Source: Streptomyces albogriseolus (lineage in GTDB: Bacteria; Actinomycetota; Actinomycetes; Streptomycetales; Streptomycetaceae). Taken from it: a DNA stretch of 64,000 nt. Shown here piece by piece: positions 1-64,000 of this stretch. A program made the translations under genes and the position numbers. Every line of letters starts with the position of its first letter. The first letter of the stretch is position 1. The DNA lies in assembly GCA_014650475.1 (NCBI GenBank), contig BMVA01000002.1, forward strand, positions 558,001 to 622,000, read 5' to 3'. The notes under the pieces are model-generated. The model had not been told where the DNA came from, searched no databases, and saw only the letters and a list, made by a program, of their open reading frames with translations.

Positions 1-102
1 CACACTGACTTCTCCGGCCGGGAGAGTGAGTGACACGTCCCGCCAGATGTTCTGCCTGCCGAAGGACTTGGTCAGCCCTTCGACCACTACTTCGATTCCC
101 AT
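1..102 (-). CDS. Mce/Mla-type ABC transporter ATP-binding protein (5' end only)
   Basis: Only the first 34 codons are present; the gene runs off the left edge. The N-terminus reads as the start of an ABC ATPase (GLTKSFGRQNIWRDVSL, then LPAGEVS), the A-loop and first strands before Walker A, which would lie just outside the window. The KSFG...IW.DVSL pattern resembles the Mkl/MceG and MlaF branch, which powers Mce lipid or sterol importers; this branch assignment is inference from a short piece. A perfect anti-16S sequence, GGAGGTGAT, sits directly before the ATG and fixes the start. It is divergent from the secreted-protein cluster to the right, which may be functionally linked to the importer. 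Confidence 0.7.
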   Translation of the reverse strand, partial: MGIEVVVEGLTKSFGRQNIWRDVSLTLPAGEVSV

Positions 103-1257
<1,155 letters not shown>

Positions 1258-1276
1258 GCCGCCGCCCGCTCACCCT

Positions 1277-1302
1277 CGCCCGGCCGGCACCCCGGCCGGG
1301 CG
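1277..1302 (+). terminator. GC-rich hairpin after the first secreted-protein gene
   Basis: An 11-bp perfect stem (CGCCCGGCCGG with CCGGCCGGGCG) and a 4-nt loop lie 20 bp after the stop codon. There is no U tract, as is common for Streptomyces hairpin terminators. It probably limits, but need not abolish, read-through into the next gene. Confidence 0.6.
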
Positions 1303-1359
1303 TTCGCGGGCTCTGTCCCTGATTCCCCCGACACCGTCCCTTCCGCCGAGCGGAGCTGT

Positions 1360-2967
1360 ATGAGAGTCCAACGAGCCGCCACCCCGCGGCCCCGCCGAGT
1401 CCGCGCCACGCTCACGTCGACGGCCGCGTTCGTCGTGCTCGCCGCCCTTGTCCCGGCCACGGCGTCGGCCTCGGACACCCAGGAGGTCGACGCCGAACTC
1501 CCCTACGTCTGCGCGTTCCCCTCGGGGAAGGCGCCCGTGACGGTGCGGATCTCGGCGGAGTTCCCGCAGCGGTTCCGGGCGGGTGAGGCGTTCACCCCCA
1601 CCGGCGTCACCACCGCGGTGGAACTCCCGGCGGAAGCGGTCGCGGACCTCCCCCTGCGCGACGCGTCCGAGGTGCGCGCCCGCACCGCGCTCGCCGTGGA
1701 CGTGGCCCAGGACTCGGCCGCGGCCACGGCGACATGGCGGGGGGACTCCGGTCCCGTCGCCCTGCCGGAGTCCGGGCCGCTGACGCTGACCACGACGGGC
1801 GGCGTCCCCTCGGTGACGGGCCGGAGCGACGGCGCCCTGACCTTCACCGCGGGCGTCCTGGCGATCGACCTGACGCCGGGTCCGGAGGACGACGCCGGCA
1901 GCGGCGCGGGGACCGGCTCACCGGCCGTCGACTGCGCGCTCGCCGAGGACGCGCCGGACAAGGGGCTGCTGGCCACCGTGCCGGCCGTCCCGGACGCACC
2001 GGGGGCCGGCGGTCCGCCGTCCGCCCCGGCGCCCGGCGGGACGTCCCCCGCACCCGGCGGCACGGCCTCGGCGCCGGCGGACGGGCCGCGGGACCGGCAG
2101 GGCGAGCGGTCCTCGGAGGTGCCGGAGAACGCACCGGGCACCGCCGCCGACCGTGACGTGCCGCCGTGCCGCTACGACGAGCGGAACCCGCCCACGCCCC
2201 TGTCGCTCAACGCCTACGTCACGGGCTACGCCAACGTGAAGAAGCAGAAGGCCGCCTCGTACCTGCCGCCGTCCTGCGTGCTGATCGACGGGGGAGAGTT
2301 CCAGATCCCGGTCGACGAACCCTTCGACCCCGAGCACCTGGTCATGGTCCTGGAGACGTACGGCGAACTCAGCTACCAGGGACGCAGGCAGACGCCGCCC
2401 TACGACAGCACCTTCCTCTCCTTCGACTTCGCCCCGGTGAAGGCCACCATGGTGCTGAGGCAGACGGGTCCGATGAGGATCGACGCGCGGATGAAGATGC
2501 GCTTCTCCGACCTGTTCATGACCACGGAGACCCATGTCCGGGTCCCCCTGGTCGCCCAGGTCACCGCCCTCGAGGTCAACGGCACTCCCCTGGACGTCGG
2601 TCCCGGCTGCCGGACCGAGACGTCCCTCACCTCCGCCGACCCGGACCCCGCGAAGCATCCCGGCGACCATGTGGTGCTGTACGGCAAGGCCGAACAGGTC
2701 CTCGGCCAGGACGTCACCGGCTACACGATCCTCACCGGCGGCCCGCTGTCCGGCGAGGTGACCATTCCGGCCTTCACCGGCTGCGGCACCGGCGGCGAGG
2801 ACCTCGACCGTCTGCTCACCGCCTCCGTCTCCGGTCCCGGCAACTACATCAAGCAGGTCCAGGGCCAGACGTGCACCCCCCTCGTCCCGGTGTTCGAGTC
2901 CCCGGACACCAAGGGCCAGTGCACGGAGGACCTCCAGCCCTACCAGATCCCGGTCGCCGAGCGCTGA
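1360..2967 (+). CDS. Secreted DUF6801-like protein (535 aa)
   Basis: A signal peptide spans about residues 1-38 (arginine-rich start, hydrophobic core, ATASAS). Residues about 46-195 read like the DUF6801 domain of Streptomyces secreted proteins (ELPYVCAFPSG start, then alternating beta-strand pattern). A low-complexity Pro/Ala/Gly linker follows at about 205-265. A second globular region (about 275-535) with several cysteines, including PPCRYDER and CTPLVP, ends the protein. GGAG just before the ATG supports the start. The gene lies between two other secreted-protein genes on the same strand, beside an Mce-type transporter gene, so an extracellular binding role is possible but unproven. Confidence 0.75.
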   Translation: MRVQRAATPRPRRVRATLTSTAAFVVLAALVPATASASDTQEVDAELPYVCAFPSGKAPVTVRISAEFPQRFRAGEAFTPTGVTTAVELPAEAVADLPLRDASEVRARTALAVDVAQDSAAATATWRGDSGPVALPESGPLTLTTTGGVPSVTGRSDGALTFTAGVLAIDLTPGPEDDAGSGAGTGSPAVDCALAEDAPDKGLLATVPAVPDAPGAGGPPSAPAPGGTSPAPGGTASAPADGPRDRQGERSSEVPENAPGTAADRDVPPCRYDERNPPTPLSLNAYVTGYANVKKQKAASYLPPSCVLIDGGEFQIPVDEPFDPEHLVMVLETYGELSYQGRRQTPPYDSTFLSFDFAPVKATMVLRQTGPMRIDARMKMRFSDLFMTTETHVRVPLVAQVTALEVNGTPLDVGPGCRTETSLTSADPDPAKHPGDHVVLYGKAEQVLGQDVTGYTILTGGPLSGEVTIPAFTGCGTGGEDLDRLLTASVSGPGNYIKQVQGQTCTPLVPVFESPDTKGQCTEDLQPYQIPVAER

Positions 2968-3008
2968 GCCGCCCGGCCCGCCCCCTCCCCCCGAGAAAGG
3001 CCACCGAC

Positions 3009-3950
3009 ATGCAGTCGTTCACCCCCCGCACCAGGCTCGCCACCGTCTCCGCGCTCACCGCGCTGGGCGCCTTCGCCTCCCTCGGCACGGCGACCGCGGC
3101 CGACCCCGCACTGAACGGCGAGTGGGCCCCGTTCACCCGCTGCCCCGTGGACGCGCCGGCGATGCTGGCCGCCGACGGCTTCGAGAAGACCCCGCAGTGC
3201 GTGGTGTCCACCTCCGCGGGCGGCTCCGTCAAGCTGGGCGACACCACCGTGGTCACCGGGAAGACGAACCTGCAGATCGGCATCGTCCAGAACGCCGACG
3301 GCACCAGCAGCGTGGTGGCCCCGCCCGGCGGCGCGCTGGTCGCCGAACCGGCCACCGTGCCCGGCGGGCTGCTCGGCCTGATGTGTCCCAGCGCCATACC
3401 CGTGATCACGGGCCTCTGCGAGTCGCTGGAGAACTCCAGCCTCAACAAGATCACCGCGACCATGGAGTCGGTCGGCGCGCCCTACGACTTCAACCAGACG
3501 GCCGGCGTCCTGACCGACATGCCCATCGTCGCCCTGCCGGTCCGCATCCACCTGGAGAACCCGCTGCTCGGCAGCAAGTGCTACATCGGCACGGCCGCCA
3601 ACCCGATCGTGCTGCTGCCCGAGAACCGCAACTACCCGGCGTTCGACATGACCTTCTTCCAAGGGGACGGCACCCTCGACCCGGCCGGCGAGATGAGCCG
3701 TATCAACCTCACCGGCGCCACCCAGAACGACAGCGCCTTCGCGGTCCCCGCCGCCACCGGCTGCGGGCTGAACATCGGCCTCATCAACGCCGCGGTCAAC
3801 GCGAAGACCGGGCTGCCCTCGCCTTCCGGGAACAACAGCCTCACCCTGAACGACACGCAGACCCACCTGACCGGCCTCAACGCACCCGGCACCGCCGCTC
3901 CCCGGGCCGGCGAGGTGCTGGCGCGGCACTGGCACTCCGCCGTCCGGTGA
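3009..3950 (+). CDS. Secreted protein of unknown function (313 aa)
   Basis: It begins with a signal peptide (MQSFTPRTRLATVS, hydrophobic stretch, cleavage near GTATAA, residue 36). The mature protein contains CPVDAPAML, a run with GLMCPSAIP and GLCESLE, and a late GCGLNIG, giving about six cysteines suited to extracellular disulfides. GAGAAAGG lies 9 bp before the ATG. It follows the DUF6801-like gene by 41 bp without an obvious terminator, so the two are probably co-transcribed. Related proteins in Streptomyces sit beside Mce-type lipid-import genes; a role in capturing a lipid or sterol is inference only. No catalytic motif was seen. Confidence 0.75.
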   Translation: MQSFTPRTRLATVSALTALGAFASLGTATAADPALNGEWAPFTRCPVDAPAMLAADGFEKTPQCVVSTSAGGSVKLGDTTVVTGKTNLQIGIVQNADGTSSVVAPPGGALVAEPATVPGGLLGLMCPSAIPVITGLCESLENSSLNKITATMESVGAPYDFNQTAGVLTDMPIVALPVRIHLENPLLGSKCYIGTAANPIVLLPENRNYPAFDMTFFQGDGTLDPAGEMSRINLTGATQNDSAFAVPAATGCGLNIGLINAAVNAKTGLPSPSGNNSLTLNDTQTHLTGLNAPGTAAPRAGEVLARHWHSAVR

Positions 3951-4036
3951 AGTTTCTGTGAAGCGGTTTCTGCCCAAGAGGTGTACAAGGCAATTAAGTT
4001 GACTTACCGTCAGCTTTTCGGGACCCGGTGCTCGTT

Positions 4037-4086
4037 GCGGCCCGGCCGGGCTTCGCCCCCCCACGGGGCGTGCCCGGCCGGGCCGC
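4037..4086 (+). terminator. Very strong 15+6 bp hairpin before the PucR-type gene
   Basis: A perfect 15-bp inverted repeat (GCGGCCCGGCCGGGC and its complement) encloses a second stem CGCCCC/GGGGCG, giving about 21 pairs in total with a 5-nt loop. It ends 34 bp before the ATG of the regulator. It could terminate transcription from the secreted-protein genes or act as an attenuator in the regulator's leader. No U tract follows. Confidence 0.6.
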
Positions 4087-4120
4087 TCTGCCGGACAGGT
4101 CGGAGAGCAAGGGATCAGTC

Positions 4121-5332
4121 ATGCCCTCAAGCGCACGTCCTTCGGTGCTCGGCGAGCCGCTCGACCCTCTCCCCCGGCAGTTCGCCGCCTTCATGCGGCC
4201 GTTGCTGCCGGGACTGCTGAACGAGATACGGACCGAGGTCACCCGCGCCTACCCGGTGTACGGCAGGCTGCTCAACGGCCCCGACGGGCACGCCATCCGC
4301 CAGGGGGTCGAGCAGGCCCTCACCGCCTTCGTGGACCGGGTGGCCGACCCCTCCACGACCTCGGAGCTGCGGGACGACCTCCTGCGCAGGTTCGGCCGGG
4401 TGGAGGCCTACGAGGGCCGCGACCTGGAGGTGCTGCAGGGCGCCTACCGGCTCGGCGCGCGCATCGCCCTGCGCCGGGCCAAGACGCTGGGGCGGCAGCA
4501 CAGCCTCTCCCCCTCCCTGGTCCTCGCCTTCGCCGACGCCCTGTTCGCCTACGTCGAGGAGTTGGAGGCCGTCACCCGCGAGGGGTACACGGAGGTACGG
4601 GAGAGAGCCGCGTCCGAGGTGTCCGCGTTACGAAGACAGCTGTTACACCTCTTACTGGCCGCCTCCCCGCTTCCCCGGACGACCGTTTCCGAACTGTGCG
4701 CGTCCGCCGCCTGGGAACTGCCCCGGACGTGCTTCCTCGTCGCCCTGCGTCCACCGGTTCCCGAGCACATCCAGGCGGGACTCGACAGCGACGTCCTCGC
4801 CGACTTCGACATCCCGCAGCCTCATCTGCTGGTGCCCGGCGAACTCACCCCCGAACGCGTCCAGATGCTCCACACGGCCCTGTCCGGCACCCGTGCCGCG
4901 GTGGGCCTGACCGTGCCGGTCGCCCAGGCCGCGGACTCCATCCGCTGGGCGCGCCGCGTGCTCCAGCTCGTCGACGACGGCGTCGTGCCCGACGCCCCGC
5001 TGGTCCGCTGCGAGGACCATCTGACGACCCTGTGGCTGCTGTCCGACCCGGCTCTCGTCGACCGTCTCGCCGCCCGTGAGCTGGCCCCGCTCGACGGGTT
5101 GACCGCCAAGCGGCGCGACCGGCTCGTCGAGACCCTCCGGGTGCACGTCTCCACCCGCGCCCCCGCCGAACAGGTCGGCGAGATGCTGGGCGTGCACGCC
5201 CAGACGGTGCGCTACCGGCTGCGGACGCTGGACGCCTACCTGGGCGACCGGCTCGCCGACCCCGACCACCGGTTCGCTCTCGAGGTGGCCTTGCGCGCGC
5301 GCCATCTGCGCAGCCGCGACGGCGCGCGGTGA
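4121..5332 (+). CDS. PucR-type transcriptional regulator (403 aa)
   Basis: The C-terminus has the PucR/CdaR helix-turn-helix (LGVHAQTVRYRLRTL, about residues 348-362). The preceding region resembles the GGDEF-like CdaR domain, and the N-terminal half resembles the helical RsbRD-like domain of actinobacterial PucR proteins. It should bind DNA in the cytoplasm and respond to an unknown ligand or stress. The ATG at 4121 is chosen because AAGGGA lies just upstream and the family begins near here; an earlier in-frame ATG at 4028 would put coding sequence through the long hairpin. It follows three secreted-protein genes and may regulate them. A paralogue lies at 16058-17299. Confidence 0.85.
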   Translation: MPSSARPSVLGEPLDPLPRQFAAFMRPLLPGLLNEIRTEVTRAYPVYGRLLNGPDGHAIRQGVEQALTAFVDRVADPSTTSELRDDLLRRFGRVEAYEGRDLEVLQGAYRLGARIALRRAKTLGRQHSLSPSLVLAFADALFAYVEELEAVTREGYTEVRERAASEVSALRRQLLHLLLAASPLPRTTVSELCASAAWELPRTCFLVALRPPVPEHIQAGLDSDVLADFDIPQPHLLVPGELTPERVQMLHTALSGTRAAVGLTVPVAQAADSIRWARRVLQLVDDGVVPDAPLVRCEDHLTTLWLLSDPALVDRLAARELAPLDGLTAKRRDRLVETLRVHVSTRAPAEQVGEMLGVHAQTVRYRLRTLDAYLGDRLADPDHRFALEVALRARHLRSRDGAR

Positions 5333-5358
5333 CGGGGGCGGGCCGGCGCCCGCCCCCG
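5333..5358. terminator. Bidirectional hairpin between convergent genes
   Basis: A perfect 11-bp stem (CGGGGGCGGGC with GCCCGCCCCCG) with a CGGC loop fills the 34-bp gap between the convergent PucR-type and DUF4360 genes. Its place and symmetry fit a terminator working in both directions. Confidence 0.75.
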
Positions 5359-5366
5359 CCGTCCGG

Positions 5367-6014
5367 TCACTTCTCCGGGCACTCCTTCCACGCCAGGTGG
5401 TACACCGTGCTGATGTCGCCGTCCGTGGAGTCCATCGCCATGTAGCTGACCTTCGTCGGGTCGGTCCCCGCGGCGACTCTCAGCTCGGTGTTGATGTTGA
5501 AGTTGCGCTGCACACCGCAGGGCGCGTAGACGAGCTGCGCCCAGTCGGTCTCGTCCGTGGCCTGCCAGTTGTCGTCGTACGGACCCGCGTAGGAGTGCGT
5601 GCGGTACTCCGTGTTGGGCGACCCCTGGAAGTAGTACGAGGCCCGCTGGGTGCCCCGGGCGCCGGGCTGGAGCGCGGCGAAGCCCCGGTAGTCGGCGCTG
5701 GCGATGGCGTAGGTGAAGCCCTGCGGGACATGGACGAGCAGGCTGAGCTGGCAGTTCTTGCGGGCGGCCGTGGGGTCGGAGGTCCCGCCGGCCTGGGCGA
5801 GGTAGTCGCTGTAGGTCACGGTGAACGCGGTGTTGTCGGCCGAGACGGCGACGGCCGCGGTACCGGCGGGACATCCCGACCCGTTCACCGTGGCGACCTT
5901 GATGACGATCTTGTCCGGCGGCGGGTCGTCGAACGAGGACCCCGGATCGTGCGCGGGCAGCGCGGCGCCGAGCAGCGTGGCCGCCGCGACGCCGAGGAGC
6001 AGGCCTCCAGCCAT
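5367..6014 (-). CDS. DUF4360 secreted protein (215 aa)
   Basis: A short signal peptide (MAGGLLLGVAAATLLGAALP) is followed by the DUF4360 domain from about residue 35. The domain is recognisable by IKVATVNGSGCPAGT, TVTYSDY, NCQLSLLVHVPQGF and a late FNINTELRV strand. Family members are secreted, about 200-220 aa, and occur in Streptomyces and fungi; their function is unknown. Cysteines in GSGCPAG, NCQLS, APCGVQ and the C-terminal KECPEK could form two disulfides. The ATG at 6014 is preceded by AAGGATGGAG and starts directly at the signal peptide. It is divergent from the GH35-like gene. Confidence 0.85.
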   Translation of the reverse strand: MAGGLLLGVAAATLLGAALPAHDPGSSFDDPPPDKIVIKVATVNGSGCPAGTAAVAVSADNTAFTVTYSDYLAQAGGTSDPTAARKNCQLSLLVHVPQGFTYAIASADYRGFAALQPGARGTQRASYYFQGSPNTEYRTHSYAGPYDDNWQATDETDWAQLVYAPCGVQRNFNINTELRVAAGTDPTKVSYMAMDSTDGDISTVYHLAWKECPEK

Positions 6015-6346
6015 GGTTCTCCATCCTTGGGTGGGGGGTTGGTGCGGTGCGATGGTTGAAGCGTCATGCACATGCCAAACATGCGGACACATGCAGCCCC
6101 GGCTTCGTGAAGGAGGCATGAAGGAGCGGTGAAGACCGGGAGCGCTCGCATCGTATGGAGCGCCGCCACGGCCGGACAGGGCGAACTCCGGCCATTCACT
6201 CCCGGTCGGTATACCGCCGGTGAACGCCACGGGCCGCCGCCGAATCCCACGGGCGTGCCGGGACTGCCGGGTGGACGAAGGGCCGTTCCGGTTCGGGGAG
6301 AATGACCCACCAGCACCGCTTGTGGCACAGACCAGGAGGCGCTCCC
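6015..6346. other. Divergent promoter region with repeated CATGC motifs
   Basis: This 332-bp region separates the divergent DUF4360 and GH35-like genes. Four CATGC units start at 6065, 6071, 6080 and 6090, 50-80 bp upstream of the DUF4360 start. Read on the minus strand they are GCATG units, two of them followed by TG. An unknown regulator could bind them. No small gene with a ribosome site was seen. Confidence 0.4.
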
Positions 6347-9181
6347 TTGGAGCTCAGCAGGCGCACCTTCACCGCCCTGGCCGGCACGGCCGCGCTCGGC
6401 CTCGCGCTGGCCGGCAGCGGCGGGGCGGCGACCGGCCCGCAGGGGTCGCGCGTCGTGCCGACCGGACCGCCGCCCCCGCCGCCGGAGGCCGACGGCCGGC
6501 GCCATCGCGTCACCTACGACCGGCACTCCCTGCTGGTCGACGGCAGGCGGCTGGTGCTGTGGTCCGCCGAGGTCCACCCGTTCCGGCTGCCCAGCCCGTC
6601 GCTGTGGCGGGACGTGCTGCAGAAGCTGCGCGCCCACGGCTTCACCGCCGTCGACGTGCCCGTGCCGTGGAACGTCCACTCCCCGGCGCCCGGCGTGCAC
6701 GACTTCACCGGGGTGCGGGACCTGAACCGCTTCCTGTCCGTGGCCGCCGAGGAGCGGCTGTACGTGGTGCTGCGGCCCGGCCCCTACGTCGGCGCGGACC
6801 TGGACGCCGGCGGCCTCCCCGGCTGGCTGACGGCCGCCCCGGGCTCCGCCCGCACCGACGACCCCGAGTATCTGCGGCACGCCGAGGCGTGGCTCGCCGC
6901 CGTCGACGCCATCGCCGTACGGCATCTGTACACCGCGGGCGGCGGGACGGTGCTGCTGTACCGGCTGGAGGACGGGCGTCCGGTGCCGGCCGGGGACGCG
7001 GCGGCGCGCGCCCACCGGGCCCGGCTGCACGCGAAGGTGCGCGCCGACCGCATCGACGTGCCCGTGCTGGACGGGGAGGGCTGGACCGGCGGCGACGGGC
7101 CGCCCACCGCCGGTCTCACCGCCGTGGCGGGCGGGGCGGCCGACGCCTGGGGCGGGCCGCTGTCCGGCGGCGAGGGGTACGCGCGGGTGCGCGAGACGCA
7201 CGACGCGGTCCACGAGCGGCGGCGCCATCTCACCGCCCTCGCCGACCGGGTCACCGTGCACCACACCGGCATGGGGTTCGGCGGGACGTCGTGGGGCTGG
7301 CTGCCCGGACCGGGCGTCTACACCTCGTACGACTACGGGGCGGTGCTCGACGAGGGGCGCCAGCCCGCGCCGAACATGGCCGCCGTCCAGCAGCTCGGCC
7401 ATCTGGTGCGCACCGTGCCCGACCTGGCCCGGCTGGAACCGGACGGGGACGGGCCGGAACGCGCCGCGGACGGCCGGCTGACGGTGCGCCGGCTGGCCAA
7501 CCCCGACACCGGCGCGCGGTTCTTCGTGGTGCGCAACGACACCGAGGAGGAGGTGCGCGCCCTGCTGCCCGGCACCGGCATCGAGGTGCCGGTCACCGTG
7601 GCCGCGGGCGACGCCAAGCTGGTCGCCTCCGGGCTGCGCCTGGGCCACCGCAAGCTGGCGTACACCACCGCCCAGCCGATGCTCTGCGTCTCCACCGGGC
7701 GGCAGGACGTGGCCGTGTTCGTCGGCCGTCACGGGGAGACCGCCCAGCTCGCCCTGGACTGCGAGAAGCAGCCGGGCGCCGACCGCGCGGACACCGAACC
7801 CGCCTGGGCCTACGACCAGGGCCGGCTGAACGTGGTCGCCCCGCTCGGCGTGGGCGGCCTGAGCCGGGTGCTGGTCAAGGACGGCGACTCCGAGACACCC
7901 CTCGTGCTGCTGTTCGCCGACGACGAGACCGCGCTGCGCCTGTGGACCCACGAGACCCCGGCCGGGCCGCTCGTGGTCTACGGCCCCGCCGTGCTGCGCT
8001 CGGCCGAACTGCGCGACGCCACGCTCCATCTGACGGGTGACGTCACCGTGGAGACCGGCGTGGAGGTGTGGGGCCCGCGCGGCGTCGCCGAGGTCACCTG
8101 GAACGGCCAACCGGTGCCCACCTACGTCGGCCGTGCCCGCAGCCGGGTGATGGAGGGGCTGATGCCCGCGGTGCGCGCGGTGGCGCTGCCCGCCCTCGAC
8201 GGCTGGCGGTGCCGCACCGAGAACCCGGAGTCCGACCCGGACTTCGACGACTCGGCCTGGACGGTCGCCGACCGCACCACCTCGCACAGCACCACACCGG
8301 TGCCCGAGGGCGGGCCCGTGCTGTTCGCCGACGACTACGGCCTCCACCACGGCGACGTCTGGTACCGGGGACGGCTGGAGGACCTGAGCGGCATCCGGTC
8401 GGTGGCGCTGTCCTGCGGCACCGGCACCCAGGGGCTGCTGATGGCCTGGCTGGACGGCCGGCCGCTCGGCGCCCACCGCATGCCGGCGCCCGACGAGGAG
8501 ACCGCCGCGCGCGGCACCTGGACGGCCACGGCGCGGTTCACCGTCCCCGGGGCGGTGCGCACCCCCGGCGAGCATGTGCTGTCGGTGCTGGTGCGGCCCA
8601 TGCAGCACGCCGGGACGGAGCCCGGCGAGGACGCCCACAAGGCCGCGCGCGGGCTGGTCGCCGTCGAGTTCGAGGGCGGCGACCGCGCTGTCGAGTGGCG
8701 CGTGCGGGGCGCCGCCGACCCGGAGCGGGTGACCGGCCCGTTCAACAACGGCGGTCTGTTCGGGGAGCGGCGCGGCTGGCATCTGCCGGACCACGACGAC
8801 CGCGGCTGGCGGGTGGTGGAGTTCCCGCGCGCGCAGCGGCGGCAGGGCGTCACCTGGTACCGCACCCGGTTCCGGCTGGGTCTCGAACCGGACCTCGACG
8901 CGTCGGTCGGGCTCACCCTGGAGGACGACCCGGAGCGCGCCTACCGGGTGCAGATCTTCCTCAACGGCTGGAACCTGGGCCAGTACGTCAACGACGTGGG
9001 CCCGCAGCACACCTTCGCGCTGCCGAACGGCATCCTGCGCACCCGCGGCGCCAACACCCTGGCGCTGGCGGTGCTGTCCGACGGGACCACCCCGGCCGGG
9101 CCGGGGACGGCCAGGCTGACGCTGCTGGGCGCGGCGCGCGGCGGCGTCCCGGTCGAGCCGGTGGACCCACCGGGGAGGTGA
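6347..9181 (+). CDS. GH35 beta-galactosidase-like protein, catalytic glutamates missing
   Basis: The export signal is of Tat type (LELSRRTFTALAG), so I start at the TTG at 6347, which has AGGAGG 7 bp upstream; an ATG at 6302 is the alternative. Residues about 55-340 are clearly GH35: EVHPFRLPSPSLWRDVL, a HSPAPGVHDFTGVRD stretch, and TSWGWLPGPGVYTSYDYG. Residues about 650 onward form the two jelly-roll domains of fungal-type GH35 enzymes. The acid/base site, normally Q-x-E-N-E, reads YRLEDG (205-210), and the nucleophile region, normally E-F-Q-G-G before WGG, reads AGGAADAWGG (261-270). The stretch between them is also shortened. By inference it is a non-catalytic carbohydrate-binding paralogue. 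It is convergent with an arabinofuranosidase gene. Confidence 0.85.
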   Translation: MELSRRTFTALAGTAALGLALAGSGGAATGPQGSRVVPTGPPPPPPEADGRRHRVTYDRHSLLVDGRRLVLWSAEVHPFRLPSPSLWRDVLQKLRAHGFTAVDVPVPWNVHSPAPGVHDFTGVRDLNRFLSVAAEERLYVVLRPGPYVGADLDAGGLPGWLTAAPGSARTDDPEYLRHAEAWLAAVDAIAVRHLYTAGGGTVLLYRLEDGRPVPAGDAAARAHRARLHAKVRADRIDVPVLDGEGWTGGDGPPTAGLTAVAGGAADAWGGPLSGGEGYARVRETHDAVHERRRHLTALADRVTVHHTGMGFGGTSWGWLPGPGVYTSYDYGAVLDEGRQPAPNMAAVQQLGHLVRTVPDLARLEPDGDGPERAADGRLTVRRLANPDTGARFFVVRNDTEEEVRALLPGTGIEVPVTVAAGDAKLVASGLRLGHRKLAYTTAQPMLCVSTGRQDVAVFVGRHGETAQLALDCEKQPGADRADTEPAWAYDQGRLNVVAPLGVGGLSRVLVKDGDSETPLVLLFADDETALRLWTHETPAGPLVVYGPAVLRSAELRDATLHLTGDVTVETGVEVWGPRGVAEVTWNGQPVPTYVGRARSRVMEGLMPAVRAVALPALDGWRCRTENPESDPDFDDSAWTVADRTTSHSTTPVPEGGPVLFADDYGLHHGDVWYRGRLEDLSGIRSVALSCGTGTQGLLMAWLDGRPLGAHRMPAPDEETAARGTWTATARFTVPGAVRTPGEHVLSVLVRPMQHAGTEPGEDAHKAARGLVAVEFEGGDRAVEWRVRGAADPERVTGPFNNGGLFGERRGWHLPDHDDRGWRVVEFPRAQRRQGVTWYRTRFRLGLEPDLDASVGLTLEDDPERAYRVQIFLNGWNLGQYVNDVGPQHTFALPNGILRTRGANTLALAVLSDGTTPAGPGTARLTLLGAARGGVPVEPVDPPGR

Positions 9182-9215
9182 GCCCGCCGGCGCGCGACGG
9201 ACGCCGGGCGCGGCG

Positions 9216-10721
9216 TCACGCCAGCCGGATCACGTTCCAGGACAGCGGCTCCAGCACGGCCGAGAGGCGGCCGCCGTCCAGCGTGGTGCCCTCGGCCGCG
9301 TGCGGCGCCACCCGCTCCGGCTCGGCGAGGGTGTTGCGGGCGTCGGGGTCGTCGTCCGCGAGCACGCTGTGCTCGACGACGGACGTCAGGCCGAGCCCGT
9401 TCAGCGCGACCTCCAGCGGCAGCGACCCGGTGCGCGAGCGGTTGACGGCGAACAGGGTGACCGTGCCGTCCTCGCCCCGTACCGCGGTCGCGTGCAGCAG
9501 GTCCGCCTCCCCGTACCGCTTCGTCTCGTACGTCGGCGAGTCCACGCGCACGTCGAGGACCTCGCCGCGGCCGTACCTCGACGCCTGGGCGAACGGGAAG
9601 AACGTCGTCTGCCGCCAGGCCGGGCCGCCCGGCTCGGTCATGATCGGGGCGATGACGTTGACCAGCTGGGCGAGGCAGGCGACGGTGACCCGGTCCGCGT
9701 GCCGGAGCAGCGCGATCAGCAGCGAGCCGAGGACGACGGCGTCCATGACGCTGTAGTTGTCCTCCAGCAGGCGCGGCGCCTCGGGCCAGTCGAGCGCGCT
9801 CACCTGCTCCTCGGTGCGGGACATGTACCAGACGTTCCACTCGTCGAACGAGAGGTTGATCTTCTTCCGGGACTTCAGGCGGGCCCCGACGTGGTCGCAG
9901 GTGGCGACGACGTCCTCGATGAAGGTCTCCATGTCGACGGCGGAGGCGAGGAAGGAGTCCACGTCGCCGTCGAGCGGCTCGTAGTAGGCGTGCAGGGAGA
10001 TGTAGTCGACCAGGTCGTACGTCTCCTGGAGGACGGTGGCCTCCCACTCGGCGAAGGTGGGCATGGAGCGGCCCGAGGAGCCGCAGGCGACGAGCTGCAC
10101 GCCGGGGTCGATCTGGCGCATGGCGCGGGCGGTCTCGGCGGCGGTCCTGCCGTACTCGGCGGCGGTCTTGTGACCGGTCTGCCAGGGGCCGTCCATCTCG
10201 TTGCCCAGGCACCACAGGCGGATGCCGAACGGATCCTTGTCGCCGTGCTCCGCGCGCAGGTCGGACAGGGCGGTGCCGCCGGGGTGGTTGGCGTACTCCT
10301 GGAGCTGGAGGGCCTCGGCGACGCCCCGGGTGCCGAGGTTGAGGGCCATCATCGGCTCGGCCTGCGGCCCGATCTTCCGCAGGAAGGAGAGGTACTCGGA
10401 CAGGCCGAAGCGGTTGGTCTCGGTCGACCGCCAGGCCAGGTCCAGGCGGCGCGGGCGCTCCTCGACGGGGCCGACGGAGTCCTCCCAGCGGTAGCCGGAG
10501 ACGAAGTTGCCGCCGGGGTAGCGGACGGCGGTGACGCCCAGTTCGCGGACCAGGTCCAGGACGTCGCCGCGGATGCCGTCGGCGTCGGCGGTGGGGTGGC
10601 CCGGTTCGAAGACGCCGGTGTAGACGCACCGGCCGAGGTGCTCGACGAACGAGCCGAACAGCCGGGGGTCGACCGTGCCGACGGTGAAGGCGGGGTCCAG
10701 GGTGAAGCGGGCGGTGCGCAT
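9216..10721 (-). CDS. GH51 alpha-L-arabinofuranosidase (501 aa)
   Basis: Full-length GH51 enzyme, releasing terminal L-arabinofuranosyl groups from arabinan or arabinoxylan oligosaccharides. The acid/base glutamate is E175 in CLGNEMDGPW and the nucleophile is E294 in SFDEWNVWY. The TIM-barrel is followed by the usual beta-sandwich to the C-terminus (SWNVIRLA). There is no signal peptide, so it should act in the cytoplasm on imported oligosaccharides, as is usual for this subfamily. The ATG at 10721 gives the standard GH51 N-terminus (LDPAFTVGTVDPRLFGSFVEH). No arabinoside transporter is adjacent. TTCG/CGAA palindromes upstream may be its operator. Confidence 0.93.
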   Translation of the reverse strand: MRTARFTLDPAFTVGTVDPRLFGSFVEHLGRCVYTGVFEPGHPTADADGIRGDVLDLVRELGVTAVRYPGGNFVSGYRWEDSVGPVEERPRRLDLAWRSTETNRFGLSEYLSFLRKIGPQAEPMMALNLGTRGVAEALQLQEYANHPGGTALSDLRAEHGDKDPFGIRLWCLGNEMDGPWQTGHKTAAEYGRTAAETARAMRQIDPGVQLVACGSSGRSMPTFAEWEATVLQETYDLVDYISLHAYYEPLDGDVDSFLASAVDMETFIEDVVATCDHVGARLKSRKKINLSFDEWNVWYMSRTEEQVSALDWPEAPRLLEDNYSVMDAVVLGSLLIALLRHADRVTVACLAQLVNVIAPIMTEPGGPAWRQTTFFPFAQASRYGRGEVLDVRVDSPTYETKRYGEADLLHATAVRGEDGTVTLFAVNRSRTGSLPLEVALNGLGLTSVVEHSVLADDDPDARNTLAEPERVAPHAAEGTTLDGGRLSAVLEPLSWNVIRLA

Positions 10722-10756
10722 CGTGTCCTTTCGGGGGAGGTCGGTTCGGCGACGTG

Positions 10757-10790
10757 TTCGAGATTCCGAATGGCGCCCGTAACTTCGAAC
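10757..10790. promoter_or_regulatory. TTCG-n6-CGAA and TTCGAA palindromes upstream of the GH51 gene
   Basis: TTCG (10757-10760) and CGAA (10767-10770) form an inverted repeat, and a second palindrome TTCGAA follows at 10784-10789. Both lie 35-70 bp upstream of the GH51 start, where a sugar-responsive LacI- or GntR-type repressor would bind. No such repressor gene is nearby, so the regulator would be encoded elsewhere. Confidence 0.4.
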
Positions 10791-10956
10791 GGGACCGTAA
10801 AGGGCGGGGGATGACGCGTCAATCCCCCCGGACGGAACTCGCCCGCCGCGCACCCCGTCCCGTCCCCGGCGGTCGCGGATCGCGTGACGCGGACACATCC
10901 GTCCGCGTAGGCTCGAACAGCCTGAGGTGCGGCGGTCGCACGGGCGAGGGGATCCG

Positions 10957-11550
10957 ATGGATGGCGCGGGCGCACGGACGCGGGCCGTACGGCTCGCCTC
11001 CGCGCTGCGGCGGTCCCGCACCCGCGCGGCCCTGCGCCGCCTGGCCGGCGATCTCGCCACCGCGCTCCGCGCACGGCCCGGTCCCCTCACGGACGCCCGG
11101 GCGGCGTGCCGGGTACTGTGCGAGGAGATGAGCTCGCGGCGCGGGGGGCGGCCCGTCGTCCTGCGCTTCGAACGCTTCCCGGACGAGATCGAAGTGACCG
11201 GCCTGTGGGTGGAGTTCCAGGACTTCGACCTGGTCATCGTGGAGGAGCGGGCGGAGGCCATGCAGCAACTGGTCATCCTCGGCCACGAGTTGTGGCACAT
11301 GCACGCGGGGCACCGGCACCACGCCCCGGCGGCGGCTGAGCGGGTCCTCACGGACGGCGCACCGGACTGGGCCGCCGCGCTCGCGATGGCCGCGCGCGAC
11401 GGTTCCCGCGAGGCCGACGAGGCCGAGGCCGACGAGTTCGGGCACCGGATGGCCGCCGCCGTGCGCGCCCTCCTGGACGACCGGGACACCGACGCCGGTC
11501 CCCTGCAGCGGGCCCTGGGCTACCGCGGGCGGCGGGGAACGCACCGGTGA
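10957..11550 (+). CDS. HExxH protein, ImmA/IrrE-like ('toxin-like' regulatory protein)
   Basis: A 197-aa protein with an HExxH zinc-protease signature (H110-E111-LW-H114) and a downstream acidic helix (EADEAEADEFGHRMAA) that could supply the third ligand, as in the ImmA/IrrE peptidase family. It is arginine-rich at the N-terminus with no signal peptide. ImmA/IrrE proteins cleave or bind repressors, but no repressor gene is adjacent here. The ATG at 10957 has an AGGGG just upstream. Its stop overlaps the GTG of the next gene by 4 bp, so the two proteins are almost certainly co-translated. The same pairing with a MAB_1171c-type membrane protein recurs in Streptomyces. Confidence 0.75.
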   Translation: MDGAGARTRAVRLASALRRSRTRAALRRLAGDLATALRARPGPLTDARAACRVLCEEMSSRRGGRPVVLRFERFPDEIEVTGLWVEFQDFDLVIVEERAEAMQQLVILGHELWHMHAGHRHHAPAAAERVLTDGAPDWAAALAMAARDGSREADEAEADEFGHRMAAAVRALLDDRDTDAGPLQRALGYRGRRGTHR

Positions 11551-12797
11551 CCGCCCCGCTCGCCCTCACGCCCTCGGACGTCCTCGGCGATTTCCACATC
11601 TCCTTCTGGATCCCCACGGGCGTCCTCACCGCGGCCCTGATCATCAAGCTGCCCACCATCGTGCGGCTGTGGCGCGACCCCCTGCTGCGCGCGGTGGGCG
11701 GGCTGCTCCTGCTCGCCTGCACCGTCTTCGTCTTCGTGGCGCCCACGACCATCGCCCGGGTCAACCGCCTCACGGGCGTGCCGAACATATCGGCGCCGTG
11801 GTGCTACTCGCTCCTCACCGCGTTCTGCGCCTCCTGTCTGCTGCTGATCATCGCCTGGCGCAACGGGCTGTCGGACCGCTCCGCCGCCACCCGGCGGGCG
11901 ATGCGCTGGGTGGTCTCCCTCTACTCCGGGGTGATCGTCGCCCTGTGGGTGCTGTTCTTCCTCGCGGACGCGTCCGAGGAGCGGCTGCGGGACCTGGACA
12001 CGTACTACGCCACCACGCCGTTCATGCGTGAGCAGATCCTGCTCTACCTGCTCGCGCACACGGTCGCCGTCCTCATCACCTGCAGGCTGCTGTGGAACTG
12101 GGTGCAGACCGCGGAGCTGGACGCCTGGCTGCGGTGGGGCCTGAAGTTCCTGGGCGTCGGCTACGCGCTGAACATCGTCTTCGACGCGGCCAAGCTCACG
12201 GCCGTCGCCGCCCGCTGGACCGGCCACGACCTGGACTGGCTCAGCACCGACCTCGCGCCGCCCGTCGCCTGCCTCTCGGCCATCCTGATCGCGGTGGGCT
12301 TCATCCTCCCGCACGCGGGCCAGTACCTGCACGAGCGCTGGCACGTCCGGCTCGCCTTCCACCGTCTCCGCCCGCTCTACCTGCTGATGCGCTCGGCCGA
12401 CGGAAGGGGCGTGCCGTTCCTGCTGCGCGCCACCCCGGAGCTGCGCCTGATCCGCCGGGAGACGTTCATCCGGGACGAACTGCTCATCCTGGCCCGGCAC
12501 ATCGACGAGGAACGGCGTGACCGGGCACGCGAGGCGGCGCTCGGTCTCGGGTTCCCGCCGGAGCGGGCCCGGGCGCTGGCGAACGCCGTGTCGATCCTGG
12601 AGGCGGTCGAGTGCCGGCGCCGCGCGCCGGACGACGAGGGCACCCAGGACCCCGACACCACCGACCTGCTGCGGGAGATCGGCGCCGTTTCCCGGGAACT
12701 GCGCCGCCCCCACGTCGTGGAGGCGGTCCGCGCGCGGGCCGCCTCCCTCGCGGCGGAACCCCCGGCGGCCGTGCCCCGCGGCGCGTCCGGCGAATGA
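11547..12797 (+). CDS. MAB_1171c-type putative membrane transporter (416 aa)
   Basis: The N-terminal 250 residues hold about seven hydrophobic segments (for example VLTAALIIKLPTIVRL, GGLLLLACTVFVFV and ACLSAILIAVGFIL). A cytoplasmic helical tail of about 160 residues follows, rich in Arg and Glu. This matches the MAB_1171c family of putative transporters, whose substrate is unknown. The GTG start overlaps the upstream TGA (GTGA). The downstream FAD oxidoreductase follows after 31 bp with its own AGGAG, suggesting one three-gene unit. The large C-terminal tail hints at signalling rather than simple transport, but that is inference. Confidence 0.75.
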   Translation: MTAPLALTPSDVLGDFHISFWIPTGVLTAALIIKLPTIVRLWRDPLLRAVGGLLLLACTVFVFVAPTTIARVNRLTGVPNISAPWCYSLLTAFCASCLLLIIAWRNGLSDRSAATRRAMRWVVSLYSGVIVALWVLFFLADASEERLRDLDTYYATTPFMREQILLYLLAHTVAVLITCRLLWNWVQTAELDAWLRWGLKFLGVGYALNIVFDAAKLTAVAARWTGHDLDWLSTDLAPPVACLSAILIAVGFILPHAGQYLHERWHVRLAFHRLRPLYLLMRSADGRGVPFLLRATPELRLIRRETFIRDELLILARHIDEERRDRAREAALGLGFPPERARALANAVSILEAVECRRRAPDDEGTQDPDTTDLLREIGAVSRELRRPHVVEAVRARAASLAAEPPAAVPRGASGE

Positions 12798-12828
12798 GAA
12801 CCGACGACAGGTCAGGAGAACGAAGAGC

Positions 12829-14253
12829 GTGCCCGCCGCCCCAGAGAGAAGACGTCCGTCCGCGGACGGACGTCCCGCCACCGCCGTCGTGCTCGGCGGA
12901 TCCGTCGCCGGACTGCTCGCCGCGCGGGCGCTGGCCCCGTTCGCCCGGGTCACCGTCGTGGAGCGCGACGCGCTGCCCGCCGGACCCGAGCCGCGGCGCG
13001 GCGTCCCCCAGGCCCGGCACGCGCACCAGCTGTGGTCGGGCGGGGCGCACGCCCTGGAGGACCTCGTGCCGGGCGCCGTCGACCGGCTGCGGGCCGTGGG
13101 GGCCCACCACCAGCCGGTCACCGCGGACATGGTGGTGCTGTCGCCCTACGGCTGGTACCGGCGCTGGGACGAGTCCCACTTCATGCTGCTGTGCACGCGG
13201 GACCTGCTGGAGGCGACCCTGCGGGATCAGGTGCTCGCCGACGGGCGGATCGAGCTGCTCGACCGGACCGAGGTCCTTTCGCTCGACGGCACCCGCGCCG
13301 CCGTCACCGGCGTCCGGGTCCGCACGCGCGACGGCGCCGAGCGCACGCTGCGGGCCGGTCTCGTGGTGGACGCCACGGGCCGCGCCTCCCGCACCGCCCG
13401 GTGGCTGGCCGACGCCGGGCTGCCCGCCCCCGAGTGCCGGGAGGTGGACACCGGGCTGGTGTACGCGAGCCGTCTCTACCGCGCCCCGGAGGGGGCCCGG
13501 GACGGCTTCCCGGTCGTCAACGTCCAGCAGGACCCGCGGGCGGGCGGACCGGGCCGCGGCGGGGTGCTGCTCCCCGTGGAGGACGGGCGCTGGCTGGTCA
13601 CCCTGTTCGGCACGCGGGGCGGCGAACCCACCTCCCAGGCGGACGACTTCGAGCGGTACGCCCGCGAGGAGCTGCGGCACCCGGTGATCGCCGACCTGCT
13701 CGGCGCGGCGGTCCCGGAGACGGAGGTGTCGCTCACCCGGGCCACCGGCAACCGCCGCTTCTTCTACGAACGGATGAAGGCGTGGCCGGAGAACCTGGTG
13801 GTGCTCGGGGACGCGCTGGCCGCGCTCAACCCCGTCTACGGCCACGGCATGTCGGTGGCGGCGCGCGGCGCGGTGGCGCTGCGCGAGACGGTACGGCGGC
13901 ACGGCTGGGGCACGCCGGGGCTGGCCCGCCGCGCACAGCGCGCGGTGTCCCGGCCGGTGGGCGCCGCCTGGGACCTCGCCCTGGGCCAGGACGTGTTCTA
14001 CCCGGGCCCGACCCACGACGGCCCGTCCGCGCGGGACCGGTGGACGGCCGCCTACGTCGGCCGGCTGATGCACACGGCCACCGGGAACGGGCGCGTCGCG
14101 CGGCGGGTCACCGACGTGACGTCGCTGGAACGGCACCCTGGGGTGCTGCTGGCCCCGCGGATCCTCGTGGCGGCGCTGGCGGGGCCGCTGAAGCCCGCCC
14201 TGACGGACCCGCCGCTGACCGCCGAGGAGCGCAAGGCGGCCGGCCTGTCCTGA
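12829..14253 (+). CDS. FAD-dependent oxidoreductase / monooxygenase-like (474 aa)
   Basis: The N-terminal Rossmann motif is TAVVLGGSVAGLLAARAL, followed by an acidic residue at the end of strand two (VVERD) for FAD ribose binding. A second FAD motif, GDALAALNPVYGHGMSVAA, lies near residue 325, as in the PHBH/squalene-epoxidase group. It should oxidise or hydroxylate a small hydrophobic molecule; the substrate is unknown. The GTG at 12829 is chosen for AGGAG 10 bp upstream and for placing the Rossmann fold about 20 residues from the start. It is the third gene of the HExxH-membrane-flavoprotein unit and is convergent with the SMP-30 gene. Confidence 0.82.
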   Translation: MPAAPERRRPSADGRPATAVVLGGSVAGLLAARALAPFARVTVVERDALPAGPEPRRGVPQARHAHQLWSGGAHALEDLVPGAVDRLRAVGAHHQPVTADMVVLSPYGWYRRWDESHFMLLCTRDLLEATLRDQVLADGRIELLDRTEVLSLDGTRAAVTGVRVRTRDGAERTLRAGLVVDATGRASRTARWLADAGLPAPECREVDTGLVYASRLYRAPEGARDGFPVVNVQQDPRAGGPGRGGVLLPVEDGRWLVTLFGTRGGEPTSQADDFERYAREELRHPVIADLLGAAVPETEVSLTRATGNRRFFYERMKAWPENLVVLGDALAALNPVYGHGMSVAARGAVALRETVRRHGWGTPGLARRAQRAVSRPVGAAWDLALGQDVFYPGPTHDGPSARDRWTAAYVGRLMHTATGNGRVARRVTDVTSLERHPGVLLAPRILVAALAGPLKPALTDPPLTAEERKAAGLS

Positions 14254-14265
14254 GACCGGGCCGCC

Positions 14266-15117
14266 TCAGCCGGCGAAGGCGGGCTGCGCGACGCCCTTGC
14301 CCGCTCCCGGCACCACCAGCAGGGACCCGGCGAGCGGGTGCGGGGCGGTGAGGCCCACGCGGGCCGTGGTGATGTACAGGTCGGTCAGCCCGGGGCCGCC
14401 GAAGGCGCAGCACGTGACCCGCGGGACGGGCAGCTCGATCACCCGGTCCAGCTCACCGTCGGGGGTGTAGCGGCGCACCGCTCCCCCGTCCCACAGGGCC
14501 ACCCACACACAGCCGTCGGCGTCGACGGTGAGGCCGTCGGGGAAGCCGGCGCCCTCCTCGATCTCCGCGAGCGGACGGCGGCCGCCGATCGTGCCGTCCT
14601 CGCCGGCGTCGAACACGTCGACGCGACGGGTGGGCGTGTCGATGTAGTACATCAGCCGGCCGTCGGGGCTCCAGCCGGTGCCGTTGCTCACCGTCACGTC
14701 GTCCAGGAGGACGGTGGCCGCGCCGTCGCCGGTCACCCGGGTCAGGGTGCCGCCGCCAAGCGCCTCGTCGTAGCGCATGGTGCCCGCGAGGAGGCTGCCG
14801 TCGGGAGCGACGGCGGCGTCGTTGCCGCGGCGGCCCGCGACCGGTTCGCGGTGCAGCCAGCGGAAGGTGTCGTCGGGGTCGATCAGGCCGACGCCGTCCC
14901 GCAGGTTCAGCACCAGACCGCCGCCCGCGCGCGGCTTGACCGCGCCCACGTGCTGCTCGGTACGGCGCACGGTGCGGCGGCCGGTGGCGGGGTCGTAGGT
15001 GTGCACCCGCGCGCCCAGGATGTCGATCCACAGCAGCCGCCCGGTGGCCGGGTCCCAGGTGGCTCCCTCGCCCAGTTCCGCCTCCGCGCGGACCGCGACG
15101 TCGAACGCGAGTGTCAT
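14266..15117 (-). CDS. SMP-30/gluconolactonase-family lactonase (283 aa)
   Basis: A six-bladed beta-propeller of the SMP-30/LRE type. Metal-ligand residues are visible: E17 in LGEGATWD, N99 in RGNDAAVAPDG, N145 in SNGTGWSPDG and D194 in FPDGLTVDADG. Such enzymes hydrolyse sugar lactones to aldonic acids in oxidative sugar breakdown; the actual sugar is not deducible. The length is normal and there is no signal peptide. Its ATG overlaps the stop of the upstream IclR gene (ATGA), so lactonase and regulator are translated together and the IclR protein probably controls this operon. Confidence 0.9.
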   Translation of the reverse strand: MTLAFDVAVRAEAELGEGATWDPATGRLLWIDILGARVHTYDPATGRRTVRRTEQHVGAVKPRAGGGLVLNLRDGVGLIDPDDTFRWLHREPVAGRRGNDAAVAPDGSLLAGTMRYDEALGGGTLTRVTGDGAATVLLDDVTVSNGTGWSPDGRLMYYIDTPTRRVDVFDAGEDGTIGGRRPLAEIEEGAGFPDGLTVDADGCVWVALWDGGAVRRYTPDGELDRVIELPVPRVTCCAFGGPGLTDLYITTARVGLTAPHPLAGSLLVVPGAGKGVAQPAFAG

Positions 15118-15887
15118 GCCATGCTCCTGTGGCCCAGGCGCTCGGAGAGTTCGGCGGCGCCCTTGACGGCGAGCTGCTCCAGCTCGGCCCGGCGCTCGTC
15201 GCTCCAGCGGATCATCGGTACGGATATGGACAGCGCGGCGACCACCTGTCCGGTGCGGTCGCGCACCGGGGCGGCGACGCAGGACACGTCCGGGTTGGAC
15301 TCGCGGCTCTCCACCGCCACGCCCCGGGTGCGGATCTCGGCGAGGGTCTCGCGCAGGACGGCCGGGTCGGTGATGCTGTTCGGGGTCATCGCGGTCAGCT
15401 CCGCCCCGTCGGGGAAGCGCGCGGCCAGTTCCGGCTCGGGGAGGGAGGCCAGCAGCATCTTGCCGACGGAGGTGCAGTGCGCGGGGAGCCGGCGGCCGGC
15501 CGCCGACACCATCCGCACCGCGTGGGTGGAGTCCACCTTGGCGATGTAGATGACGTCGGTGTCCTCCAGGATCGCCACGTGCACGGTCTCGTCGCAGGTC
15601 TCGGCGACGGACCGGGCGACCTGCTGCCCCTCGGCGGCCAGGTCCAGGTGCTCGGCGTAACGGGCGCCCAGCTGGTACGGCCGGACGCCCAGCCGGTAGC
15701 GGCCGGGCTGACCGGCGACCGGGACGATGTACTTGCGGGCGGCGAGCGTGGTGACCAGCTCGTGGACGGTGGTGCGCGGCAGCTGCAGCCTGCGCACGAT
15801 GTCGGGGGCGGAGAGCGTGCCGTCCCCGTCCAGGAAGAGCTCGAGTATGTCGAGAGCCCGGGTCACGGCAGGTACGAGTCGTCCCAC
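15114..15887 (-). CDS. IclR-family transcriptional regulator (257 aa)
   Basis: An N-terminal winged helix (VTRALDILELF, LQLPRTTVHELVTTL) is followed by the IclR effector domain (VDSTHAVRMVS, LPAHCTSVGKMLLA, GVAVESRESNPDVSCVAAPV). The GTG at 15887 has GGAGGGGG upstream and gives the usual 257-aa length; the frame stays open further upstream without a start signal. It is first in a two-gene operon with the SMP-30 lactonase, overlapping by 4 bp. It probably senses a sugar acid or lactone and represses its own operon through the inverted repeat at 15904-15942. Confidence 0.92.
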   Translation of the reverse strand: MGRLVPAVTRALDILELFLDGDGTLSAPDIVRRLQLPRTTVHELVTTLAARKYIVPVAGQPGRYRLGVRPYQLGARYAEHLDLAAEGQQVARSVAETCDETVHVAILEDTDVIYIAKVDSTHAVRMVSAAGRRLPAHCTSVGKMLLASLPEPELAARFPDGAELTAMTPNSITDPAVLRETLAEIRTRGVAVESRESNPDVSCVAAPVRDRTGQVVAALSISVPMIRWSDERRAELEQLAVKGAAELSERLGHRSMA

Positions 15888-15903
15888 GACCGGCCCCCTC
15901 CTA

Positions 15904-15942
15904 GTGTTCGATATACCAACAGACGATCGGCATGACGAACAC
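15904..15942. promoter_or_regulatory. Inverted repeat GTGTTCG...CGAACAC upstream of the IclR gene
   Basis: Seven-base perfect arms (15904-15910 and 15936-15942) are separated by 25 bp and end 17 bp from the IclR start. On the minus strand a TATATC sequence, a possible -10 element, lies inside the repeat. The location fits an autoregulatory operator for the IclR/SMP-30 operon. Confidence 0.5.
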
Positions 15943-15971
15943 AGGCTAGCCACACCCCACCCCAGGGGCAA

Positions 15972-16028
15972 CGCCCCGAAAGGGGCGCGGGGAACTGCGC
16001 GACCAGCCACGACGAACCCGCACCCGGC
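15972..16028. repeat. Dispersed Streptomyces intergenic repeat, copy A
   Basis: A CGCCCCGAAAGGGGCG hairpin followed by CGGGG, then the block GCGCGACCAGCCAC and GACGAACCCGCACCCG. The same blocks recur at 47548-47625 with a different middle segment. I recall this sequence family as common in Streptomyces intergenic regions. It lies between two minus-strand genes and may act as a terminator for the PucR-type gene. Confidence 0.65.
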
Positions 16029-16057
16029 CGCTCCCTGCAGACGCACCCCGGACGCCG

Positions 16058-17299
16058 CTACTCGACCGTGCCGCCCAGCAACCCCCTCAACCGCTGCGCC
16101 CGCAACACCAGCTCCAGCTCGAACCGCCGATCGGCATCGTCCACCGCCTCACCGAACAGCTCCCGGATCTGCCGTAACCGATACCGCACCGTCTGCGGAT
16201 GCACCCCCAGCCGCACCGCCACCTCCGGCGCCCCGCCCCGCGTCTCCAGCCACGCCAGCAGCGTCTCCGCCAGCCTCCGCCCGTGCGCGGGAGCGCAGTG
16301 CGCCAACGGCGCCAGACACCGCAGCGCGAGATCGTCGATCAGCTCCTCCGGCTGCAGCAGCACCAGCGCCTCGGTGTGCTCGGTGCAGTACAGCACCTCA
16401 CCGCACGGCAGCAGCCCCCGTTCCATCAGCCGTACCGCCGCCTCCGCCCACCGCAGCGACTTCGCCGCCTCGGTGACCGGCACGGGCGGCCCGATCGCCC
16501 CGGACCAGCCGGCGAGCGCCCGGTGCAGCAGTTCGCGGCGGCCGGCCGCGCCGGGTTCGGGCACGACCATGCGGGGCCGCTCGTGCTCCATGTCGAGCAG
16601 CACCCCCTGCCCCACCGCGGGCGCGACGGCCTCGCGCCCCGGGCGCAGCAGCACCCCGGCCGCGACCCGGTCGGGCACCGGCCAGCCGATCCGGGCGGCG
16701 CGTTCGGCGAGTGCGTCGGCCGGGTCGCCCCGGTGGTGCTCGGCGAGCAGCAGGTCCATCAGCCGGCGCTGCAGCCGCAGCCGTTCGCCCGCCTGCCGGG
16801 CCGCCGCCTCGGCGTAACCCCGCACCGACTGGTCGACCAGCCCGTCCAGGTACTCGTAGCCGGCGTCGACGAGTTCGTACATGGCGGGCGGGGGGATGTC
16901 GAGGCGCTGGCCGATCTCGGCGAACCGGCGCCAGGCCATGCGGACGCCCATCCGGTAGGTCGCCTGGAGCGCGTCCAGCGAGCGGCCGTTCAGTCCTTCG
17001 CCGCGTCCGAAGTCCTGGAAGACGCCGGGCGGCACGGTGGGCCGGCCCACCGAGTGGTCGCCCTGGGCGAGGTGCCGGACGAACACCTCGATGGCGCGGC
17101 GGATGCCGATGAGGGCCATCGGCTCGCCGGAGTCGTCGAGCACCACCGGCAGATGGGGGTACTCGCGCCGGATCTCGCCCATGATCTCCTCGGCCAGCGC
17201 GGGCGCCTCGGCCAGGGCGATCTCGGCGAACCGGTGCACCTGGTGGCGCGGTACGGCGTGCCAGGCGGAACGGGCGGTCAGGGTACGGGAGGCCGTCAC
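16058..17299 (-). CDS. PucR-type transcriptional regulator (413 aa)
   Basis: It has the same architecture as the protein at 4121-5332: a helical RsbRD-like N-terminal half (IRREYPHLP, RMGVRMAWRRFAEIGQRL), a middle CdaR-like region, and a C-terminal PucR helix-turn-helix (LGVHPQTVRYRLRQIREL). The GTG at 17299 has GGGGAG just upstream. It follows the 50-aa DUF2613 gene by 3 bp, so the two are co-transcribed divergently from the envelope-glycan cluster; it may regulate that cluster. This DUF2613 to PucR coupling is the main clue to function. The ligand is unknown. Confidence 0.85.
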   Translation of the reverse strand: MTASRTLTARSAWHAVPRHQVHRFAEIALAEAPALAEEIMGEIRREYPHLPVVLDDSGEPMALIGIRRAIEVFVRHLAQGDHSVGRPTVPPGVFQDFGRGEGLNGRSLDALQATYRMGVRMAWRRFAEIGQRLDIPPPAMYELVDAGYEYLDGLVDQSVRGYAEAAARQAGERLRLQRRLMDLLLAEHHRGDPADALAERAARIGWPVPDRVAAGVLLRPGREAVAPAVGQGVLLDMEHERPRMVVPEPGAAGRRELLHRALAGWSGAIGPPVPVTEAAKSLRWAEAAVRLMERGLLPCGEVLYCTEHTEALVLLQPEELIDDLALRCLAPLAHCAPAHGRRLAETLLAWLETRGGAPEVAVRLGVHPQTVRYRLRQIRELFGEAVDDADRRFELELVLRAQRLRGLLGGTVE

Positions 17300-17302
17300 G
17301 GG

Positions 17303-17455
17303 TCAGCTCCCCTGGTCGGCCTGCTCGTAGGTGATCAGTGGAGTGTTCGGCTGGTCGGGGGTGGCCTCGAGCAGGGCCACGACGCCGAACGCCGTTCCCA
17401 CGGCGAGGAGGGCCGCGAGCGCGACCGTCAGGCAGGCGGCGAGCAGTCTGGACAT
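17303..17455 (-). CDS. DUF2613-like small membrane protein (50 aa)
   Basis: One hydrophobic helix (residues 4-29, LLAACLTVALAALLAVG then TAFGVVALL) is followed by a short polar tail ending YEQADQGS. The size and pattern match the DUF2613 mini-proteins of Actinobacteria, such as the small secreted protein encoded next to aftD in mycobacteria. Here too it lies near an AftD-like gene, on the opposite strand. The ATG at 17455 has a GAGAGG about 12 bp upstream. It could be a membrane accessory to the arabinosyltransferase-like enzyme; the evidence is only conserved neighbourhood. Confidence 0.65.
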   Translation of the reverse strand: MSRLLAACLTVALAALLAVGTAFGVVALLEATPDQPNTPLITYEQADQGS

Positions 17456-17544
17456 CGCAGGGTTCAGCCTCTCTGTCGGGGAGGGTTCCCCACCCCCACG
17501 TGACCGACCACCCCTGTCCGTCGTGACCCAGTCTCGGCACCTCA

Positions 17545-17573
17545 TTGACACTCCGTCAAGGGGCGCTTACGGT
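17545..17573 (+). promoter_or_regulatory. Housekeeping-type promoter for the envelope-glycan cluster
   Basis: TTGACA (17545-17550), a 17-bp spacer, then TACGGT (17568-17573). This matches the principal sigma factor consensus with optimal spacing. It lies about 95 bp upstream of the DUF3068 start and reads toward the cluster. Confidence 0.65.
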
Positions 17574-17666
17574 TCCCAGCCCTAGGGGGTGGGGACTCCC
17601 GCACGCGCACCTTCCCGTACGGCGGACCCGTCAGCGGCCCGCCGACCGAGCCTCTGGAGTGCCCGG

Positions 17667-18638
17667 ATGCGCCGTTCAGTCTCCCCGTTCTCCCTGGTCC
17701 TGCTGGGTCTCGGCACCTTCCTCCTGGTGCTGGCGCCCCTGCTCGTCCAGTACGTGCAGCCACGGGCCGCGGTCAATCCCACCGACATCGACACCACCGC
17801 CGTCTACACCGGCCGGGGCAGCGTCTTCGACCTGGAGAAGGTCGAGACGGTGCCGGACCAGCGGATCACCGTGACCCAGCGGGTGCGCGGCGACGTCCGG
17901 GAGAGCGAGCGCAGCGGCAAGGCGGTGTGGGACGTCATCACGTCCGTCGACACCGACAGGACGCTGCCGGCCGCCGACCCGCACGACGCGCTGTCGTTCA
18001 CCCCGCACCGCTGGGTGCTGGACCGCCGCACCACCGCGCCGGTGCACTGCTGCGGCGCGAAGCCGCGCATCCAGGGCGAGGCGTACCTGAAGTTCCCCTT
18101 CGACGTGCGGAAACGGGCCTACCGGTGGTGGGACAACACCCTCGGCGACACGGTCGTGCTGCGCTACCGGGGCACCGAGAAGGTCCTGGGCCACACCGGC
18201 TACCGCTTCACCGGGTCGGTGCCGCCCACCCGCACCGGCACCCGGCTGGTGCCCGGCCGCCTCGTCGGCCTGCCGGGCGGCGGTCAGGTGGCGGCCGAGG
18301 AGTGGTACGCCAACCACGGCGTGGAGCTGATCGTGGACCAGCGCACCGGCCGGGTGCTGTACGCGCAGACCGGGCCCCGGCAGACGCTGCGCGCCCCGGG
18401 CGGGACCGAGGACAGGGCGGTGCTGCTGGACGCCGAGAAGATCGCGTTCACCGAGGAGACCCAGCGGGCCGCCGTGGAGCAGGCGAAGGACGACGGCGAC
18501 CGGCTGCGGCTGCTCGGCGAGACCGTGCCGCTCGGCGCGGCGGTGGCGGGCGGCCTGCTCGCCGCGGCCGGTGTCGTCCTCCTGGCGCGCGGCCGGAAAG
18601 TGACGGCGCGTCCGGATCCGCTCGCTCCGTCCGCGTGA
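17667..18638 (+). CDS. DUF3068 (PorA-family-named) membrane-anchored protein (323 aa)
   Basis: One N-terminal transmembrane segment (FSLVLLGLGTFLLVLAPLLV) and one C-terminal segment (GAAVAGGLLAAAGVVLLA) flank a large extracytoplasmic domain, the DUF3068 layout. Inside it are TDIDTTAVYTGRG, two adjacent cysteines (HCCGAKP) and EEWYANHGVELIVDQRTG. Family members are actinobacterial cell-envelope proteins; the porin name given in databases is not supported by anything visible here. The ATG at 17667 has GGAG 7 bp upstream; an earlier ATG lacks it. It leads the same-strand cluster and is separated from the glycosyltransferase by 252 bp with a hairpin. Confidence 0.82.
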   Translation: MRRSVSPFSLVLLGLGTFLLVLAPLLVQYVQPRAAVNPTDIDTTAVYTGRGSVFDLEKVETVPDQRITVTQRVRGDVRESERSGKAVWDVITSVDTDRTLPAADPHDALSFTPHRWVLDRRTTAPVHCCGAKPRIQGEAYLKFPFDVRKRAYRWWDNTLGDTVVLRYRGTEKVLGHTGYRFTGSVPPTRTGTRLVPGRLVGLPGGGQVAAEEWYANHGVELIVDQRTGRVLYAQTGPRQTLRAPGGTEDRAVLLDAEKIAFTEETQRAAVEQAKDDGDRLRLLGETVPLGAAVAGGLLAAAGVVLLARGRKVTARPDPLAPSA

Positions 18639-18776
18639 CCCTCACCAAAAGAAGTGACTCACGAGTAAGAAAAGCCGGAAATTGTCACGCCGGTGAGTAG
18701 CCGTGGGGAACGCCTGGGCGAAAACTGTGCCATCCCCACCCACACACGGACCGTCCACATCCCTACCCAGGACGTC

Positions 18777-18801
18777 CCGGGGTCCCTTTTCAGGACCCCG
18801 G
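18777..18801 (+). terminator. Hairpin between DUF3068 and glycosyltransferase genes
   Basis: A 9-bp perfect stem (CCGGGGTCC with GGACCCCGG) with a 7-nt loop CTTTTCA lies 139 bp after the DUF3068 stop and 90 bp before the next start. It may be a partial terminator, in which case the glycosyltransferase operon has its own promoter in this 252-bp gap. Confidence 0.45.
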
Positions 18802-18890
18802 CCCCGGGGCCGCCGGCCCCGCCCCACCCCCTGTGCACCACCCCGCGTTCCTCCCCACGCCACCTCACACCGAGACGAGTTGGAGCACCG

Positions 18891-20030
18891 ATGCCCCAGC
18901 ACGTGCCGTCCTCGCTGCGCACAGCACTCCCCGGCGCGCAGCAGCTCTCCCCGGCGCTCCCCCCACATCCGCGCCGGATCGTCTTCCTCGCCCACCGGGA
19001 GCTGGGCAGTCCGTCCGCCGGCGGCTCCGAGCTGCTGGTCGACCGTCTCGCCGACGGTCTGAGCCGGCGGGGCCACGAGGTCACCCTGCTGTGCGGAGGG
19101 CCCGCGGCCTTCCGTGACTACCGGGTGGTGTCGGCGGGCGGACCGTACGACCACTACCTGCGCGCCCGTTCCGCGTTCGCCCGGCAGGTCGGCGACTGCG
19201 ACCTGCTGGTCGAGGTGTGCAACGGCATGCCGTACTTCGCGCCGCTGTGGCACCGCGGGCCCACCCTGTGCCTGGTCAACCATGTGCACACCGACCTGTG
19301 GCCGATGCGGTTCGGCGGCCCGCTGGCGCCCGCCGCGCGGCTCGGCCGGAAGCTGGAGCACTGGGCCCTCACCGGGGCGCACCGGCACGGCCTGGTCGTC
19401 GCGGTGTCCCCGTCCACGGCGCACGCCCTCCAGCGCATCGGCGTGCCGCGGGAGCGGATCCGCGTGGTGCACAACGGGGTCGCCGAGCCGGGCCCGCGCA
19501 CCGAACGCTCCCCCGAACCGCTCTTCGTGGCGGTGGGCCGGCTCGTCGAGTACAAGCGGATCGACCTGCTGCTGCGGCTGTGGGAACGGGTGCGGCCGGT
19601 CACCGGCGGCACCCTGGTGATCGTCGGCGACGGGCCCGAACGGGAGCGTCTCGAGCGGCTCGCAGGACCCCGGGTCCGCTTCACCGGGCATGTCTCCGAG
19701 ACCGAGAAGCACCGGCTGCTGTGCGCGGCCTGGCTGCTGCTGCATCCCTCCGCCGTGGAGGGCTGGGGTCTCGTCGTCACCGAGGCGGCGGCCCGTCAGA
19801 CCCCGGCGATCGCCTTCGACGTGCCCGGACTGCGCGACTCCGTGCGGGACGGCGAGACGGGGGTGCTCGCCCGCGGCGAGTCCTCCTTCGCCGCCGCGTG
19901 GATCTCCCTCACCCTGGCCGCGGACCGGCGCGCCCACATGGGCAAGGCGGCACGGGACGTCGCCGCCCGCTACCGGTGGGAGCACACCGTGCGCCAGTTC
20001 CGGGCCGTCGCCCGGGAGGCCGCACGGTGA
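18891..20030 (+). CDS. GT4-family glycosyltransferase (379 aa)
   Basis: A GT-B fold retaining glycosyltransferase. The N-terminal acceptor domain starts RRIVFLAHRELGSPSAGGSE. The C-terminal donor domain has the GT4 hallmarks VGRLVEYKRIDLLLR, VIVGDGPE and an E-x7-E motif (VEGWGLVVTEAA, near residue 290) that binds the nucleotide sugar. It has no membrane segment, so it acts on the cytoplasmic face, probably adding a sugar to a lipid carrier. The ATG at 18891 has TTGGAG 5 bp upstream. Its stop overlaps the next GTG by 4 bp. It starts the tightly packed part of the envelope cluster. Confidence 0.88.
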   Translation: MPQHVPSSLRTALPGAQQLSPALPPHPRRIVFLAHRELGSPSAGGSELLVDRLADGLSRRGHEVTLLCGGPAAFRDYRVVSAGGPYDHYLRARSAFARQVGDCDLLVEVCNGMPYFAPLWHRGPTLCLVNHVHTDLWPMRFGGPLAPAARLGRKLEHWALTGAHRHGLVVAVSPSTAHALQRIGVPRERIRVVHNGVAEPGPRTERSPEPLFVAVGRLVEYKRIDLLLRLWERVRPVTGGTLVIVGDGPERERLERLAGPRVRFTGHVSETEKHRLLCAAWLLLHPSAVEGWGLVVTEAAARQTPAIAFDVPGLRDSVRDGETGVLARGESSFAAAWISLTLAADRRAHMGKAARDVAARYRWEHTVRQFRAVAREAAR

Positions 20031-20773
20031 CGCGGTCCCGCCCTCCGTACGACGACCCCTCCCTGCGGCGCTCCCTCGCGCTGTTCCGCGCCTTCCTGCG
20101 CGAGCAGGACGACCCGGACGCCTGCTACGCCCTCCTCGCCCGTGACGCCGTCGACCAGGTGGAGGCGTACGACGGGCCGGTGGCCGGGCGGGTCGTCGCG
20201 GACGTCGGCGGCGGCAGCGGGTACTTCACCCGCGAGTTCCGCGCCCGGGGCGCGCTGGCCTGCCTGTTCGAGCCCGACGCGCGGGAGCTGGGCGAGAAGC
20301 CGCCCGAGGGCGCGGTGCTCGCGGACGGCTATCTGCTGCCGCTCGCCGACGGGGCCGCGGACGTCACGTTCTCCTCCAACGTGCTGGAGCACGTGGCCGA
20401 TCCGCGGACCTTCCTCAGCGAGCTGGTGCGGGTGACCCGGCCGGGCGGGCTGATCTACGTGTCGTTCACCAACTGGCTGTCCCCGTGGGGCGGTCATGAG
20501 TGGGCGCCCTGGCACTACCTGGGCGCCGGGCGGGCCCGTGCCCGTCACGAGCGCCGTACCGGCCGGCCCGCGAAGCACACCCTCGGCGAGAACCTGTTCG
20601 CCGTGCACGTCGGCCCCACCCTGCGCCAGGTGCGCGGCCGCGACGACGTGCGGATCGTCTCCGCCCGCTCCCGCTACTGGCCCTTCCTGACGGAGACCGT
20701 GGTGAAGGTGCCCGGTCTCCGCGAGTTCGCCACCTGGAACCTCCTCCTCATCCTCCGGCGGTGTCCCGCATGA
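20027..20773 (+). CDS. Class I SAM-dependent methyltransferase (248 aa)
   Basis: Motif I is VVADVGGGSGYFTREF (near residue 57) and the post-I acidic residue is in CLFEPDA. Methyltransf_11-type motifs follow: LPLADGAADVTFSSNVLEHV and VTRPGGLIYVSF. The GTG at 20027 overlaps the preceding stop (GTGA) and its own stop overlaps the AftD-like ATG (ATGA), so it is translationally coupled on both sides. It probably methylates a sugar or lipid precursor from the same pathway; the target is not visible. A second methyltransferase and an FkbM enzyme occur further down. Confidence 0.88.
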   Translation: MTRSRPPYDDPSLRRSLALFRAFLREQDDPDACYALLARDAVDQVEAYDGPVAGRVVADVGGGSGYFTREFRARGALACLFEPDARELGEKPPEGAVLADGYLLPLADGAADVTFSSNVLEHVADPRTFLSELVRVTRPGGLIYVSFTNWLSPWGGHEWAPWHYLGAGRARARHERRTGRPAKHTLGENLFAVHVGPTLRQVRGRDDVRIVSARSRYWPFLTETVVKVPGLREFATWNLLLILRRCPA

Positions 20774-23700
20774 CGACCACGGTCCAGGCTCCCCCTCCCG
20801 CCGCCGTCCCGGCCGGCCCCACGGCGGCGGGACCGCCGCGCGGCCCGCGCTCGCGCCGCTGGCTGCTCGGCTTCTGGGCGGTGGTGTTCGTCCTGCTCGT
20901 GGCCGTCCGGCCGGGACGGCAGACCTTCGACACCAAGCTCGGCGTCACCGTCGACCCGGGCCGGTTCCTGGCCGACCTGGGCCAGCTGTGGCAGAGCCGC
21001 GGCTCGTTCGGCGGGATCGCCGACCAGTACACCGGCTACCTGTGGCCGATGCTGCCGTACTACTGGCTGGCCGACCTGGTGCGGCTGCCGGTGTGGCTGG
21101 CGGAGCGGCTGTGGATGTCGCTGATCGTGACGGTCGCGTTCTGGGGCGCGCTGCGGCTGGCGGAGCGGCTGCGCGTCGGCGGCGGGGCGTCCCGGACGGT
21201 CGCGGCGGCGGCGTACGCGCTGTGGCCGGTGTTCACCACGGTCGTCGGCTCCACCTCGGCCGCCGCGCTGCCCGGCGCCCTGCTGCCGTGGGTGCTGCTG
21301 CCGCTGGCGGACCAGCGGTACGCGGCCCGGGTCGCGGCGCTGCGGTCGGCGCTGCTGGTGCCGTTCATGGGCGGCGTCAACGCGGCCTCCACACTGGCGT
21401 CGCTGCTGCCGGTCGGGCTGTATCTGCTGTCCCGCCCGCCGGGACCGCGGAAGTGGAAGCTGATCGCGTGGTGGGCGCCCGCGGTGGCGGTGGCGACCGC
21501 CTGGTGGTGGATCCCGCTGCTGCTGCTCGGCGTCCACGGGGAGAACTTCCTCCCGTACATCGAGACCGCGCGCACCACCACCGACACGATGGCGGCGACG
21601 GAGGCGCTGCGCGGCGCCGGGAACTGGGTGGCGTATCTGCACTTCGGCGAGCCGTGGCTGCCGGCCGGCTGGGCGGTGGCGTCCTCGGCGGCCGTGATCG
21701 TCTGCTCGGCGTGCGCGGCGGGCCTCGGACTGGCGGGCCTGGCCCGGCGGGACATGCCGGAGCGGCGCTGGCTGGTGCTGACGGTGCTGGCCGCGGCGCT
21801 GGTGCTGCTCGCCGGGTACGGCGGTGCGTCCGGCGGGCCGTTCCACGGGACGGTGCAGGACTGGCTGGACGGGTGGCTGTCGCCGTTCCGGAACGTCTAC
21901 AAGTTCCAGACGGGCCTGGCGCTGGCCCTCGTGCTCGGTCTGGCGCACCTCGCCGGGCGGGGCGTGCCGGGCCGGGGGGCGCGGCGGCGGCCGGGGACGC
22001 GGACGGCCGCGCTGCTCGCGGCGGTGCTGGTGCTGCCGGGGCTGGCCTGGCCGTACGTCGGCGGCAAGGTGCTCGGCCCCGGCTCGTTCCAGGAGATTCC
22101 CGCGTACTGGCGGGCGACCGCCGACTGGCTGGAGAAGAACTCACCGGACGCGCGCGCCCTGGTGGTGCCGGCGACCGCGCACGGCATCCACACCTGGGGA
22201 TCGACCATCGACCAGCCGCTCGACGTGGTCGCCGCCTCCCCGTGGGCGCAGCGCGACTACGTGCCGTTCGGCACGCCCGGCAACCGGCGGGCCCTGGACG
22301 CGGTGGAGCAGGCGCTGCTGACCGGCGGTGAAGTGCCCGGTCTCGCCGACTACTTGAGCCGGGCGGGCGTGCACTACGTCGTCGTCCGCAACGACCTCGA
22401 CCCGGACCAGCTCGGCCAGGTGCCCACGGCGACGGTGAAGCGCGCCCTGGAGCAGTCCGGGTACGAGCGGGTCGAGGGCCTGGGTCCCGTGACGACCGGC
22501 GGGGTCATCGCCCCGGGCACCCCGCTCCAGGTGGAGGGCCTGTACCCGCGGCAGCGCGCGGTGGAGATCTACCGCCCGGCCGGGGCGGACGTGCCCCGGC
22601 CGGGCCCGGCGGAGCTGCTGCCGGTGGCCGACACGGCCGTGGTGTCCGGCGGTCCCGAATCGCTGCTGCCGCCGGCGGAGGAGCTGCGCGGCCGGCCCGC
22701 CGTGCTGACCGGCGACGCGCATCCGGGGCTGGGCGCCCCGGCGGTGCAGGTGACCGGCGACGGGCTGCGCCGCGCGGACACCCGGTTCGGGCTGGTCAAC
22801 TCGAACACCTCGTACACGTACACGCCCGACGAGCGCAACGCGCCGGACGCCGCCCAGGAGCCGGGCGAGCGGCCCCGGCAGATCCTCCCCGTCGAGGGCG
22901 AGGAGCACCAGACGGTGGCCGAACTGCGCGGCGCACGCGAGGTGTCGGCGTCCTCCTACGGCAACTGGCTGTTCCATCTGCCGCAGTACGACCCGGTGCA
23001 CGCCTTCGACGGCGACCCGGCGACCGGCTGGGCGGAGGGCGCCGAGGACACCCCGGACGGGCAGTGGCTGCGGATCGCCTTCGACGGCCGCTACGACATG
23101 CCGGACGCCCTCCGCGTCACCCCGCTCCCCCAGAACGGGGTGCGGGCGGCGCCGACCGAGGTGCGGGTGGAGACGGAGAACGGCTCCGCGACCTCGTTCC
23201 TGCGCGTCGACGGCGAGCGGGAGCGGATCGACGCGCCGGCCGGCCCGACCCGCTGGATGAGACTGACGATCGTCGGCTCCACCGTCCCGCGCCCCGGTGT
23301 CACCGGCGCCGGCTTCTCCGAGGTGGAGCTGCCCGGCGTGCGGGTGACACGGCTGCTGCGGCTGCCCGAGGACGGCGAGGACACCACGGCGTCCGCGCGG
23401 ATCGTGTCGCTGCACCGGGCCGCCGACCCCACCGGACTGTCCCTCGCGGGCAGCGAGTCCGGGCTGCGCCGGATCGTCGGCGCCGTCCAGGCCGGGACGT
23501 ACGCGGTGCGGGCGAGCGCGGTGGCGGTGCCGGGCGAGGCGCTGGACCGGCTGCTGTACGAGGTGGCGCCCCAGCAGCGGCGGAGGATCGTCGCGACGGC
23601 GGACTCCACGGCACGGCTGGGCGCGGGCCTGTCCGCGCGGAACCTCACCGACGGGGACCTGACCACCGCGTGGATCGCGGGCGACGAACCGACCGTCCGG

Positions 23701-25149
23701 CTGAGCTGGCCGGGGAAGCGGCGGATCGGCGAACTGGTGCTGGCGCCCGCCGGCGGGCTGTCCGCGCGGGCCGCCGAGGTGCGGATCACCTCCCCGGCCG
23801 GCGCGGTGGTGGCGGGCGTCGACGACAACGGCTGGGTGCGGTTCCCGCCGATGACCACGGACCGCCTAGACATCACGGTCACCCGCACCGCCCCGCTCAC
23901 CGTGCACAACCCGGCGGTGGGCGAGGACCTCCAGCTCCCGGTGGGGCTGACGGAGGCGTACGTCCCGGCGCTGGACGACCTCCGCACCCCCCAGCCGGAG
24001 GGCGACCCCGCGTTCTCGCTGGAGTGCGGCAAGGGCCCCGTGCTGACGGTGGACGGCGAGCGCTACGACACCGCCGTACGCGGCACCGTGCGGGACCTGG
24101 TGGAGCGGCGGCCCGTCGAGGTGACGCCGTGCCGCGACGGGCGGACCGTCCCCGGGCTGGACCTTTCCGCGGGACCGCACGAGATCGAGGCCGGCGACGC
24201 GGGCCCGCTCACCACCACCGAGGTGACGCTGGCCCTGGGCGCCGTGCCGGAACGCGCGGCCACCGGGCGCGACCTGCGGGTACGGGACTGGCTGGGCGAC
24301 CGCCGCGAGGTGCTCGTCGGGCCCGGCGCCGCCTCCTACCTGACGACGCACGAGAACCACAACGACGGCTGGAAGGCCACCCTCGACGGCGAGGAGCTGA
24401 CCCCGCTGCGGCTGGACGGCTGGCAGCAGGGCTGGCTCGTCCCGGCGGGCGAGGGCGGCACGGTGAAGCTCTCCTACGGGCCCGCCACGACGTACGACGC
24501 CGCGCTGATCGCGAGCGGCGCCGGGATCGTGGCGCTGGCGGGCCTGCTGCTGTGGCGGCGCCGGGCGGAGAACCCGGACGGCCCGCCGCCGGCGCCGCCC
24601 GCCCCGGGCGTGTGGCTGGGCGCGGTCGCGGTGACGCTGACGGGCGTGGTGATCGCGGGCTGGTGGGCCCTGCTGGTCCCGGCCCTGGCACTGCTCGCCC
24701 GGCGCCGGCGGTCCCTGCTGCCCCCGGTGGCCTTCGCGACCCTCACAGGAGCGGGCCTCGCGGCGGCGGTGGGCGCGGGAGGCGCGGTGACCGCGGACGA
24801 GGGGGCGTTCGGACACATGGCCCAAGTGCTGGCCCTGACCGGCCTGTTCGCGGCGCTGGTGACCCTGGGCGCGGGCCGGGAACGGGACGACGCGCCCGCC
24901 GGAGGGGAGCCGGGACCGGGTGAGGAGGACGCCGGGCTTCCCCCGGCCGGCGACCCGGAGGACACGGCGGCCCTGCCCGCGGGGGCGCGTCCCGCCCCCG
25001 GCTCCCGGCCGGCGCCTCCGCGTGCCCCCGCGGCCCGGGTACGCCCGTTCCTGCCGCCGCTCCCGTCACGGGGCGAACCGGGACGACGCGGACCCGCCGG
25101 CCCGGGGACCGCAGGCCCCACGCCTCCCGGCGCGGGAGGCCCCGCATGA
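20770..25149 (+). CDS. AftD-like alpha-(1->3)-arabinofuranosyltransferase family protein (1459 aa)
   Basis: A giant GT-C membrane transferase. About 10-12 transmembrane segments cover residues 30-460, starting with RWLLGFWAVVFVLLVA and including the conserved QYTGYLWPMLPYYWLADLV loop. A long periplasmic part follows with two discoidin-like carbohydrate-binding regions (around DPVHAFDGDPATGWAEG and ARNLTDGDLTTAWIAG). The last 200 residues hold more membrane helices and a Pro/Gly-rich tail. In mycobacteria AftD transfers arabinofuranose from decaprenyl-phosphoarabinose to arabinogalactan and lipoarabinomannan. Streptomycetes lack that wall polymer, so the acceptor here is unknown. The ATG overlaps the upstream stop. 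Its own stop overlaps the condensation gene. Confidence 0.88.
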   Translation: MTTTVQAPPPAAVPAGPTAAGPPRGPRSRRWLLGFWAVVFVLLVAVRPGRQTFDTKLGVTVDPGRFLADLGQLWQSRGSFGGIADQYTGYLWPMLPYYWLADLVRLPVWLAERLWMSLIVTVAFWGALRLAERLRVGGGASRTVAAAAYALWPVFTTVVGSTSAAALPGALLPWVLLPLADQRYAARVAALRSALLVPFMGGVNAASTLASLLPVGLYLLSRPPGPRKWKLIAWWAPAVAVATAWWWIPLLLLGVHGENFLPYIETARTTTDTMAATEALRGAGNWVAYLHFGEPWLPAGWAVASSAAVIVCSACAAGLGLAGLARRDMPERRWLVLTVLAAALVLLAGYGGASGGPFHGTVQDWLDGWLSPFRNVYKFQTGLALALVLGLAHLAGRGVPGRGARRRPGTRTAALLAAVLVLPGLAWPYVGGKVLGPGSFQEIPAYWRATADWLEKNSPDARALVVPATAHGIHTWGSTIDQPLDVVAASPWAQRDYVPFGTPGNRRALDAVEQALLTGGEVPGLADYLSRAGVHYVVVRNDLDPDQLGQVPTATVKRALEQSGYERVEGLGPVTTGGVIAPGTPLQVEGLYPRQRAVEIYRPAGADVPRPGPAELLPVADTAVVSGGPESLLPPAEELRGRPAVLTGDAHPGLGAPAVQVTGDGLRRADTRFGLVNSNTSYTYTPDERNAPDAAQEPGERPRQILPVEGEEHQTVAELRGAREVSASSYGNWLFHLPQYDPVHAFDGDPATGWAEGAEDTPDGQWLRIAFDGRYDMPDALRVTPLPQNGVRAAPTEVRVETENGSATSFLRVDGERERIDAPAGPTRWMRLTIVGSTVPRPGVTGAGFSEVELPGVRVTRLLRLPEDGEDTTASARIVSLHRAADPTGLSLAGSESGLRRIVGAVQAGTYAVRASAVAVPGEALDRLLYEVAPQQRRRIVATADSTARLGAGLSARNLTDGDLTTAWIAGDEPTVRLSWPGKRRIGELVLAPAGGLSARAAEVRITSPAGAVVAGVDDNGWVRFPPMTTDRLDITVTRTAPLTVHNPAVGEDLQLPVGLTEAYVPALDDLRTPQPEGDPAFSLECGKGPVLTVDGERYDTAVRGTVRDLVERRPVEVTPCRDGRTVPGLDLSAGPHEIEAGDAGPLTTTEVTLALGAVPERAATGRDLRVRDWLGDRREVLVGPGAASYLTTHENHNDGWKATLDGEELTPLRLDGWQQGWLVPAGEGGTVKLSYGPATTYDAALIASGAGIVALAGLLLWRRRAENPDGPPPAPPAPGVWLGAVAVTLTGVVIAGWWALLVPALALLARRRRSLLPPVAFATLTGAGLAAAVGAGGAVTADEGAFGHMAQVLALTGLFAALVTLGAGRERDDAPAGGEPGPGEEDAGLPPAGDPEDTAALPAGARPAPGSRPAPPRAPAARVRPFLPPLPSRGEPGRRGPAGPGTAGPTPPGAGGPA

Positions 25150-26423
25150 GCGCGCACGCCCGTCCGGGCGGCCCCGCCCGCATCCCCTTCCCCGTCGTCG
25201 ACGAGATCTCCCGGCACTGTCTCCGGCACGAGGAACCGGAGACCGTCCACATCGAGGTGCACCTGCCCGGTGAGGTGGATCCGGGACGGCTGCGCAAGGC
25301 GTTCGGCGAGGCGTTGCGGCGGCATCCGAGGAGCCTGGTGCGGGAGGCTTCCGGGCCCTGGTACCGGCGTCGCTACACATGGGAGCCGACCGACGGGCCG
25401 GACGCGGAGCCCGTGAGCTTCCCGGTGCCGGGACCGCACGCCCTGCGGGACGCCCGTACGCGGGCGCTGCGCGCGGCGCCCCCGCTCACCGTGTCGCCGC
25501 CGGTCCGGCTGGAAGCCGTGCGCGGGGAGGCGGAGGGCACCGTCCTGGTCCTCACCGTCAACCACACCGCGATGGACGGCCCCTCCTGTCTGCGTGTGCT
25601 GGCCACCGCCGCCGAGCTGTACGGCGGCCGGGACAACGAGCCGGCCGCCCCGCCCGTCCGTCCGCACGACGCGCCGCCCGTCCCGCCGGACACCCCGTCC
25701 CCGTGGACGAGGCCCGCCCGGGTGGCACGCGGCGCGCCCGGACCGGCGCCCGGCAACGGGCTGATCGTCACGGAGCTGCCGCTGCCGCGCCGTCCGAAGG
25801 ACGCCCCGTACACGGTGAACGACCAGCTGATGGCGGCCACCGCGCTGACCGTGGCGCACTGGAACCGGGAGCGCGGCGCGCGGGTCCGTCCGCTGCGGAT
25901 CACCATGCCGGTGGACGACCGGCCCCGGGACAGCGGCATGCCGATCGGCAACGGCACCCGGCTGGTCGACGTGGTCTTCGCGCCGGAGGAGCTGGACGCG
26001 GACGCGGTGCCGGAGCTGCTGCGCCGTACCGCCCTGCGCACCCGCGCCCTCAAGGCCCTCCCCCGGCCCCAGCTCGGGCACGGCGCGGCGCTGCTGACCG
26101 CTCCGTGGGCGCCGGTCGCCTGCCGGGCCGCGCTGACCCGGGCGCTGCGCCGGGCGGCGGCGCCGTGGACGTCGACCACGCTGCTCAGCAACATCGGACG
26201 CGTCCCGTACCCGCTGGACTTCGGGGAGGACGCGGGCCGGGCGCGGGCCGTGTGGTTCTCGGCGCCCGCCCGGATGCCGCGCGGGCTGACCTTCACCACC
26301 GCGTCCACGGCGGGCCGGCTGCATCTGGCGCTGCGCTGGTCGGGCGGGCTGCTCGGGGACGGCGACGGCGCGCATCTGCGCGAGCTGTTCGCGCACCATC
26401 TGCGGACCACGGAGGCGACCTGA
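25146..26423 (+). CDS. Condensation-domain acyltransferase homologue (425 aa)
   Basis: A free-standing protein of the CoA-dependent acyltransferase/NRPS condensation superfamily. The catalytic HxxxD is H140-TAM-D144 in LTVNHTAMDGPS, and a late motif TTLLSNIGRVPYPLDFG matches the second half of the fold. The family includes PapA-type enzymes that acylate mycobacterial glycolipids. There is no adenylation or carrier domain nearby, so an acyl-CoA donor and a glycan or glycolipid acceptor is the simplest inference. Its ATG overlaps the AftD-like stop by 4 bp, and the next gene begins at the base after its stop. Confidence 0.82.
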   Translation: MSAHARPGGPARIPFPVVDEISRHCLRHEEPETVHIEVHLPGEVDPGRLRKAFGEALRRHPRSLVREASGPWYRRRYTWEPTDGPDAEPVSFPVPGPHALRDARTRALRAAPPLTVSPPVRLEAVRGEAEGTVLVLTVNHTAMDGPSCLRVLATAAELYGGRDNEPAAPPVRPHDAPPVPPDTPSPWTRPARVARGAPGPAPGNGLIVTELPLPRRPKDAPYTVNDQLMAATALTVAHWNRERGARVRPLRITMPVDDRPRDSGMPIGNGTRLVDVVFAPEELDADAVPELLRRTALRTRALKALPRPQLGHGAALLTAPWAPVACRAALTRALRRAAAPWTSTTLLSNIGRVPYPLDFGEDAGRARAVWFSAPARMPRGLTFTTASTAGRLHLALRWSGGLLGDGDGAHLRELFAHHLRTTEAT

Positions 26424-27176
26424 GTGACCACCACCGCATCCCCGGCCACCCCGCCCCCGCCCCCCGGGCTGCGTGACTTCTACGAGAACCCGGCCGTGCC
26501 CGTCGCCTCGGGCCCGTCCCGGAGTCTGCGCCAGGCCCGCATGCTGGCCCGCGCGCTGGGCCCGGCCGGCGCCTCGGGTCCGCGCACGGTCCTGGACATC
26601 GGCTGCGGCGACGGCACCGCGGCCGCCACCGCCGCCCCGCTGCTGCGCGGCCACCGGCTGATCGGCGTCGACTGGTCGCAGGACGCCCTCACCCGGGCGC
26701 GCACCCGGCTGCCGTACGCGGTGCGCGGCGAACTCGGCGGCGGAGGGCTGCCGTTCGCGTCGGGGTCGGCGGACGCGGTGCTGTTCAGCGAGGTGCTGGA
26801 GCATCTGGTCGACCCGGACGCGGCGCTCGACGAGATCCGCCGGGTGCTGCGGCCGGGCGGTCATCTCATGCTCTCCACGCCGAACCTGGCCGCCTGGTAC
26901 AACCGCGCCCTGCTGCTCGCCGGGGTGCAGCCGGTGTTCTCCGAGGTGAGCCTGCGCTCCGTCCACGGCCGGCCGGGCGCGGAGGTCGTGGGGCATCTGC
27001 GGCTGTACACGGCCCGCGCGCTGCGGGAGTTCGTCGCCGCGTCCGGCTTCACCGTCGTGACGCTGGAGGGGGCGCCGTTCCACGGGGTGCCGCGGGTGCT
27101 GCGGCCGCTGGACCGGCTGGCCTGCGGGGCGCCGTCGCTCGCGTCGATCCTGCTGCTGCACGCGCGGCGGGCGTGA
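26424..27176 (+). CDS. Class I SAM-dependent methyltransferase (250 aa)
   Basis: Motif I is TVLDIGCGDGTAAATAAP (near residue 55), with the acidic residue in IGVDWSQDAL. Downstream motifs are DAVLFSEVLEHLVDP and VLRPGGHLMLSTPNLAAWYNR; the last is typical of methyltransferases acting on glycan or lipid intermediates. The GTG at 26424 follows the previous TGA directly, with GGAGG 8 bp upstream. It is part of the envelope cluster. The target is unknown. Confidence 0.88.
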   Translation: MTTTASPATPPPPPGLRDFYENPAVPVASGPSRSLRQARMLARALGPAGASGPRTVLDIGCGDGTAAATAAPLLRGHRLIGVDWSQDALTRARTRLPYAVRGELGGGGLPFASGSADAVLFSEVLEHLVDPDAALDEIRRVLRPGGHLMLSTPNLAAWYNRALLLAGVQPVFSEVSLRSVHGRPGAEVVGHLRLYTARALREFVAASGFTVVTLEGAPFHGVPRVLRPLDRLACGAPSLASILLLHARRA

Positions 27177-27191
27177 GGGGGGCGGGGGGAG

Positions 27192-28106
27192 ATGTGGTGG
27201 GGAGTGGGCGCGGCGCTGCTGGCGAACGTCCTGTACAGCGCGGGGTTCGTGCTGGAGAAGCGGGCGCTGGGCGCGCTGCCCGAGGTGACGGTGCGCCGGC
27301 CGGCCCGGCTGCTGCGGCTGGTGCTGGGCAGCCCGCTGTGGATCGGCGGCTCACTGGCCCTCGCGGCCGGGTTCGCCGCGCAGCTCGCCGTGTACCGCAC
27401 GCTGCCGATCGCCGCCGCGCAGGGCCTGTTCGTCTCCGGCCTGGTGCTGCTGGTGCTGCTGTCGGCGCGGCTGCTGGGCGAGGAGACCAGCGGCCGGGAG
27501 CGGTACGCGCTCGGCGCGATCCTGCTGGCGCTGCTGATGGTGGTGCTGTCGCTGCGGGAGAGCGGCGCGGACGCCGACACCGTGGGCCGGGACGCGCCGT
27601 ACCCGCTGATCCTGCTGGTGTGCGTGCCGGCGCTGGCGGCCGGGGTGTGGCTGTACTCGTCCGCCGAGCGCAACGCCCGCCACCGGCACCGGCTGCCCAC
27701 CACCGGCGTGGAGTACGGCGTGGCCGTGGGCCTGCTCTACGGGGTCAGCTCGCTCGCCGTGAAGGGCGTGTCGAGCCACCTGACGACCAGCGGCGTCGGC
27801 GCGTCGGCCGTCGCGCTGCTGCGCTCCCCGTACCCGTATCTGCTGCTGTTCACCGGGGCGTTCGGGCTGGTGATGTCGCAGGCGGCGCTGCAGCGCTGCC
27901 GGGCCTCGCTGATCGTTCCGGTGTGCACGACCGTGACGTGCCTGTTCACGGCGGTGCTCGGCACGCTGTCGTTCGGCGAGGAACTGCCGGACGAGCCGCT
28001 GCGGCTGGCGCTGCGCGTGCTCGGCACCGTCCTCGCGGTGACCGTGCTGCTCGCCATGCCCAAGCACGACACCGCGCCCCGATCCCCCGCCACACCGAGG
28101 AGTTGA
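27192..28106 (+). CDS. DMT-superfamily (EamA-like) membrane transporter (304 aa)
   Basis: About nine to ten hydrophobic segments in two similar halves, each beginning with an EamA-like pattern (LLANVLYSAGFVLEKRALG; VAVGLLYGVSSLAVKGVSS). Related small transporters flip sugar-lipids or export metabolites. In this cluster the protein could move a lipid-linked sugar across the membrane to feed the AftD-like enzyme, which needs a donor on the outer face; this is inference from position. GGGGGGAG lies just before the ATG. Seven bases separate it from the Trm112-like gene. Confidence 0.8.
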   Translation: MWWGVGAALLANVLYSAGFVLEKRALGALPEVTVRRPARLLRLVLGSPLWIGGSLALAAGFAAQLAVYRTLPIAAAQGLFVSGLVLLVLLSARLLGEETSGRERYALGAILLALLMVVLSLRESGADADTVGRDAPYPLILLVCVPALAAGVWLYSSAERNARHRHRLPTTGVEYGVAVGLLYGVSSLAVKGVSSHLTTSGVGASAVALLRSPYPYLLLFTGAFGLVMSQAALQRCRASLIVPVCTTVTCLFTAVLGTLSFGEELPDEPLRLALRVLGTVLAVTVLLAMPKHDTAPRSPATPRS

Positions 28107-28113
28107 CGACACC

Positions 28114-28353
28114 GTGAAGCCCGACGACCCGCTGCTGAGGATTCTCGCCTGCCCGCTCGACAAGGGGCCGCTGCACCTGCTCACCGCGGACGACGGGGAG
28201 GGGGAGGCGCTGTACAACCCGCGGCTGCGCCGCCGTTACCCGGTCGTCGACGGCGTCCCGCAGCTGCTGCCGTCGTCCGGGGAGCAGGTGCCGGAGGAGG
28301 AGCACGAGCGGCTGCTGGCCCGCGCGGCCGGGGCCCCGGGGACGGCGCCGTGA
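28114..28353 (+). CDS. Trm112-like protein (79 aa)
   Basis: It starts LLRILACPLDKGPLHLL and contains RRRYPVVDGVPQLLP, the pattern of the YcaR/Trm112 family. Trm112 proteins bind and activate methyltransferases in eukaryotes and archaea, and bacterial homologues are usually encoded near methyltransferase genes. Only one cysteine of the zinc motif is kept. It lies directly before, and overlaps by 4 bp, an FkbM methyltransferase gene. The GTG start has GAGGAG 11 bp upstream. A partner role for one of the three methyltransferases in this cluster is plausible. Confidence 0.82.
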   Translation: MKPDDPLLRILACPLDKGPLHLLTADDGEGEALYNPRLRRRYPVVDGVPQLLPSSGEQVPEEEHERLLARAAGAPGTAP

Positions 28354-29186
28354 CGGGGCGGCGCACGCTCGCGGCGCGGGCGGCGTCGGCGCTGCCCGCG
28401 CGCGTGGTGGCGGCGGCGGCCCGCGCGGTCTACCCGCGCTTCGAGCCCGAGCTGGCCCGCCTCTCCGACCTGTGCCCGCCGGGCTGCGACACGGCCGTGG
28501 ACGTCGGCGCCTGGTACGGCCCGTGGACGCACCGGCTGGCCCGGCACGCCCGCCGGGTGGTCACCCTGGAGCCGGTGCCGCGCCTGGCCCGGCTGCTGGG
28601 CGCGACCGCCCCGCCGAACGTGCGGGTGATCCGCGCGGCCGCCTCCGACCGGCCGGGCGTGGCCCGGCTGTGGCTGCCGGACGACGACGCCGGCGCCCAG
28701 GGCGTGTCCTCACTGGTCCGCCGGGACATCCACGGCCACGCCCTGGACGTCACCTGTGTCGCCCTGGACGACCTGGGGCTGCGCGACGTCGGCTTCCTGA
28801 AGATCGACGTGGACGGCAACGAGCCGGCGGTGCTGCGCGGGGCGACCGGCATCCTCGCCCGCGACCGGCCGGCCCTGTTCGTCGAGCTGGAGTCGCGGAT
28901 CCAGCCGATCGCCCCGGTGGTGACGTATCTGTCCCTGCTGGGTTACGACGGCTGGGTGCTGCCCGCCGGCACGTGGATCCCGCTGTCCCGCTTCCCGCTG
29001 GAGGCGCACCAGAAGCGCACCGCGTACGTCGCCACGCACGGGCTGCTGCGCCGGATCCTGCCGTACGAGCGGCTGCGCGGCCCGCGCTACGTCAACTCGG
29101 TGCTGTTCCTCCCGGACGGCCGCCGCCCGGGAGAGCGTCCGGTGGGCGACGATGGGTCCCGTGCCCACCGGACGACGCCCACCTGA
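28350..29186 (+). CDS. FkbM-family methyltransferase (278 aa)
   Basis: FkbM fold: SAM motif I is TAVDVGAWYGPWTHRLARHA, motif II VVTLEPVPRLARLL, and the conserved FLKIDVDGNEPAVLRGA, where the acidic pair helps bind the cofactor. FkbM enzymes O-methylate hydroxyls of polyketides and sugars. The GTG overlaps the Trm112-like stop. The length is typical. The gene ends in a 35-bp overlap with the next reading frame. It probably completes the methylation set of the envelope cluster; the acceptor is unknown. Confidence 0.87.
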   Translation: MTGRRTLAARAASALPARVVAAAARAVYPRFEPELARLSDLCPPGCDTAVDVGAWYGPWTHRLARHARRVVTLEPVPRLARLLGATAPPNVRVIRAAASDRPGVARLWLPDDDAGAQGVSSLVRRDIHGHALDVTCVALDDLGLRDVGFLKIDVDGNEPAVLRGATGILARDRPALFVELESRIQPIAPVVTYLSLLGYDGWVLPAGTWIPLSRFPLEAHQKRTAYVATHGLLRRILPYERLRGPRYVNSVLFLPDGRRPGERPVGDDGSRAHRTTPT

Positions 29187-29766
29187 ACCGTTCACCCCGT
29201 TCCACTTCCAGCTGGTGCTGCTGCGGCGCATGGCCGACCACAACCCCGGCCTGGTGGAGGACGCCCGGCGCGCGCTGGGCGCGTCCCTCGCCGACATGCG
29301 GGAGGCCAACCGGCGCTGGCAGGCGATGGTCCGCTCGCCGCGCCCCCGCCCGGCGCTGTCCCGGTACCGCTCGGTGCTCGGCCCCCCGGAGTCGCGGACC
29401 CCGCGCCGGGTCGGCGACCTGGACTGCGAGGCATGGCGGTGGCCCCTGCCGCTCTGGCCGGACCTGCGTTTCGAGGTGCTGACCCCGGCGGGCGGGGGCG
29501 CGGTGTGGAACGAGTGGCTGGTCCGCGCGCCCGGCGCGCCCGCGCCCGCGCTGCGCACGCTGGAGGACCTCACACCCTGGTCGTGCACGGTGGACGAGGT
29601 GGCCCGCGCCTTCGCCCCGGCCCGCCCGCTGGAGGGCTCGGCGCCCACCCGGTGGGGGCTGGCCTTCACCGCCCCGGACGCGGAGGGCCGGCGTCACGCG
29701 GTGGTCGCGGAGTTCACCTGGGGGCTGCTCCAGCGGACGGCCGCCGGCGGCCCGCCGCCTCGGTGA
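29152..29766 (+). CDS. Conserved-type hypothetical protein (204 aa)
   Basis: A soluble basic protein with no signal or membrane segment. Recognisable stretches are FHFQLVLLRRMADHNPG, WRWPLPLWPDLRFEV and EDLTPWSCTVDEV; I do not know the family. Codon bias supports coding. The ATG at 29152 overlaps the FkbM gene by 35 bp, and a GTG at 29161 is an alternative start. The 3' end overlaps the convergent ATP-grasp gene by 53 bp, so antisense effects between the two transcripts are possible. It is the last gene of the cluster. Confidence 0.6.
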   Translation: MGPVPTGRRPPEPFTPFHFQLVLLRRMADHNPGLVEDARRALGASLADMREANRRWQAMVRSPRPRPALSRYRSVLGPPESRTPRRVGDLDCEAWRWPLPLWPDLRFEVLTPAGGGAVWNEWLVRAPGAPAPALRTLEDLTPWSCTVDEVARAFAPARPLEGSAPTRWGLAFTAPDAEGRRHAVVAEFTWGLLQRTAAGGPPPR

Positions 29767-30616
29767 TCCGTTCCACGACGACCGGCAGCGACTCGGGGTG
29801 CAGCCACAGGAACAGGTTCGGCTCGACCAGCTCCAGCTCCATCACCCGGGGCCGCCCGTCGTCGCCGTCCACCAGGTCCACCCGCGCGTACAGCAGCTCG
29901 GGCGCCCCGGGCACGGCGGCCAACGCGGCCTGGGAGAGGGCGAGTTCGTCCGCCGTAGGGGTCCAGTCGGTCAGCCCGGGGTGGGCCGTCTTCCGCTGGT
30001 CGTAGGGGGTGCCGGGAGCGAGGACGGGCCCCTTCCTGCTGGCGTGCAGCAGTGTCCCGCCGAAGAACTGCAGTGCCCGCTCCCCGCCGCTGTCGATGGC
30101 CCGCACGTACGGCTGCACCATCGCCGTGAACCCGTCGTCGTGCAGGCGCCGCACATGCCGTACGGCGGTGTCGTGCTCGTCGGGGGTGTAGCGGGCGGCG
30201 AACCGGGCGCCGGCGCCGGAGGCCGGCTTGACCACGAACTCGTGGCCGCCCGGGAGTTCCACGGCGTCCCCGGGCGCCAGGTACCGCGTCTCCACCACGG
30301 GCGCCCCGGCCGCGGCCAGGTCCGCGAGGTAGCGCTTGTCGGTGTTCCAGCGCACCACGTCCGCCGGATTGGCCAGCCGGGTCAGCGCGCCGCACCGCTC
30401 CGCCCACGCGGTGAACTCGGCCGCCCGCCAGCTGTAGTCCCAGGTGGAGCGGATCACGGCGAGGTCGAAGCGGGCCCAGTCGACGCGGCCGTCGTCCCAC
30501 ACCTCGGCGGACGCCTCCACCCCGGCCTCGTTCAACGCCCGCACCAGCACCGGCAGATCCCGGTCCTCGGCCACGTCGGGCCCGTCCGCACAGGTCACCA
30601 GCGCGACTCGCACCAC
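29714..30616 (-). CDS. ATP-grasp ligase, RimK/DcsG-like (300 aa)
   Basis: An ATP-grasp enzyme of the glutathione-synthetase/RimK type. Visible landmarks are VIRSTWDYSWR, NPADVVRWNTDKRYL, HEFVVKPASGAGARF (ATP-binding lysine), YVRAIDSGGERALQFFGG, and the metal-binding end YARVDLVDGDDG and MELELVEPNLFL. Such ligases join a carboxylate to an amine through an acyl-phosphate. The RSTWDY pattern is shared with DcsG of cycloserine biosynthesis, but no other cycloserine genes are here. A GTG doublet gives two possible starts, 30616 and 30613, after a GGAGGGG site. The 3' end overlaps the convergent hypothetical gene. Confidence 0.85.
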   Translation of the reverse strand: MVRVALVTCADGPDVAEDRDLPVLVRALNEAGVEASAEVWDDGRVDWARFDLAVIRSTWDYSWRAAEFTAWAERCGALTRLANPADVVRWNTDKRYLADLAAAGAPVVETRYLAPGDAVELPGGHEFVVKPASGAGARFAARYTPDEHDTAVRHVRRLHDDGFTAMVQPYVRAIDSGGERALQFFGGTLLHASRKGPVLAPGTPYDQRKTAHPGLTDWTPTADELALSQAALAAVPGAPELLYARVDLVDGDDGRPRVMELELVEPNLFLWLHPESLPVVVERITEAAGRRRPSAGAAPR

Positions 30617-30814
30617 GCCGCCTCACCCCTCCCACGACCGCCTCGGCTCCGGGAGGAGGCTAACAACCGCGGGCAGGGGAGCGGTGGGGGCGGCCGGCCC
30701 GGCGCAGCGACTCGGTGGTGTGGCTGGTGATGGTGGTACCCGGCCGGGGGTAGGACACCCGACGCAGCCACGACAACGACGACAGCGACGACAGCGACCC
30801 AAGGAGTACGACGC

Positions 30815-32284
30815 GTGTCCTCTCTCTTCCCGGCCCTCACCGACGGCCCGGCCGGCGGCTCACCCGGCCGTCCCGCCCTGCGCTTCGGCGAGCGCGCACT
30901 GACGTACGGGGAACTCGCCGCCGCATCCGGCGCGGTGGCCGGGGACCTCAAGGGGGTGCGCACGGCCGCCGTGTGGGCCACGCCGACCCTGGAGACCGCC
31001 GTCGCGGTCACCGCCGCGCTGCTCGCCGGGGTGGTCGTGGTCCCGCTCAACCCGAGGTCGGGCGAGCGGGAGCTGGGCCACATCCTCGGCGACAGCGCCC
31101 CCGACGTGCTCCTCGCCGCGCCCGGCGTCCCGCTGCCCGACGCACCGGCCGCCCTGCCCCGCGTCGACGTGGACCCGGCCCGCGGCGCCGACCGGGGCTC
31201 CGTGCCCGACGACCGGGAGCGCGACCCGGAGGACCCCGCCCTGATCGTCTACACCTCCGGCACCACCGGCCCGCCCAAGGGCGCCGTCATCCCCCGCCGT
31301 TCGATCGCCTCGACGCTGGACGCCCTCGCCGACGCCTGGCGGTGGACCGACGCCGACGTGCTGGTGCACGGCCTGCCGCTGTTCCATGTGCACGGCCTGG
31401 TCCTCGGCACGCTGGGCCCGCTGCGCCGCGGCGGCGCGGTGCGCCATCTGGGCCGGTTCACCACCGAGGGCGTGGCCCGCGAGCTGAACTCCGGCGCGAC
31501 CATGCTGTTCGGCGTGCCGACGATGTACCACCGCATCGCGGAGGCGCTGCCCGCCGAACCGGACCTGGTGCGGGCGCTGTCCGGCGCCCGGCTGCTGGTG
31601 TCGGGGTCGGCCGCGCTGCCGGTGCACGACCACGAGCGGATCACGGCGGCGACCGGCGCCCGGGTCGTCGAGCGGTACGGCATGACGGAGACGCTGATGA
31701 ACACCAGCGTCCGCGTGGACGGCGAGACCCGCCCCGGCTCGGTCGGCGTGCCGCTGCCCGGCGTCGAACTGCGGCTGGTCGAGGAGGACGGCACCCCGGT
31801 GACGTCGTACGACGGCGAGACCGTGGGCGAGATCCAGGTGCGCGGGCCGAACCTGTTCACCGAGTACCTCAACCGGCCCGACGCCACGGCGGAGGCGTTC
31901 ACCGCGGACGGCTGGTTCCGCACCGGCGACATGGCGGTCCGCGACCCCGGCGGCGACGTCCGCATCGTCGGCCGCAAGGCGACCGACCTCATCAAGAGCG
32001 GCGGCTACAAGATCGGCGCGGGCGAGATCGAGAACGCGCTGCTGGAACACCCGGGCGTGAAGGAGGCGGCCGTCACCGGGGAGCCGGACGCCGACCTGGG
32101 CGAGCGGATCGTGGCGTGGGTGGTGCCGGCCGACCCGCAGTCCCCGCCCGGCCTGGAGGAGCTGGCCGGCCATGTGGCCGCGCGCCTCGCCCCACACAAG
32201 CGGCCCCGGGCCGTCCGCCACCTCGACGTGCTGCCCCGCAACGACATGGGCAAGATCATGAAGCGGGCGCTGACGCATGGCTGA
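30815..32284 (+). CDS. matB: Malonyl-CoA synthetase (MatB-type, 489 aa)
   Basis: An ANL-superfamily acyl-CoA ligase. The P-loop is YTSGTTGPPKG (146-156); others are VERYGMTETLMNT, the hinge FRTGDMA with GRKATDLIKSGGYKIGAGEIE, and the late catalytic lysine region NDMGKIMKRAL. Its N-terminus (MSSLFPAL) and the rest closely match what I remember of S. coelicolor MatB (SCO2444), which makes malonyl- and methylmalonyl-CoA from the free acids, ATP and CoA. The products feed fatty acid and polyketide extension. The GTG start has AAGGAG upstream. The next gene, a carboxyltransferase homologue, overlaps it by 8 bp, so both may adjust malonyl-type CoA pools. Confidence 0.9.
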   Translation: MSSLFPALTDGPAGGSPGRPALRFGERALTYGELAAASGAVAGDLKGVRTAAVWATPTLETAVAVTAALLAGVVVVPLNPRSGERELGHILGDSAPDVLLAAPGVPLPDAPAALPRVDVDPARGADRGSVPDDRERDPEDPALIVYTSGTTGPPKGAVIPRRSIASTLDALADAWRWTDADVLVHGLPLFHVHGLVLGTLGPLRRGGAVRHLGRFTTEGVARELNSGATMLFGVPTMYHRIAEALPAEPDLVRALSGARLLVSGSAALPVHDHERITAATGARVVERYGMTETLMNTSVRVDGETRPGSVGVPLPGVELRLVEEDGTPVTSYDGETVGEIQVRGPNLFTEYLNRPDATAEAFTADGWFRTGDMAVRDPGGDVRIVGRKATDLIKSGGYKIGAGEIENALLEHPGVKEAAVTGEPDADLGERIVAWVVPADPQSPPGLEELAGHVAARLAPHKRPRAVRHLDVLPRNDMGKIMKRALTHG

Positions 32285-33623
32285 CCGCCCGCCGGCCCGT
32301 GAGGCCCTCGCCCTGGTCACGGACACGTTCACCGAACTGCCGTACCCGGCGCGGACACCGGCGCCGGACGGCCCGCTCGGCTGGCCCGGCTACGACGAGG
32401 CCCGCGCCCGCGCCGCCGCACGCACCGGCGAGAACGAGTCCGTGGTCTGCGGGGTCGCGGACGTCGAGGGCACCGCGGCCGTGCTGATCGCGTTCGAGTT
32501 CGGTTTCCTCGGCGGCTCCCTCGGCGAGGGCACCGGCGACCGCCTGGAGGCCGCGTACGCGCACGCCGTCGCGCACCGGCTGCCCTTGGTGTCCCTGGTC
32601 GCCACCGGCGGCAGCCGGATGCAGGAGGGCATGCTCGCCCTGACCCAGCTCCAGCGGGTGGCGCGCGCGTCGGCACGGGCCCGGGAGGCGCGGCTGCCCC
32701 AGATAGCCGTCCTGCGGGACCCCACGACCGGCGGCGGCTGGGCCACCCTGGGCGCGGGAGCGGACGTGGTACTCGCCCTCCCCGGCGCGCAGGTCGGCTT
32801 CGCCGGCTCCCGGGTCCGCCCGCCGGACGCCGACCCGACCGCGTACACGGCCGAGGCGCAGGTCGCGGCGGGCGCGGCGGACGCGCTGGTCCCCCCGGAG
32901 GAGCTGCGCACCACCCTGGGCCGCTGGCTGCGCCTGCTGACCCGCCCCTCCGCCGACCCGGCCCCACCGCCGCACGCCCTCGGCGCACCGGACCTCCCGG
33001 CCACCGGCTGGGACGCGGTCCGCCGCGCCCGCTCACCGCACCGCCCGCGCGCCGCCGCCTACCTGGACGCCTACTTCACCTCGCGCGTCACGCTCTCCGG
33101 CGACCGCTGCGGCGGCGCCGACCCCGGCGGCATGCTCTGCGGCTTCGGCGACCACGAGGGCCGTACCGTCGCCTACGCGGCCCAGACCGGCACGGCCACC
33201 CGCCCCGCCGGCTACCGCACGGCCGCCCGCCTGGTCCGTCTCGCCGACCGCCTCGGCATCCCGGTGCTGACCCTGGTGGACACCCCGGGCGCGGCCAACG
33301 ACGCGGAGGCGGAACGGCAGGGCGCGGGGGCGGCCATCGCGGACCTGTTCTCCGCCGTCGCCGCCGCGCGCACACCGCTGACCACCCTGGTCATCGGCGA
33401 GGGCGGCTCCGGCGGCGCACTGGCGCCGGCCGCGCCGGGCAACACATGGGCCACCCCGGACAGCTACTTCTCGGTGATCGCCCCGGAACTGGCGGCGGCG
33501 ATCCTGAAACGCCCGCCGTCCGCCGTGGAGTCCACGGCGGACGGTCTCCGCATCCGGCCCCAGGACCTGGTGGAGCTGGGGGTGGTGCGGGGCATCGTGG
33601 GACCGGGCCCGGAGGGCGCCTAG
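32277..33623 (+). CDS. Fused carboxyl transferase, AccD/AccA-type (448 aa)
   Basis: Two crotonase-like halves are joined: the first resembles a carboxyltransferase beta part (GFLGGSLGEGTGDRLEAA, VATGGSRMQEGML), and the second the alpha part (RLGIPVLTLVDTPGAANDAEAERQGAG, LVIGEGGSGGAL). Such proteins move a carboxyl group between biotin and acyl-CoA, or decarboxylate malonyl-CoA. There is no biotin carboxylase or biotin carrier gene nearby. The 8-bp overlap with matB argues for a role in malonyl- or methylmalonyl-CoA balance. It is about 60-70 residues shorter than typical PCC-beta proteins. The 3' end overlaps the convergent DUF4157 gene by 4 bp. Confidence 0.85.
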   Translation: MADRPPAREALALVTDTFTELPYPARTPAPDGPLGWPGYDEARARAAARTGENESVVCGVADVEGTAAVLIAFEFGFLGGSLGEGTGDRLEAAYAHAVAHRLPLVSLVATGGSRMQEGMLALTQLQRVARASARAREARLPQIAVLRDPTTGGGWATLGAGADVVLALPGAQVGFAGSRVRPPDADPTAYTAEAQVAAGAADALVPPEELRTTLGRWLRLLTRPSADPAPPPHALGAPDLPATGWDAVRRARSPHRPRAAAYLDAYFTSRVTLSGDRCGGADPGGMLCGFGDHEGRTVAYAAQTGTATRPAGYRTAARLVRLADRLGIPVLTLVDTPGAANDAEAERQGAGAAIADLFSAVAAARTPLTTLVIGEGGSGGALAPAAPGNTWATPDSYFSVIAPELAAAILKRPPSAVESTADGLRIRPQDLVELGVVRGIVGPGPEGA

Positions 33624-35074
33624 GCGGCCGCCTCCTGCCCGGTCACCTCGGTCTCACCGGGCAGGGGCTTCCCGGTCTTGTTCTTCACGAGCTCCACGCG
33701 GTCGACGAACAGCTGGAAGAGCAGCTGGCTGGGGCCGAGTTCGCGGCCCTTACGGGTGGTGTTCCCCTGTGCGATGCCGATGCTGTAGGGCTCTGTGTGC
33801 TCCGCCTTGACGCCGATGTACCCGGGCAGCGTCCCCTCGTTCTGGCTCGCCGCCTTGAACGTCGAGTCGCCCTCCTGAGCCTTACGGATCAGGTCGGTCT
33901 TGTACCCGGGGCCGAGGGCCATGTACTCCGGTGTGAAGAGCAGTTCGTGGGCGCCCGGCTTCAGGACGAACTTGAGCTGGACCTCGCTGTAGTAACGGTC
34001 CGCCTGCCCCTGGTCGCCGAGATGGGCTCCCACCGTGAGACCGGTGTAGGACTTCTTGAGTCCCGCCGACGTTCCGGTCCCCTCGCTGACGTACTCCGTG
34101 AGCGCCGCGCGTGCTTCGGCGTCGCCCCAGTAGGTCAGAATGCTCTCGGCCTCGGCCCACGACATGGAGCGGTAGAGCTCCAGCTGCCCGGCCTCCGGGT
34201 CCTTGGCCGCCAGCTCCCGCAGGAGGGCTGGGCCCGTCTCCGTGACGATCTGGTCCATCGTGCGTTTCTCGCCGGACGCCCCTTTGCCGCCCGACGCGCC
34301 CTTGCCCTTCTTGCCCTTCTGGGCAGGCCCGGTCCTCATGGCGGCTCGCTTGCCCGCGGACGCCGAGTCCTTGCCGCCCACCCCGGCCTTGTCCTCCCAG
34401 TACTCGACCGTCAGATGCTCCTGCGGGTTGCCGGCCCGCTGCACGACGGCCGCACCGCCCGCCGCCGCGGGCGCCTCCGCACTCCGCCGCACGCCCGCCT
34501 CCGCCGCCCGGCTGGAGGCCATCACCCGCGCCGCGTTGGCCTCCGCCTCCCTCTCGAAGCGGTCCGACGGGTCGGAGACCCTCAGCCCCGCCCCGTTGTC
34601 GGTCCCCGCGACCGGCCCCTGCCGCTGCTGGACGACGTGGGTGAGTTCATGGGCGAGGGTGTGCCGGTCCCCGCCGCCGTCACCGATGACGACATGACTG
34701 CCGGAGGTGTAGGCGCGGGCGCCGACCTCCGCGGCGGAGGCCCGTGCCGCGCTGTCGTCGTGGATCCGGACGTCGGCAAAGTCCGCACCGAGCCGCGCCT
34801 CCATGTCGGTGCGGACGGCGTCGTCGAGCGGGCGGCCGGGCGCGCGCAGGACGTCGTGCACGGCCGACCGCTGCACCGGCGCGTGCGGCTCCTCGTCGCC
34901 CAGGTGACCGGCCTGCCGCAGCAGCTGGACGACGGCCGCGTTCCCGGCGCTCGTCTGGAGCCCTCTCAGTCCCGCCTGCGGGGACACCGTCCGTCGCGCG
35001 GACGGAGCGGGCCGCAAGGGCGCCGGCCCGTGCTCGTTCCCCCGCTGATCAGGGCGGGGCTTCTGGTGACTCAC
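33620..35074 (-). CDS. DUF4157 protein with ADP-ribosyltransferase-like C-terminus (484 aa)
   Basis: Residues about 75-150 form the DUF4157 (eCIS core) domain with an HELTH zinc-protease-like motif (142-146) and TLAHELTHVVQQRQG. In Streptomyces such domains mark cargo loaded into extracellular contractile injection systems. A Lys/Gly-rich linker (about 240-272) separates it from a C-terminal domain (about 275-470) with LYRSMSWAEAESIL (300-313), GAHLGDQGQADRYY and LLFTPEYMAL. This order, an Arg-containing strand then a helix rich in Ala, resembles ADP-ribosyltransferase toxins, but the match is by eye only. The GTG at 35074 has GAGG upstream. No injection machinery or immunity gene is visible here. 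Confidence 0.75.
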   Translation of the reverse strand: MSHQKPRPDQRGNEHGPAPLRPAPSARRTVSPQAGLRGLQTSAGNAAVVQLLRQAGHLGDEEPHAPVQRSAVHDVLRAPGRPLDDAVRTDMEARLGADFADVRIHDDSAARASAAEVGARAYTSGSHVVIGDGGGDRHTLAHELTHVVQQRQGPVAGTDNGAGLRVSDPSDRFEREAEANAARVMASSRAAEAGVRRSAEAPAAAGGAAVVQRAGNPQEHLTVEYWEDKAGVGGKDSASAGKRAAMRTGPAQKGKKGKGASGGKGASGEKRTMDQIVTETGPALLRELAAKDPEAGQLELYRSMSWAEAESILTYWGDAEARAALTEYVSEGTGTSAGLKKSYTGLTVGAHLGDQGQADRYYSEVQLKFVLKPGAHELLFTPEYMALGPGYKTDLIRKAQEGDSTFKAASQNEGTLPGYIGVKAEHTEPYSIGIAQGNTTRKGRELGPSQLLFQLFVDRVELVKNKTGKPLPGETEVTGQEAAA

Positions 35075-35391
35075 AGGATCGCCTCTTCGGAACGTCGGGG
35101 CCGTCGCCCGTCGCGGCCTGGGGTTCTGAAGCATTATCAGGAGAATCCCGGCCCCCACTCCGCCGTTCGGCGCCCACAGCCCCGCTCTCTGCCCGGACGT
35201 CTGCCGCACCGTGCAGCGGAGCTGCCCTTTGGGGCAGTTCCCCCCTGCTCGCGGCTGCCGCCGGACGGGACCCCCGTTCGGCGGCCCCTCGCCCGGCCCC
35301 CCAGAAAGGGCGCCGCCCCCGCCCGGCGCGCACGATGCGAAGAGGCCCGCCGATCGGCGGGCCTCCGGCCGCGCACTCGGGAGGAACTGCC
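35075..35391. other. 317-bp divergent region with a 24-bp perfect palindrome
   Basis: This region separates the leftward DUF4157 gene from mbl. At 35342-35365 there is a perfect 24-bp palindrome with half site GAGGCCCGCCGA, ending 26 bp before the mbl GTG and 14 bp before its ribosome site. It could be an operator or, in RNA, a 5' hairpin that controls mbl translation. No gene was found in the rest of the region. Confidence 0.5.
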
Positions 35392-36429
35392 GTGACCGCC
35401 AGTCTGGAGCAGCTGCGCCGCTGCCACTTCGCCGTCGACCTGGGCGCGGCCCGCACCCGGGTGTACATCAAGGGCGCCGGCCTGGTCGTCGACCAGCCGT
35501 CCGTCGCCGCCGTGAACACCCGTACCGGAGCGCTGATCGCGGTCGGCGAGTTCGCGGAGAAGATGACCGGGCGCACCCCCGACTACATCCGCGTCGTCCG
35601 GCCGGTGAACGGCGGTACCGTCGTCGACATCGAGATGGCGCAGCGGATGCTGCGTCAGCTCATCGGCGACCGCACCCGCCGTGCCCTGCGCCGCAAGCCC
35701 CGGCTGCGGGCGGCCGCCTGCACCCCGCACGACGCCGACCCGCTGGCCCAGCGCGCCGCGATCGAGACGCTGGTCGGGCTCGGCGCCCGCCGGGTGGAGC
35801 TGGTGGACACGCTGATCGCGGCGGCCGTCGGCTGCGGACTGCCGGTGGAGCGGCCCGAGGCCACCATGATCATGGTGTGCGGCGCGGCGGCCACCCAGGT
35901 GGCCGTGCTGTCGCTCGGCTCGATCGTGCGCGCCGAGCGGATCCCGGTGGGCGGCGAGGCGGTGGACGCGGCGATCGTGCAGCATCTGCGCCACCAGCAC
36001 GAGCTGATGCTCCCGAGCCAGTCCGTAAGGCCCCTCCAGCTCGCGTTGGAGGGGAACGGGCTGACCCCGGAGGGGCCGGAGGTCACGGAGATCCACGGCC
36101 GGGACGTCGCCACCGGGCTCGCCCGGTCGGTGAAGGTGGACACGGCCGCGGTGCGGCGGGCGATCCAGACGCCGCTCACCGCCGTCCTCGACGGCATCGG
36201 CAGGGTGCTGCGGGACTGCCCGCCCGACCTGGTCGCCGACCTGGCCGACCGCGGCATCATGATGGTCGGCGGCAGCGCCCTGCTGCCGGGTCTGGACCAG
36301 ATGCTGCGTCAGGCCACCGGGATGCCGGTGCACATCGCGGAGCGCCCGGAGCTGTGCGCCGTGGAAGGGCTCGGCGCGATGCTGGAAGGCCGTATCACCC
36401 CCATGGTCCTGGACCCCCTGGGCGCCTGA
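35392..36429 (+). CDS. mbl: MreB-like actin homologue Mbl (345 aa)
   Basis: A bacterial actin: phosphate 1 loop HFAVDLGAARTRVYI, switch region PDYIRVVRPVNGGTVVDIEMA, phosphate 2 region TMIMVCGAAATQVAVLSLG, and adenosine region GIMMVGGSALLPGLDQML. The normal D-G-T pattern of phosphate 1 reads D-G-A here. From memory this matches Mbl of S. coelicolor (SCO2451), which works with MreB in sporulation and spore wall assembly. It is not in an mreBCD operon. The GTG at 35392 has GGGAGGA 6 bp upstream; the frame is open far upstream but lacks other signals. A 24-bp palindrome precedes it and a strong hairpin follows. Confidence 0.88.
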   Translation: MTASLEQLRRCHFAVDLGAARTRVYIKGAGLVVDQPSVAAVNTRTGALIAVGEFAEKMTGRTPDYIRVVRPVNGGTVVDIEMAQRMLRQLIGDRTRRALRRKPRLRAAACTPHDADPLAQRAAIETLVGLGARRVELVDTLIAAAVGCGLPVERPEATMIMVCGAAATQVAVLSLGSIVRAERIPVGGEAVDAAIVQHLRHQHELMLPSQSVRPLQLALEGNGLTPEGPEVTEIHGRDVATGLARSVKVDTAAVRRAIQTPLTAVLDGIGRVLRDCPPDLVADLADRGIMMVGGSALLPGLDQMLRQATGMPVHIAERPELCAVEGLGAMLEGRITPMVLDPLGA

Positions 36430-36463
36430 GTCGCCCCCTCCGCCGCGCACCACGCACCGCCCT

Positions 36464-36491
36464 GGCCTGCCCGCATCCGTGCGGGCAGGCC
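36464..36491 (+). terminator. Hairpin terminator after mbl
   Basis: A perfect 12-bp stem (GGCCTGCCCGCA with TGCGGGCAGGCC) and TCCG loop lie 34 bp after the mbl stop. It separates mbl from the STAS-ANTAR gene, which should therefore have its own promoter in the 170 bp that follow. Confidence 0.75.
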
Positions 36492-36665
36492 CTCGTACGT
36501 TCCCGGCCGTTCCGGCGGGGGCGGTGTGTACGGCGGCGCAGGGCGGGCAGGCGCATCCGCAGCGCAGCAGTTCCGTGCGCGATGCCTCTCGTGCGGGTGC
36601 CGGCGGTGGCCGGGGCCGCCGGGACGGCCCGGCCGGCCACCCACGAGCACCGACAAGGCGGTGAC

Positions 36666-37340
36666 ATGACTTCCGCGGCTTCGTTCCCCCCGGGACGGCA
36701 GGACACCTTGGTCATCAGCGGTCGCATGGACGCGGACCGGGCGCTGCTCACCCCGCGCGGGGAGCTGGTCCGCGGCTGCGCGCAGATGCTGGCCGAGAAG
36801 CTGGCCGGGCTGCCCGCCGGCACGGCGCGGGTCGACCTGGACATGAGCGGCGTGCACTTCATGGACACCGCGGGTCTGGAGTTCCTGGAGGTGCTCCGCG
36901 ACCACGCCCGCCGGCGGTCCATGCCGGTCACCACGTCCCACTGGAGCGGCCAGCCGCGCCGCATCCTGGAGCTGGCCGGGCTGGACATCACGGACCCGCT
37001 GCGCTCCCCCGCGCCGCGCCCCTCGCCCGCCGGGTCGGCGGTGGCGCTGGAGCGCCAGGAGCGGCTGCACCTGCTCCAGGAGGAGGTCGAGCAGCTGCGG
37101 CAGGCCATCGCGTCCCGCCCGGTCATCGACCAGGCGCGCGGCGTCCTGATGGCGATGTACGGCTGCACCTCGGACGAGGCGTGGCACATCCTGCGGGAGG
37201 CGTCGCAGCTGTCCAACACCAAGCTGCGCGCCATCGCCGAGTCGCTGACGGCCTGCGCGGAGGCGGAGGGCACTCCCCCGCCCCCGGAGGTGCGCACGGC
37301 GCTGGCGCGTGCCCTCGCCGCCCGTCGCGCCGCCCGGTGA
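36666..37340 (+). CDS. STAS-ANTAR two-domain regulator (224 aa)
   Basis: Residues about 14-118 form a STAS domain (RVDLDMSGVHFMDTAGLEFLEVL; the usual phospho-serine position is Thr68). A helical linker (RLHLLQEEVEQLRQA) leads to a C-terminal ANTAR domain, about 140-200, with ARGVLMAMYG, EAWHILREASQLSNTKLR and AIAESL. ANTAR domains bind paired hairpins in nascent mRNA and prevent termination. STAS domains respond to anti-sigma kinases. The combination links stress-type partner switching to antitermination. AAGGCGG precedes the ATG at 36666. The targets are unknown. Confidence 0.88.
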   Translation: MTSAASFPPGRQDTLVISGRMDADRALLTPRGELVRGCAQMLAEKLAGLPAGTARVDLDMSGVHFMDTAGLEFLEVLRDHARRRSMPVTTSHWSGQPRRILELAGLDITDPLRSPAPRPSPAGSAVALERQERLHLLQEEVEQLRQAIASRPVIDQARGVLMAMYGCTSDEAWHILREASQLSNTKLRAIAESLTACAEAEGTPPPPEVRTALARALAARRAAR

Positions 37341-37404
37341 CATCGCCGCGCGCGGGGTACTCGTACTCGCCGTAACGACCGGCCCCGCGACAGAAGGCGG
37401 CACG

Positions 37405-37575
37405 ATGAGCGAGCACACTCCGTCCCAGGCCGAGGGCGACCGGGACGACAGCGAATGGACCACCCCCGACGTGGTGCACACCACGCCCTCGCAGGCGGAA
37501 GGGGAACGCGACCCGTCGGACGCGCCGACCGCGTCCGACGACAACGCCGTACGGGGAACGCACGACGACGGCTGA
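37405..37575 (+). CDS. Small acidic repeat protein (56 aa), unknown function
   Basis: An acidic, probably disordered peptide with two copies of a short repeat, HTPSQAEGDRDDS and TTPSQAEGERDPSD, spaced about 22 residues apart. It contains no cysteine and no hydrophobic segment. The ATG at 37405 has AAGGCGG 5-11 bp upstream, and codon bias is good. It follows the STAS-ANTAR gene by 64 bp, and a symmetrical hairpin closes the region. It may be a small stress-related protein; no family was recognised. Confidence 0.55.
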   Translation: MSEHTPSQAEGDRDDSEWTTPDVVHTTPSQAEGERDPSDAPTASDDNAVRGTHDDG

Positions 37576-37592
37576 CTCGCGCCGACCGACGA

Positions 37593-37621
37593 AGGCCACG
37601 GCGGTCGAGCCGCCGTGGCCT
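37593..37621. terminator. Bidirectional hairpin between convergent small genes
   Basis: A perfect 12-bp stem (AGGCCACGGCGG with CCGCCGTGGCCT) and a 5-nt loop lie between the 56-aa gene and the leftward NTF2-like fragment. Its symmetry suits termination from both sides. Confidence 0.75.
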
Positions 37622-37634
37622 CGGGTTGAGCCTT

Positions 37635-37802
37635 TCACATGGCCTTCGCGAGCTGGGTGAAGCCCTCCGGGCCTCGCAGTGTTCTCCCGCTGCCCTCCTC
37701 GACGAGGGTGCAGTCCGGAGCGACGGACCCGGCGATGGAGTCGTAGTCCCGGTCGTTCCACGCCCGGAAGAGATCACGGACGAAAGTTTCGTTGTCAGCC
37801 AT
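37635..37802 (-). pseudogene. Truncated NTF2/SnoaL-like protein (55 aa)
   Basis: The reading frame starts like a normal nuclear-transport-factor-2-like protein (MADNETFVRDLFRAWNDRD, then SIAGSVAPDCTLVEEGSG) but stops after GPEGFTQLAKAM. Full proteins of this fold are about 110-140 aa, so roughly the first 45 percent is kept. A GGAGG site 6 bp before the ATG is intact, so the fragment may still be translated. The hairpin at 37593-37621 lies directly after the stop, which suggests the rest of the gene was lost rather than frameshifted. A short free-standing variant cannot be excluded. Confidence 0.55.
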
Positions 37803-37927
37803 GCGAACCTCCGCTGGGGAACGTCCCTTTCCCTCCATGCTGAACCGCTGCCTCAACCGGTGCACCCCAACGGGTCCTTGGTGGAGACGCTGAGGGGACG
37901 TTCCCACAGGTCAAGGTAGGTTGCTGG

Positions 37928-38001
37928 TGGGGCGGGTGGGACTCGAACCCACGGCCGACGGATTATGAGTCCGCTGCTCTAACCGGCTGAGCTACCGCCC
38001 C
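37928..38001 (-). tRNA. tRNA with CAT anticodon (elongator Met or Ile2)
   Basis: A full cloverleaf on the minus strand: acceptor GGGGCGG/CCGCCCC, D-arm GCTCAGCCGGTTAGAGC, anticodon loop CTCATAA, T-arm with GGGTTCGAGTCCC. CCA is encoded just after it (37925-37927). The anticodon is at 37965-37967. A CAT anticodon can belong to elongator methionine tRNA or to the isoleucine tRNA modified to lysidine; sequence alone does not settle this. It is not an initiator tRNA, because the first acceptor pair G1-C72 is intact. Confidence 0.9.
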
Positions 38002-38144
38002 ATAGCGGCGTGTCGCGTACATGTGTGCGCGCCGTCTGCCGCAGCATAGCCGCTCATACGATCTCCTGCTTCGGATGGTCGGCTGCGTACGGCCCTGTTG
38101 ACCATGAAGACAGTGCCGCGTCGCGCGCGGTTCCCCCGGACATG

Positions 38145-38167
38145 AAAAAGGACCCCGGCGGGGTCCT
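38145..38167 (-). terminator. Rho-independent terminator for the tRNA-Asn genes
   Basis: On the minus strand an AGGACCCC/GGGGTCCT stem with a 3-nt loop is followed by TTTTT. A true U tract is rare in this GC-rich genome. It lies 11 bp downstream of the first tRNA-Asn copy and would stop transcription before the CAT tRNA gene. Confidence 0.85.
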
Positions 38168-38178
38168 CGTTCAGCATG

Positions 38179-38251
38179 CTCCCCCGACTGGACTCGAACC
38201 AGTAACCTGCCGGTTAACAGCCGGCTGCTCTGCCAATTGAGCTACGGAGGA
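38179..38251 (-). tRNA. tRNA-Asn (GTT), copy 1
   Basis: A cloverleaf with acceptor TCCTCCG/CGGGGGA, D-arm GCTCAATTGGCAGAGC, anticodon loop CTGTTAA (anticodon GTT) and T-arm CTGGTTCGAGTCCAG. CCA is not encoded. It is identical to the copy at 38257-38329, from which it is separated by 5 bp, so both are made from one transcript. Confidence 0.95.
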
Positions 38252-38256
38252 TCGAG

Positions 38257-38329
38257 CTCCCCCGACTGGACTCGAACCAGTAACCTGCCGGTTAACAGCC
38301 GGCTGCTCTGCCAATTGAGCTACGGAGGA
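38257..38329 (-). tRNA. tRNA-Asn (GTT), copy 2
   Basis: Identical 73-nt tRNA-Asn gene, upstream in the direction of transcription. The TCGAG spacer between the copies leaves little room for separate promoters. CCA is not encoded. The tandem copies probably raise tRNA-Asn dosage and arose by local duplication. Confidence 0.95.
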
Positions 38330-38499
38330 ATGCCTCGTTCTGCATCGAACGCACCCGCCTGGGTATTCGCCAGGGGGCGCGCGCTCGCTGCGACACATAC
38401 ATTAGCGCAAGCAGGGGGGTGCTCCGCCAATCGGTACTCCCCGGCCCGTCGCCGCGCCGGAGACCCACGCAGACTGGAACAACGGGAAGGGTGGCCGCC

Positions 38500-38805
38500 A
38501 TGCGATACCGGCTCACGTTCGTCGCCGGAGTCGTCCTGGGTTACGTGCTGGGCACGAAAGCCGGGAGGGAGCGCTACGAGCAGATGAAGAGGTCCGCGCT
38601 GCAGCTGGCGCAGAACCCCGCGGTGCGCAACACCGCGGAGAGCGCGGCACAGCAGAGCCGTGAGTTCGCGGACAAGGCGTACCACGTGGTGAGCGACAAG
38701 GTCGGCGACCGCATGCCCGACTCGGTCGCCCAGCGGGTCCACGCCCTGCGGGAGCGCACCGCCCACGGCCCGGCCGAGGACGACTGGGGCACGAGCAACA
38801 CCTGA
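38500..38805 (+). CDS. YtxH-like small membrane-anchored protein (101 aa)
   Basis: An N-terminal hydrophobic segment with a glycine pattern (LTFVAGVVLGYVLGTKAGRERYEQM) is followed by an amphipathic helical tail, matching the YtxH/DUF-type stress proteins of Gram-positive bacteria. GAAGGGTGG precedes the ATG at 38500; an upstream in-frame start has no signal. It probably sits in the membrane with the helical tail inside. The gene lies between the tRNA genes and a carbohydrate kinase and is not clearly linked to either. The function is unknown. Confidence 0.78.
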   Translation: MRYRLTFVAGVVLGYVLGTKAGRERYEQMKRSALQLAQNPAVRNTAESAAQQSREFADKAYHVVSDKVGDRMPDSVAQRVHALRERTAHGPAEDDWGTSNT

Positions 38806-38843
38806 CGGACACCGCATCTCTCCCCATGCGGCAAAATCGCCGT

Positions 38844-40295
38844 ATGGGGATAGTCGCCGGGCTGGACAGTGCGCCCGATTTCACTCGCATCGTCGTCTGT
38901 GACACGGACACCGGGGCCGTGCTCAGGCAGGGGTACGCCCCGCACCCGGTGCAGGGTGCCGACGCCGGCCGCTCCTCGGACGTCGACCCGCAGGCCTGGC
39001 TGCTGTCCCTGGGCGAGGCCGCGAGCGGCGGGCTGCTGGAGGGCGTGCAGGCGATCGGCGTGTCCGCGCAGGCGGGCGCGCTGGTCCCGCTGGACGCGCA
39101 GGGCAACACGGTCCGCCCGGCGATGACCGGGGGCGACAAGCGCGCCCAGGTCGCGGCGGCCGATCTGGTCGACGCGCTCGGCGGGCGCGAGGCGTGGGCG
39201 CAGGCCGTGGGCTGTGTGCCGGGCGCCGCACAGCCGGTGACCAAGCTGCGCTGGATGGCCCGTACCGAACCGGAGAACGCGGCCCGCACCGCCGTGCTGC
39301 TGCAGGCGCAGGACTGGCTGGTGTGGCAGCTGCTGGGCCGGCCGGTGCGCCGGACCACCGACCGGGGCGGCGCCTCCGGCACCGGCTACTGGGCGGCGGC
39401 CACCGGCGGGTACCGGCCCGACCTGGTGGAGCTGGCGCTCGGGCACCAGGCGATGCTTCCCGAGGTGATCGGCCCGGCCGACGCGGCCGGGACCACCCCC
39501 GAGGGGCTGATGATCTCCGCCGGCACGGCGGACACGATGGCGGCGGCGTTCGGGCTCGGCATCGGGCTCGGCGACGCGGTGGTGTCGCTGGGCGCCTCCG
39601 GCTCGGCGATGGCCGTGCACCCCGAGGCGCTCGTCGACCGCACCGGCATGATCACGTCGCTGGCCGACGCGACGGGCATGCATCTGCCCGTGGTCACCAC
39701 GCTGAACGCGGTGCGGGCGCTGCGCGGCACCGCGGAACTGCTGGGGCTGCCGGACCTGGAGAGCCTGTCCGACCTGGCGATGAAGTCGACGCCGGGCGCG
39801 CACGGGCTGGTGCTGCTGCCGTATCTGGAGGGCGAGCGCACCCCGAACCTGCCGCACACCGCGGGGACCCTCGCGGGGCTGCGGCGGGAGTCGATGAAGC
39901 CGGAGCACCTGGCGCGGGCGGCGTTCGAGGGGATGCTGTGCGGGCTCGCGGACGCGCTGGACGTGCTGCGCGGCCGGGGTGTGGAGGTGCGGCGGGTGTT
40001 CCTGCTCGGGCCCGCGGCCGAACTGCCCGCGGTGCAGGCGGCGGCGCCCGCGCTGTTCGGGGCGCAGGTGGTCGTGCCGCAGCCCGCGGACTACGCGGCG
40101 ACGGGCGCGGCCCGGCAGGCGGCCTGGGCGCTCGGCGTCTCGCAGGGCGCCCTCGATCCGCGGACCCCGCCGGTGTGGCCGGGTCCGGTGGCGCAGGTGC
40201 TGGACCCGGGCGAGGAGCTGGCGGTGGGGCAGGCGGTGCGCCAGCAGTACGTGGCGGTGCGCGAGCAGACCCATCCGGGGGCGTTCCAGCAGTAG
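38844..40295 (+). CDS. FGGY-family carbohydrate kinase, xylulokinase-like (483 aa)
   Basis: A full-length FGGY kinase: N-terminal ATPase motif GIVAGLDSAPDFTRIVVCDT, sugar-binding segment IGVSAQAGALVPLD, and second-domain motifs GDAVVSLGASGSAM and VFLLGPAAELPAVQAAA. It phosphorylates a pentulose or hexitol with ATP; xylulose is the common substrate of the nearest type, but specificity cannot be read here. The ATG at 38844 gives the standard family start; an ATG six codons earlier (38826) is possible, and neither has a good ribosome site. No sugar isomerase or transporter is adjacent. Confidence 0.85.
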   Translation: MGIVAGLDSAPDFTRIVVCDTDTGAVLRQGYAPHPVQGADAGRSSDVDPQAWLLSLGEAASGGLLEGVQAIGVSAQAGALVPLDAQGNTVRPAMTGGDKRAQVAAADLVDALGGREAWAQAVGCVPGAAQPVTKLRWMARTEPENAARTAVLLQAQDWLVWQLLGRPVRRTTDRGGASGTGYWAAATGGYRPDLVELALGHQAMLPEVIGPADAAGTTPEGLMISAGTADTMAAAFGLGIGLGDAVVSLGASGSAMAVHPEALVDRTGMITSLADATGMHLPVVTTLNAVRALRGTAELLGLPDLESLSDLAMKSTPGAHGLVLLPYLEGERTPNLPHTAGTLAGLRRESMKPEHLARAAFEGMLCGLADALDVLRGRGVEVRRVFLLGPAAELPAVQAAAPALFGAQVVVPQPADYAATGAARQAAWALGVSQGALDPRTPPVWPGPVAQVLDPGEELAVGQAVRQQYVAVREQTHPGAFQQ

Positions 40296-40418
40296 GAGGG
40301 GGCGCGCGGGGACGGCGCGCCGGGGCCCGTAAATGGGTTGAGGTAACGCCGGTGGAGTGTTCGACGATAGGGGCCACGGGCAACCACTGGCCCCGCCGTC
40401 CACTCCGAGAGATGCAGC

Positions 40419-42152
40419 GTGCTCATACGACTTCTACGTGACCGTCTACGGCCCTACAAGAGATCCCTCGTCCTTCTGGTGGCCCTGCAGTTCCTGCAGA
40501 CCTGCGCCACGCTCTACCTGCCCACGCTGAACGCGGACATCATCGACAACGGTGTCGTCCAAGGTGACACGGGTTACATCCTCGGCTACGGCGGCCTGAT
40601 GATCGGCATCTCGCTGGCGCAGGTCGTCTGCAACGTCGGCGCCGTGTACTACGGGGCCCGGACGGCGGCGGCCCTGGGGCGGGACCTGCGCGCCGCGGTC
40701 TTCGACCGGGTGCAGTCCTTCTCCGCCCGTGAGGTGGGTCACTTCGGGGCGCCGTCGCTGATCACGCGGACGACGAACGACGTCCAGCAGATCCAGATGC
40801 TCACCCTGATGGCGTTCACCCTGATGGTGTCGGCGCCGATCATGTGCGTGGGCGGTGTGGTACTGGCGCTCGGTCTCGACGTGCCGCTGTCCGGGGTGCT
40901 GGTCGCGGTGGTGCCGGTGCTGGGCGTCTGCGTGACGCTGATCGTGCGCCGGCTGCGGCCGTTGTTCCGCACCATGCAGAAGCGGCTGGACACGGTGAAC
41001 CGGGTGCTGCGCGAGCAGATCACCGGCAACCGTGTCATCCGGGCGTTCGTGCGGGACACGTACGAGCAGCGGCGGTTCCACGGATCCAACACCGAGCTGA
41101 CCGATGTGTCGCTGCGCACCGGCAATCTGCTCGCGCTGATGTTCCCGGTGGTCATGACGGTGGTGAACCTGTCGTCGATCGCGGTGGTGTGGTTCGGCGC
41201 GCACCGCATCGACAGCGGCGGGATGCAGATCGGCGACCTGACGGCGTTCCTCGCCTATCTGATGCAGATCGTCATGTCCGTGATGATGGCCACCTTCATG
41301 TTCATGATGGTGCCGCGCGCCGAGGTGTGCGCCGAGCGCGTCCAGGAGGTGCTGGACACCTCCTCGAGCGTGGTGCCGCCCGCCGCGCCCGTCACCGAGC
41401 TGCGCCGGCACGGGCATCTGGAGATCCGGGGCGCGGGCTTCCGCTACCCGGGCGCCGAGGAGCCGGTGCTGCGGGCGGTCGATCTGGTGGCGCGGCCCGG
41501 CGAGGTCACCGCCGTGATCGGCTCCACCGGCAGCGGCAAGTCCACGCTGCTGGGGCTGGTGCCGCGGCTGTTCGACGCGACCGAGGGCGAGGTGCTGGTC
41601 GACGGGGTGCCGGTGGCGGACGTCGATCCGGCGCTGCTCGCGCGGACCGTCGGCCTGGTGCCGCAGAAGCCGTATCTGTTCGCGGGCACGGTGGCGACCA
41701 ATCTGCGCTACGGCAATCCGGACGCCACGGACGAGGAGCTGTGGCACGCGCTGGAGGTGGCGCAGGGCAAGGACTTCGTGGAGCGGCTGGAGGGCGGGCT
41801 CGACGCGCCGATCGCGCAGGGCGGGACGAACGTCTCCGGCGGTCAGCGCCAGCGCCTGGCCATCGCCCGGACGCTGGTGCAGCGCCCGGAGATCTACCTC
41901 TTCGACGACTCCTTCTCCGCGCTCGACTACGCCACCGACGCGGCCCTGCGCGCGGCGCTCGCGCGGGAGACGGCCGAGGCGACGGTGGTGATCGTCGCCC
42001 AGCGGGTGGCGACCATCCGGGACGCCGACCGGATCGTGGTGCTGGACGAGGGCCGGGTCGTCGGCGCCGGACGGCACCACGAGCTGATGGCGGAGAACGA
42101 GACCTACCGGGAGATCGTGCTCTCCCAGCTGACGGAAGCGGAGGCGGCCTGA
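40419..42152 (+). CDS. ABC exporter half, ATP-binding/permease (577 aa)
   Basis: A type IV ABC exporter half. Six transmembrane helices occupy residues about 15-300, with coupling helix NRVIRAFVRDTYEQRRF. The ATPase follows: Walker A GSTGSGKST, signature SGGQRQRLAIARTLVQRP, Walker B IYLFDDSFSALD. In this subunit the residue after Walker B is Asp followed by Ser, where consensus has Glu, so this site may be degenerate, a feature of heterodimeric exporters. The GTG start lacks a strong ribosome site. The second half overlaps its stop (TGATG). Confidence 0.87.
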   Translation: MLIRLLRDRLRPYKRSLVLLVALQFLQTCATLYLPTLNADIIDNGVVQGDTGYILGYGGLMIGISLAQVVCNVGAVYYGARTAAALGRDLRAAVFDRVQSFSAREVGHFGAPSLITRTTNDVQQIQMLTLMAFTLMVSAPIMCVGGVVLALGLDVPLSGVLVAVVPVLGVCVTLIVRRLRPLFRTMQKRLDTVNRVLREQITGNRVIRAFVRDTYEQRRFHGSNTELTDVSLRTGNLLALMFPVVMTVVNLSSIAVVWFGAHRIDSGGMQIGDLTAFLAYLMQIVMSVMMATFMFMMVPRAEVCAERVQEVLDTSSSVVPPAAPVTELRRHGHLEIRGAGFRYPGAEEPVLRAVDLVARPGEVTAVIGSTGSGKSTLLGLVPRLFDATEGEVLVDGVPVADVDPALLARTVGLVPQKPYLFAGTVATNLRYGNPDATDEELWHALEVAQGKDFVERLEGGLDAPIAQGGTNVSGGQRQRLAIARTLVQRPEIYLFDDSFSALDYATDAALRAALARETAEATVVIVAQRVATIRDADRIVVLDEGRVVGAGRHHELMAENETYREIVLSQLTEAEAA

Positions 42153-44080
42153 TGGCGGGGCCAGGGGGCCGGATGACGGCGGGGGTCGCTCCCGGCCAGC
42201 GGTCGATCGACTTCAAGGGGTCCGGCAAGCGGCTGCTCGGCCGCTTCGGACCGGAACGCCTCACCATGTACGGGCTGCTGGCCTGTGTCGTGGTGAGCGT
42301 GGGGCTCAGCGTGGTCGGGCCGAAGATCCTGGGCCGGGCCACCGACCTGGTGTTCGCGGGCATCGTGGGCCGTGACATGCCGGAGGGCGCCACCAAGGAG
42401 CAGGTGCTTCAGTCGATGCGGGAGCGCGGCGACGGCCAGGTCGCCGACATGCTCCGCTCCACGGACTTCACACCGGGTCAGGGCATCGACTTCACCGCGG
42501 TGGGGCACGTCCTGCTGCTCGCGCTGGCGGTGTTCGGCGCGGCCGGGCTGCTGATGGCGGTGGCGACCCGGCTGGTGAACCGGGCGGTGAACCGCACGAT
42601 GTTCCGGATGCGCGAGGACGTGCAGACGAAGCTGTCGCGGCTGCCGCTGTCGTACTTCGACAAGCGGCAGCGCGGTGAGGTGCTGAGCCGGGCCACCAAC
42701 GACATCGACAACATCGGGCAGACGCTCCAGCAGTCGATGGGGCAGCTGATCAACTCGCTGCTCACCATCATCGGCGTGCTGGCGATGATGTTCTACGTCT
42801 CCTGGATCCTGGCGCTGGTCGCGCTGGTGACGGTGCCGCTGTCGTTCGTCGTCGCCACCCGGGTCGGCAAGCGGTCGCAGCCGCACTTCGTGCAGCAGTG
42901 GCGCTCCACCGGCACGCTCAACGCGCACGTCGAGGAGATGTACACCGGGCACGCCCTGGTGAAGGTGTTCGGGCGGCAGGAGGAGTCGGCGCGGAAGTTC
43001 GCCGAGGAGAACGAGGCGCTGTACGAGGCCGGGTTCAGGGCGCAGTTCAACAGCGGTGTCATGCAGCCGCTGATGATGTTCGTGTCGAACCTCAACTATG
43101 TGCTGGTCGCGGTGGTCGGCGGTCTGCGGGTGGCCTCCGGGACGCTGTCCATCGGGGACGTGCAGGCGTTCATCCAGTACTCGCGGCAGTTCTCGATGCC
43201 GCTGACGCAGGTCGCGTCGATGGCGAATCTGGTGCAGTCGGGCGTGGCCTCCGCCGAGCGGGTCTTCGAGGTGCTCGACGCCGAGGAGCAGAAGGCCGAC
43301 CCGTCGCCCGCCGAGCGTCCCGAGGAGCTGCGCGGCCGGGTGGAACTGGAGCATGTGTCGTTCCGCTACGACCCGGACAAGCCGCTGATCGAGGACCTGT
43401 CGCTGACGGTGGAACCGGGCCGCACGGTCGCCATCGTCGGCCCCACGGGCGCGGGCAAGACCACCCTGGTCAACCTGCTGATGCGGTTCTACGAGGTGTC
43501 CGGCGGGCGGATCACCCTGGACGGGGTGGACATCGCGCGGATGACGCGGGACGAACTGCGCGCCGGGATCGGCATGGTGCTCCAGGACACCTGGCTGTTC
43601 GGCGGCACCATCGCGGAGAACATCGCGTACGGCGCGACCCGTGAGGTGACCCGGGAGGAGATCGAGGAGGCGGCGCGGGCGGCGCACGCCGACCGGTTCG
43701 TCCGCACCCTGCCCGACGGGTACGACACCGTCATCGACGACGAGGGCAGCGGGGTGAGCGCGGGCGAGAAGCAGCTCATCACCATCGCGCGGGCGTTCCT
43801 GTCGGACCCGGTGATCCTGGTGCTGGACGAGGCGACGAGCTCCGTGGACACCCGTACGGAGGTGCTGATCCAGAAGGCGATGGCCCGGCTGGCGCACGGC
43901 CGCACGTCGTTCGTCATCGCGCACCGGCTCTCCACGATCCGCGACGCGGACACCATCCTCGTCATGGAGAACGGGGCGATCGTCGAACAGGGCGCGCACG
44001 ACAAGCTGCTGGCGGCGGACGGGGCCTACGCCCGGCTGTACAAGGCGCAGTTCACACAGGCGGTCGCCGAGGTGGACTGA
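42152..44080 (+). CDS. ABC exporter half, ATP-binding/permease (642 aa)
   Basis: The partner of the preceding gene. Walker A is GPTGAGKTT, the signature is GSGVSAGEKQLITIARAF, and Walker B with a full catalytic Glu is PVILVLDEATSSVD, so this is the active ATP site. The signature is SAGEKQ rather than SGGQRQ. A long N-terminal extension with an inserted extracytoplasmic loop (residues about 70-115) precedes the helices. Its ATG at 42152 overlaps the previous stop, with GGAGG 9 bp before it; an ATG at 42173 is the alternative. The pair probably forms a heterodimeric drug or lipid exporter. The substrate is unknown. Confidence 0.87.
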   Translation: MAGPGGRMTAGVAPGQRSIDFKGSGKRLLGRFGPERLTMYGLLACVVVSVGLSVVGPKILGRATDLVFAGIVGRDMPEGATKEQVLQSMRERGDGQVADMLRSTDFTPGQGIDFTAVGHVLLLALAVFGAAGLLMAVATRLVNRAVNRTMFRMREDVQTKLSRLPLSYFDKRQRGEVLSRATNDIDNIGQTLQQSMGQLINSLLTIIGVLAMMFYVSWILALVALVTVPLSFVVATRVGKRSQPHFVQQWRSTGTLNAHVEEMYTGHALVKVFGRQEESARKFAEENEALYEAGFRAQFNSGVMQPLMMFVSNLNYVLVAVVGGLRVASGTLSIGDVQAFIQYSRQFSMPLTQVASMANLVQSGVASAERVFEVLDAEEQKADPSPAERPEELRGRVELEHVSFRYDPDKPLIEDLSLTVEPGRTVAIVGPTGAGKTTLVNLLMRFYEVSGGRITLDGVDIARMTRDELRAGIGMVLQDTWLFGGTIAENIAYGATREVTREEIEEAARAAHADRFVRTLPDGYDTVIDDEGSGVSAGEKQLITIARAFLSDPVILVLDEATSSVDTRTEVLIQKAMARLAHGRTSFVIAHRLSTIRDADTILVMENGAIVEQGAHDKLLAADGAYARLYKAQFTQAVAEVD

Positions 44081-44088
44081 GGCCACGC

Positions 44089-44124
44089 GGTTCCGGAGGG
44101 GCCGTTCCCGGCTCCTCCGGAACC
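44089..44124. terminator. Strong bidirectional hairpin between ABC operon and hrdA
   Basis: An 11-bp outer stem (GGTTCCGGAGG with CCTCCGGAACC) continues through a G-T wobble into a 4-bp inner stem GCCG/CGGC with a 4-nt loop, 16 pairs in all. It fills the 50-bp gap between the convergent ABC operon and the sigma factor gene. Confidence 0.85.
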
Positions 44125-44130
44125 CGCCGA

Positions 44131-45462
44131 CTAGTCGAGATAGCCGCGCAGTTGGTCGGCGTAGGCGTGGTCGCGGAGCTTGTTGAGGGTCTTGGACTCG
44201 ATCTGCCGTATCCGCTCGCGGGTCACCCCGAAGATACGGCCGATCTCCTCCAGGGTGCGGGGCCGCCCGTCGGCCAGCCCGTAGCGCAGCTGCACCACCT
44301 TGCGCTCGCGCTCCCCCAGCGTGGACAGCACCGCCTCCAGGTGCTGCCGCAGCAGCAGGAACGCCGCCGACTCCACGGGGCTGGCGGCGTCCCCGTCCTC
44401 GATGAGGTCGCCGAGCGCGACGTCGTCCTCCTCGCCCACGGGCGCGTGCAGCGACACCGGTTCCTGGGCGAGCCGCAGCACCTCGCCCACCCGCTCGGGC
44501 GGCAGGTCCAGGTGGGCGGCGACCTCCTGCGGCGTCGGCTCGTAGCCGCGTTCCTGGAGCATCCGCCGCTGCACGCGCACCACGCGGTTGATCAGCTCCA
44601 CCACGTGCACCGGCACCCGGATGGTGCGGGCCTGGTCGGCGAGGGCCCGGGACATGGCCTGCCGGATCCACCAGGTCGCGTAGGTGGAGAACTTGAAGCC
44701 GCGCGCGTAGTCGAACTTCTCGACGGCCCTGATCAGGCCGAGATTGCCCTCCTGGACCAGGTCGAGCATGGTCAGCCCGCGCCCCACGTACCGCTTGGCC
44801 ACGGACACCACGAGCCGCAGGTTCGCCTCGATCAGCCGGCGCTTGGCCATGCGGCCCATGACGACGAGCCGGTCCAGGTCGTGCGCGAGGCGGCTGTCCA
44901 GGTCGGGGGTGAGGCGCAGCTTCTCCTCGGCGAACAGCCCGGCCTCGACCCGGCGGGCGAGCTCCACCTCCTCGGCGGCGGTGAGCAGCGGGATGCGGCC
45001 GATCTCCCGCAGGTACTGGCGGAACAGGTCGGCGGAGGGACCGCCGGTCTCCGGCCGCATCCGCGGATCGACGGGCCCGGCCGGCTCCACGACGTCCGGC
45101 GGCCCGGCCTCGACGGGGCCCTCCGCGGACGGCGGCTCCACCGGCGCGGGCGGCTCGGGCCCGGTCCCGGGGCGCTGCCCGACGCGGCTCGGCGCGGGCA
45201 TCGCCACCAGCAGATCCGCGTCCGGCGCTGCGCCGACGACGTCGGTGTCGGTCTGGGTGAGGGTCTGGGTCTGCACGGGGGCGACCTCCAGGATGATCGC
45301 TGCCTGGGGGTGGGGCAGCGGTACTTCAGGGGCGGAGTCGACGGCCTCGCCGCTGTCCGTCCCGTACGCGATGAGCGGAACCGCGGGGGTGTGCGACCCG
45401 TCGCCGACGGGCCGGCCGCGCTCCGAGGACTCAGGCACCGCCCCCAGTGTGGGGTACGACAC
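44131..45462 (-). CDS. hrdA: RNA polymerase sigma factor, HrdA-type group 2 sigma-70 (443 aa)
   Basis: Complete regions 1.2 to 4.2: [16 protein letters not shown] (145-160), region 2 [29 protein letters not shown] (257-270), and region 4.2 [21 protein letters not shown]. The first 140 residues are Pro/Ala-rich and acidic, unlike the long charged N-terminus of HrdB. It is next to dnaG and downstream of an ABC pair, as I recall for hrdA (SCO2465) in S. coelicolor, so it is a non-essential relative of the principal sigma factor. The GTG at 45462 has only GGGGACG upstream; the start is uncertain, as other GTG codons lie inside the variable part. Confidence 0.85.
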
Positions 45463-45577
45463 ATCGTCCCCACGAGGGGCGTGCGATGACTTTTTGCGTC
45501 CGGGCCGTCACCGCGCGGTCATCCGGAAGGCCCGACACCCCCTGGGGGATGCGGCGTTCTCGCGGAGGGAGCGGTGA

Positions 45578-47503
45578 CTACAGCGCTGCCGCGCCGTGTT
45601 CGCGCAGGGCCTGGTCGTACTGCTGGAGGACCCACAACTCGTTCTGCACGGAGGCGAGTTCGCTCGGGTCGCCGTGGTTGCCGAGGCGGGTGAGGCGGCT
45701 GGTGATGTCGCGGATGCGGCGCTCGACCGCGCGGCGGCGGACCGTGACGAGCTGGGCGCCCGCGTAGGTCCCGTCGACGTCCTTGACGCCCCGGTGCAGC
45801 ATGATCGCCTCGACCGCCAGCTCGGTGACCATGGCGCGGACCGTGTCGTCGGGGGCCGCGTCGCGGACCCGGATCAGGTACTCCTGCGGGTCCTGGACGC
45901 CGTGCTCGGCGCCGCCCGCGTCCAGGATCGCCTGACGCACGGCCGCGTACGGCGGGGCGGTGAACTCGTCGACGCCGTACGCGTCGAAGGCCGGGGAGAC
46001 CAGCTCCGGGCGCTGCAGGGCGAGTTTGAGCAGTTCGCGCTCGGTGGCGAAGACCGGGTTGCGGAGGTTCAGGGCGGGGCCGCGCGGGGCGGCGGGGGCG
46101 GCGGCGTACTGCTGAGGGCCGCCGCCGCCGGGCCGGCCGCGCTCGGGCGCCGGGCCCTTGCCGCCGCGGTCGCGGGCCCAGCGGGCGAGCTGGGCGACCC
46201 GCTTGACGACGAACTGGGTGTCGAGGATGCCGAGCATCCCGGCGAGCTGGACGGCGACCTCGTGCTGCGCGCCGCTGTTCTTGATCCGGGCGACGACCGG
46301 GGCGGCCTCGTCGAGGGCGCCGGCCCGGCCGGCCGGGGTGTCCAGGTCGTAGCGGCTCACGATCTGGCGGAGCGCGAACTCGAACAGCGGGGTGCGCGGC
46401 TCGACCAGGTCGGCGACCGCCTCGTCGCCCTTGGCGAGCCGCAGGTCGCAGGGGTCCATGCCGTCGGGCGCGATGGCGATGTACGTCTCGGCGGCGAACT
46501 TCTGGTCGTCCTCGAAGGCGCGCAGGGCGGCCTTCTGCCCGGCCGCGTCACCGTCGAAGGTGAAGATCACACGCGCCGAGCCGTTGTCCATCAGCAGACG
46601 CCGCAGGATCTTGATGTGGTCGGTGCCGAAGGCGGTGCCGCAGGTGGCGATGGCGGTCGTGACGCCCGCGAGATGGCAGGCCATGACGTCGGTGTAGCCC
46701 TCGACGACGACCGCGCGGGAGGACTTCGCGATGTCCTTCTTCGCCAGGTCGATGCCGTAGAGGACCTGCGACTTCTTGTAGATCGCCGTGTCGGGCGTGT
46801 TGAGGTACTTCGGGCCGTTGTCCGCCTCGTAGAGCTTGCGGGCGCCGAAGCCCACGACGTCCCCGCCGATGTCCCGGATGGGCCACATCAGCCGGCCGCG
46901 GAAGCGGTCGATGGGGCCGCGGCGGCCCTCCTGGGCCAGCCCCGAGAGCACCAGCTCCTTGTCGCTGAAGCCCTTGCCGCGCAGGAAGCGGGTGAGGTGG
47001 TCCCAGCCCTGGGGGCTGTAGCCGACGCCGAAGTGCACGGCGGCGGCCTGGTCGAAGCCGCGCTCGGCGAGGAAGACCCGGCCGGTCTCCGCCTCGGGGC
47101 TGGTCGCGAGCTGCTCCGCGTACCACTCGGCGGCCAGCTTGTGCGCCTCGACCAGGCGGATGCGCTCCCCGCGCTGGTGGGACGGGTTGTACCCGCCCTC
47201 CTCGTAGCGCAGGGTGATGCCGGCCTGTCCGGCCAGCCGCTCGACCGCCTCCGAGAAGGAGAGGTGGTCGATCTTCATCACGAACGTGATGGTGTCGCCG
47301 CCCTCCTGGCAGCCGAAGCAGTGGAAGAGTCCCTTGCTCGGGCTGACCTGGAAGGACGGCGACTTCTCGTCGTGGAACGGGCAGAGGCCCTTGAGGTTGC
47401 CGCCGCCCGCGTTGCGCAGCTGGAGGTACTCGGACACCACGGCGTCGATCGGGACCGCGTCCCGAACCGCCTTCACGTCCTCGTCGTTGATCCTCCCGGC
47501 CAC
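45578..47503 (-). CDS. dnaG: DNA primase (641 aa)
   Basis: A complete bacterial primase. The zinc-binding CHC2 domain has C41, H44, C62 and C65 (GLCPFHDEKSPSF; HCFGCQEGGD). The TOPRIM core includes VVVEGYTDVMACHLAGV and FTFDGDAAGQKAA. The C-terminal helicase-binding domain is present, with a proline/glycine-rich linker before it. It makes RNA primers for lagging-strand synthesis with DnaB. The GTG at 47503 gives the standard start MAGRINDEDVKAVRD. It lies 115 bp upstream of hrdA in the same direction, recalling the dnaG-rpoD pairing of other bacteria. Confidence 0.96.
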   Translation of the reverse strand: MAGRINDEDVKAVRDAVPIDAVVSEYLQLRNAGGGNLKGLCPFHDEKSPSFQVSPSKGLFHCFGCQEGGDTITFVMKIDHLSFSEAVERLAGQAGITLRYEEGGYNPSHQRGERIRLVEAHKLAAEWYAEQLATSPEAETGRVFLAERGFDQAAAVHFGVGYSPQGWDHLTRFLRGKGFSDKELVLSGLAQEGRRGPIDRFRGRLMWPIRDIGGDVVGFGARKLYEADNGPKYLNTPDTAIYKKSQVLYGIDLAKKDIAKSSRAVVVEGYTDVMACHLAGVTTAIATCGTAFGTDHIKILRRLLMDNGSARVIFTFDGDAAGQKAALRAFEDDQKFAAETYIAIAPDGMDPCDLRLAKGDEAVADLVEPRTPLFEFALRQIVSRYDLDTPAGRAGALDEAAPVVARIKNSGAQHEVAVQLAGMLGILDTQFVVKRVAQLARWARDRGGKGPAPERGRPGGGGPQQYAAAPAAPRGPALNLRNPVFATERELLKLALQRPELVSPAFDAYGVDEFTAPPYAAVRQAILDAGGAEHGVQDPQEYLIRVRDAAPDDTVRAMVTELAVEAIMLHRGVKDVDGTYAGAQLVTVRRRAVERRIRDITSRLTRLGNHGDPSELASVQNELWVLQQYDQALREHGAAAL

Positions 47504-47547
47504 GCGTGAATTCTACGGGGCCGATGTGACAACCCGGTCCGGCCGGA

Positions 47548-47625
47548 CGCCCCCGAAGGGGCGCGGGGCTGTGACATGTGCGCTTCGCCTCGTGGGCGCG
47601 ACCAGCCACAACGAAGCCGCACCCG
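47548..47625. repeat. Dispersed Streptomyces intergenic repeat, copy B
   Basis: CGCCCCCGAAGGGGCG followed by CGGGG, a 27-bp copy-specific middle, then GGCGCGACCAGCCACAACG and AAGCCGCACCCG. The ends match copy A at 15972-16028 almost base for base. It lies between dnaG and the flavoprotein gene, both leftward. Confidence 0.65.
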
Positions 47626-47650
47626 CGCCGAACGCACCCCCGGCACCTTC

Positions 47651-48916
47651 CTAGGCGACCAGGCTCTCCAACGGCACATGCGGATCCGCCAGCGCCTCCG
47701 TGTCCACCGCCTCCCGCGACCGGATCAGGCGCTGGATCGGCTCCGTGACATCCCACACGTTCACGTTCATCCCGGCCAGCACCCTCCCCTCGCGCACCCA
47801 GAACGCGATGAACTCCCGCTTCCCCGCGTCGCCCCGGATCACCACCTGGTCGTAGGACCCGGGGGGCGCCCAGCCCGAGTACTCCATCCCGAGGTCGTAC
47901 TGGTCGGTGAAGAAGTACGGGACGCGGTCGTAGATCTCGTCGCGGCCGAGCATGGCGCGGGCCGCGGCCGGTCCGCCGTTCAGCGCGTTGGCCCAGTGCT
48001 CCACCCGCAGCCGGGTGGAGAACAGGGCGTGCGGGAAGGACGCGACGTCGCCGGCCGCGTAGACGTCCGGGTCGGACGTGCGCAGCCGCTCGTCGACGAG
48101 GACGCCGCCGCCCGACGCGGGGTCGGCCAGCTCCAGGCCCGCCGCCTCCGCGAGGGCGGTCCGCGGGGCCGCCCCGATCGCGGCGAGCACGGCGTGCGCC
48201 GGGTGCTCCTCGCCGTCGTCGGTGCGGGCGGCGAGGACCATGCCGTCCTGGCCGGTGATCTCGGTGAGCGTGGCACCGAAGTGGAAGCGGACGCCGTGCT
48301 CGCGGTGCAGCTCCGCGAAGAGCTGACCGAGCTCCGGCCCGAGCACCGAGTGCAACGGGGTCGGCCCCCGGTGGACGACGGTGACCTCCGCGCCGTAGTG
48401 CCGGGCCGCCGCCGCGATCTCCAGGCCGATCCAGCCCGCGCCGGCGATCACCAGGTGGCCGTTGTCCCGGCCGAGGGTGGTGAGGACGCCCTTGAGGCGC
48501 TCGGAGTGGGCGAGGCGGCGCAGATGGTGCACGCCGACGAGGTCGGTGCCCGGGATGTCGAGGCGGCGGGGCTCGGCGCCGGTGGCGAGCAGCAGCTTGT
48601 CGTAGCGGACGGTGGTGCCGTCCTCGCCGAAGCGGACGGTCTTCGCGGCGCGGTCCACGGCGGCGACGGTCGCCCCCAGGTGCAGCTCCACGTCGTGCTG
48701 CGCGTACCAGGCGGGCTCGTGCACGAAGACGCTGTCGCGCTCCGCCGAGCCGAGGAGGTAGCCCTTGGACAGCGGCGGACGCTCGTAGGGGTGGTCGCGT
48801 TCGTCGCAGATCAGTATCACGCGGCCGGTGAAGCCCTCCGCTCTCAGCGTCTCGGCCGCCTTGGCGCCGGCCAGGCCGCCTCCCACGATGACGAAAGTCT
48901 GATCCGCGTCGACCAC
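47651..48916 (-). CDS. Ferredoxin-reductase-like FAD/NAD(P) oxidoreductase (421 aa)
   Basis: FAD motif FVIVGGGLAGAKAAETL (residues 8-24), NAD(P) motif VIAGAGWIGLEIAAAAR (near residue 150), and the second FAD motif TSDPDVYAAGDVA (near residue 285). A C-terminal domain of about 100 residues ends in PHVPLESLVA, as in BphA4/rubredoxin-type reductases. These enzymes pass electrons from NAD(P)H to a ferredoxin or rubredoxin. No ferredoxin gene is adjacent. The GTG start has GGAGG 8 bp upstream. The neighbourhood (dnaG, dgt) gives no pathway. Confidence 0.88.
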   Translation of the reverse strand: MVDADQTFVIVGGGLAGAKAAETLRAEGFTGRVILICDERDHPYERPPLSKGYLLGSAERDSVFVHEPAWYAQHDVELHLGATVAAVDRAAKTVRFGEDGTTVRYDKLLLATGAEPRRLDIPGTDLVGVHHLRRLAHSERLKGVLTTLGRDNGHLVIAGAGWIGLEIAAAARHYGAEVTVVHRGPTPLHSVLGPELGQLFAELHREHGVRFHFGATLTEITGQDGMVLAARTDDGEEHPAHAVLAAIGAAPRTALAEAAGLELADPASGGGVLVDERLRTSDPDVYAAGDVASFPHALFSTRLRVEHWANALNGGPAAARAMLGRDEIYDRVPYFFTDQYDLGMEYSGWAPPGSYDQVVIRGDAGKREFIAFWVREGRVLAGMNVNVWDVTEPIQRLIRSREAVDTEALADPHVPLESLVA

Positions 48917-49005
48917 GTGATGCCTCCTTCGAGCGTTGCCACCAGCGAGCCTCCCGCACGCGGAGGCCCGCGGGAAGGGGGAGTGACCCGATCAGGCCAC
49001 CTGTC

Positions 49006-50313
49006 TCACGTACGGGCGGTGAGCCGGGCGTGCAGCGAGCGGGCCGAGGCGTCCGTCAGGGACGCGATCTGGTCCACGACGACCCGCTTGCGGGCCCGGT
49101 CGTCCGGGGCCCGGTCGAACAGCGTGCGGAACTGCGGGTCCAGTCCCTCGGGCGCGCGGGCGGTCAGCGCCTCCGCCAGCTCCATGACGACGACGCGCTG
49201 GTCGGCGCGGAGCCGCTCCTGCTCGGCGCGCTGCATGACGTACCGGTCGGCGACCGCCTTGAGGACCGCGCACTCCATGCGGGTGGAGCGCGGGACGACC
49301 AGCTCGGCCGCGTACCGGGTGAGGCGGCCGCCGCCCCACGCCTGCCGGGTGGCGCCCTCGGCGGCGAGGCAGAAGCGGCCGATGAGCTGGCTGGTGGCGT
49401 CCTTGAGGCGGGCCTGGGCGACGGCGGTGCCGTCGTAGCCGTGCGGCCACCACTCCTGGGCGAGCAGCCGGTCGAGGGCCTCCGCCAGCTCGGCGGGGTC
49501 GGTGTCGGCGGGGACGTACCGGCCGACGGCGACCGCGAAGACGGCGTCCCGCTCCGGGTCGGCGTGCAGGCAGTTGGGGTCGATGTGGCCCGCGTGCAGG
49601 CCGTCCTCCACGTCGTGGACCGAGTACGCCACGTCGTCCGCCCAGTCCATGACCTGCGCCTCGAAGCAGGTGCGGGTGCCGGGGGCGTCCTTGCGGAGCC
49701 ACTCGAAGACCGGGCGGTCGTCGTCGTAGACGCCGAACTTCACCGAGGCCGGGTCGGTGGGGTGGGCGCCGCGCGGCCAGGGGTACTTGGTGGCCGCGTC
49801 GAGGGTGGCCCGGGTGAGGTTGAGGCCGACGGAGCCGTCGGGGGTGAACCGCTTGGGCTCGATGCGGGTGAGCAGGCGCAGCGACTGGGCGTTGCCCTCG
49901 AAGCCGCCGCAGTCCTGGGCGAACTCGTTCAGCGCCTGTTCGCCGTTGTGCCCGAACGGCGGGTGGCCCAGGTCGTGGGAGAGGCAGGCGGCCTCCACCA
50001 GGTCGGGGTCGCAGCCGAGGGCGGCGCCCAGTTCCCGGCCGACCTGGGCGCATTCGAGGGAGTGGGTGAGGCGGGTGCGGGGGCTGGCGTCCCACACCTG
50101 GCTCTGCTCGCCGGGGGTGACGACCTGCGTCTTGCCGGCGAGGCGGCGCAGCGCCGCGGAGTGCAGCACGCGTGCCCGGTCGCGCTGGAAGGCGGTGCGG
50201 CCCGGACGCTTGTCGGGCTCGGTGGCCCAGCGCTCGACGGCCGACGGGTCGTACCCGGCGGGCGGGAAGTGGTGCGCGGACGGGGCGGACGTGCCGGACG
50301 TGATGCCTTCCAT
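49006..50313 (-). CDS. dgt: Deoxyguanosinetriphosphate triphosphohydrolase-like protein (435 aa)
   Basis: An HD-domain dNTPase: H84 in [14 protein letters not shown]113-D114 in [16 protein letters not shown], and a downstream metal Asp in [17 protein letters not shown]. It hydrolyses dNTPs to nucleoside plus triphosphate and so controls nucleotide pools; the exact preference is unknown. The ATG at 50313 gives the usual start, although no strong ribosome site is visible. It commonly lies near dnaG in Actinobacteria, as here. Confidence 0.92.
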
Positions 50314-50362
50314 GAGCCGACAGTAGCCCCGGCCGGTGACGTCCCGGACACCGGTGGCCCTC

Positions 50363-51163
50363 TCAGGCCGTCGCGAGGGCGGCCGGCCCGGCGACCGGGG
50401 CCGCGGTGCGCAGCGCCTGGTCGTAGCGGTGGAGGAGCAGGCGGGCCATCGCGGGGTGGGTGCCCAGCGGGCCGGAGACGGTGCCGGGGGCCGCCCGGGC
50501 GCACTCGGCGGCGAACCGGCCGGGCGCGGTGAAGCAGGAGGCGACGGCGACCCGGGTGCGCCCGCGGGCGGCGAGGGCGCGGACCGCGTCGGACACGGTG
50601 GGCGCGGCGGCGGAGGCGTAGGCGGGGACGGCGGGCACGCCGAGCCGGGCGGCGAGCAGGGCGGCGATGCGCTCGGTGTCGGCGCGGGACGCGGGGGCGC
50701 GGGACCCCGCGGCGGCCAGCACCACGGCGCTGCGGCGGCGCTCCTCCGCACCCCGGGGCGCCTGCCAGCCCGCCTCGGTGAGCCGGGCGTGCAGGGCGTC
50801 CACGAGCAGGGGGTGCGCGCCGAGCGGGTCGGCGACGCGGGTGGGCAGGGGCGCCGCGGCGGCGGCGTCGGGGATGTCCCGGGTGACGTGGTGGCCGCGG
50901 CCGAACAGCAGCGGCACGAGCACGGCGGACCCGGCGCCGGACGCGGCCAGCTCGTCGAGGGTGCCGGGGAGCAGCGGGGCGTTCAGCTCGATGTGCCCCA
51001 GGTGCACCGGGAGACCGGGCCGCAGGGCGCGGACCCGCTCCAGCAGCCGCAGGGCGGTGACCAGGGCGCGCGGGTCGCGGCTGCCGTGGGCCACCACGAC
51101 GAGGGCGGGGGGCGGGGCGGCCGGGCGGGGCCGGGTGCCGGGGTGCGTCGGATACGCCGTCAT
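50363..51163 (-). CDS. Sirohydrochlorin chelatase-like (CbiX/SirB) protein (266 aa)
   Basis: Two tandem CbiX-like halves. The first keeps the metal-binding AHGSRDPRA (residues 25-33) and [16 protein letters not shown]. The second starts [11 protein letters not shown] where the histidine is lost, so only one half can be active in the usual manner. Such enzymes insert ferrous iron or cobalt into sirohydrochlorin, making siroheme or a cobalamin precursor. Siroheme is the cofactor of the nitrite reductase NirB encoded at 61523, so a supply role is plausible. The ATG at 51163 is standard. Confidence 0.85.
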
Positions 51164-51364
51164 GCAGCGAGCGTGACCGGACGAGGTTGCCCTGCCGTTG
51201 CGCCGGGGTCACGGGTGTTTGCGGGGTGTTCACGCGGGGGCGGAGGGCGGTGTGAGGTGGCCGGCCTCCCCTCCCACGCCGCGTGAGGCCGGTCACAGCG
51301 CGCGAACCGCGGGCCCCGGCACGGCGTCCTACCGGGTCCAGGACCGACCCGGGGAGGCCGTCCC

Positions 51365-52069
51365 ATGCGCCGTATCACCGTCCGCCGTCCACGGCTGCCG
51401 CGCACCCGTGCGGGGCAGCGGCGGCTGGTGCGGGCCCTGGTGGCGGTGTGCGTGCTGGCGCTGCTGCCGGCGACCTGGCTGCGGCTGAGCACCGGCGACC
51501 GGCTGCGCACCGTCGCCGATGTGCCGCGCACCGAGGTGGCCGTGGTGTTCGGCGCGGGGCTGTGGGACGGGGAGCCGTCGCCGTACCTCGCGCACCGGCT
51601 GGACGCGGCGGCGGAGCTGTACCGCGCGGGGCGGATCCGGGTGGTGCTGGTCACCGGCGACAACAGCCGCGAGGACTACGACGAGCCGGACGCGATGCGC
51701 GCCTATCTGACCCGCCACGGGGTTCCGCGGACGCGGATCGTCAGCGACTACGCGGGCTTCGACACCTGGGACTCCTGCGTCCGCGCCCGGAAGATCTTCG
51801 GGGTGGACCGCGCGGTGCTGATCAGCCAGGGCTTCCACATCCGCCGCGCGGTGGCGCTGTGCGAGGCGGCCGGCGTCGAGTCGTACGGCGTCGGCGTGGA
51901 CGACCGCCACGACGCCACCTGGTACTACGGCGGCGCCCGCGAGGTCCTGGCGGCGGGCAAGGCGGCCCTGGACGCGGTGTTCCGCCCGGATCCGCACTTC
52001 CTCGGGCCGAAGGAGCCGGGGGTGCGGAGGGCACTGGCGGACGCGCGGGGGTCCGCCGCGCCTGACTGA
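51365..52069 (+). CDS. SanA/YdcF-family (DUF218) membrane protein (234 aa)
   Basis: A single N-terminal membrane segment (RALVAVCVLALLPATWLRL) is followed by a DUF218 domain: VAVVFGAGLWDGEPSPYLAHRL, VVLVTGDNSRED, TRIVSDYAGFDTWDSCVRAR and LISQGFHIRRAVALC. SanA-type proteins affect envelope barrier function (vancomycin sensitivity in E. coli); the chemistry is unsettled. The domain would be outside or at the membrane surface. The ATG at 51365 follows GGGGAGG. It is divergent from the chelatase gene. Confidence 0.85.
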   Translation: MRRITVRRPRLPRTRAGQRRLVRALVAVCVLALLPATWLRLSTGDRLRTVADVPRTEVAVVFGAGLWDGEPSPYLAHRLDAAAELYRAGRIRVVLVTGDNSREDYDEPDAMRAYLTRHGVPRTRIVSDYAGFDTWDSCVRARKIFGVDRAVLISQGFHIRRAVALCEAAGVESYGVGVDDRHDATWYYGGAREVLAAGKAALDAVFRPDPHFLGPKEPGVRRALADARGSAAPD

Positions 52070-52105
52070 CGACTCAAGCGCGCATACCGGAGTATGCTTT
52101 CGTCC

Positions 52106-52354
52106 ATGGCGGACACGACGCGCATCACGGTGACCCTCCCGACGGAGCAGGTCGCCGAACTGAAGAAGCTCACCGACAACGTCTCCGGCTATGTCGCCGA
52201 AGCCGTGGCGCGCCAGCTGCGTCATCAGCTGCTCGGGGCTGATCTTCTGCGTCATCAGGAGGAGCACGGCGCCTTCACCGAGGAGGAACTGGCGGAGGCC
52301 CGCTCCCGGATCTTCGGCGACACCGAGGCCGGCGGTTCGGCGAGCGCGGCGTGA
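52106..52354 (+). CDS. CopG-like antitoxin of a type II toxin-antitoxin pair (82 aa)
   Basis: The short N-terminal part TTRITVTLPTEQVAELKKLTDNVSGYVAEAV is a ribbon-helix-helix-like fold, followed by a charged toxin-binding tail (FTEEELAEARSRIF). The ATG at 52106 is chosen because relatives start MADTTRI; an earlier ATG at 52094 is possible. The stop overlaps the toxin GTG by 4 bp. A TATGCT hexamer just before the start may belong to its promoter. Confidence 0.82.
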   Translation: MADTTRITVTLPTEQVAELKKLTDNVSGYVAEAVARQLRHQLLGADLLRHQEEHGAFTEEELAEARSRIFGDTEAGGSASAA

Positions 52355-52752
52355 GCGGGCACGTCGAGACGGTCGTCCTGGACGCCGAGGGCCTCTCCGC
52401 CTGGATCGCGCAGGACCGCAAGATCGCCGCGATGTTCCAGGTGTTTCACTCGGCGGGAGCCGACTTCGTCGTAGGAGCCAACACCATCGTCGAGGTGAGT
52501 CACGCGCGGGTGAACACCGCCCGGATGCGGTGGGTACTGTCCCGCGTCAGGGTCGAGCCGGTGACCGAGCAGGCGGCGAGAGCGGCTGCGGAGCTGCTCA
52601 AGGCCACCGGCCTGCACGGGCACACGTACGCGATCGACGCCACGGTGGCGGAGATGGCGCTGCGTCAGCCGGGCCCGGTGGTCATGCTGACGTCCGACAT
52701 CGATGACATGGCGCGACTGTGCGGCGACCGCGTCCGGCTCGTCGGCGTCTGA
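52351..52752 (+). CDS. PIN-domain (VapC-like) toxin (133 aa)
   Basis: The acidic PIN residues are in place: D11 (VVLDAEG), E48 (NTIVEVS), D96 (AIDATVAE) and D116 (TSDIDD). VapC-type toxins are magnesium-dependent RNases that cut tRNA or rRNA. The length is typical. The GTG start overlaps the antitoxin stop, giving coupled translation with antitoxin first. The pair lies between a SanA-like gene and nasA and has base composition like the rest of the window, so recent transfer is not evident. Confidence 0.85.
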   Translation: MSGHVETVVLDAEGLSAWIAQDRKIAAMFQVFHSAGADFVVGANTIVEVSHARVNTARMRWVLSRVRVEPVTEQAARAAAELLKATGLHGHTYAIDATVAEMALRQPGPVVMLTSDIDDMARLCGDRVRLVGV

Positions 52753-52814
52753 GCGGGGCACGTCGGCCCCTCACCACGCCCCCCGTCCGCCCGAGAGGGC
52801 ACCGTGTCCCGGGT

Positions 52815-52852
52815 GTAACAGCGTTCGGCCTGGTGCGTAACACCGGGACCGC
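52815..52852 (+). promoter_or_regulatory. GlnR-box-like site upstream of nasA
   Basis: Two GTAAC a-sites (52815-52819 and 52837-52841) are exactly 22 bp apart, the spacing of the Streptomyces GlnR box gTnAc-n6-GaAAc-n6-GtnAC-n6-GAAAc. The intervening b-sites (CGGCC and ACCGC) are poor. The element ends 12 bp before the nasA ATG. Confidence 0.6.
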
Positions 52853-52864
52853 AGCCTGGGCCGT

Positions 52865-54976
52865 ATGCGAGAAACCGTGACGTCCACGCACTGCCCCTAC
52901 TGCGCGCTGCAGTGCGGCATGAACCTGACGCCGGCCGACGGCGGGCGGACCGTCGAGGTGAGCGAGCGCGCGGACTTCCCGGTGAACCGGGGGGCGCTGT
53001 GCGGGAAGGGGCGGACCGCGCCGGCCGTGCTGTCCTCGGCCGTGCGGCTGACCTCGCCGCTGGTGCGGTCGGCGGCGGGCACGCTGGAGCCGGCCTCCTG
53101 GGAGGAGGCGCTGGACCGGGTCGCCGAAGGGATCGGCGGCGCTCGCGCGGACCACGGCGCGGACGCGGTCGGGGTGTTCGGCGGGGGCGGGCTCACCAAC
53201 GAGAAGGCGTACGCGCTGGGGAAGTTCGCGCGGGTGGTGCTGGGCACCTCGCAGATCGACTACAACGGGCGGTTCTGCATGTCGTCGGCCGCCGCCGCGG
53301 GAGGCAGGGCGTTCGGGCTCGACCGGGGGCTGCCGTTCCCGCTGGAGGACATCCCGAGGACCGGCTGCGTGATCCTCGTCGGCTCCAACCCCGCCGAGAC
53401 CATGCCTCCGGCGCTGCGCTACTTCACCGAGCTGAAGGAGAACGGCGGCACCCTGATCGTCGTCGACCCGCGCCGCACGCGCACCGCCGAGCAGGCCGAC
53501 CTGCACCTGGCGCCGCGCCCCGGCACCGACCTGGCGCTGGCCCTGGGCCTGCTGCACCTGGCCGTCGCCGAGGGGCGCACCGACGAGGAGTACATCCGGG
53601 AGCGCACGGTGGGCTGGGAGGACACCCGGGCCGCGGCGATGGCGCACTGGCCGGAGTACGTGGAGCGCGTCACCGGCGTCTCCGTGCCGCAGCTCCGCGA
53701 GGCCGTGCGGCTGTTCTGCGAGCCCGAGTCGGCGATGGTGCTCACCGCGCGCGGCCCGGAGCAGCAGGCCAAGGGCACCGACACGGTGAGCGCCTGGATC
53801 AACCTGGCCCTGGCGACCGGCAGGCCCGGCCGCCCGCTGTCCGGGTACGGCTGTCTGACCGGGCAGGGCAACGGGCAGGGCGGGCGCGAACACGGCCAGA
53901 AGGCCGACCAGCTGCCCGGCTACCGCAAGCTGACCGACCCGGCGGCGCGGGCGCACGTGGCGGAGGTGTGGGGCGTCGACCCGGACAGCCTGCCGGGTCC
54001 TGGCCGCAGCGCCTACGAGCTGCTGGACGCGCTGGGCTCGGACGTCCGCGCGCTGCTGCTGATGGGGTCCAACCCGGTGGTGTCGGCGCCGCGCGCCGCG
54101 CACGTGGAGGAGCGGATCCGCTCGCTGGACTTCCTCGCGGTGTGCGACGTGGTGCTGTCGGAGACGGCCGGGCTCGCCGACGTCGTGCTGCCGGTGACGC
54201 AGTGGGCGGAGGAGACGGGCACCACCACCAGCCTGGAGGGCAGGGTGCTGCTGCGCCGCCGGGCGATCAGCCCGCCGCCGGGTGTGCGCAGCGACCTGGA
54301 GGTGCTGCACGAGCTCGCGGCCCGGCTGGGCGGCGAGGGCAGCCCGGAGAAGCGCTTCCCGACGGACCCCGAGGAAGTCTTCGAGGAGCTGCGGCGGGCG
54401 AGCGCGGGCGGCCCGGCGGACTACTCGGGGATCACCTACCGGCGGCTGGCCGAGGAGAACGGGGTGTTCTGGCCCTGCCCGGCGCCCGGAAAGCCTTCGG
54501 ACGAGACCGTCCACCCCGGCACCCCCCGTCTCTTCCTCGACCGGTTCGCCACCGAGGACGGCCGGGCCCGGTTCGTGCCGGTGTCGCACCGGGCGGTCGC
54601 GGAGGAACCCGACGAGGAGTACCCGGTGCTGCTCACCACCGGGCGGGTCGTGGCGCAGTACCAGTCCGGCGCCCAGACGCGGCGCGTCGACGAGCTGAAC
54701 GCCGCCGCGCCCGGCCCGTTCGTGGAACTGCACCCGCGGCTCGCGCAGCGGATCGGCGCCGTCGAGGGCGGCCCGGTGGCCGTGGTGTCGCGGCGCGGCC
54801 GGGCGGTGGCCCCGGCCCGGATCACCACGTCGATCCGCCCGGACACGGTGTTCATGCCGTTCCACTGGGCCGGTGAGGGCCGGGCCAACACGCTCACCAA
54901 CCCCGCCCTCGACCCGACGTCCCGGATGCCGGAGTTCAAGGCGTGCGCGGTACGGCTGGAGGCGGTACGCCCGTGA
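52865..54976 (+). CDS. nasA: Assimilatory nitrate reductase, molybdopterin oxidoreductase (703 aa)
   Basis: The N-terminus binds a 4Fe-4S cluster (C10, C13, C17 and C46 in HCPYCALQCGMN and GALCGKGR). MGD-binding motifs follow, such as GGGGLTNEKAYALGKFAR, QIDYNGRFCMSSA, LVGSNPAETMPP and GQGNGQGGREHGQKADQLPGY, and the C-terminal molydopterin dinucleotide-binding domain (LTTGRVVAQYQSGAQTRR). It reduces nitrate to nitrite in the cytoplasm. Cys53-type ligation of molybdenum is replaced by C in RFCMSS, as in NasA/NarB. The GlnR-like site lies directly upstream and no Shine-Dalgarno site precedes the ATG, so the mRNA may be leaderless. No NADH-reductase subunit is adjacent. Confidence 0.92.
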   Translation: MRETVTSTHCPYCALQCGMNLTPADGGRTVEVSERADFPVNRGALCGKGRTAPAVLSSAVRLTSPLVRSAAGTLEPASWEEALDRVAEGIGGARADHGADAVGVFGGGGLTNEKAYALGKFARVVLGTSQIDYNGRFCMSSAAAAGGRAFGLDRGLPFPLEDIPRTGCVILVGSNPAETMPPALRYFTELKENGGTLIVVDPRRTRTAEQADLHLAPRPGTDLALALGLLHLAVAEGRTDEEYIRERTVGWEDTRAAAMAHWPEYVERVTGVSVPQLREAVRLFCEPESAMVLTARGPEQQAKGTDTVSAWINLALATGRPGRPLSGYGCLTGQGNGQGGREHGQKADQLPGYRKLTDPAARAHVAEVWGVDPDSLPGPGRSAYELLDALGSDVRALLLMGSNPVVSAPRAAHVEERIRSLDFLAVCDVVLSETAGLADVVLPVTQWAEETGTTTSLEGRVLLRRRAISPPPGVRSDLEVLHELAARLGGEGSPEKRFPTDPEEVFEELRRASAGGPADYSGITYRRLAEENGVFWPCPAPGKPSDETVHPGTPRLFLDRFATEDGRARFVPVSHRAVAEEPDEEYPVLLTTGRVVAQYQSGAQTRRVDELNAAAPGPFVELHPRLAQRIGAVEGGPVAVVSRRGRAVAPARITTSIRPDTVFMPFHWAGEGRANTLTNPALDPTSRMPEFKACAVRLEAVRP

Positions 54977-55004
54977 GCGCACCGCCTCCGGGACAGGGGG
55001 CGGG

Positions 55005-56651
55005 TCAGCCCACGCCCACCGCGCTCCAGGCGGCCGCGACCGCCTGGTGCTCGGTGCCGCCCTCGCCGTAGAGGTCCGCCGCCGCTTCCAGGGTGGCGGT
55101 GCGGGCGCCGGCGTAGTCGGTCGACGAGGTCATGTGGACCGTCAGGGCGCGGTACCAGATCTTGCCGAGCTCGGCGCGGCCGATGCCGGTGACCGTGGAG
55201 CCGTCGCAGGTCGGGGAGTTGTGGGCGACGCCGCCCAGGGTCTTGGCGCCGCTGCCCTCGGCGAGCAGGTAGGCGAAGTGGTTGGCGACGCCGGAGGAGT
55301 AGTGGACGTCGAGGTCCTTGACCGACGCGTCCCAGCAGTCCGCCGACGTGCCGTCCTTGGACGGGCGGTCCATGAAGCGCAGGGCGTCCTTCCCGAAGCC
55401 GTCGCGGACGACCTCCTCGCCGATCAGCCAGTCGCCCGGGTCCTGCGCGTTGGCCGCGTGGAACTCCACCAGCGTGCCGAAGATGTCCGAGGTGGCCTCG
55501 TTCAGGCCGCCGGACTCGCCCGAGTAGGTCAGCCCGGCCGTCTTCGAGGTCACGCCGTGGGTCATCTCGTGCCCGGCGACGTCCAGGGAGACCAGCGGGC
55601 CCATCAGGGTGCCGTCGCCGTCGCCGTAGGTCATGCAGAAGCAGCGGTCGTCCCAGAAGGCGTTGTTGTAGGCGTTGCCGTAGTGGACGCGGTTGTAGGA
55701 GCCCTTGCCGTCGCCGGCGATGCCCCGGCGGCCGTGCGTGTCCTCGTAGTAGTCCCAGGTGACGTCGGTGCCGTACTGGGCGTCCACGGCGGCCGTGGCG
55801 CGGTCGGCGGCGGTGCCGGTGCCCCAGTGGTTGTCGGCGTCGGTGACGACGGGGGCGGGGGCGCGGATGACACAGACGACGAGGACGCACAGGTCGGTGC
55901 GGTTGCCCGCGTCGCCGGTGTACGTGTCGCCGCGGGTGGGGTCCTTCAGCTCGTACCCGGACGCGGTCCGCGTGGTCTCCAGCGGGACCGTGCCGCCGTA
56001 GAGGGACCTGCCGTCGCCGGAGACGCTCTCCAGCCTGTCCCAGGCGTCGATGCGGGCGCCGGTGTGCGCGTCGGTGAGGACGGTGCGGGCGACCGGGTTG
56101 CCGGCGGAGTCCTGCGCGACGGCGTCGGTGCGCCAGGCGAGGCGGGGGGCGCCGTGCAGGGCGTCGACGACCAGCTCGGGCCGGGCGGTGAGCCGGTTCA
56201 GGGTCTCGCCGAGGTGCGCGGCGCGCAGCAGGTTCGCGGCGAGGCCGGCGGCGCGGGGCGCGGCAAGGCGCGGGGAGACGGTGGGCAGGTCGATCGCGGC
56301 GCGGGTGGCGCGGGTGACGTCGCGGTAGGACCCGTCGGGGGCGAGGTGCAGCACGAAGTCGCCGCCCAGCACGGGGAGTCCGCGGTAGGTGCGGTCGTAG
56401 CGGACGTGGCGGCCGCCGTCCGCGTCGACGACGACGTCGCGGACCTTCGTCTCCTGGGCGGCGGTGATGCCGAGGGCGTCGGCGCGGTCGGCCAGGACGG
56501 AGGCGGCGGCGTCGATCGCGGCGGCGCGGGTGGGGCGGTCGGCCGCGCCGGCGGTGGTGGGGGTGAGGGCGGCGGCCAGCAGGGCGGCGCCGGTGACGGC
56601 GGCTCCCGCGGCGGCGAGGCGGGAACGTCGGGCATGCCGTATCGGGCTCAA
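55005..56651 (-). CDS. Secreted M4-family (thermolysin-like) metalloprotease (548 aa)
   Basis: A signal peptide (residues 1-36, TTAGAA) is followed by an FTP/PepSY propeptide, then the M4 catalytic domain with zinc motif HEMTH (361-365) and third ligand E385 in GGLNEATSD. The C-terminal domain has VHYSSGVANHFAYLL and ends SAVGVG. The propeptide, about residues 40-235, should be removed outside the cell. Two extra cysteine pairs occur near 255-260 and 337-339. The TTG at 56651 is chosen for GGAG 6 bp upstream and the signal peptide start. It degrades extracellular protein. Confidence 0.93.
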   Translation of the reverse strand: MSPIRHARRSRLAAAGAAVTGAALLAAALTPTTAGAADRPTRAAAIDAAASVLADRADALGITAAQETKVRDVVVDADGGRHVRYDRTYRGLPVLGGDFVLHLAPDGSYRDVTRATRAAIDLPTVSPRLAAPRAAGLAANLLRAAHLGETLNRLTARPELVVDALHGAPRLAWRTDAVAQDSAGNPVARTVLTDAHTGARIDAWDRLESVSGDGRSLYGGTVPLETTRTASGYELKDPTRGDTYTGDAGNRTDLCVLVVCVIRAPAPVVTDADNHWGTGTAADRATAAVDAQYGTDVTWDYYEDTHGRRGIAGDGKGSYNRVHYGNAYNNAFWDDRCFCMTYGDGDGTLMGPLVSLDVAGHEMTHGVTSKTAGLTYSGESGGLNEATSDIFGTLVEFHAANAQDPGDWLIGEEVVRDGFGKDALRFMDRPSKDGTSADCWDASVKDLDVHYSSGVANHFAYLLAEGSGAKTLGGVAHNSPTCDGSTVTGIGRAELGKIWYRALTVHMTSSTDYAGARTATLEAAADLYGEGGTEHQAVAAAWSAVGVG

Positions 56652-56849
56652 GCGGTCTCCTGGAACGGGCGCCCCGGCGCGGGTGGGGGGCGGGGCGGCG
56701 CGGGTGGTGCCCGCGATTCAAGTGGCGGCCCGACTGTCATGTCCATAGCGCGAATGTGGGGGTGTGTGAGGGGAGAGAATCGTTCCCGCAAGGCTCCGGT
56801 GGCACTTCCGTGCAGAGGGGCTCCGCCGACCGTCCGCGCAGGTGAGCGA

Positions 56850-57263
56850 GTGAACCTCCCCTTCTTCGTCTACGGCACCCTCCGCCCCGGCGAGACCAAC
56901 CACGACCGCTTCCTGCGCGGCCGCACGGCACACGAGGAGGCGGGCCTGCTGCGGGGCGCGGTGCTGTACGAGGGGCCCGGCTACCCGTACGCCGTCGAGG
57001 CTCCGGAGGGCGAGGTGCGCGGCGAGCTGGTGACCGCCCGGCCGCAGGCGTACGAGGAGTTGCTGGGGCTGCTTGACCGCCTGGAGGAGTACGTCCCGGG
57101 CGACCCGCGCAACCTGTACGACCGGGTGGAGCGTCCGGTGGTGCGGGAGGCCGACGGCACGACGGTCCGGGCGTGGGTGTACGTCGCCGCCCCGGCGGTC
57201 GCGGTCCGGCTGCGGGCGCGGGGGACGCGGGTGGAGGGCGGGGACTGGCGGGGGGCGGCGTGA
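56850..57263 (+). CDS. Gamma-glutamylcyclotransferase-like protein (137 aa)
   Basis: A GGCT-like beta-barrel: FFVYGTLRPGETNHD (5-19) is the substrate-binding loop and E79 in LLDRLEEYVPG is the likely catalytic base. Family members release 5-oxoproline from gamma-glutamyl compounds; the physiological substrate in Streptomyces is not known. The length is typical. The GTG at 56850 follows AGGTGAG at the right distance; longer in-frame extensions run antisense through the protease gene and are rejected. It is divergent from the protease gene. Confidence 0.88.
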   Translation: MNLPFFVYGTLRPGETNHDRFLRGRTAHEEAGLLRGAVLYEGPGYPYAVEAPEGEVRGELVTARPQAYEELLGLLDRLEEYVPGDPRNLYDRVERPVVREADGTTVRAWVYVAAPAVAVRLRARGTRVEGGDWRGAA

Positions 57264-57563
57264 GACGCCCCGCGTGTCCGCATCGGGGCGCGCCCTCGCC
57301 CGGTCAGCCCTTCGCCGCCCCGCCCGGCCCAATCCGCCCGCACGCCGCCCCGCCGCCCAGCGCCACGGCGTTGACCTGCTCAAACACACCGCGGACCGAG
57401 GGCGTCCCGGGCCGCTGACACCCGTTCAGCCGCCGCCCTGACGCCCTCTCAGGGAGCGGTGCGGGCGCGGGGGCATTTACCTCGGAGGGGCAGGGACGCG
57501 GTCGACGGCGGCACATGGGGGTGCCGCGGGCCGGGTCACCTCCGTGAGCTCGAGGGAGCATCG
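57264..57563 (+). other. 300-bp gap between the GGCT-like gene and the sortase partner
   Basis: It holds a weak terminator-like hairpin at 57266-57290 (CGCCCCG with CGGGGCG, 11-nt loop) just after the upstream stop. The remainder should contain the promoter for the secreted protein; a TTGACC at about 57371 lacks a clear -10 partner. GAGGGAG lies 5 bp before the next ATG. No other gene was found. Confidence 0.4.
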
Positions 57564-58109
57564 ATGCGACGTACCGCCCGGCTGCTGACCGGCACGACCG
57601 GCGCCGCACTCGCCGTGGCCGCCGCGGGGCTTCTCGCCTCCCCCGCGTACGCCGGGGAGGCCCCCGGCCCGTCGACCGCCGGTCTGCGGATGTACCCGTC
57701 GTCCGTCGCCCCGGGCGCGCAGGTCTCGGCGAACACCGCGGCCTGCGGCGAGGAGGGCACGGCGGCGGGCGACGCCTCCGCCGTCGGCGCGGGCCGGTTC
57801 ACGCTGGCGCCGAGCACGCACGAGGGGGAGGCGATCGGGCAGTTCCAGGTGCCGCCGAGCGCGCAGCCGGGGACGTACGAGGTCGTCGTCGCGTGCGCCG
57901 GGAGCGGGCGCCGGGTGACCGGGGACCTCGTGGTGACGCTGACGCCCGACGCGGAGCTGGTGGTTCCCCGAGGAAGCGTGAAGACGGGGGTCGGTGGCGC
58001 GCTGGGCTCCGACCCCGTACAGACCGCGGCAGGCGTGACGGCCCTCGCCGTCGCCGCCGCGGGCGGTACCTGGCTCCTGCATCGCCGGGCGAGAGGCGAC
58101 GGGATCTGA
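57564..58109 (+). CDS. Secreted protein with C-terminal membrane tail, likely sortase partner (181 aa)
   Basis: A signal peptide (residues 1-30, ASPAYAG) precedes an extracellular domain with two cysteines (TAACGEEGT and VVACAGSGR) that looks like a small beta-sandwich. The C-terminus has a charged linker (VVPRGSVKTGVGG), a hydrophobic segment (AAGVTALAVAAAGGTWLL) and a basic end (HRRARGDGI). This is a cell-wall sorting layout, but no LPxTG or LAxTG is present; SVKTG is the nearest match. A class F sortase gene lies 114 bp downstream. GAGGGAG precedes the ATG. Unknown function. Confidence 0.75.
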   Translation: MRRTARLLTGTTGAALAVAAAGLLASPAYAGEAPGPSTAGLRMYPSSVAPGAQVSANTAACGEEGTAAGDASAVGAGRFTLAPSTHEGEAIGQFQVPPSAQPGTYEVVVACAGSGRRVTGDLVVTLTPDAELVVPRGSVKTGVGGALGSDPVQTAAGVTALAVAAAGGTWLLHRRARGDGI

Positions 58110-58223
58110 CGGGCATCCTCCGCTGCCCGTCCCGCTGGTACCGCAAGTCCCCTCCCCCTCCGGGTCCGACGCCCCTCGCGGCCCGGAGGGGGGCACGGGG
58201 CCCGTTCGAGGTGAGGTCACCCC

Positions 58224-58871
58224 ATGCGCCGCAGGTTCCGCCGGACCGGGAGTCCGGGCAACGCAGCGATAGCCGCCGTCACGGTGTGCGCCCTGTGCGC
58301 GGGGGCCGTGCTGCTGCGGGACGGCGGGGGCGACGCCCCGCCGCAGCCGTCCGCCGCGCAGGCGCACTCCGGACTCGACGCGCACGGCCCGGCGCGGTCC
58401 GCGGTGCCCGCGCTGCCGCCGTCGCCGCCCGACCGGGTGCGCATCCCCGCGATCGGCGTGGACGCGCCGCTGACGGGCCTGGGGCTGACCCCGGCCGGCT
58501 CCCTGGACGTGCCGCCCGCCGACCGCCCGGACCTGGCCGGCTGGTACGAGGCCGGCGCCACCCCCGGCGAGCGGGGCACCGCGATCGTCGCGGGCCACGT
58601 CGACAACGCCGACGGACCGGCCGTGTTCTACTCCCTCGGCGCCCTGCGCAAGGGCAGCACGGTCGAGGTGGCCCGGCGGGACGGCACGGTCGCCGTGTTC
58701 ACCGTGGACGCCGTCGAGGCGTACGACGCCCGCGACTTCCCCGACGAGAAGGTCTACGGCGCGGCCGGCCGCCCGGAACTCCGCGTCATCACCTGCGGCG
58801 CCGGCTACTCCCCCACGACCGGCTACCGGGGCAACGTGGTCGTCTACGCCCATCTGACGGGGACGCGGTGA
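58224..58871 (+). CDS. Class F sortase (215 aa)
   Basis: A single N-terminal membrane segment (AAIAAVTVCALCAGAVLL) and Pro/Ala linker precede a sortase beta-barrel from about residue 70. The catalytic residues are H125 (VAGHVDNAD), C191 (VITCGAGYS) and R202 (GYRGN). Class F sortases of Actinobacteria attach surface proteins or act on unknown substrates. The cysteine is preceded by V-I-T rather than T-L-x-T. The secreted protein encoded directly upstream is the obvious candidate substrate. The start is an ATG after GAGGTGAG. Confidence 0.9.
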   Translation: MRRRFRRTGSPGNAAIAAVTVCALCAGAVLLRDGGGDAPPQPSAAQAHSGLDAHGPARSAVPALPPSPPDRVRIPAIGVDAPLTGLGLTPAGSLDVPPADRPDLAGWYEAGATPGERGTAIVAGHVDNADGPAVFYSLGALRKGSTVEVARRDGTVAVFTVDAVEAYDARDFPDEKVYGAAGRPELRVITCGAGYSPTTGYRGNVVVYAHLTGTR

Positions 58872-58878
58872 CCTTCCC

Positions 58879-59262
58879 TCAGCCCGACGCCCCGTCCGGG
58901 CAGGACTCCGTGCCGGGGACCACCAGGAGGACCACCGGGTACGACGTGATCTGCCGGTTCGCCCCCGGCGTGCTGCCGCAGACGCGCCACGCCTGCGGGT
59001 CCACCACCTCGCGGTCCTTCCCGGTGGCGTCCTCGAAGCGGACCTGCGTGCCGTCCATCTGCTCCTGCGCCCGGAGCGCGTTGCCGCCGGTGACGTCCGG
59101 CATCACCGCGGTGACCGGCCGGGCGGCGGTGTCCGTGGCGGACGCGGGAGGCAGCGCCCTCGCGTCGGGCTCGGGGTGCGTGCCGCAGGCGGTGGCGGCC
59201 GCGCAGACGACGGCGGCGGCGAGAACAGCTTTCAGCGGTGCGGTGACCGTGGGTCCGGTGAT
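58879..59262 (-). CDS. Putative lipoprotein without a canonical start codon (about 118-128 aa)
   Basis: The frame encodes a lipoprotein-like start (LKAVLAAAVVCAAATACG, lipobox cysteine after ATA) and then a soluble domain with VTAVMPDVTGGNALRAQEQ and VLLVVPGTESCPDGASG. Upstream there is no ATG, GTG or TTG before a stop. A GGGAGAGG site lies 7 bp before an ATC codon at 59260-59262; a CTG at 59235 is another possibility, and the first standard start (GTG at 59106) would remove the export signal. Function unknown. It is convergent with the sortase gene, 7 bp away. Confidence 0.6.
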   Translation of the reverse strand: MTGPTVTAPLKAVLAAAVVCAAATACGTHPEPDARALPPASATDTAARPVTAVMPDVTGGNALRAQEQMDGTQVRFEDATGKDREVVDPQAWRVCGSTPGANRQITSYPVVLLVVPGTESCPDGASG

Positions 59263-59329
59263 GGCCGTGCCTCTCCCGAGGTGATCATGTCCGGCTCAGT
59301 ATCCCCACGGCGCGCCCCCGCGCACAGGC

Positions 59330-60112
59330 CTACGCCAGCCACTGTTCGTACGCCATGTTCGCCACCAGTGCGAACACCACCGTCAGCAGGACCACGCGGA
59401 CGAAGCCGCTGCCGCGCTTCAGGGCGGTGCGGGCGCCCAGCGTGCCGCCCGCGAGGTTGAAGACCGCCATCAGGGCCGCCAGTTGCCACAGCACCGCGCC
59501 CTGCCAGGCGAAGGTGGCCAGGGCGCCCGCGTTGGTGCAGCAGTTGACGATCTTCGCGGTGGCCGAGGCGGTGACCAGGTCAAGGTGGAGCAGGGCGGTG
59601 AGCGCCAGGACGAGGAACGTGCCGGTGCCGGGGCCGATCAGGCCGTCGTAGAAGCCGATGCCGAGACCGGCCAGGCCGATCGCGGCGAGGATCTGCCGCC
59701 GGGTCGCCGGGCCCGGCGCGGGCGCGGTGCCGAAGGCGGGCCGCAGGATGACGAAGGCGGCCACCGCGAGCAGCACCACCATGATCACCGGCTTGAGCAC
59801 CTCCGTGCTCATCCCGGCCGCGAGGAACGCCCCGCCGGACGACCCGGCGAGGGCGGCCAGCCCAATCCGCACCGCCGTCCGCACGTCCACCGGCGCCTTG
59901 CGCGCGTACGTCACCGCCGCGCCCGTGGTGCCTACGATCGCGACCGCCTTGTTGGTGCCCAGCGCGTGCGCGGCCGGGGTGCCGGCGGGCAGGCCGAGCA
60001 GCAGGGCGGGCAGGAGCAGCAGCCCGCCGCCGCCCACCACGGCGTCGATCCAGCCGGCGGCGAGCGCGGCCAGGCAGAGCAGGACGACCGTGGTCAGCGA
60101 TATGTCGGGCAT
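59330..60112 (-). CDS. TauE/SafE-family membrane permease (260 aa)
   Basis: Seven to eight transmembrane helices in two repeats. Family landmarks are LAALAAGWIDAVVGGGGLLLLP, GTNKAVAIVGTTGAAVTYARK (first half) and GFYDGLIGPGTGTFLVLAL, ATAKIVNCCTNAGAL (second half). Members export or import sulfite, sulfonates or related organic anions. The ATG at 60112 gives the usual start. It is divergent from the nirB operon; a role in sulfur or nitrogen oxyanion traffic is possible but unproven. Confidence 0.88.
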   Translation of the reverse strand: MPDISLTTVVLLCLAALAAGWIDAVVGGGGLLLLPALLLGLPAGTPAAHALGTNKAVAIVGTTGAAVTYARKAPVDVRTAVRIGLAALAGSSGGAFLAAGMSTEVLKPVIMVVLLAVAAFVILRPAFGTAPAPGPATRRQILAAIGLAGLGIGFYDGLIGPGTGTFLVLALTALLHLDLVTASATAKIVNCCTNAGALATFAWQGAVLWQLAALMAVFNLAGGTLGARTALKRGSGFVRVVLLTVVFALVANMAYEQWLA

Positions 60113-60245
60113 GGCCGCGAGCCTATGGAGACGGTAGATGGTGCGTCCATCAAGATGAGCGTTTGTTGAGGTTGGCCTCCTCACACCCGCCCCACGACCG
60201 CCTCGGGAAGCCTCACACCCCGTGCCCCCGGCCGCTGAGGGCAGC

Positions 60246-60283
60246 GTTCCGCGCGGGAAACAGAAGGGATGCCACCGGGAAAC
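60246..60283 (+). promoter_or_regulatory. GlnR-box-like site upstream of the nirB operon
   Basis: Two perfect GAAAC b-sites (60257-60261 and 60279-60283) are 22 bp apart. The expected a-site positions hold GTTCC (60246-60250) and GATGC (60268-60272), giving a weaker match. The element ends 22 bp before the ATG of the flavoprotein gene at 60306. Confidence 0.65.
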
Positions 60284-60305
60284 ACCCGCCCCGCAGGCTC
60301 GGGAC

Positions 60306-61523
60306 ATGACCTCGAACGAGCGTGTGGTGGTGATCGGCTCCGGCCTCGCGGGCGTACGTCTCGCCCGGCGGCTCGGCGAGCTGGGCACGCCCGTGACGCT
60401 GATCGGCGAGGAGGAGCACCCGCCGTACAACCGGGTGCTGCTCGCCGAGGTGCTCGCCGGGCGCTACCGGCCCGAGGTGATCGCCCTGCCCGCCCCCGCG
60501 GAGCTGGTCCGCGCCCGGGTCACCGGTATCGACCGGGACCGGCGGACGGCCGTCTGCGCGGACGGCTCGGAGATCTCCTACGGGCGGCTGGTGCTGGCCA
60601 CCGGCTCCAACCCCGTCCTGCCGCCGCTGCGCGGCCTGTTCACCGAGGACCGCGAGCTGCCCCGGGGCGTGCACGCGTTCCGCACCCTGGACGACTGCCT
60701 GGGCCTGTCCGCCGAGGTGCGGCCGGGCGTGCGGGCGGTGGTGATCGGCGGCGGGCTGCTCGGCGTGTCCGCGGCCCGCGCGCTGGCCGTGCGCGGCGCG
60801 CAGGTGGTCCTCGCCCAGCAGTCCGAGCGGCTGATGGAGCGCCAGCTCGACCCGGCCGCCTCCGCACTGGTCCTGCGCCATCTGACCGGGCTCGGCGTGG
60901 AGGTGCACACCGAGTGCCGGGTGCGGGACGTGCGCTGCGTCGGCGGCGCGGTCCGCTCGGTGGAGATGGCCGACGGCTACGCCCTGGACGCCGACCTGGT
61001 GGTGCTGGCCTGCGGGGTGCACCCGAGGGTGTCCCTCGCCCAGGCCGCAGGGCTCGACGTGGCCAAGGGCGTCGTCGTCGACGACGAGCTGCGCACCTCC
61101 GACCCGTACATCCACGCGGTCGGCGACTGCGTCCAGCACGCCGGCACCGTCTACGGACTGGCCACGCCCGCCCTGGAGCAGGCCGACGCGCTCGCCGCCC
61201 TGCTCGCCGGGGACACCGCCGCCCGCTACACCGGCACCCGCTCGCTCACCCGGCTCACCCTGACCGGCCCGGACAGCCCCTTCGACCTGGCCGCTTTCGG
61301 CGAGACCGAGGTGCTGCCGGGCGACGACGTGGTGCAGCTCGCCGACGCCACCCGCGGCACCTACCGCAAGGTCGTGGTCCGCGACGACCGCCTGGTCGGC
61401 GGCGTGCTGGTCGGCGAACTCGGCACCGTCGGCGCCCTGGCGCGCGCCTGGGAGGGAGCAGAGCCGCTCCCGTCCGACGGCGGGCCCCTGCTCCACCTGC
61501 TCACCAACGACGGAGGCTCCTGA
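60306..61523 (+). CDS. NirB-like FAD/NAD(P) oxidoreductase (405 aa)
   Basis: A flavoprotein corresponding to the N-terminal half of NirB. FAD motif VVVIGSGLAGVRLARRL (residues 7-23), NAD(P) motif AVVIGGGLLGVSAARAL (near 150) and the second FAD motif TSDPYIHAVGDCV are present. It ends at about 405 residues without the iron-sulfur or siroheme domains. Its ATG has no convincing ribosome site and follows the GlnR-like site, so a leaderless transcript is likely. The stop overlaps the nirB ATG (TGATG). It may be an electron-transfer partner or duplicated reductase module for nitrite reduction. Confidence 0.87.
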   Translation: MTSNERVVVIGSGLAGVRLARRLGELGTPVTLIGEEEHPPYNRVLLAEVLAGRYRPEVIALPAPAELVRARVTGIDRDRRTAVCADGSEISYGRLVLATGSNPVLPPLRGLFTEDRELPRGVHAFRTLDDCLGLSAEVRPGVRAVVIGGGLLGVSAARALAVRGAQVVLAQQSERLMERQLDPAASALVLRHLTGLGVEVHTECRVRDVRCVGGAVRSVEMADGYALDADLVVLACGVHPRVSLAQAAGLDVAKGVVVDDELRTSDPYIHAVGDCVQHAGTVYGLATPALEQADALAALLAGDTAARYTGTRSLTRLTLTGPDSPFDLAAFGETEVLPGDDVVQLADATRGTYRKVVVRDDRLVGGVLVGELGTVGALARAWEGAEPLPSDGGPLLHLLTNDGGS

Positions 61524-64000
61524 TGCCCACGGACACCTCGACCATCGTGCTCGTCGGCCACGGCATGGTCGGCCAGCGCTTCCTGGAGGCGCTCGCCGAG
61601 CGCGGCCTGACCGCCACGCACCGCGTGGTCGTGCTGTGCGAGGAGCCGCGTCCCGCCTACGACCGCGTGCAGCTCACCTCGTACTTCTCCGGGCGGACGC
61701 CCGAGGACCTGTCGCTGACCGACCTGACGTTCCTCGAGGACCACGGCATCGAACTGCACGTCGGCGACCCGGCCGAGCACGTGGACCGCGAGGCGCGCAC
61801 GGTGACCGCCCGCTCGGGTCTGGTCGTCGGCTACGACGTGCTGGTGCTGGCGACCGGCTCCTACCCGTTCGTGCCGCCGGTGCCGAACAAGGACGCCGAG
61901 GGCTGTTTCGTCTACCGCACCATCGAGGACCTGCTCGCCATCGAGGAGTACGCGCGGAGCAGGGCGAAGACCGGTGCGGTGGTCGGCGGCGGCCTGCTCG
62001 GCCTGGAGGCGGCCGGCGCGCTCAAGGGTCTCGGACTCACCTCTCACATCGTGGAGTTCGCGCCGCGGCTGATGCCGGTGCAGGTCGACGAGGGCGGCGG
62101 CGCGGCGCTGCTGCGCACCATCGAGGACATGGGGCTGAGCGTCCACACGGGCGTCGGCACCCAGGAAATCACCGTCGACGAGACCGGCGCCGTCACCGGC
62201 ATGAAGCTGTCCGACGGCTCCGAACTCGCCACCGACATGGTGGTGTTCTCCGCCGGCGTCCGCCCCCGCGACCAGCTCGCCCGCGACTGCGGCCTGGCGG
62301 TGGGCGAGCGCGGCGGCATCTCCGTCGACGAGCAGTGCCGCACGGTCACCGACCCGCACGTGTTCGCGATCGGCGAGTGCGCGCTGGCCGCCGACGGCCG
62401 GGTGTACGGCCTGGTCGCGCCCGGCTACGAGCAGGCGGAGACGGCCGCGGCGACCATCGCCGAGGACGAGGCCGCCTTCACCGGCGCCGACCTGTCCACC
62501 AAGCTGAAGCTGCTCGGCGTGGACGTGGCGTCCTTCGGCGACGCGCACGGCACCGCCGAGGACTGCCTGGACGTCGTCTACTCCGACTCCCGCGCGGGCC
62601 TGTACAAGAAGCTGGTGATCGGCCGGGACGGCACGCTGCTCGGCGGCATCCTGGTCGGCGACGCGGAGGCGTACGGCACGCTGCGGGCGTTCACCGGCTC
62701 GGTGCCGCCGGTCGCGCCGGAGTCGCTGGTGCTGCCCGCCGGTGCGGGGGCCCCGGCCGCGCTCGGCCCGTCGGCGCTGCCCGACGACGCGGTGATCTGC
62801 TCCTGCCACAACGTCACCAAGGGCACGATCCGCGGCGCGGTCACCGACCACAGCTGCACCACCGTGCCCGAGGTGAAGAAGTGCACCAAGGCCGGGACCG
62901 GCTGCGGCAGTTGCGTCAAGGTGCTGGGCCAGCTCCTGGACGCCGAGCTGGAGGCGAACGGCGTCGAGGTCGACAAGGGCCTGTGCGGCTGCTTCTCCCA
63001 GACCCGCGAGGAGCTGTACGAGATCGTCCGCGCCCTGCGCATCGCCTCCCACCGGGAGCTGCTGGACCGCCACGGCCGCGAGGAGGCGCGCGGCGGCGAC
63101 GGCTGCGAGGTGTGCAAGCCGACGGTCGGCTCGATCATCGCGTCCCTGGCGCCCGCCATCGGCGCGAGCACCTACGTGCTGGACGGCGAGCAGGCGGCGC
63201 TCCAGGACACCAACGACCACTTCCTCGCCAACCTGCAGAAGAACGGCTCGTACTCGGTGGTGCCGCGCATCCCCGGCGGGGAGATCGCACCGGAGAAGCT
63301 GATCGTGATCGGCGAGATCGCCCGCGACTTCGGTCTCTACACGAAGATCACCGGCGGCCAGCGGATCGACATGTTCGGCGCGCGGGTCGAGCAGCTGCCG
63401 GTGATCTGGGCCCGGCTGGTCGACGCCGGCTTCGAGTCCGGGCACGCCTACGGCAAGTCGCTGCGCACGGTGAAGTCGTGCGTGGGGCAGACCTGGTGCC
63501 GCTACGGCGTGCAGGACTCGGTGCGGATGGCGATCGACCTGGAGCTGCGCTACCGGGGCCTGCGCTCCCCGCACAAGCTGAAGTCGGCGGTCTCCGGCTG
63601 CCAGCGCGAGTGCGCGGAGGCCCGGTCGAAGGACTTCGGCGTCATCGCCACCGCGGGCGGCTGGAACCTGTACGTCGGCGGCAACGGCGGCGCCACCCCG
63701 CGCCATGCCGACCTGCTGGCGCAGGACCTCTCCGACGCCGAACTGATCCGCCTGATCGACCGGTTCCTGATGTTCTACATCCGCACCGCCGACCGGCTGG
63801 AGCGCACCTCCGCCTGGCTGGAGCGCATCCCCGGCGGCCTGGACCACGTACGGGACGTGGTGGTGCACGACTCGCTGGGCATCTGCGACGAGCTGGAGTC
63901 GCTGATGGCCGCGCACGTCGCGCACTACCGCGACGAGTGGGCCGAGACGATCAACGACCCGGAGAAGCTGGCCCGGTTCGTGTCCTTCGTCAACGCCCCG
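61523..64000 (+). CDS. nirB: Nitrite reductase large subunit (3' end missing)
   Basis: The first 826 codons are present; the gene runs off the right edge with only a short end missing. Domains in order: FAD/NAD reductase (residues 1-390; VLVGHGMVGQRFLEAL, VVGGGLLGLEAAGAL), BFD-type 2Fe-2S part starting with ICSCHN (C426, C428) and KAGTGCGSC, a second cysteine group CGCFSQ and CEVCKP, a ferredoxin-like half, then the siroheme/4Fe-4S domain with C653 and C659 (CVGQTWC) and C693 and C697 (CQREC). It reduces nitrite to ammonium with NAD(P)H. The ATG overlaps the upstream stop. A nirD gene is expected beyond the window. Confidence 0.93.
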   Translation, partial: MPTDTSTIVLVGHGMVGQRFLEALAERGLTATHRVVVLCEEPRPAYDRVQLTSYFSGRTPEDLSLTDLTFLEDHGIELHVGDPAEHVDREARTVTARSGLVVGYDVLVLATGSYPFVPPVPNKDAEGCFVYRTIEDLLAIEEYARSRAKTGAVVGGGLLGLEAAGALKGLGLTSHIVEFAPRLMPVQVDEGGGAALLRTIEDMGLSVHTGVGTQEITVDETGAVTGMKLSDGSELATDMVVFSAGVRPRDQLARDCGLAVGERGGISVDEQCRTVTDPHVFAIGECALAADGRVYGLVAPGYEQAETAAATIAEDEAAFTGADLSTKLKLLGVDVASFGDAHGTAEDCLDVVYSDSRAGLYKKLVIGRDGTLLGGILVGDAEAYGTLRAFTGSVPPVAPESLVLPAGAGAPAALGPSALPDDAVICSCHNVTKGTIRGAVTDHSCTTVPEVKKCTKAGTGCGSCVKVLGQLLDAELEANGVEVDKGLCGCFSQTREELYEIVRALRIASHRELLDRHGREEARGGDGCEVCKPTVGSIIASLAPAIGASTYVLDGEQAALQDTNDHFLANLQKNGSYSVVPRIPGGEIAPEKLIVIGEIARDFGLYTKITGGQRIDMFGARVEQLPVIWARLVDAGFESGHAYGKSLRTVKSCVGQTWCRYGVQDSVRMAIDLELRYRGLRSPHKLKSAVSGCQRECAEARSKDFGVIATAGGWNLYVGGNGGATPRHADLLAQDLSDAELIRLIDRFLMFYIRTADRLERTSAWLERIPGGLDHVRDVVVHDSLGICDELESLMAAHVAHYRDEWAETINDPEKLARFVSFVNAP

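Follow-up and report, generated by a model that had tools for sequence, protein, structure and literature searches.

Which envelope component might a Streptomyces build with a gene cluster centered on AftD, a GT-C protein whose structure has been solved from mycobacteria? We investigated this question for a locus in Streptomyces albogriseolus, using a stretch of 64 kb that we refer to as the window. The initial annotation had listed ten genes, one of them for a 1459-aa AftD-like protein, and suggested that the set could make a not yet described surface glycolipid, acylated, methylated and containing arabinose or another pentose. All ten genes are indeed present, but strand and family of a microprotein, the identity of a DUF3068 protein and the reading frame of a DMT transporter gene had to be corrected.

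The AftD gene (20770..25149, + strand) encodes a GT-C protein with carbohydrate-binding modules. Its GT-C domain matches PF11847 with 735 bits (cut-off 26), accompanied by matches to PF24607 (53 bits) and PF00754 (29 bits), Pfam scores having been computed on the ORF 20500–25149. The assignment as AftD-like GT-C is borne out by a full-length match to the solved mycobacterial AftD (6wbx/6w98) with E ~1e-138 over 27–1338 (1.4e-138 for 6wbx), and the DTK of AftD is invariant in all 12 aligned sequences. Like mycobacterial AftD (6wbx/6wby, 6w98) the protein thus combines whole-length homology with the same arrangement of GT-C domain and carbohydrate-binding modules; unlike in mycobacteria, the Emb (PF04602) and GlfT2 (PF19320) families were each found in none of 61 Streptomyces genomes, with C. 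glutamicum as positive control. Since both families are absent from these genomes, the acceptor of AftD cannot be standard arabinogalactan, and arabinogalactan itself was rejected as the product.

The initial annotation had proposed a check for genes of decaprenyl-phosphoryl-arabinose (DPA) synthesis. They are present side by side in the same genome and encode DprE1 and DprE2, the decaprenyl-phosphate phosphoribosyltransferase and a PAP2 protein. All three enzymes with a profile score exceed the respective cut-off (DprE1 688 bits, cut-off 500; DprE2 383, cut-off 250; phosphoribosyltransferase 419, cut-off 207), with the PAP2 gene lying between. The AftD of the window is predicted to transfer arabinofuranose from DPA. 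In the open-licence literature searched we recognised no study on the function of AftD or DprE1 in Streptomyces.

The DUF3068 protein (PF11271, 260 bits; 17589..18638, + strand, alternative ATG at 17667) matches the NCBIfam equivalog PgfA (NF053601) with 319 bits, twice the cut-off of 160, identifying it as PgfA/LmcA, a membrane-anchored extracytoplasmic protein. In contrast to this profile match, direct sequence similarity to the LmcA structure (MSMEG_0317; 7n3v) is weak (E=0.002). The next two genes encode a GT4 glycosyltransferase (18693..20030, + strand, alternative ATG at 18891; Glycos_transf_1 103 bits) and an MtrP-type methyltransferase, MT1 (20027..20773, + strand; Methyltransf_11 57 bits). 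In 10/10 genomes the best match of GT4 is located beside AftD or within an AftD-PgfA locus. Best matches of MT1 in nine other genomes are 43–53% identical, the next best reaching at most 41 bits. In all four mycolata genomes searched (family f4) the best genome-wide matches of both GT4 and MT1 fall into the aftD-pgfA-mmpA-mtrP (‘tmaT’) locus; these are one-way searches, and the mycolata genes were assigned by locus, not by name.

As far as the published accounts describe it, the tmaT locus of Corynebacterineae comprises tmaT, pgfA/lmcA (NCgl2760), mmpA (NCgl2761), a glycosyltransferase gene and mtrP (NCgl2764) with aftD nearby (PMC8698533, PMC7775120). Linkage of the genes for PgfA, GT4, an MtrP-type methyltransferase, AftD and a microprotein resembling DUF2613 is common to this locus and the Streptomyces cluster. 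Measured against this description, the cluster is a variant, found in Streptomyces, of the aftD/pgfA/mmpA/mtrP locus known from mycolata. Since PgfA/LmcA, GT4 and MT1 are shared, the machinery is less of an orphan than had been supposed; the initial annotation had overlooked this core. In C. glutamicum, loss of PgfA is described as affecting LM/LAM and not trehalose mycolates, and loss of MtrP, MmpA or TmaT as having the reverse effect, with trehalose mycolates affected and LM/LAM not (PMC8698533). According to these opposite phenotypes one locus need not represent one pathway.

The similarity to the tmaT locus has limits. The 23 Streptomyces loci, four of which are incomplete, contain neither a relative of MmpA nor a TmaT-type AT3 acyltransferase, and a one-to-one identity with the tmaT locus was therefore rejected. 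Instead, Streptomyces loci contain a PapA-like acyltransferase, a second methyltransferase (MT2), a NIPA/DMT-like transporter, Trm112 and FkbM. A genus-wide profile search for MmpA also gave 0/61 Streptomyces, but since it lacked a positive control we claim absence only for the clusters read. No mycolate pathway would be expected in Streptomyces, so the cargo of PgfA must differ from that of mycobacterial LmcA. In AftD-negative Streptomyces the PgfA paralogue loci (L053, L063 and L064, read by eye) lie in an otherwise unrelated-looking neighbourhood, with L053 lacking an MT1-type methyltransferase.

Among 66 AftD loci from neither mycolata nor Streptomyces, an MmpA-like gene is found beside AftD in 54 and a TmaT-type acyltransferase in 34. 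The genera concerned are not known as producers of mycolic acids. MmpA searches against PDB and Pfam were unproductive. MmpA is a relative of the GT-C domain of AftD, which places it in a testable enzyme class; its first loop contains a conserved Asp. MmpA had been published as a protein without homology.

Upstream of pgfA lies the gene of a 50-aa single-TM microprotein (17303..17455). Previously labelled a DUF2613 mini-protein, it has the architecture of this family, but is encoded on the minus strand and fails the DUF2613 cut-off of 22.1 bits: the window protein has no match to PF11021 at E≤10, and the two Streptomyces relatives tried score 16.7 and 16.9 bits. The three mycolata AftD-neighbour microproteins tried score 53–89 bits. 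No other ORF within the 64-kb window combines a TM segment with a C-terminal Y[GED] pattern. Among non-Streptomyces loci holding both MmpA and AftD genes, one or the other is coupled to a DUF2613-like single-TM microprotein in 79/80. At a distance of 3 bp from the microprotein gene a PucR-type regulator is encoded (16058..17299, minus strand; HTH_30 66 bits), possibly an operon partner.

Downstream of AftD a provisionally PapA/condensation-superfamily-like acyltransferase is encoded (25146..26423, + strand). The initial annotation had called it condensation-type. The H-x3-D motif (H140, D144) is invariant in 17/17 aligned relatives, and weak profile matches to PapA and NRPS condensation enzymes occur among them (PapA_C in 2/17, best E 3.4e-6; Condensation in 5/17; WS_DGAT_C in 4/17). 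The window protein alone, however, stays below Pfam cut-offs (Condensation E=0.015), and the first His of the HHxxxDG motif is replaced by Asn in it and in most relatives. The single protein gave no match in PDB, and the alignment found C-domains only at E 0.03–0.11.

The next gene encodes MT2, a class-I methyltransferase (26424..27176, + strand; Methyltransf_23 78 bits) with relatives in the AftD loci L041 and L145 (Acrocarpospora). A DMT/NIPA-like multi-pass transporter and candidate flippase follows (27192..28106, + strand), its frame differing from that of a longer ORF at 27173–28117. Mg_trans_NIPA is its only Pfam match over cut-off, and barely so (26.4 vs 26.2 bits); NF038012 DMT_1 gives 36.4 bits, below the cut-off of 50. 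Relatives occur in six AftD loci of Nocardiopsis and Streptomonospora. A Trm112-like protein (28114..28353, + strand; Trm112p 46 bits, cut-off 22) is a likely methyltransferase partner. The FkbM-family methyltransferase (28350..29186, + strand; Methyltransf_21 44 bits, TIGR01444 67 bits) has relatives in five AftD loci of Micromonospora and Verrucosispora. An ORF without Pfam match overlaps the FkbM gene and is possibly the last gene of the cluster (29152..29766, + strand). Genes had been described as mostly overlapping by 4 bp. From pgfA to FkbM this is exact at four of eight junctions (GT4/MT1, MT1/AftD, AftD/acyltransferase and Trm112/FkbM), but the remaining four show gaps of about 54, 0, 15 and 7 bp, with the starts of pgfA and GT4 being uncertain.

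Conserved co-occurrence, the absence of which the initial annotation had named as refuting its reading, was observed. AftD was found at 24 places in 23 of 61 Streptomyces genomes. Twenty of these places were retrieved and all 20 show the cluster, the exceptions being truncation by contig ends and the loss of some accessory genes, hence its arrangement is not due to chance. S. werraensis JCM 4860 also has the cluster (L067). AftD and the acyltransferase are present in 20/20 neighbourhoods, microprotein, PgfA, GT4 and MT1 in 19, MT2, Trm112 and the PucR-type regulator in 18, the DMT gene in 17, FkbM in 13 and the terminal ORF in 11; three neighbourhoods (L014, L019, L024) end at the limits of the contig or retrieved stretch. 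Being patchy, the cluster is not essential to the genus. In a draw of 296 genomes from the class, 139 contain AftD, 134 PgfA and 117 both. Where both have listed rows, they lie at most 20 kb apart in 101/107 genomes and on different contigs in the other six. Named loci of at least 19 kb from neither mycolata nor Streptomyces, chosen by AftD presence, contain at least four of five core genes in 44/44 cases and all five in 24.

We consider it probable that the cluster directs synthesis of a lipid-linked envelope glycan, as the Streptomyces version of the mycolata module; AftD would add arabinose to this glycan, which would also be acylated and methylated, and PgfA would carry it. The phosphoribosyltransferase, the PAP2 phosphatase, DprE1 and DprE2, whose genes lie at another chromosomal site, would supply DPA. 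GT4 would make an acceptor glycan or glycolipid at the cytoplasmic face, to be methylated by MT1, MT2 (perhaps with Trm112) and FkbM and acylated by the PapA-like enzyme, a task that would fall to TmaT-type AT3 enzymes in many relatives. The NIPA/DMT-like protein may aid membrane crossing. Outside, AftD would add arabinofuranose, the microprotein possibly assisting the GT-C step, and PgfA, whose mycobacterial relative has a lipid-sized cavity, would hold the lipid-linked molecule or pass it on. As end product we would expect a lipoglycan or glycolipid with arabinofuranose, acyl and methyl groups, not arabinogalactan. The order of enzymes, the lipid anchor and the acyl group are guesses.

It is conceivable, though unlikely, that AftD transfers another polyprenyl-phosphate furanose or pentose and that the DPA cassette has another role and co-occurs loosely. 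The cassette and the cluster are located on different contigs of the window’s genome. In the class draw 76/139 AftD-bearing genomes lack DprE1 over cut-off, and DPA was rejected as a strict requirement for every AftD. Among AftD-bearing Streptomyces 3/23 lack DprE1 and 9/23 the phosphoribosyltransferase over cut-off. Association between AftD and DprE1, with kinship ignored throughout, depends on the sample: DprE1 is present in 20/23 AftD-positive vs 14/38 AftD-negative Streptomyces of the genus draw (Fisher 1.6e-4) and in 25/32 vs 22/54 of 86 pooled Streptomyces (p 8e-4), weakly associated in the class draw without mycolata family f4 (39/115 vs 31/157, p=0.011) and not associated among its 28 Streptomyces (7/11 vs 8/17, p=0.46). 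Against another sugar speaks the frequency of DprE1 in the AftD-bearing genus draw together with gene order: in Nocardioides halotolerans phosphoribosyltransferase, DprE1 and DprE2, with the donor enzymes over cut-offs, directly precede MT1 and AftD in one run, and DprE1 lies at most 17 kb from AftD in 15 genomes. It also lies at most 2.5 kb from a PgfA gene in 18 genomes.

Even less probable is that the cluster decorates a known wall polymer of Streptomyces instead of making a separate lipoglycan. Three methyltransferases would fit teichulosonic acid, which in Streptomyces walls is reported to bear GlcNAc or methyl substituents in many cases (PMC11481543). Among the cluster genes, however, we found no polymer-backbone, Kdn or LCP-ligase family, and PgfA and the acyltransferase would point toward a lipid-linked product. 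Secondary-metabolite clusters often contain FkbM methyltransferases and C-domain-like acyltransferases, and together with the glycosyltransferases and the patchy distribution (23/61) these enzymes could indicate a small acylated glycoside. We regard this as very improbable, since the AftD/GT4/PgfA core, usually with MT1, recurs in different families of the class as well as in mycolata, and in the latter its members are described as envelope genes (PMC8698533, PMC7775120).

We retain an arabinosylated lipid-linked glycan as the probable product. Because the Streptomyces cluster matches mycobacterial envelope genes and donor synthesis is encoded, our analysis suggests that the machinery predates the mycobacterial outer membrane. 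Relatives in actinobacteria not known for mycolic acids imply an original job that is not mycolate-specific. With the balance slightly against it, the mycolata TmaT/MmpA/MtrP/PgfA locus could have been adapted at a late stage from more ancient actinobacterial machinery for assembly and export of arabinofuranosylated, acylated and methylated lipid-linked glycans, consisting of AftD and MmpA (AftD-type GT-Cs, each able to pair with its own microprotein), GT4, MtrP, an acyltransferase and PgfA. Streptomyces would have retained AftD, GT4, MtrP and PgfA, with a PapA-like acyltransferase, additional methyltransferases and a NIPA/DMT-like transporter taking the place of MmpA and TmaT. In that case MmpA would not be a transport accessory but a glycosyltransferase or a GT-C-derived protein. 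Knowledge of PgfA, MmpA, MtrP and TmaT comes from mycolata; there the four proteins are linked to trehalose mycolates or lipomannan and, being partly essential, are hard to study. Their relatives in soil actinobacteria provide free-living, deletable models of this set, and an arabinose-containing envelope component is predicted for a definable subset of Streptomyces species.

The cluster reported in the initial annotation was confirmed. It begins with the gene of a 50-aa microprotein on the minus strand (17303–17455), followed by PgfA, the DUF3068 protein also called LmcA (17589–18638), a GT4 gene (18693–20030), the MtrP-type methyltransferase MT1 (20027–20773), AftD (20770–25149), a PapA/condensation-like acyltransferase (25146–26423), the second class-I methyltransferase MT2 (26424–27176), a NIPA/DMT-like membrane protein (27192–28106), Trm112 (28114–28353), FkbM (28350–29186) and an unassigned ORF at the cluster end (29152–29766). 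The closest named relative of this AftD, from Streptomyces werraensis JCM 4860, is 96% identical. Acyl-CoA-ligase-like and acetyl-CoA-carboxylase-carboxyltransferase-like genes further on (30815–33623), past one minus-strand gene, were excluded from the cluster; the ligase was named by eye.

Among 61 Streptomyces genomes (genus draw) AftD was present in 23, at 24 places, and we read 20 of these neighbourhoods, counting genes by phmmer on stop-to-stop ORFs. AftD and the acyltransferase were found in all 20, the microprotein, PgfA, GT4 and MT1 in 19 each, MT2, Trm112 and PucR in 18 each, DMT in 17, FkbM in 13 and the ORF at 29152 in 11. The end of the stretch or contig explains the missing upstream genes in one neighbourhood (L024) and the missing downstream genes in two (L014 and L019). 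As far as ORF positions tell, gene order is the same as in the window. The acyltransferase gene of one genome, G005, is split across two frames (L026:11500-13035), by sequencing error or decay. PgfA also occurs without AftD in 9 of the 28 Streptomyces genomes of a class-wide draw, at a different locus (L053, L063–L066).

The core of the cluster corresponds to the aftD/pgfA locus of the mycolata. PgfA of the window matches the equivalog NF053601. Using the window proteins as queries against ten genomes, our own and nine others, four of them mycolata, the best GT4 match was located beside AftD or in the AftD locus in all nine other genomes. The best MT1 match lay within the AftD-PgfA locus in eight of the nine, the ninth (G325) having it beside a PgfA paralogue and DprE1; these matches are 43–53% identical, and the runner-up anywhere reached at most 41 bits. 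The representative mycolata locus, L034, is mycobacterial, scoring 1909 bits to the solved AftD and 537 bits to LmcA. Two reports on C. glutamicum give the order aftD (cg3161), tmaT (cg3163), GT (cg3166) and mtrP (cg3168) and describe functions of tmaT, NCgl2760, mmpA and mtrP (PMC7775120, PMC8698533). According to two further papers, PgfA works together with MmpL3 in M. smegmatis (PMC9678360) and LmcA has a lipid-sized cavity (PMC8972800).

We also searched for MmpA and for the TmaT-type acyltransferase AT3, for which Pfam confirmed the Acyl_transf_3 domain in L034 and in a second locus, L040. The MmpA query, 573 aa, is the gene directly after PgfA in L034 (L034:13525-15258) and was named by this position. 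Among 66 AftD loci outside the mycolata and Streptomyces, 54 hold an MmpA relative, the weakest at 95 bits, including loci of Amycolatopsis, Lentzea, Nocardiopsis, Blastococcus, Nocardioides and Micromonospora; AT3 is found in 34, among others in Micromonospora, Blastococcus, Nocardioides and Acrocarpospora, and is absent from the Amycolatopsis, Lentzea and Nocardiopsis loci searched. In Streptomyces neither gene was detected in any of the 23 loci searched, including four that end early, and the PapA/condensation-like acyltransferase may therefore replace AT3. Single MmpA sequences gave no informative Pfam or PDB match. A profile of 14 MmpA relatives compared with one of 12 AftD GT-C domains reached a probability of 98.6% (E 8e-16, 449 columns), and 99.5% under another column rule (E 2e-22, 590 columns), these E-values coming from one pairwise comparison and not from a database search. 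Controls gave 2.0 and 2.5% for reversed profiles, 0.0% for two column shuffles, 0.2% for AT3, 0.1% for reversed AT3 and 0.1% for PgfA. MmpA-type proteins are thus relatives of the AftD GT-C domain, and they occur beyond the mycolata. Also found repeatedly in the vicinity of AftD, in L040 (3971-6124) and 32 other loci, is a membrane protein of 717 aa that matches no Pfam family; at a probability of 22% (E 2e-4) in the same comparison, it is possibly another distant GT-C relative.

The microprotein was followed with a pattern chosen after examples had been seen (38–70 aa, N-terminal TM helix, Y then G/E/D among the last 14 residues). Applied to 99 AftD loci, it gave 88 matches in the 1275 kb lying up to 4.5 kb from AftD and two in the 723 kb beyond, one of which adjoins PgfA; no match was found in 219 kb from 11 loci without AftD, and the single match of the window is the 50-aa microprotein of the cluster. 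In 50 of the 51 non-mycolata loci with both genes the microprotein gene immediately follows MmpA in the same orientation, in many cases overlapping it by 4 bp, and in all 29 mycolata loci it adjoins AftD. Examples of these DUF2613-like microproteins beside MmpA or AftD are L111:7802-7957, L081:8290-8430 and L034:3506-3679. Of 51 aligned microproteins 38 carry YG two residues from the C-terminus, one row being a wrong ORF; Y[GED] was a selection criterion, its exact position was not. All three mycolata microproteins tried belong to Pfam DUF2613 (53–89 bits). The Streptomyces form has a different tail, TYE or SYD, and its gene lies on the opposite strand, beside PucR. We infer that the microprotein acts as a small partner protein to GT-C proteins of the AftD type.

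The initial annotation had proposed an arabinose- or other pentose-containing, acylated and methylated surface glycolipid. Its arabinose part is strengthened because a complete-looking donor cassette for decaprenyl-phosphoryl-arabinose is present in the same genome: on contig C15, DprE2 and DprE1 (minus strand) adjoin PAP2 and decaprenyl-phosphate phosphoribosyltransferase (plus strand; 6973–10717 of L057, G000:C15:40000-59900). Scores are 688 bits for DprE1 (cut-off 500), which aligns over its full length with the solved DprE1, 383 for DprE2 (250), 419 for the phosphoribosyltransferase (207) and 65 for PAP2 (27). In Nocardioides halotolerans (L121) the phosphoribosyltransferase (401 bits), DprE1 (565), DprE2 (382), MT1 and AftD are consecutive, and 15 genomes have DprE1 no more than 17 kb from AftD. 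With kinship ignored, DprE1 was found in 20 of 23 AftD-bearing vs 14 of 38 other genomes of the genus draw (p=1.6e-4), the phosphoribosyltransferase in 14 of 23 vs 10 of 38 (p=0.014), and DprE1 in 25 of 32 vs 22 of 54 pooled Streptomyces without duplicates (p=8e-4) and in 39 of 115 vs 31 of 157 genomes of the class draw without the mycolata (p=0.011); the Streptomyces of the class draw showed no association of AftD with DprE1 (7 of 11 vs 8 of 17, p=0.46). Emb and GlfT2 were each found in 0 of the 61 genus-draw genomes, the C. glutamicum control being positive. A PgfA gene is located within 2.5 kb of DprE1 in 18 genomes. This second PgfA (e.g. L040:309-2195, G290) is seen in genomes of a single family of the class and is separate from the AftD-adjacent PgfA; in L040 it also lies beside a UbiA-family gene.

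The class draw of 296 actinobacterial genomes contains AftD in 139, PgfA in 134 and both in 117; for genomes with both among the matches listed, the two lie within 20 kb in 101 of 107 and on different contigs in 6. From 51 named AftD loci outside the mycolata and Streptomyces we kept the 44 of at least 19 kb and dropped 7 shorter ones. These 44, in which AftD is present by selection and many are close relatives and so not independent, hold GT4 and PgfA in 44 each, the microprotein in 40, MT1 in 28 and all five core genes in 24, and come from genera such as Micromonospora, Amycolatopsis, Lentzea, Nocardiopsis, Blastococcus, Jiangella, Nocardioides and Pseudonocardia. Some actinobacteria carry two or more AftD-type genes in tandem (L045, L071, L079). 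The accessory genes recur as well: FkbM relatives (276–291 bits) in five Micromonospora/Verrucosispora AftD loci, DMT relatives (150–157 bits) in six Nocardiopsis/Streptomonospora AftD loci, and MT2 relatives in an Acrocarpospora AftD locus (335 bits) and in locus L041 (300 bits). This recurrence supports a product shared between the clusters with lineage-specific decoration, and the most fitting description of the Streptomyces cluster is a new form of the aftD/pgfA locus known from mycolata, inside a class-wide family.
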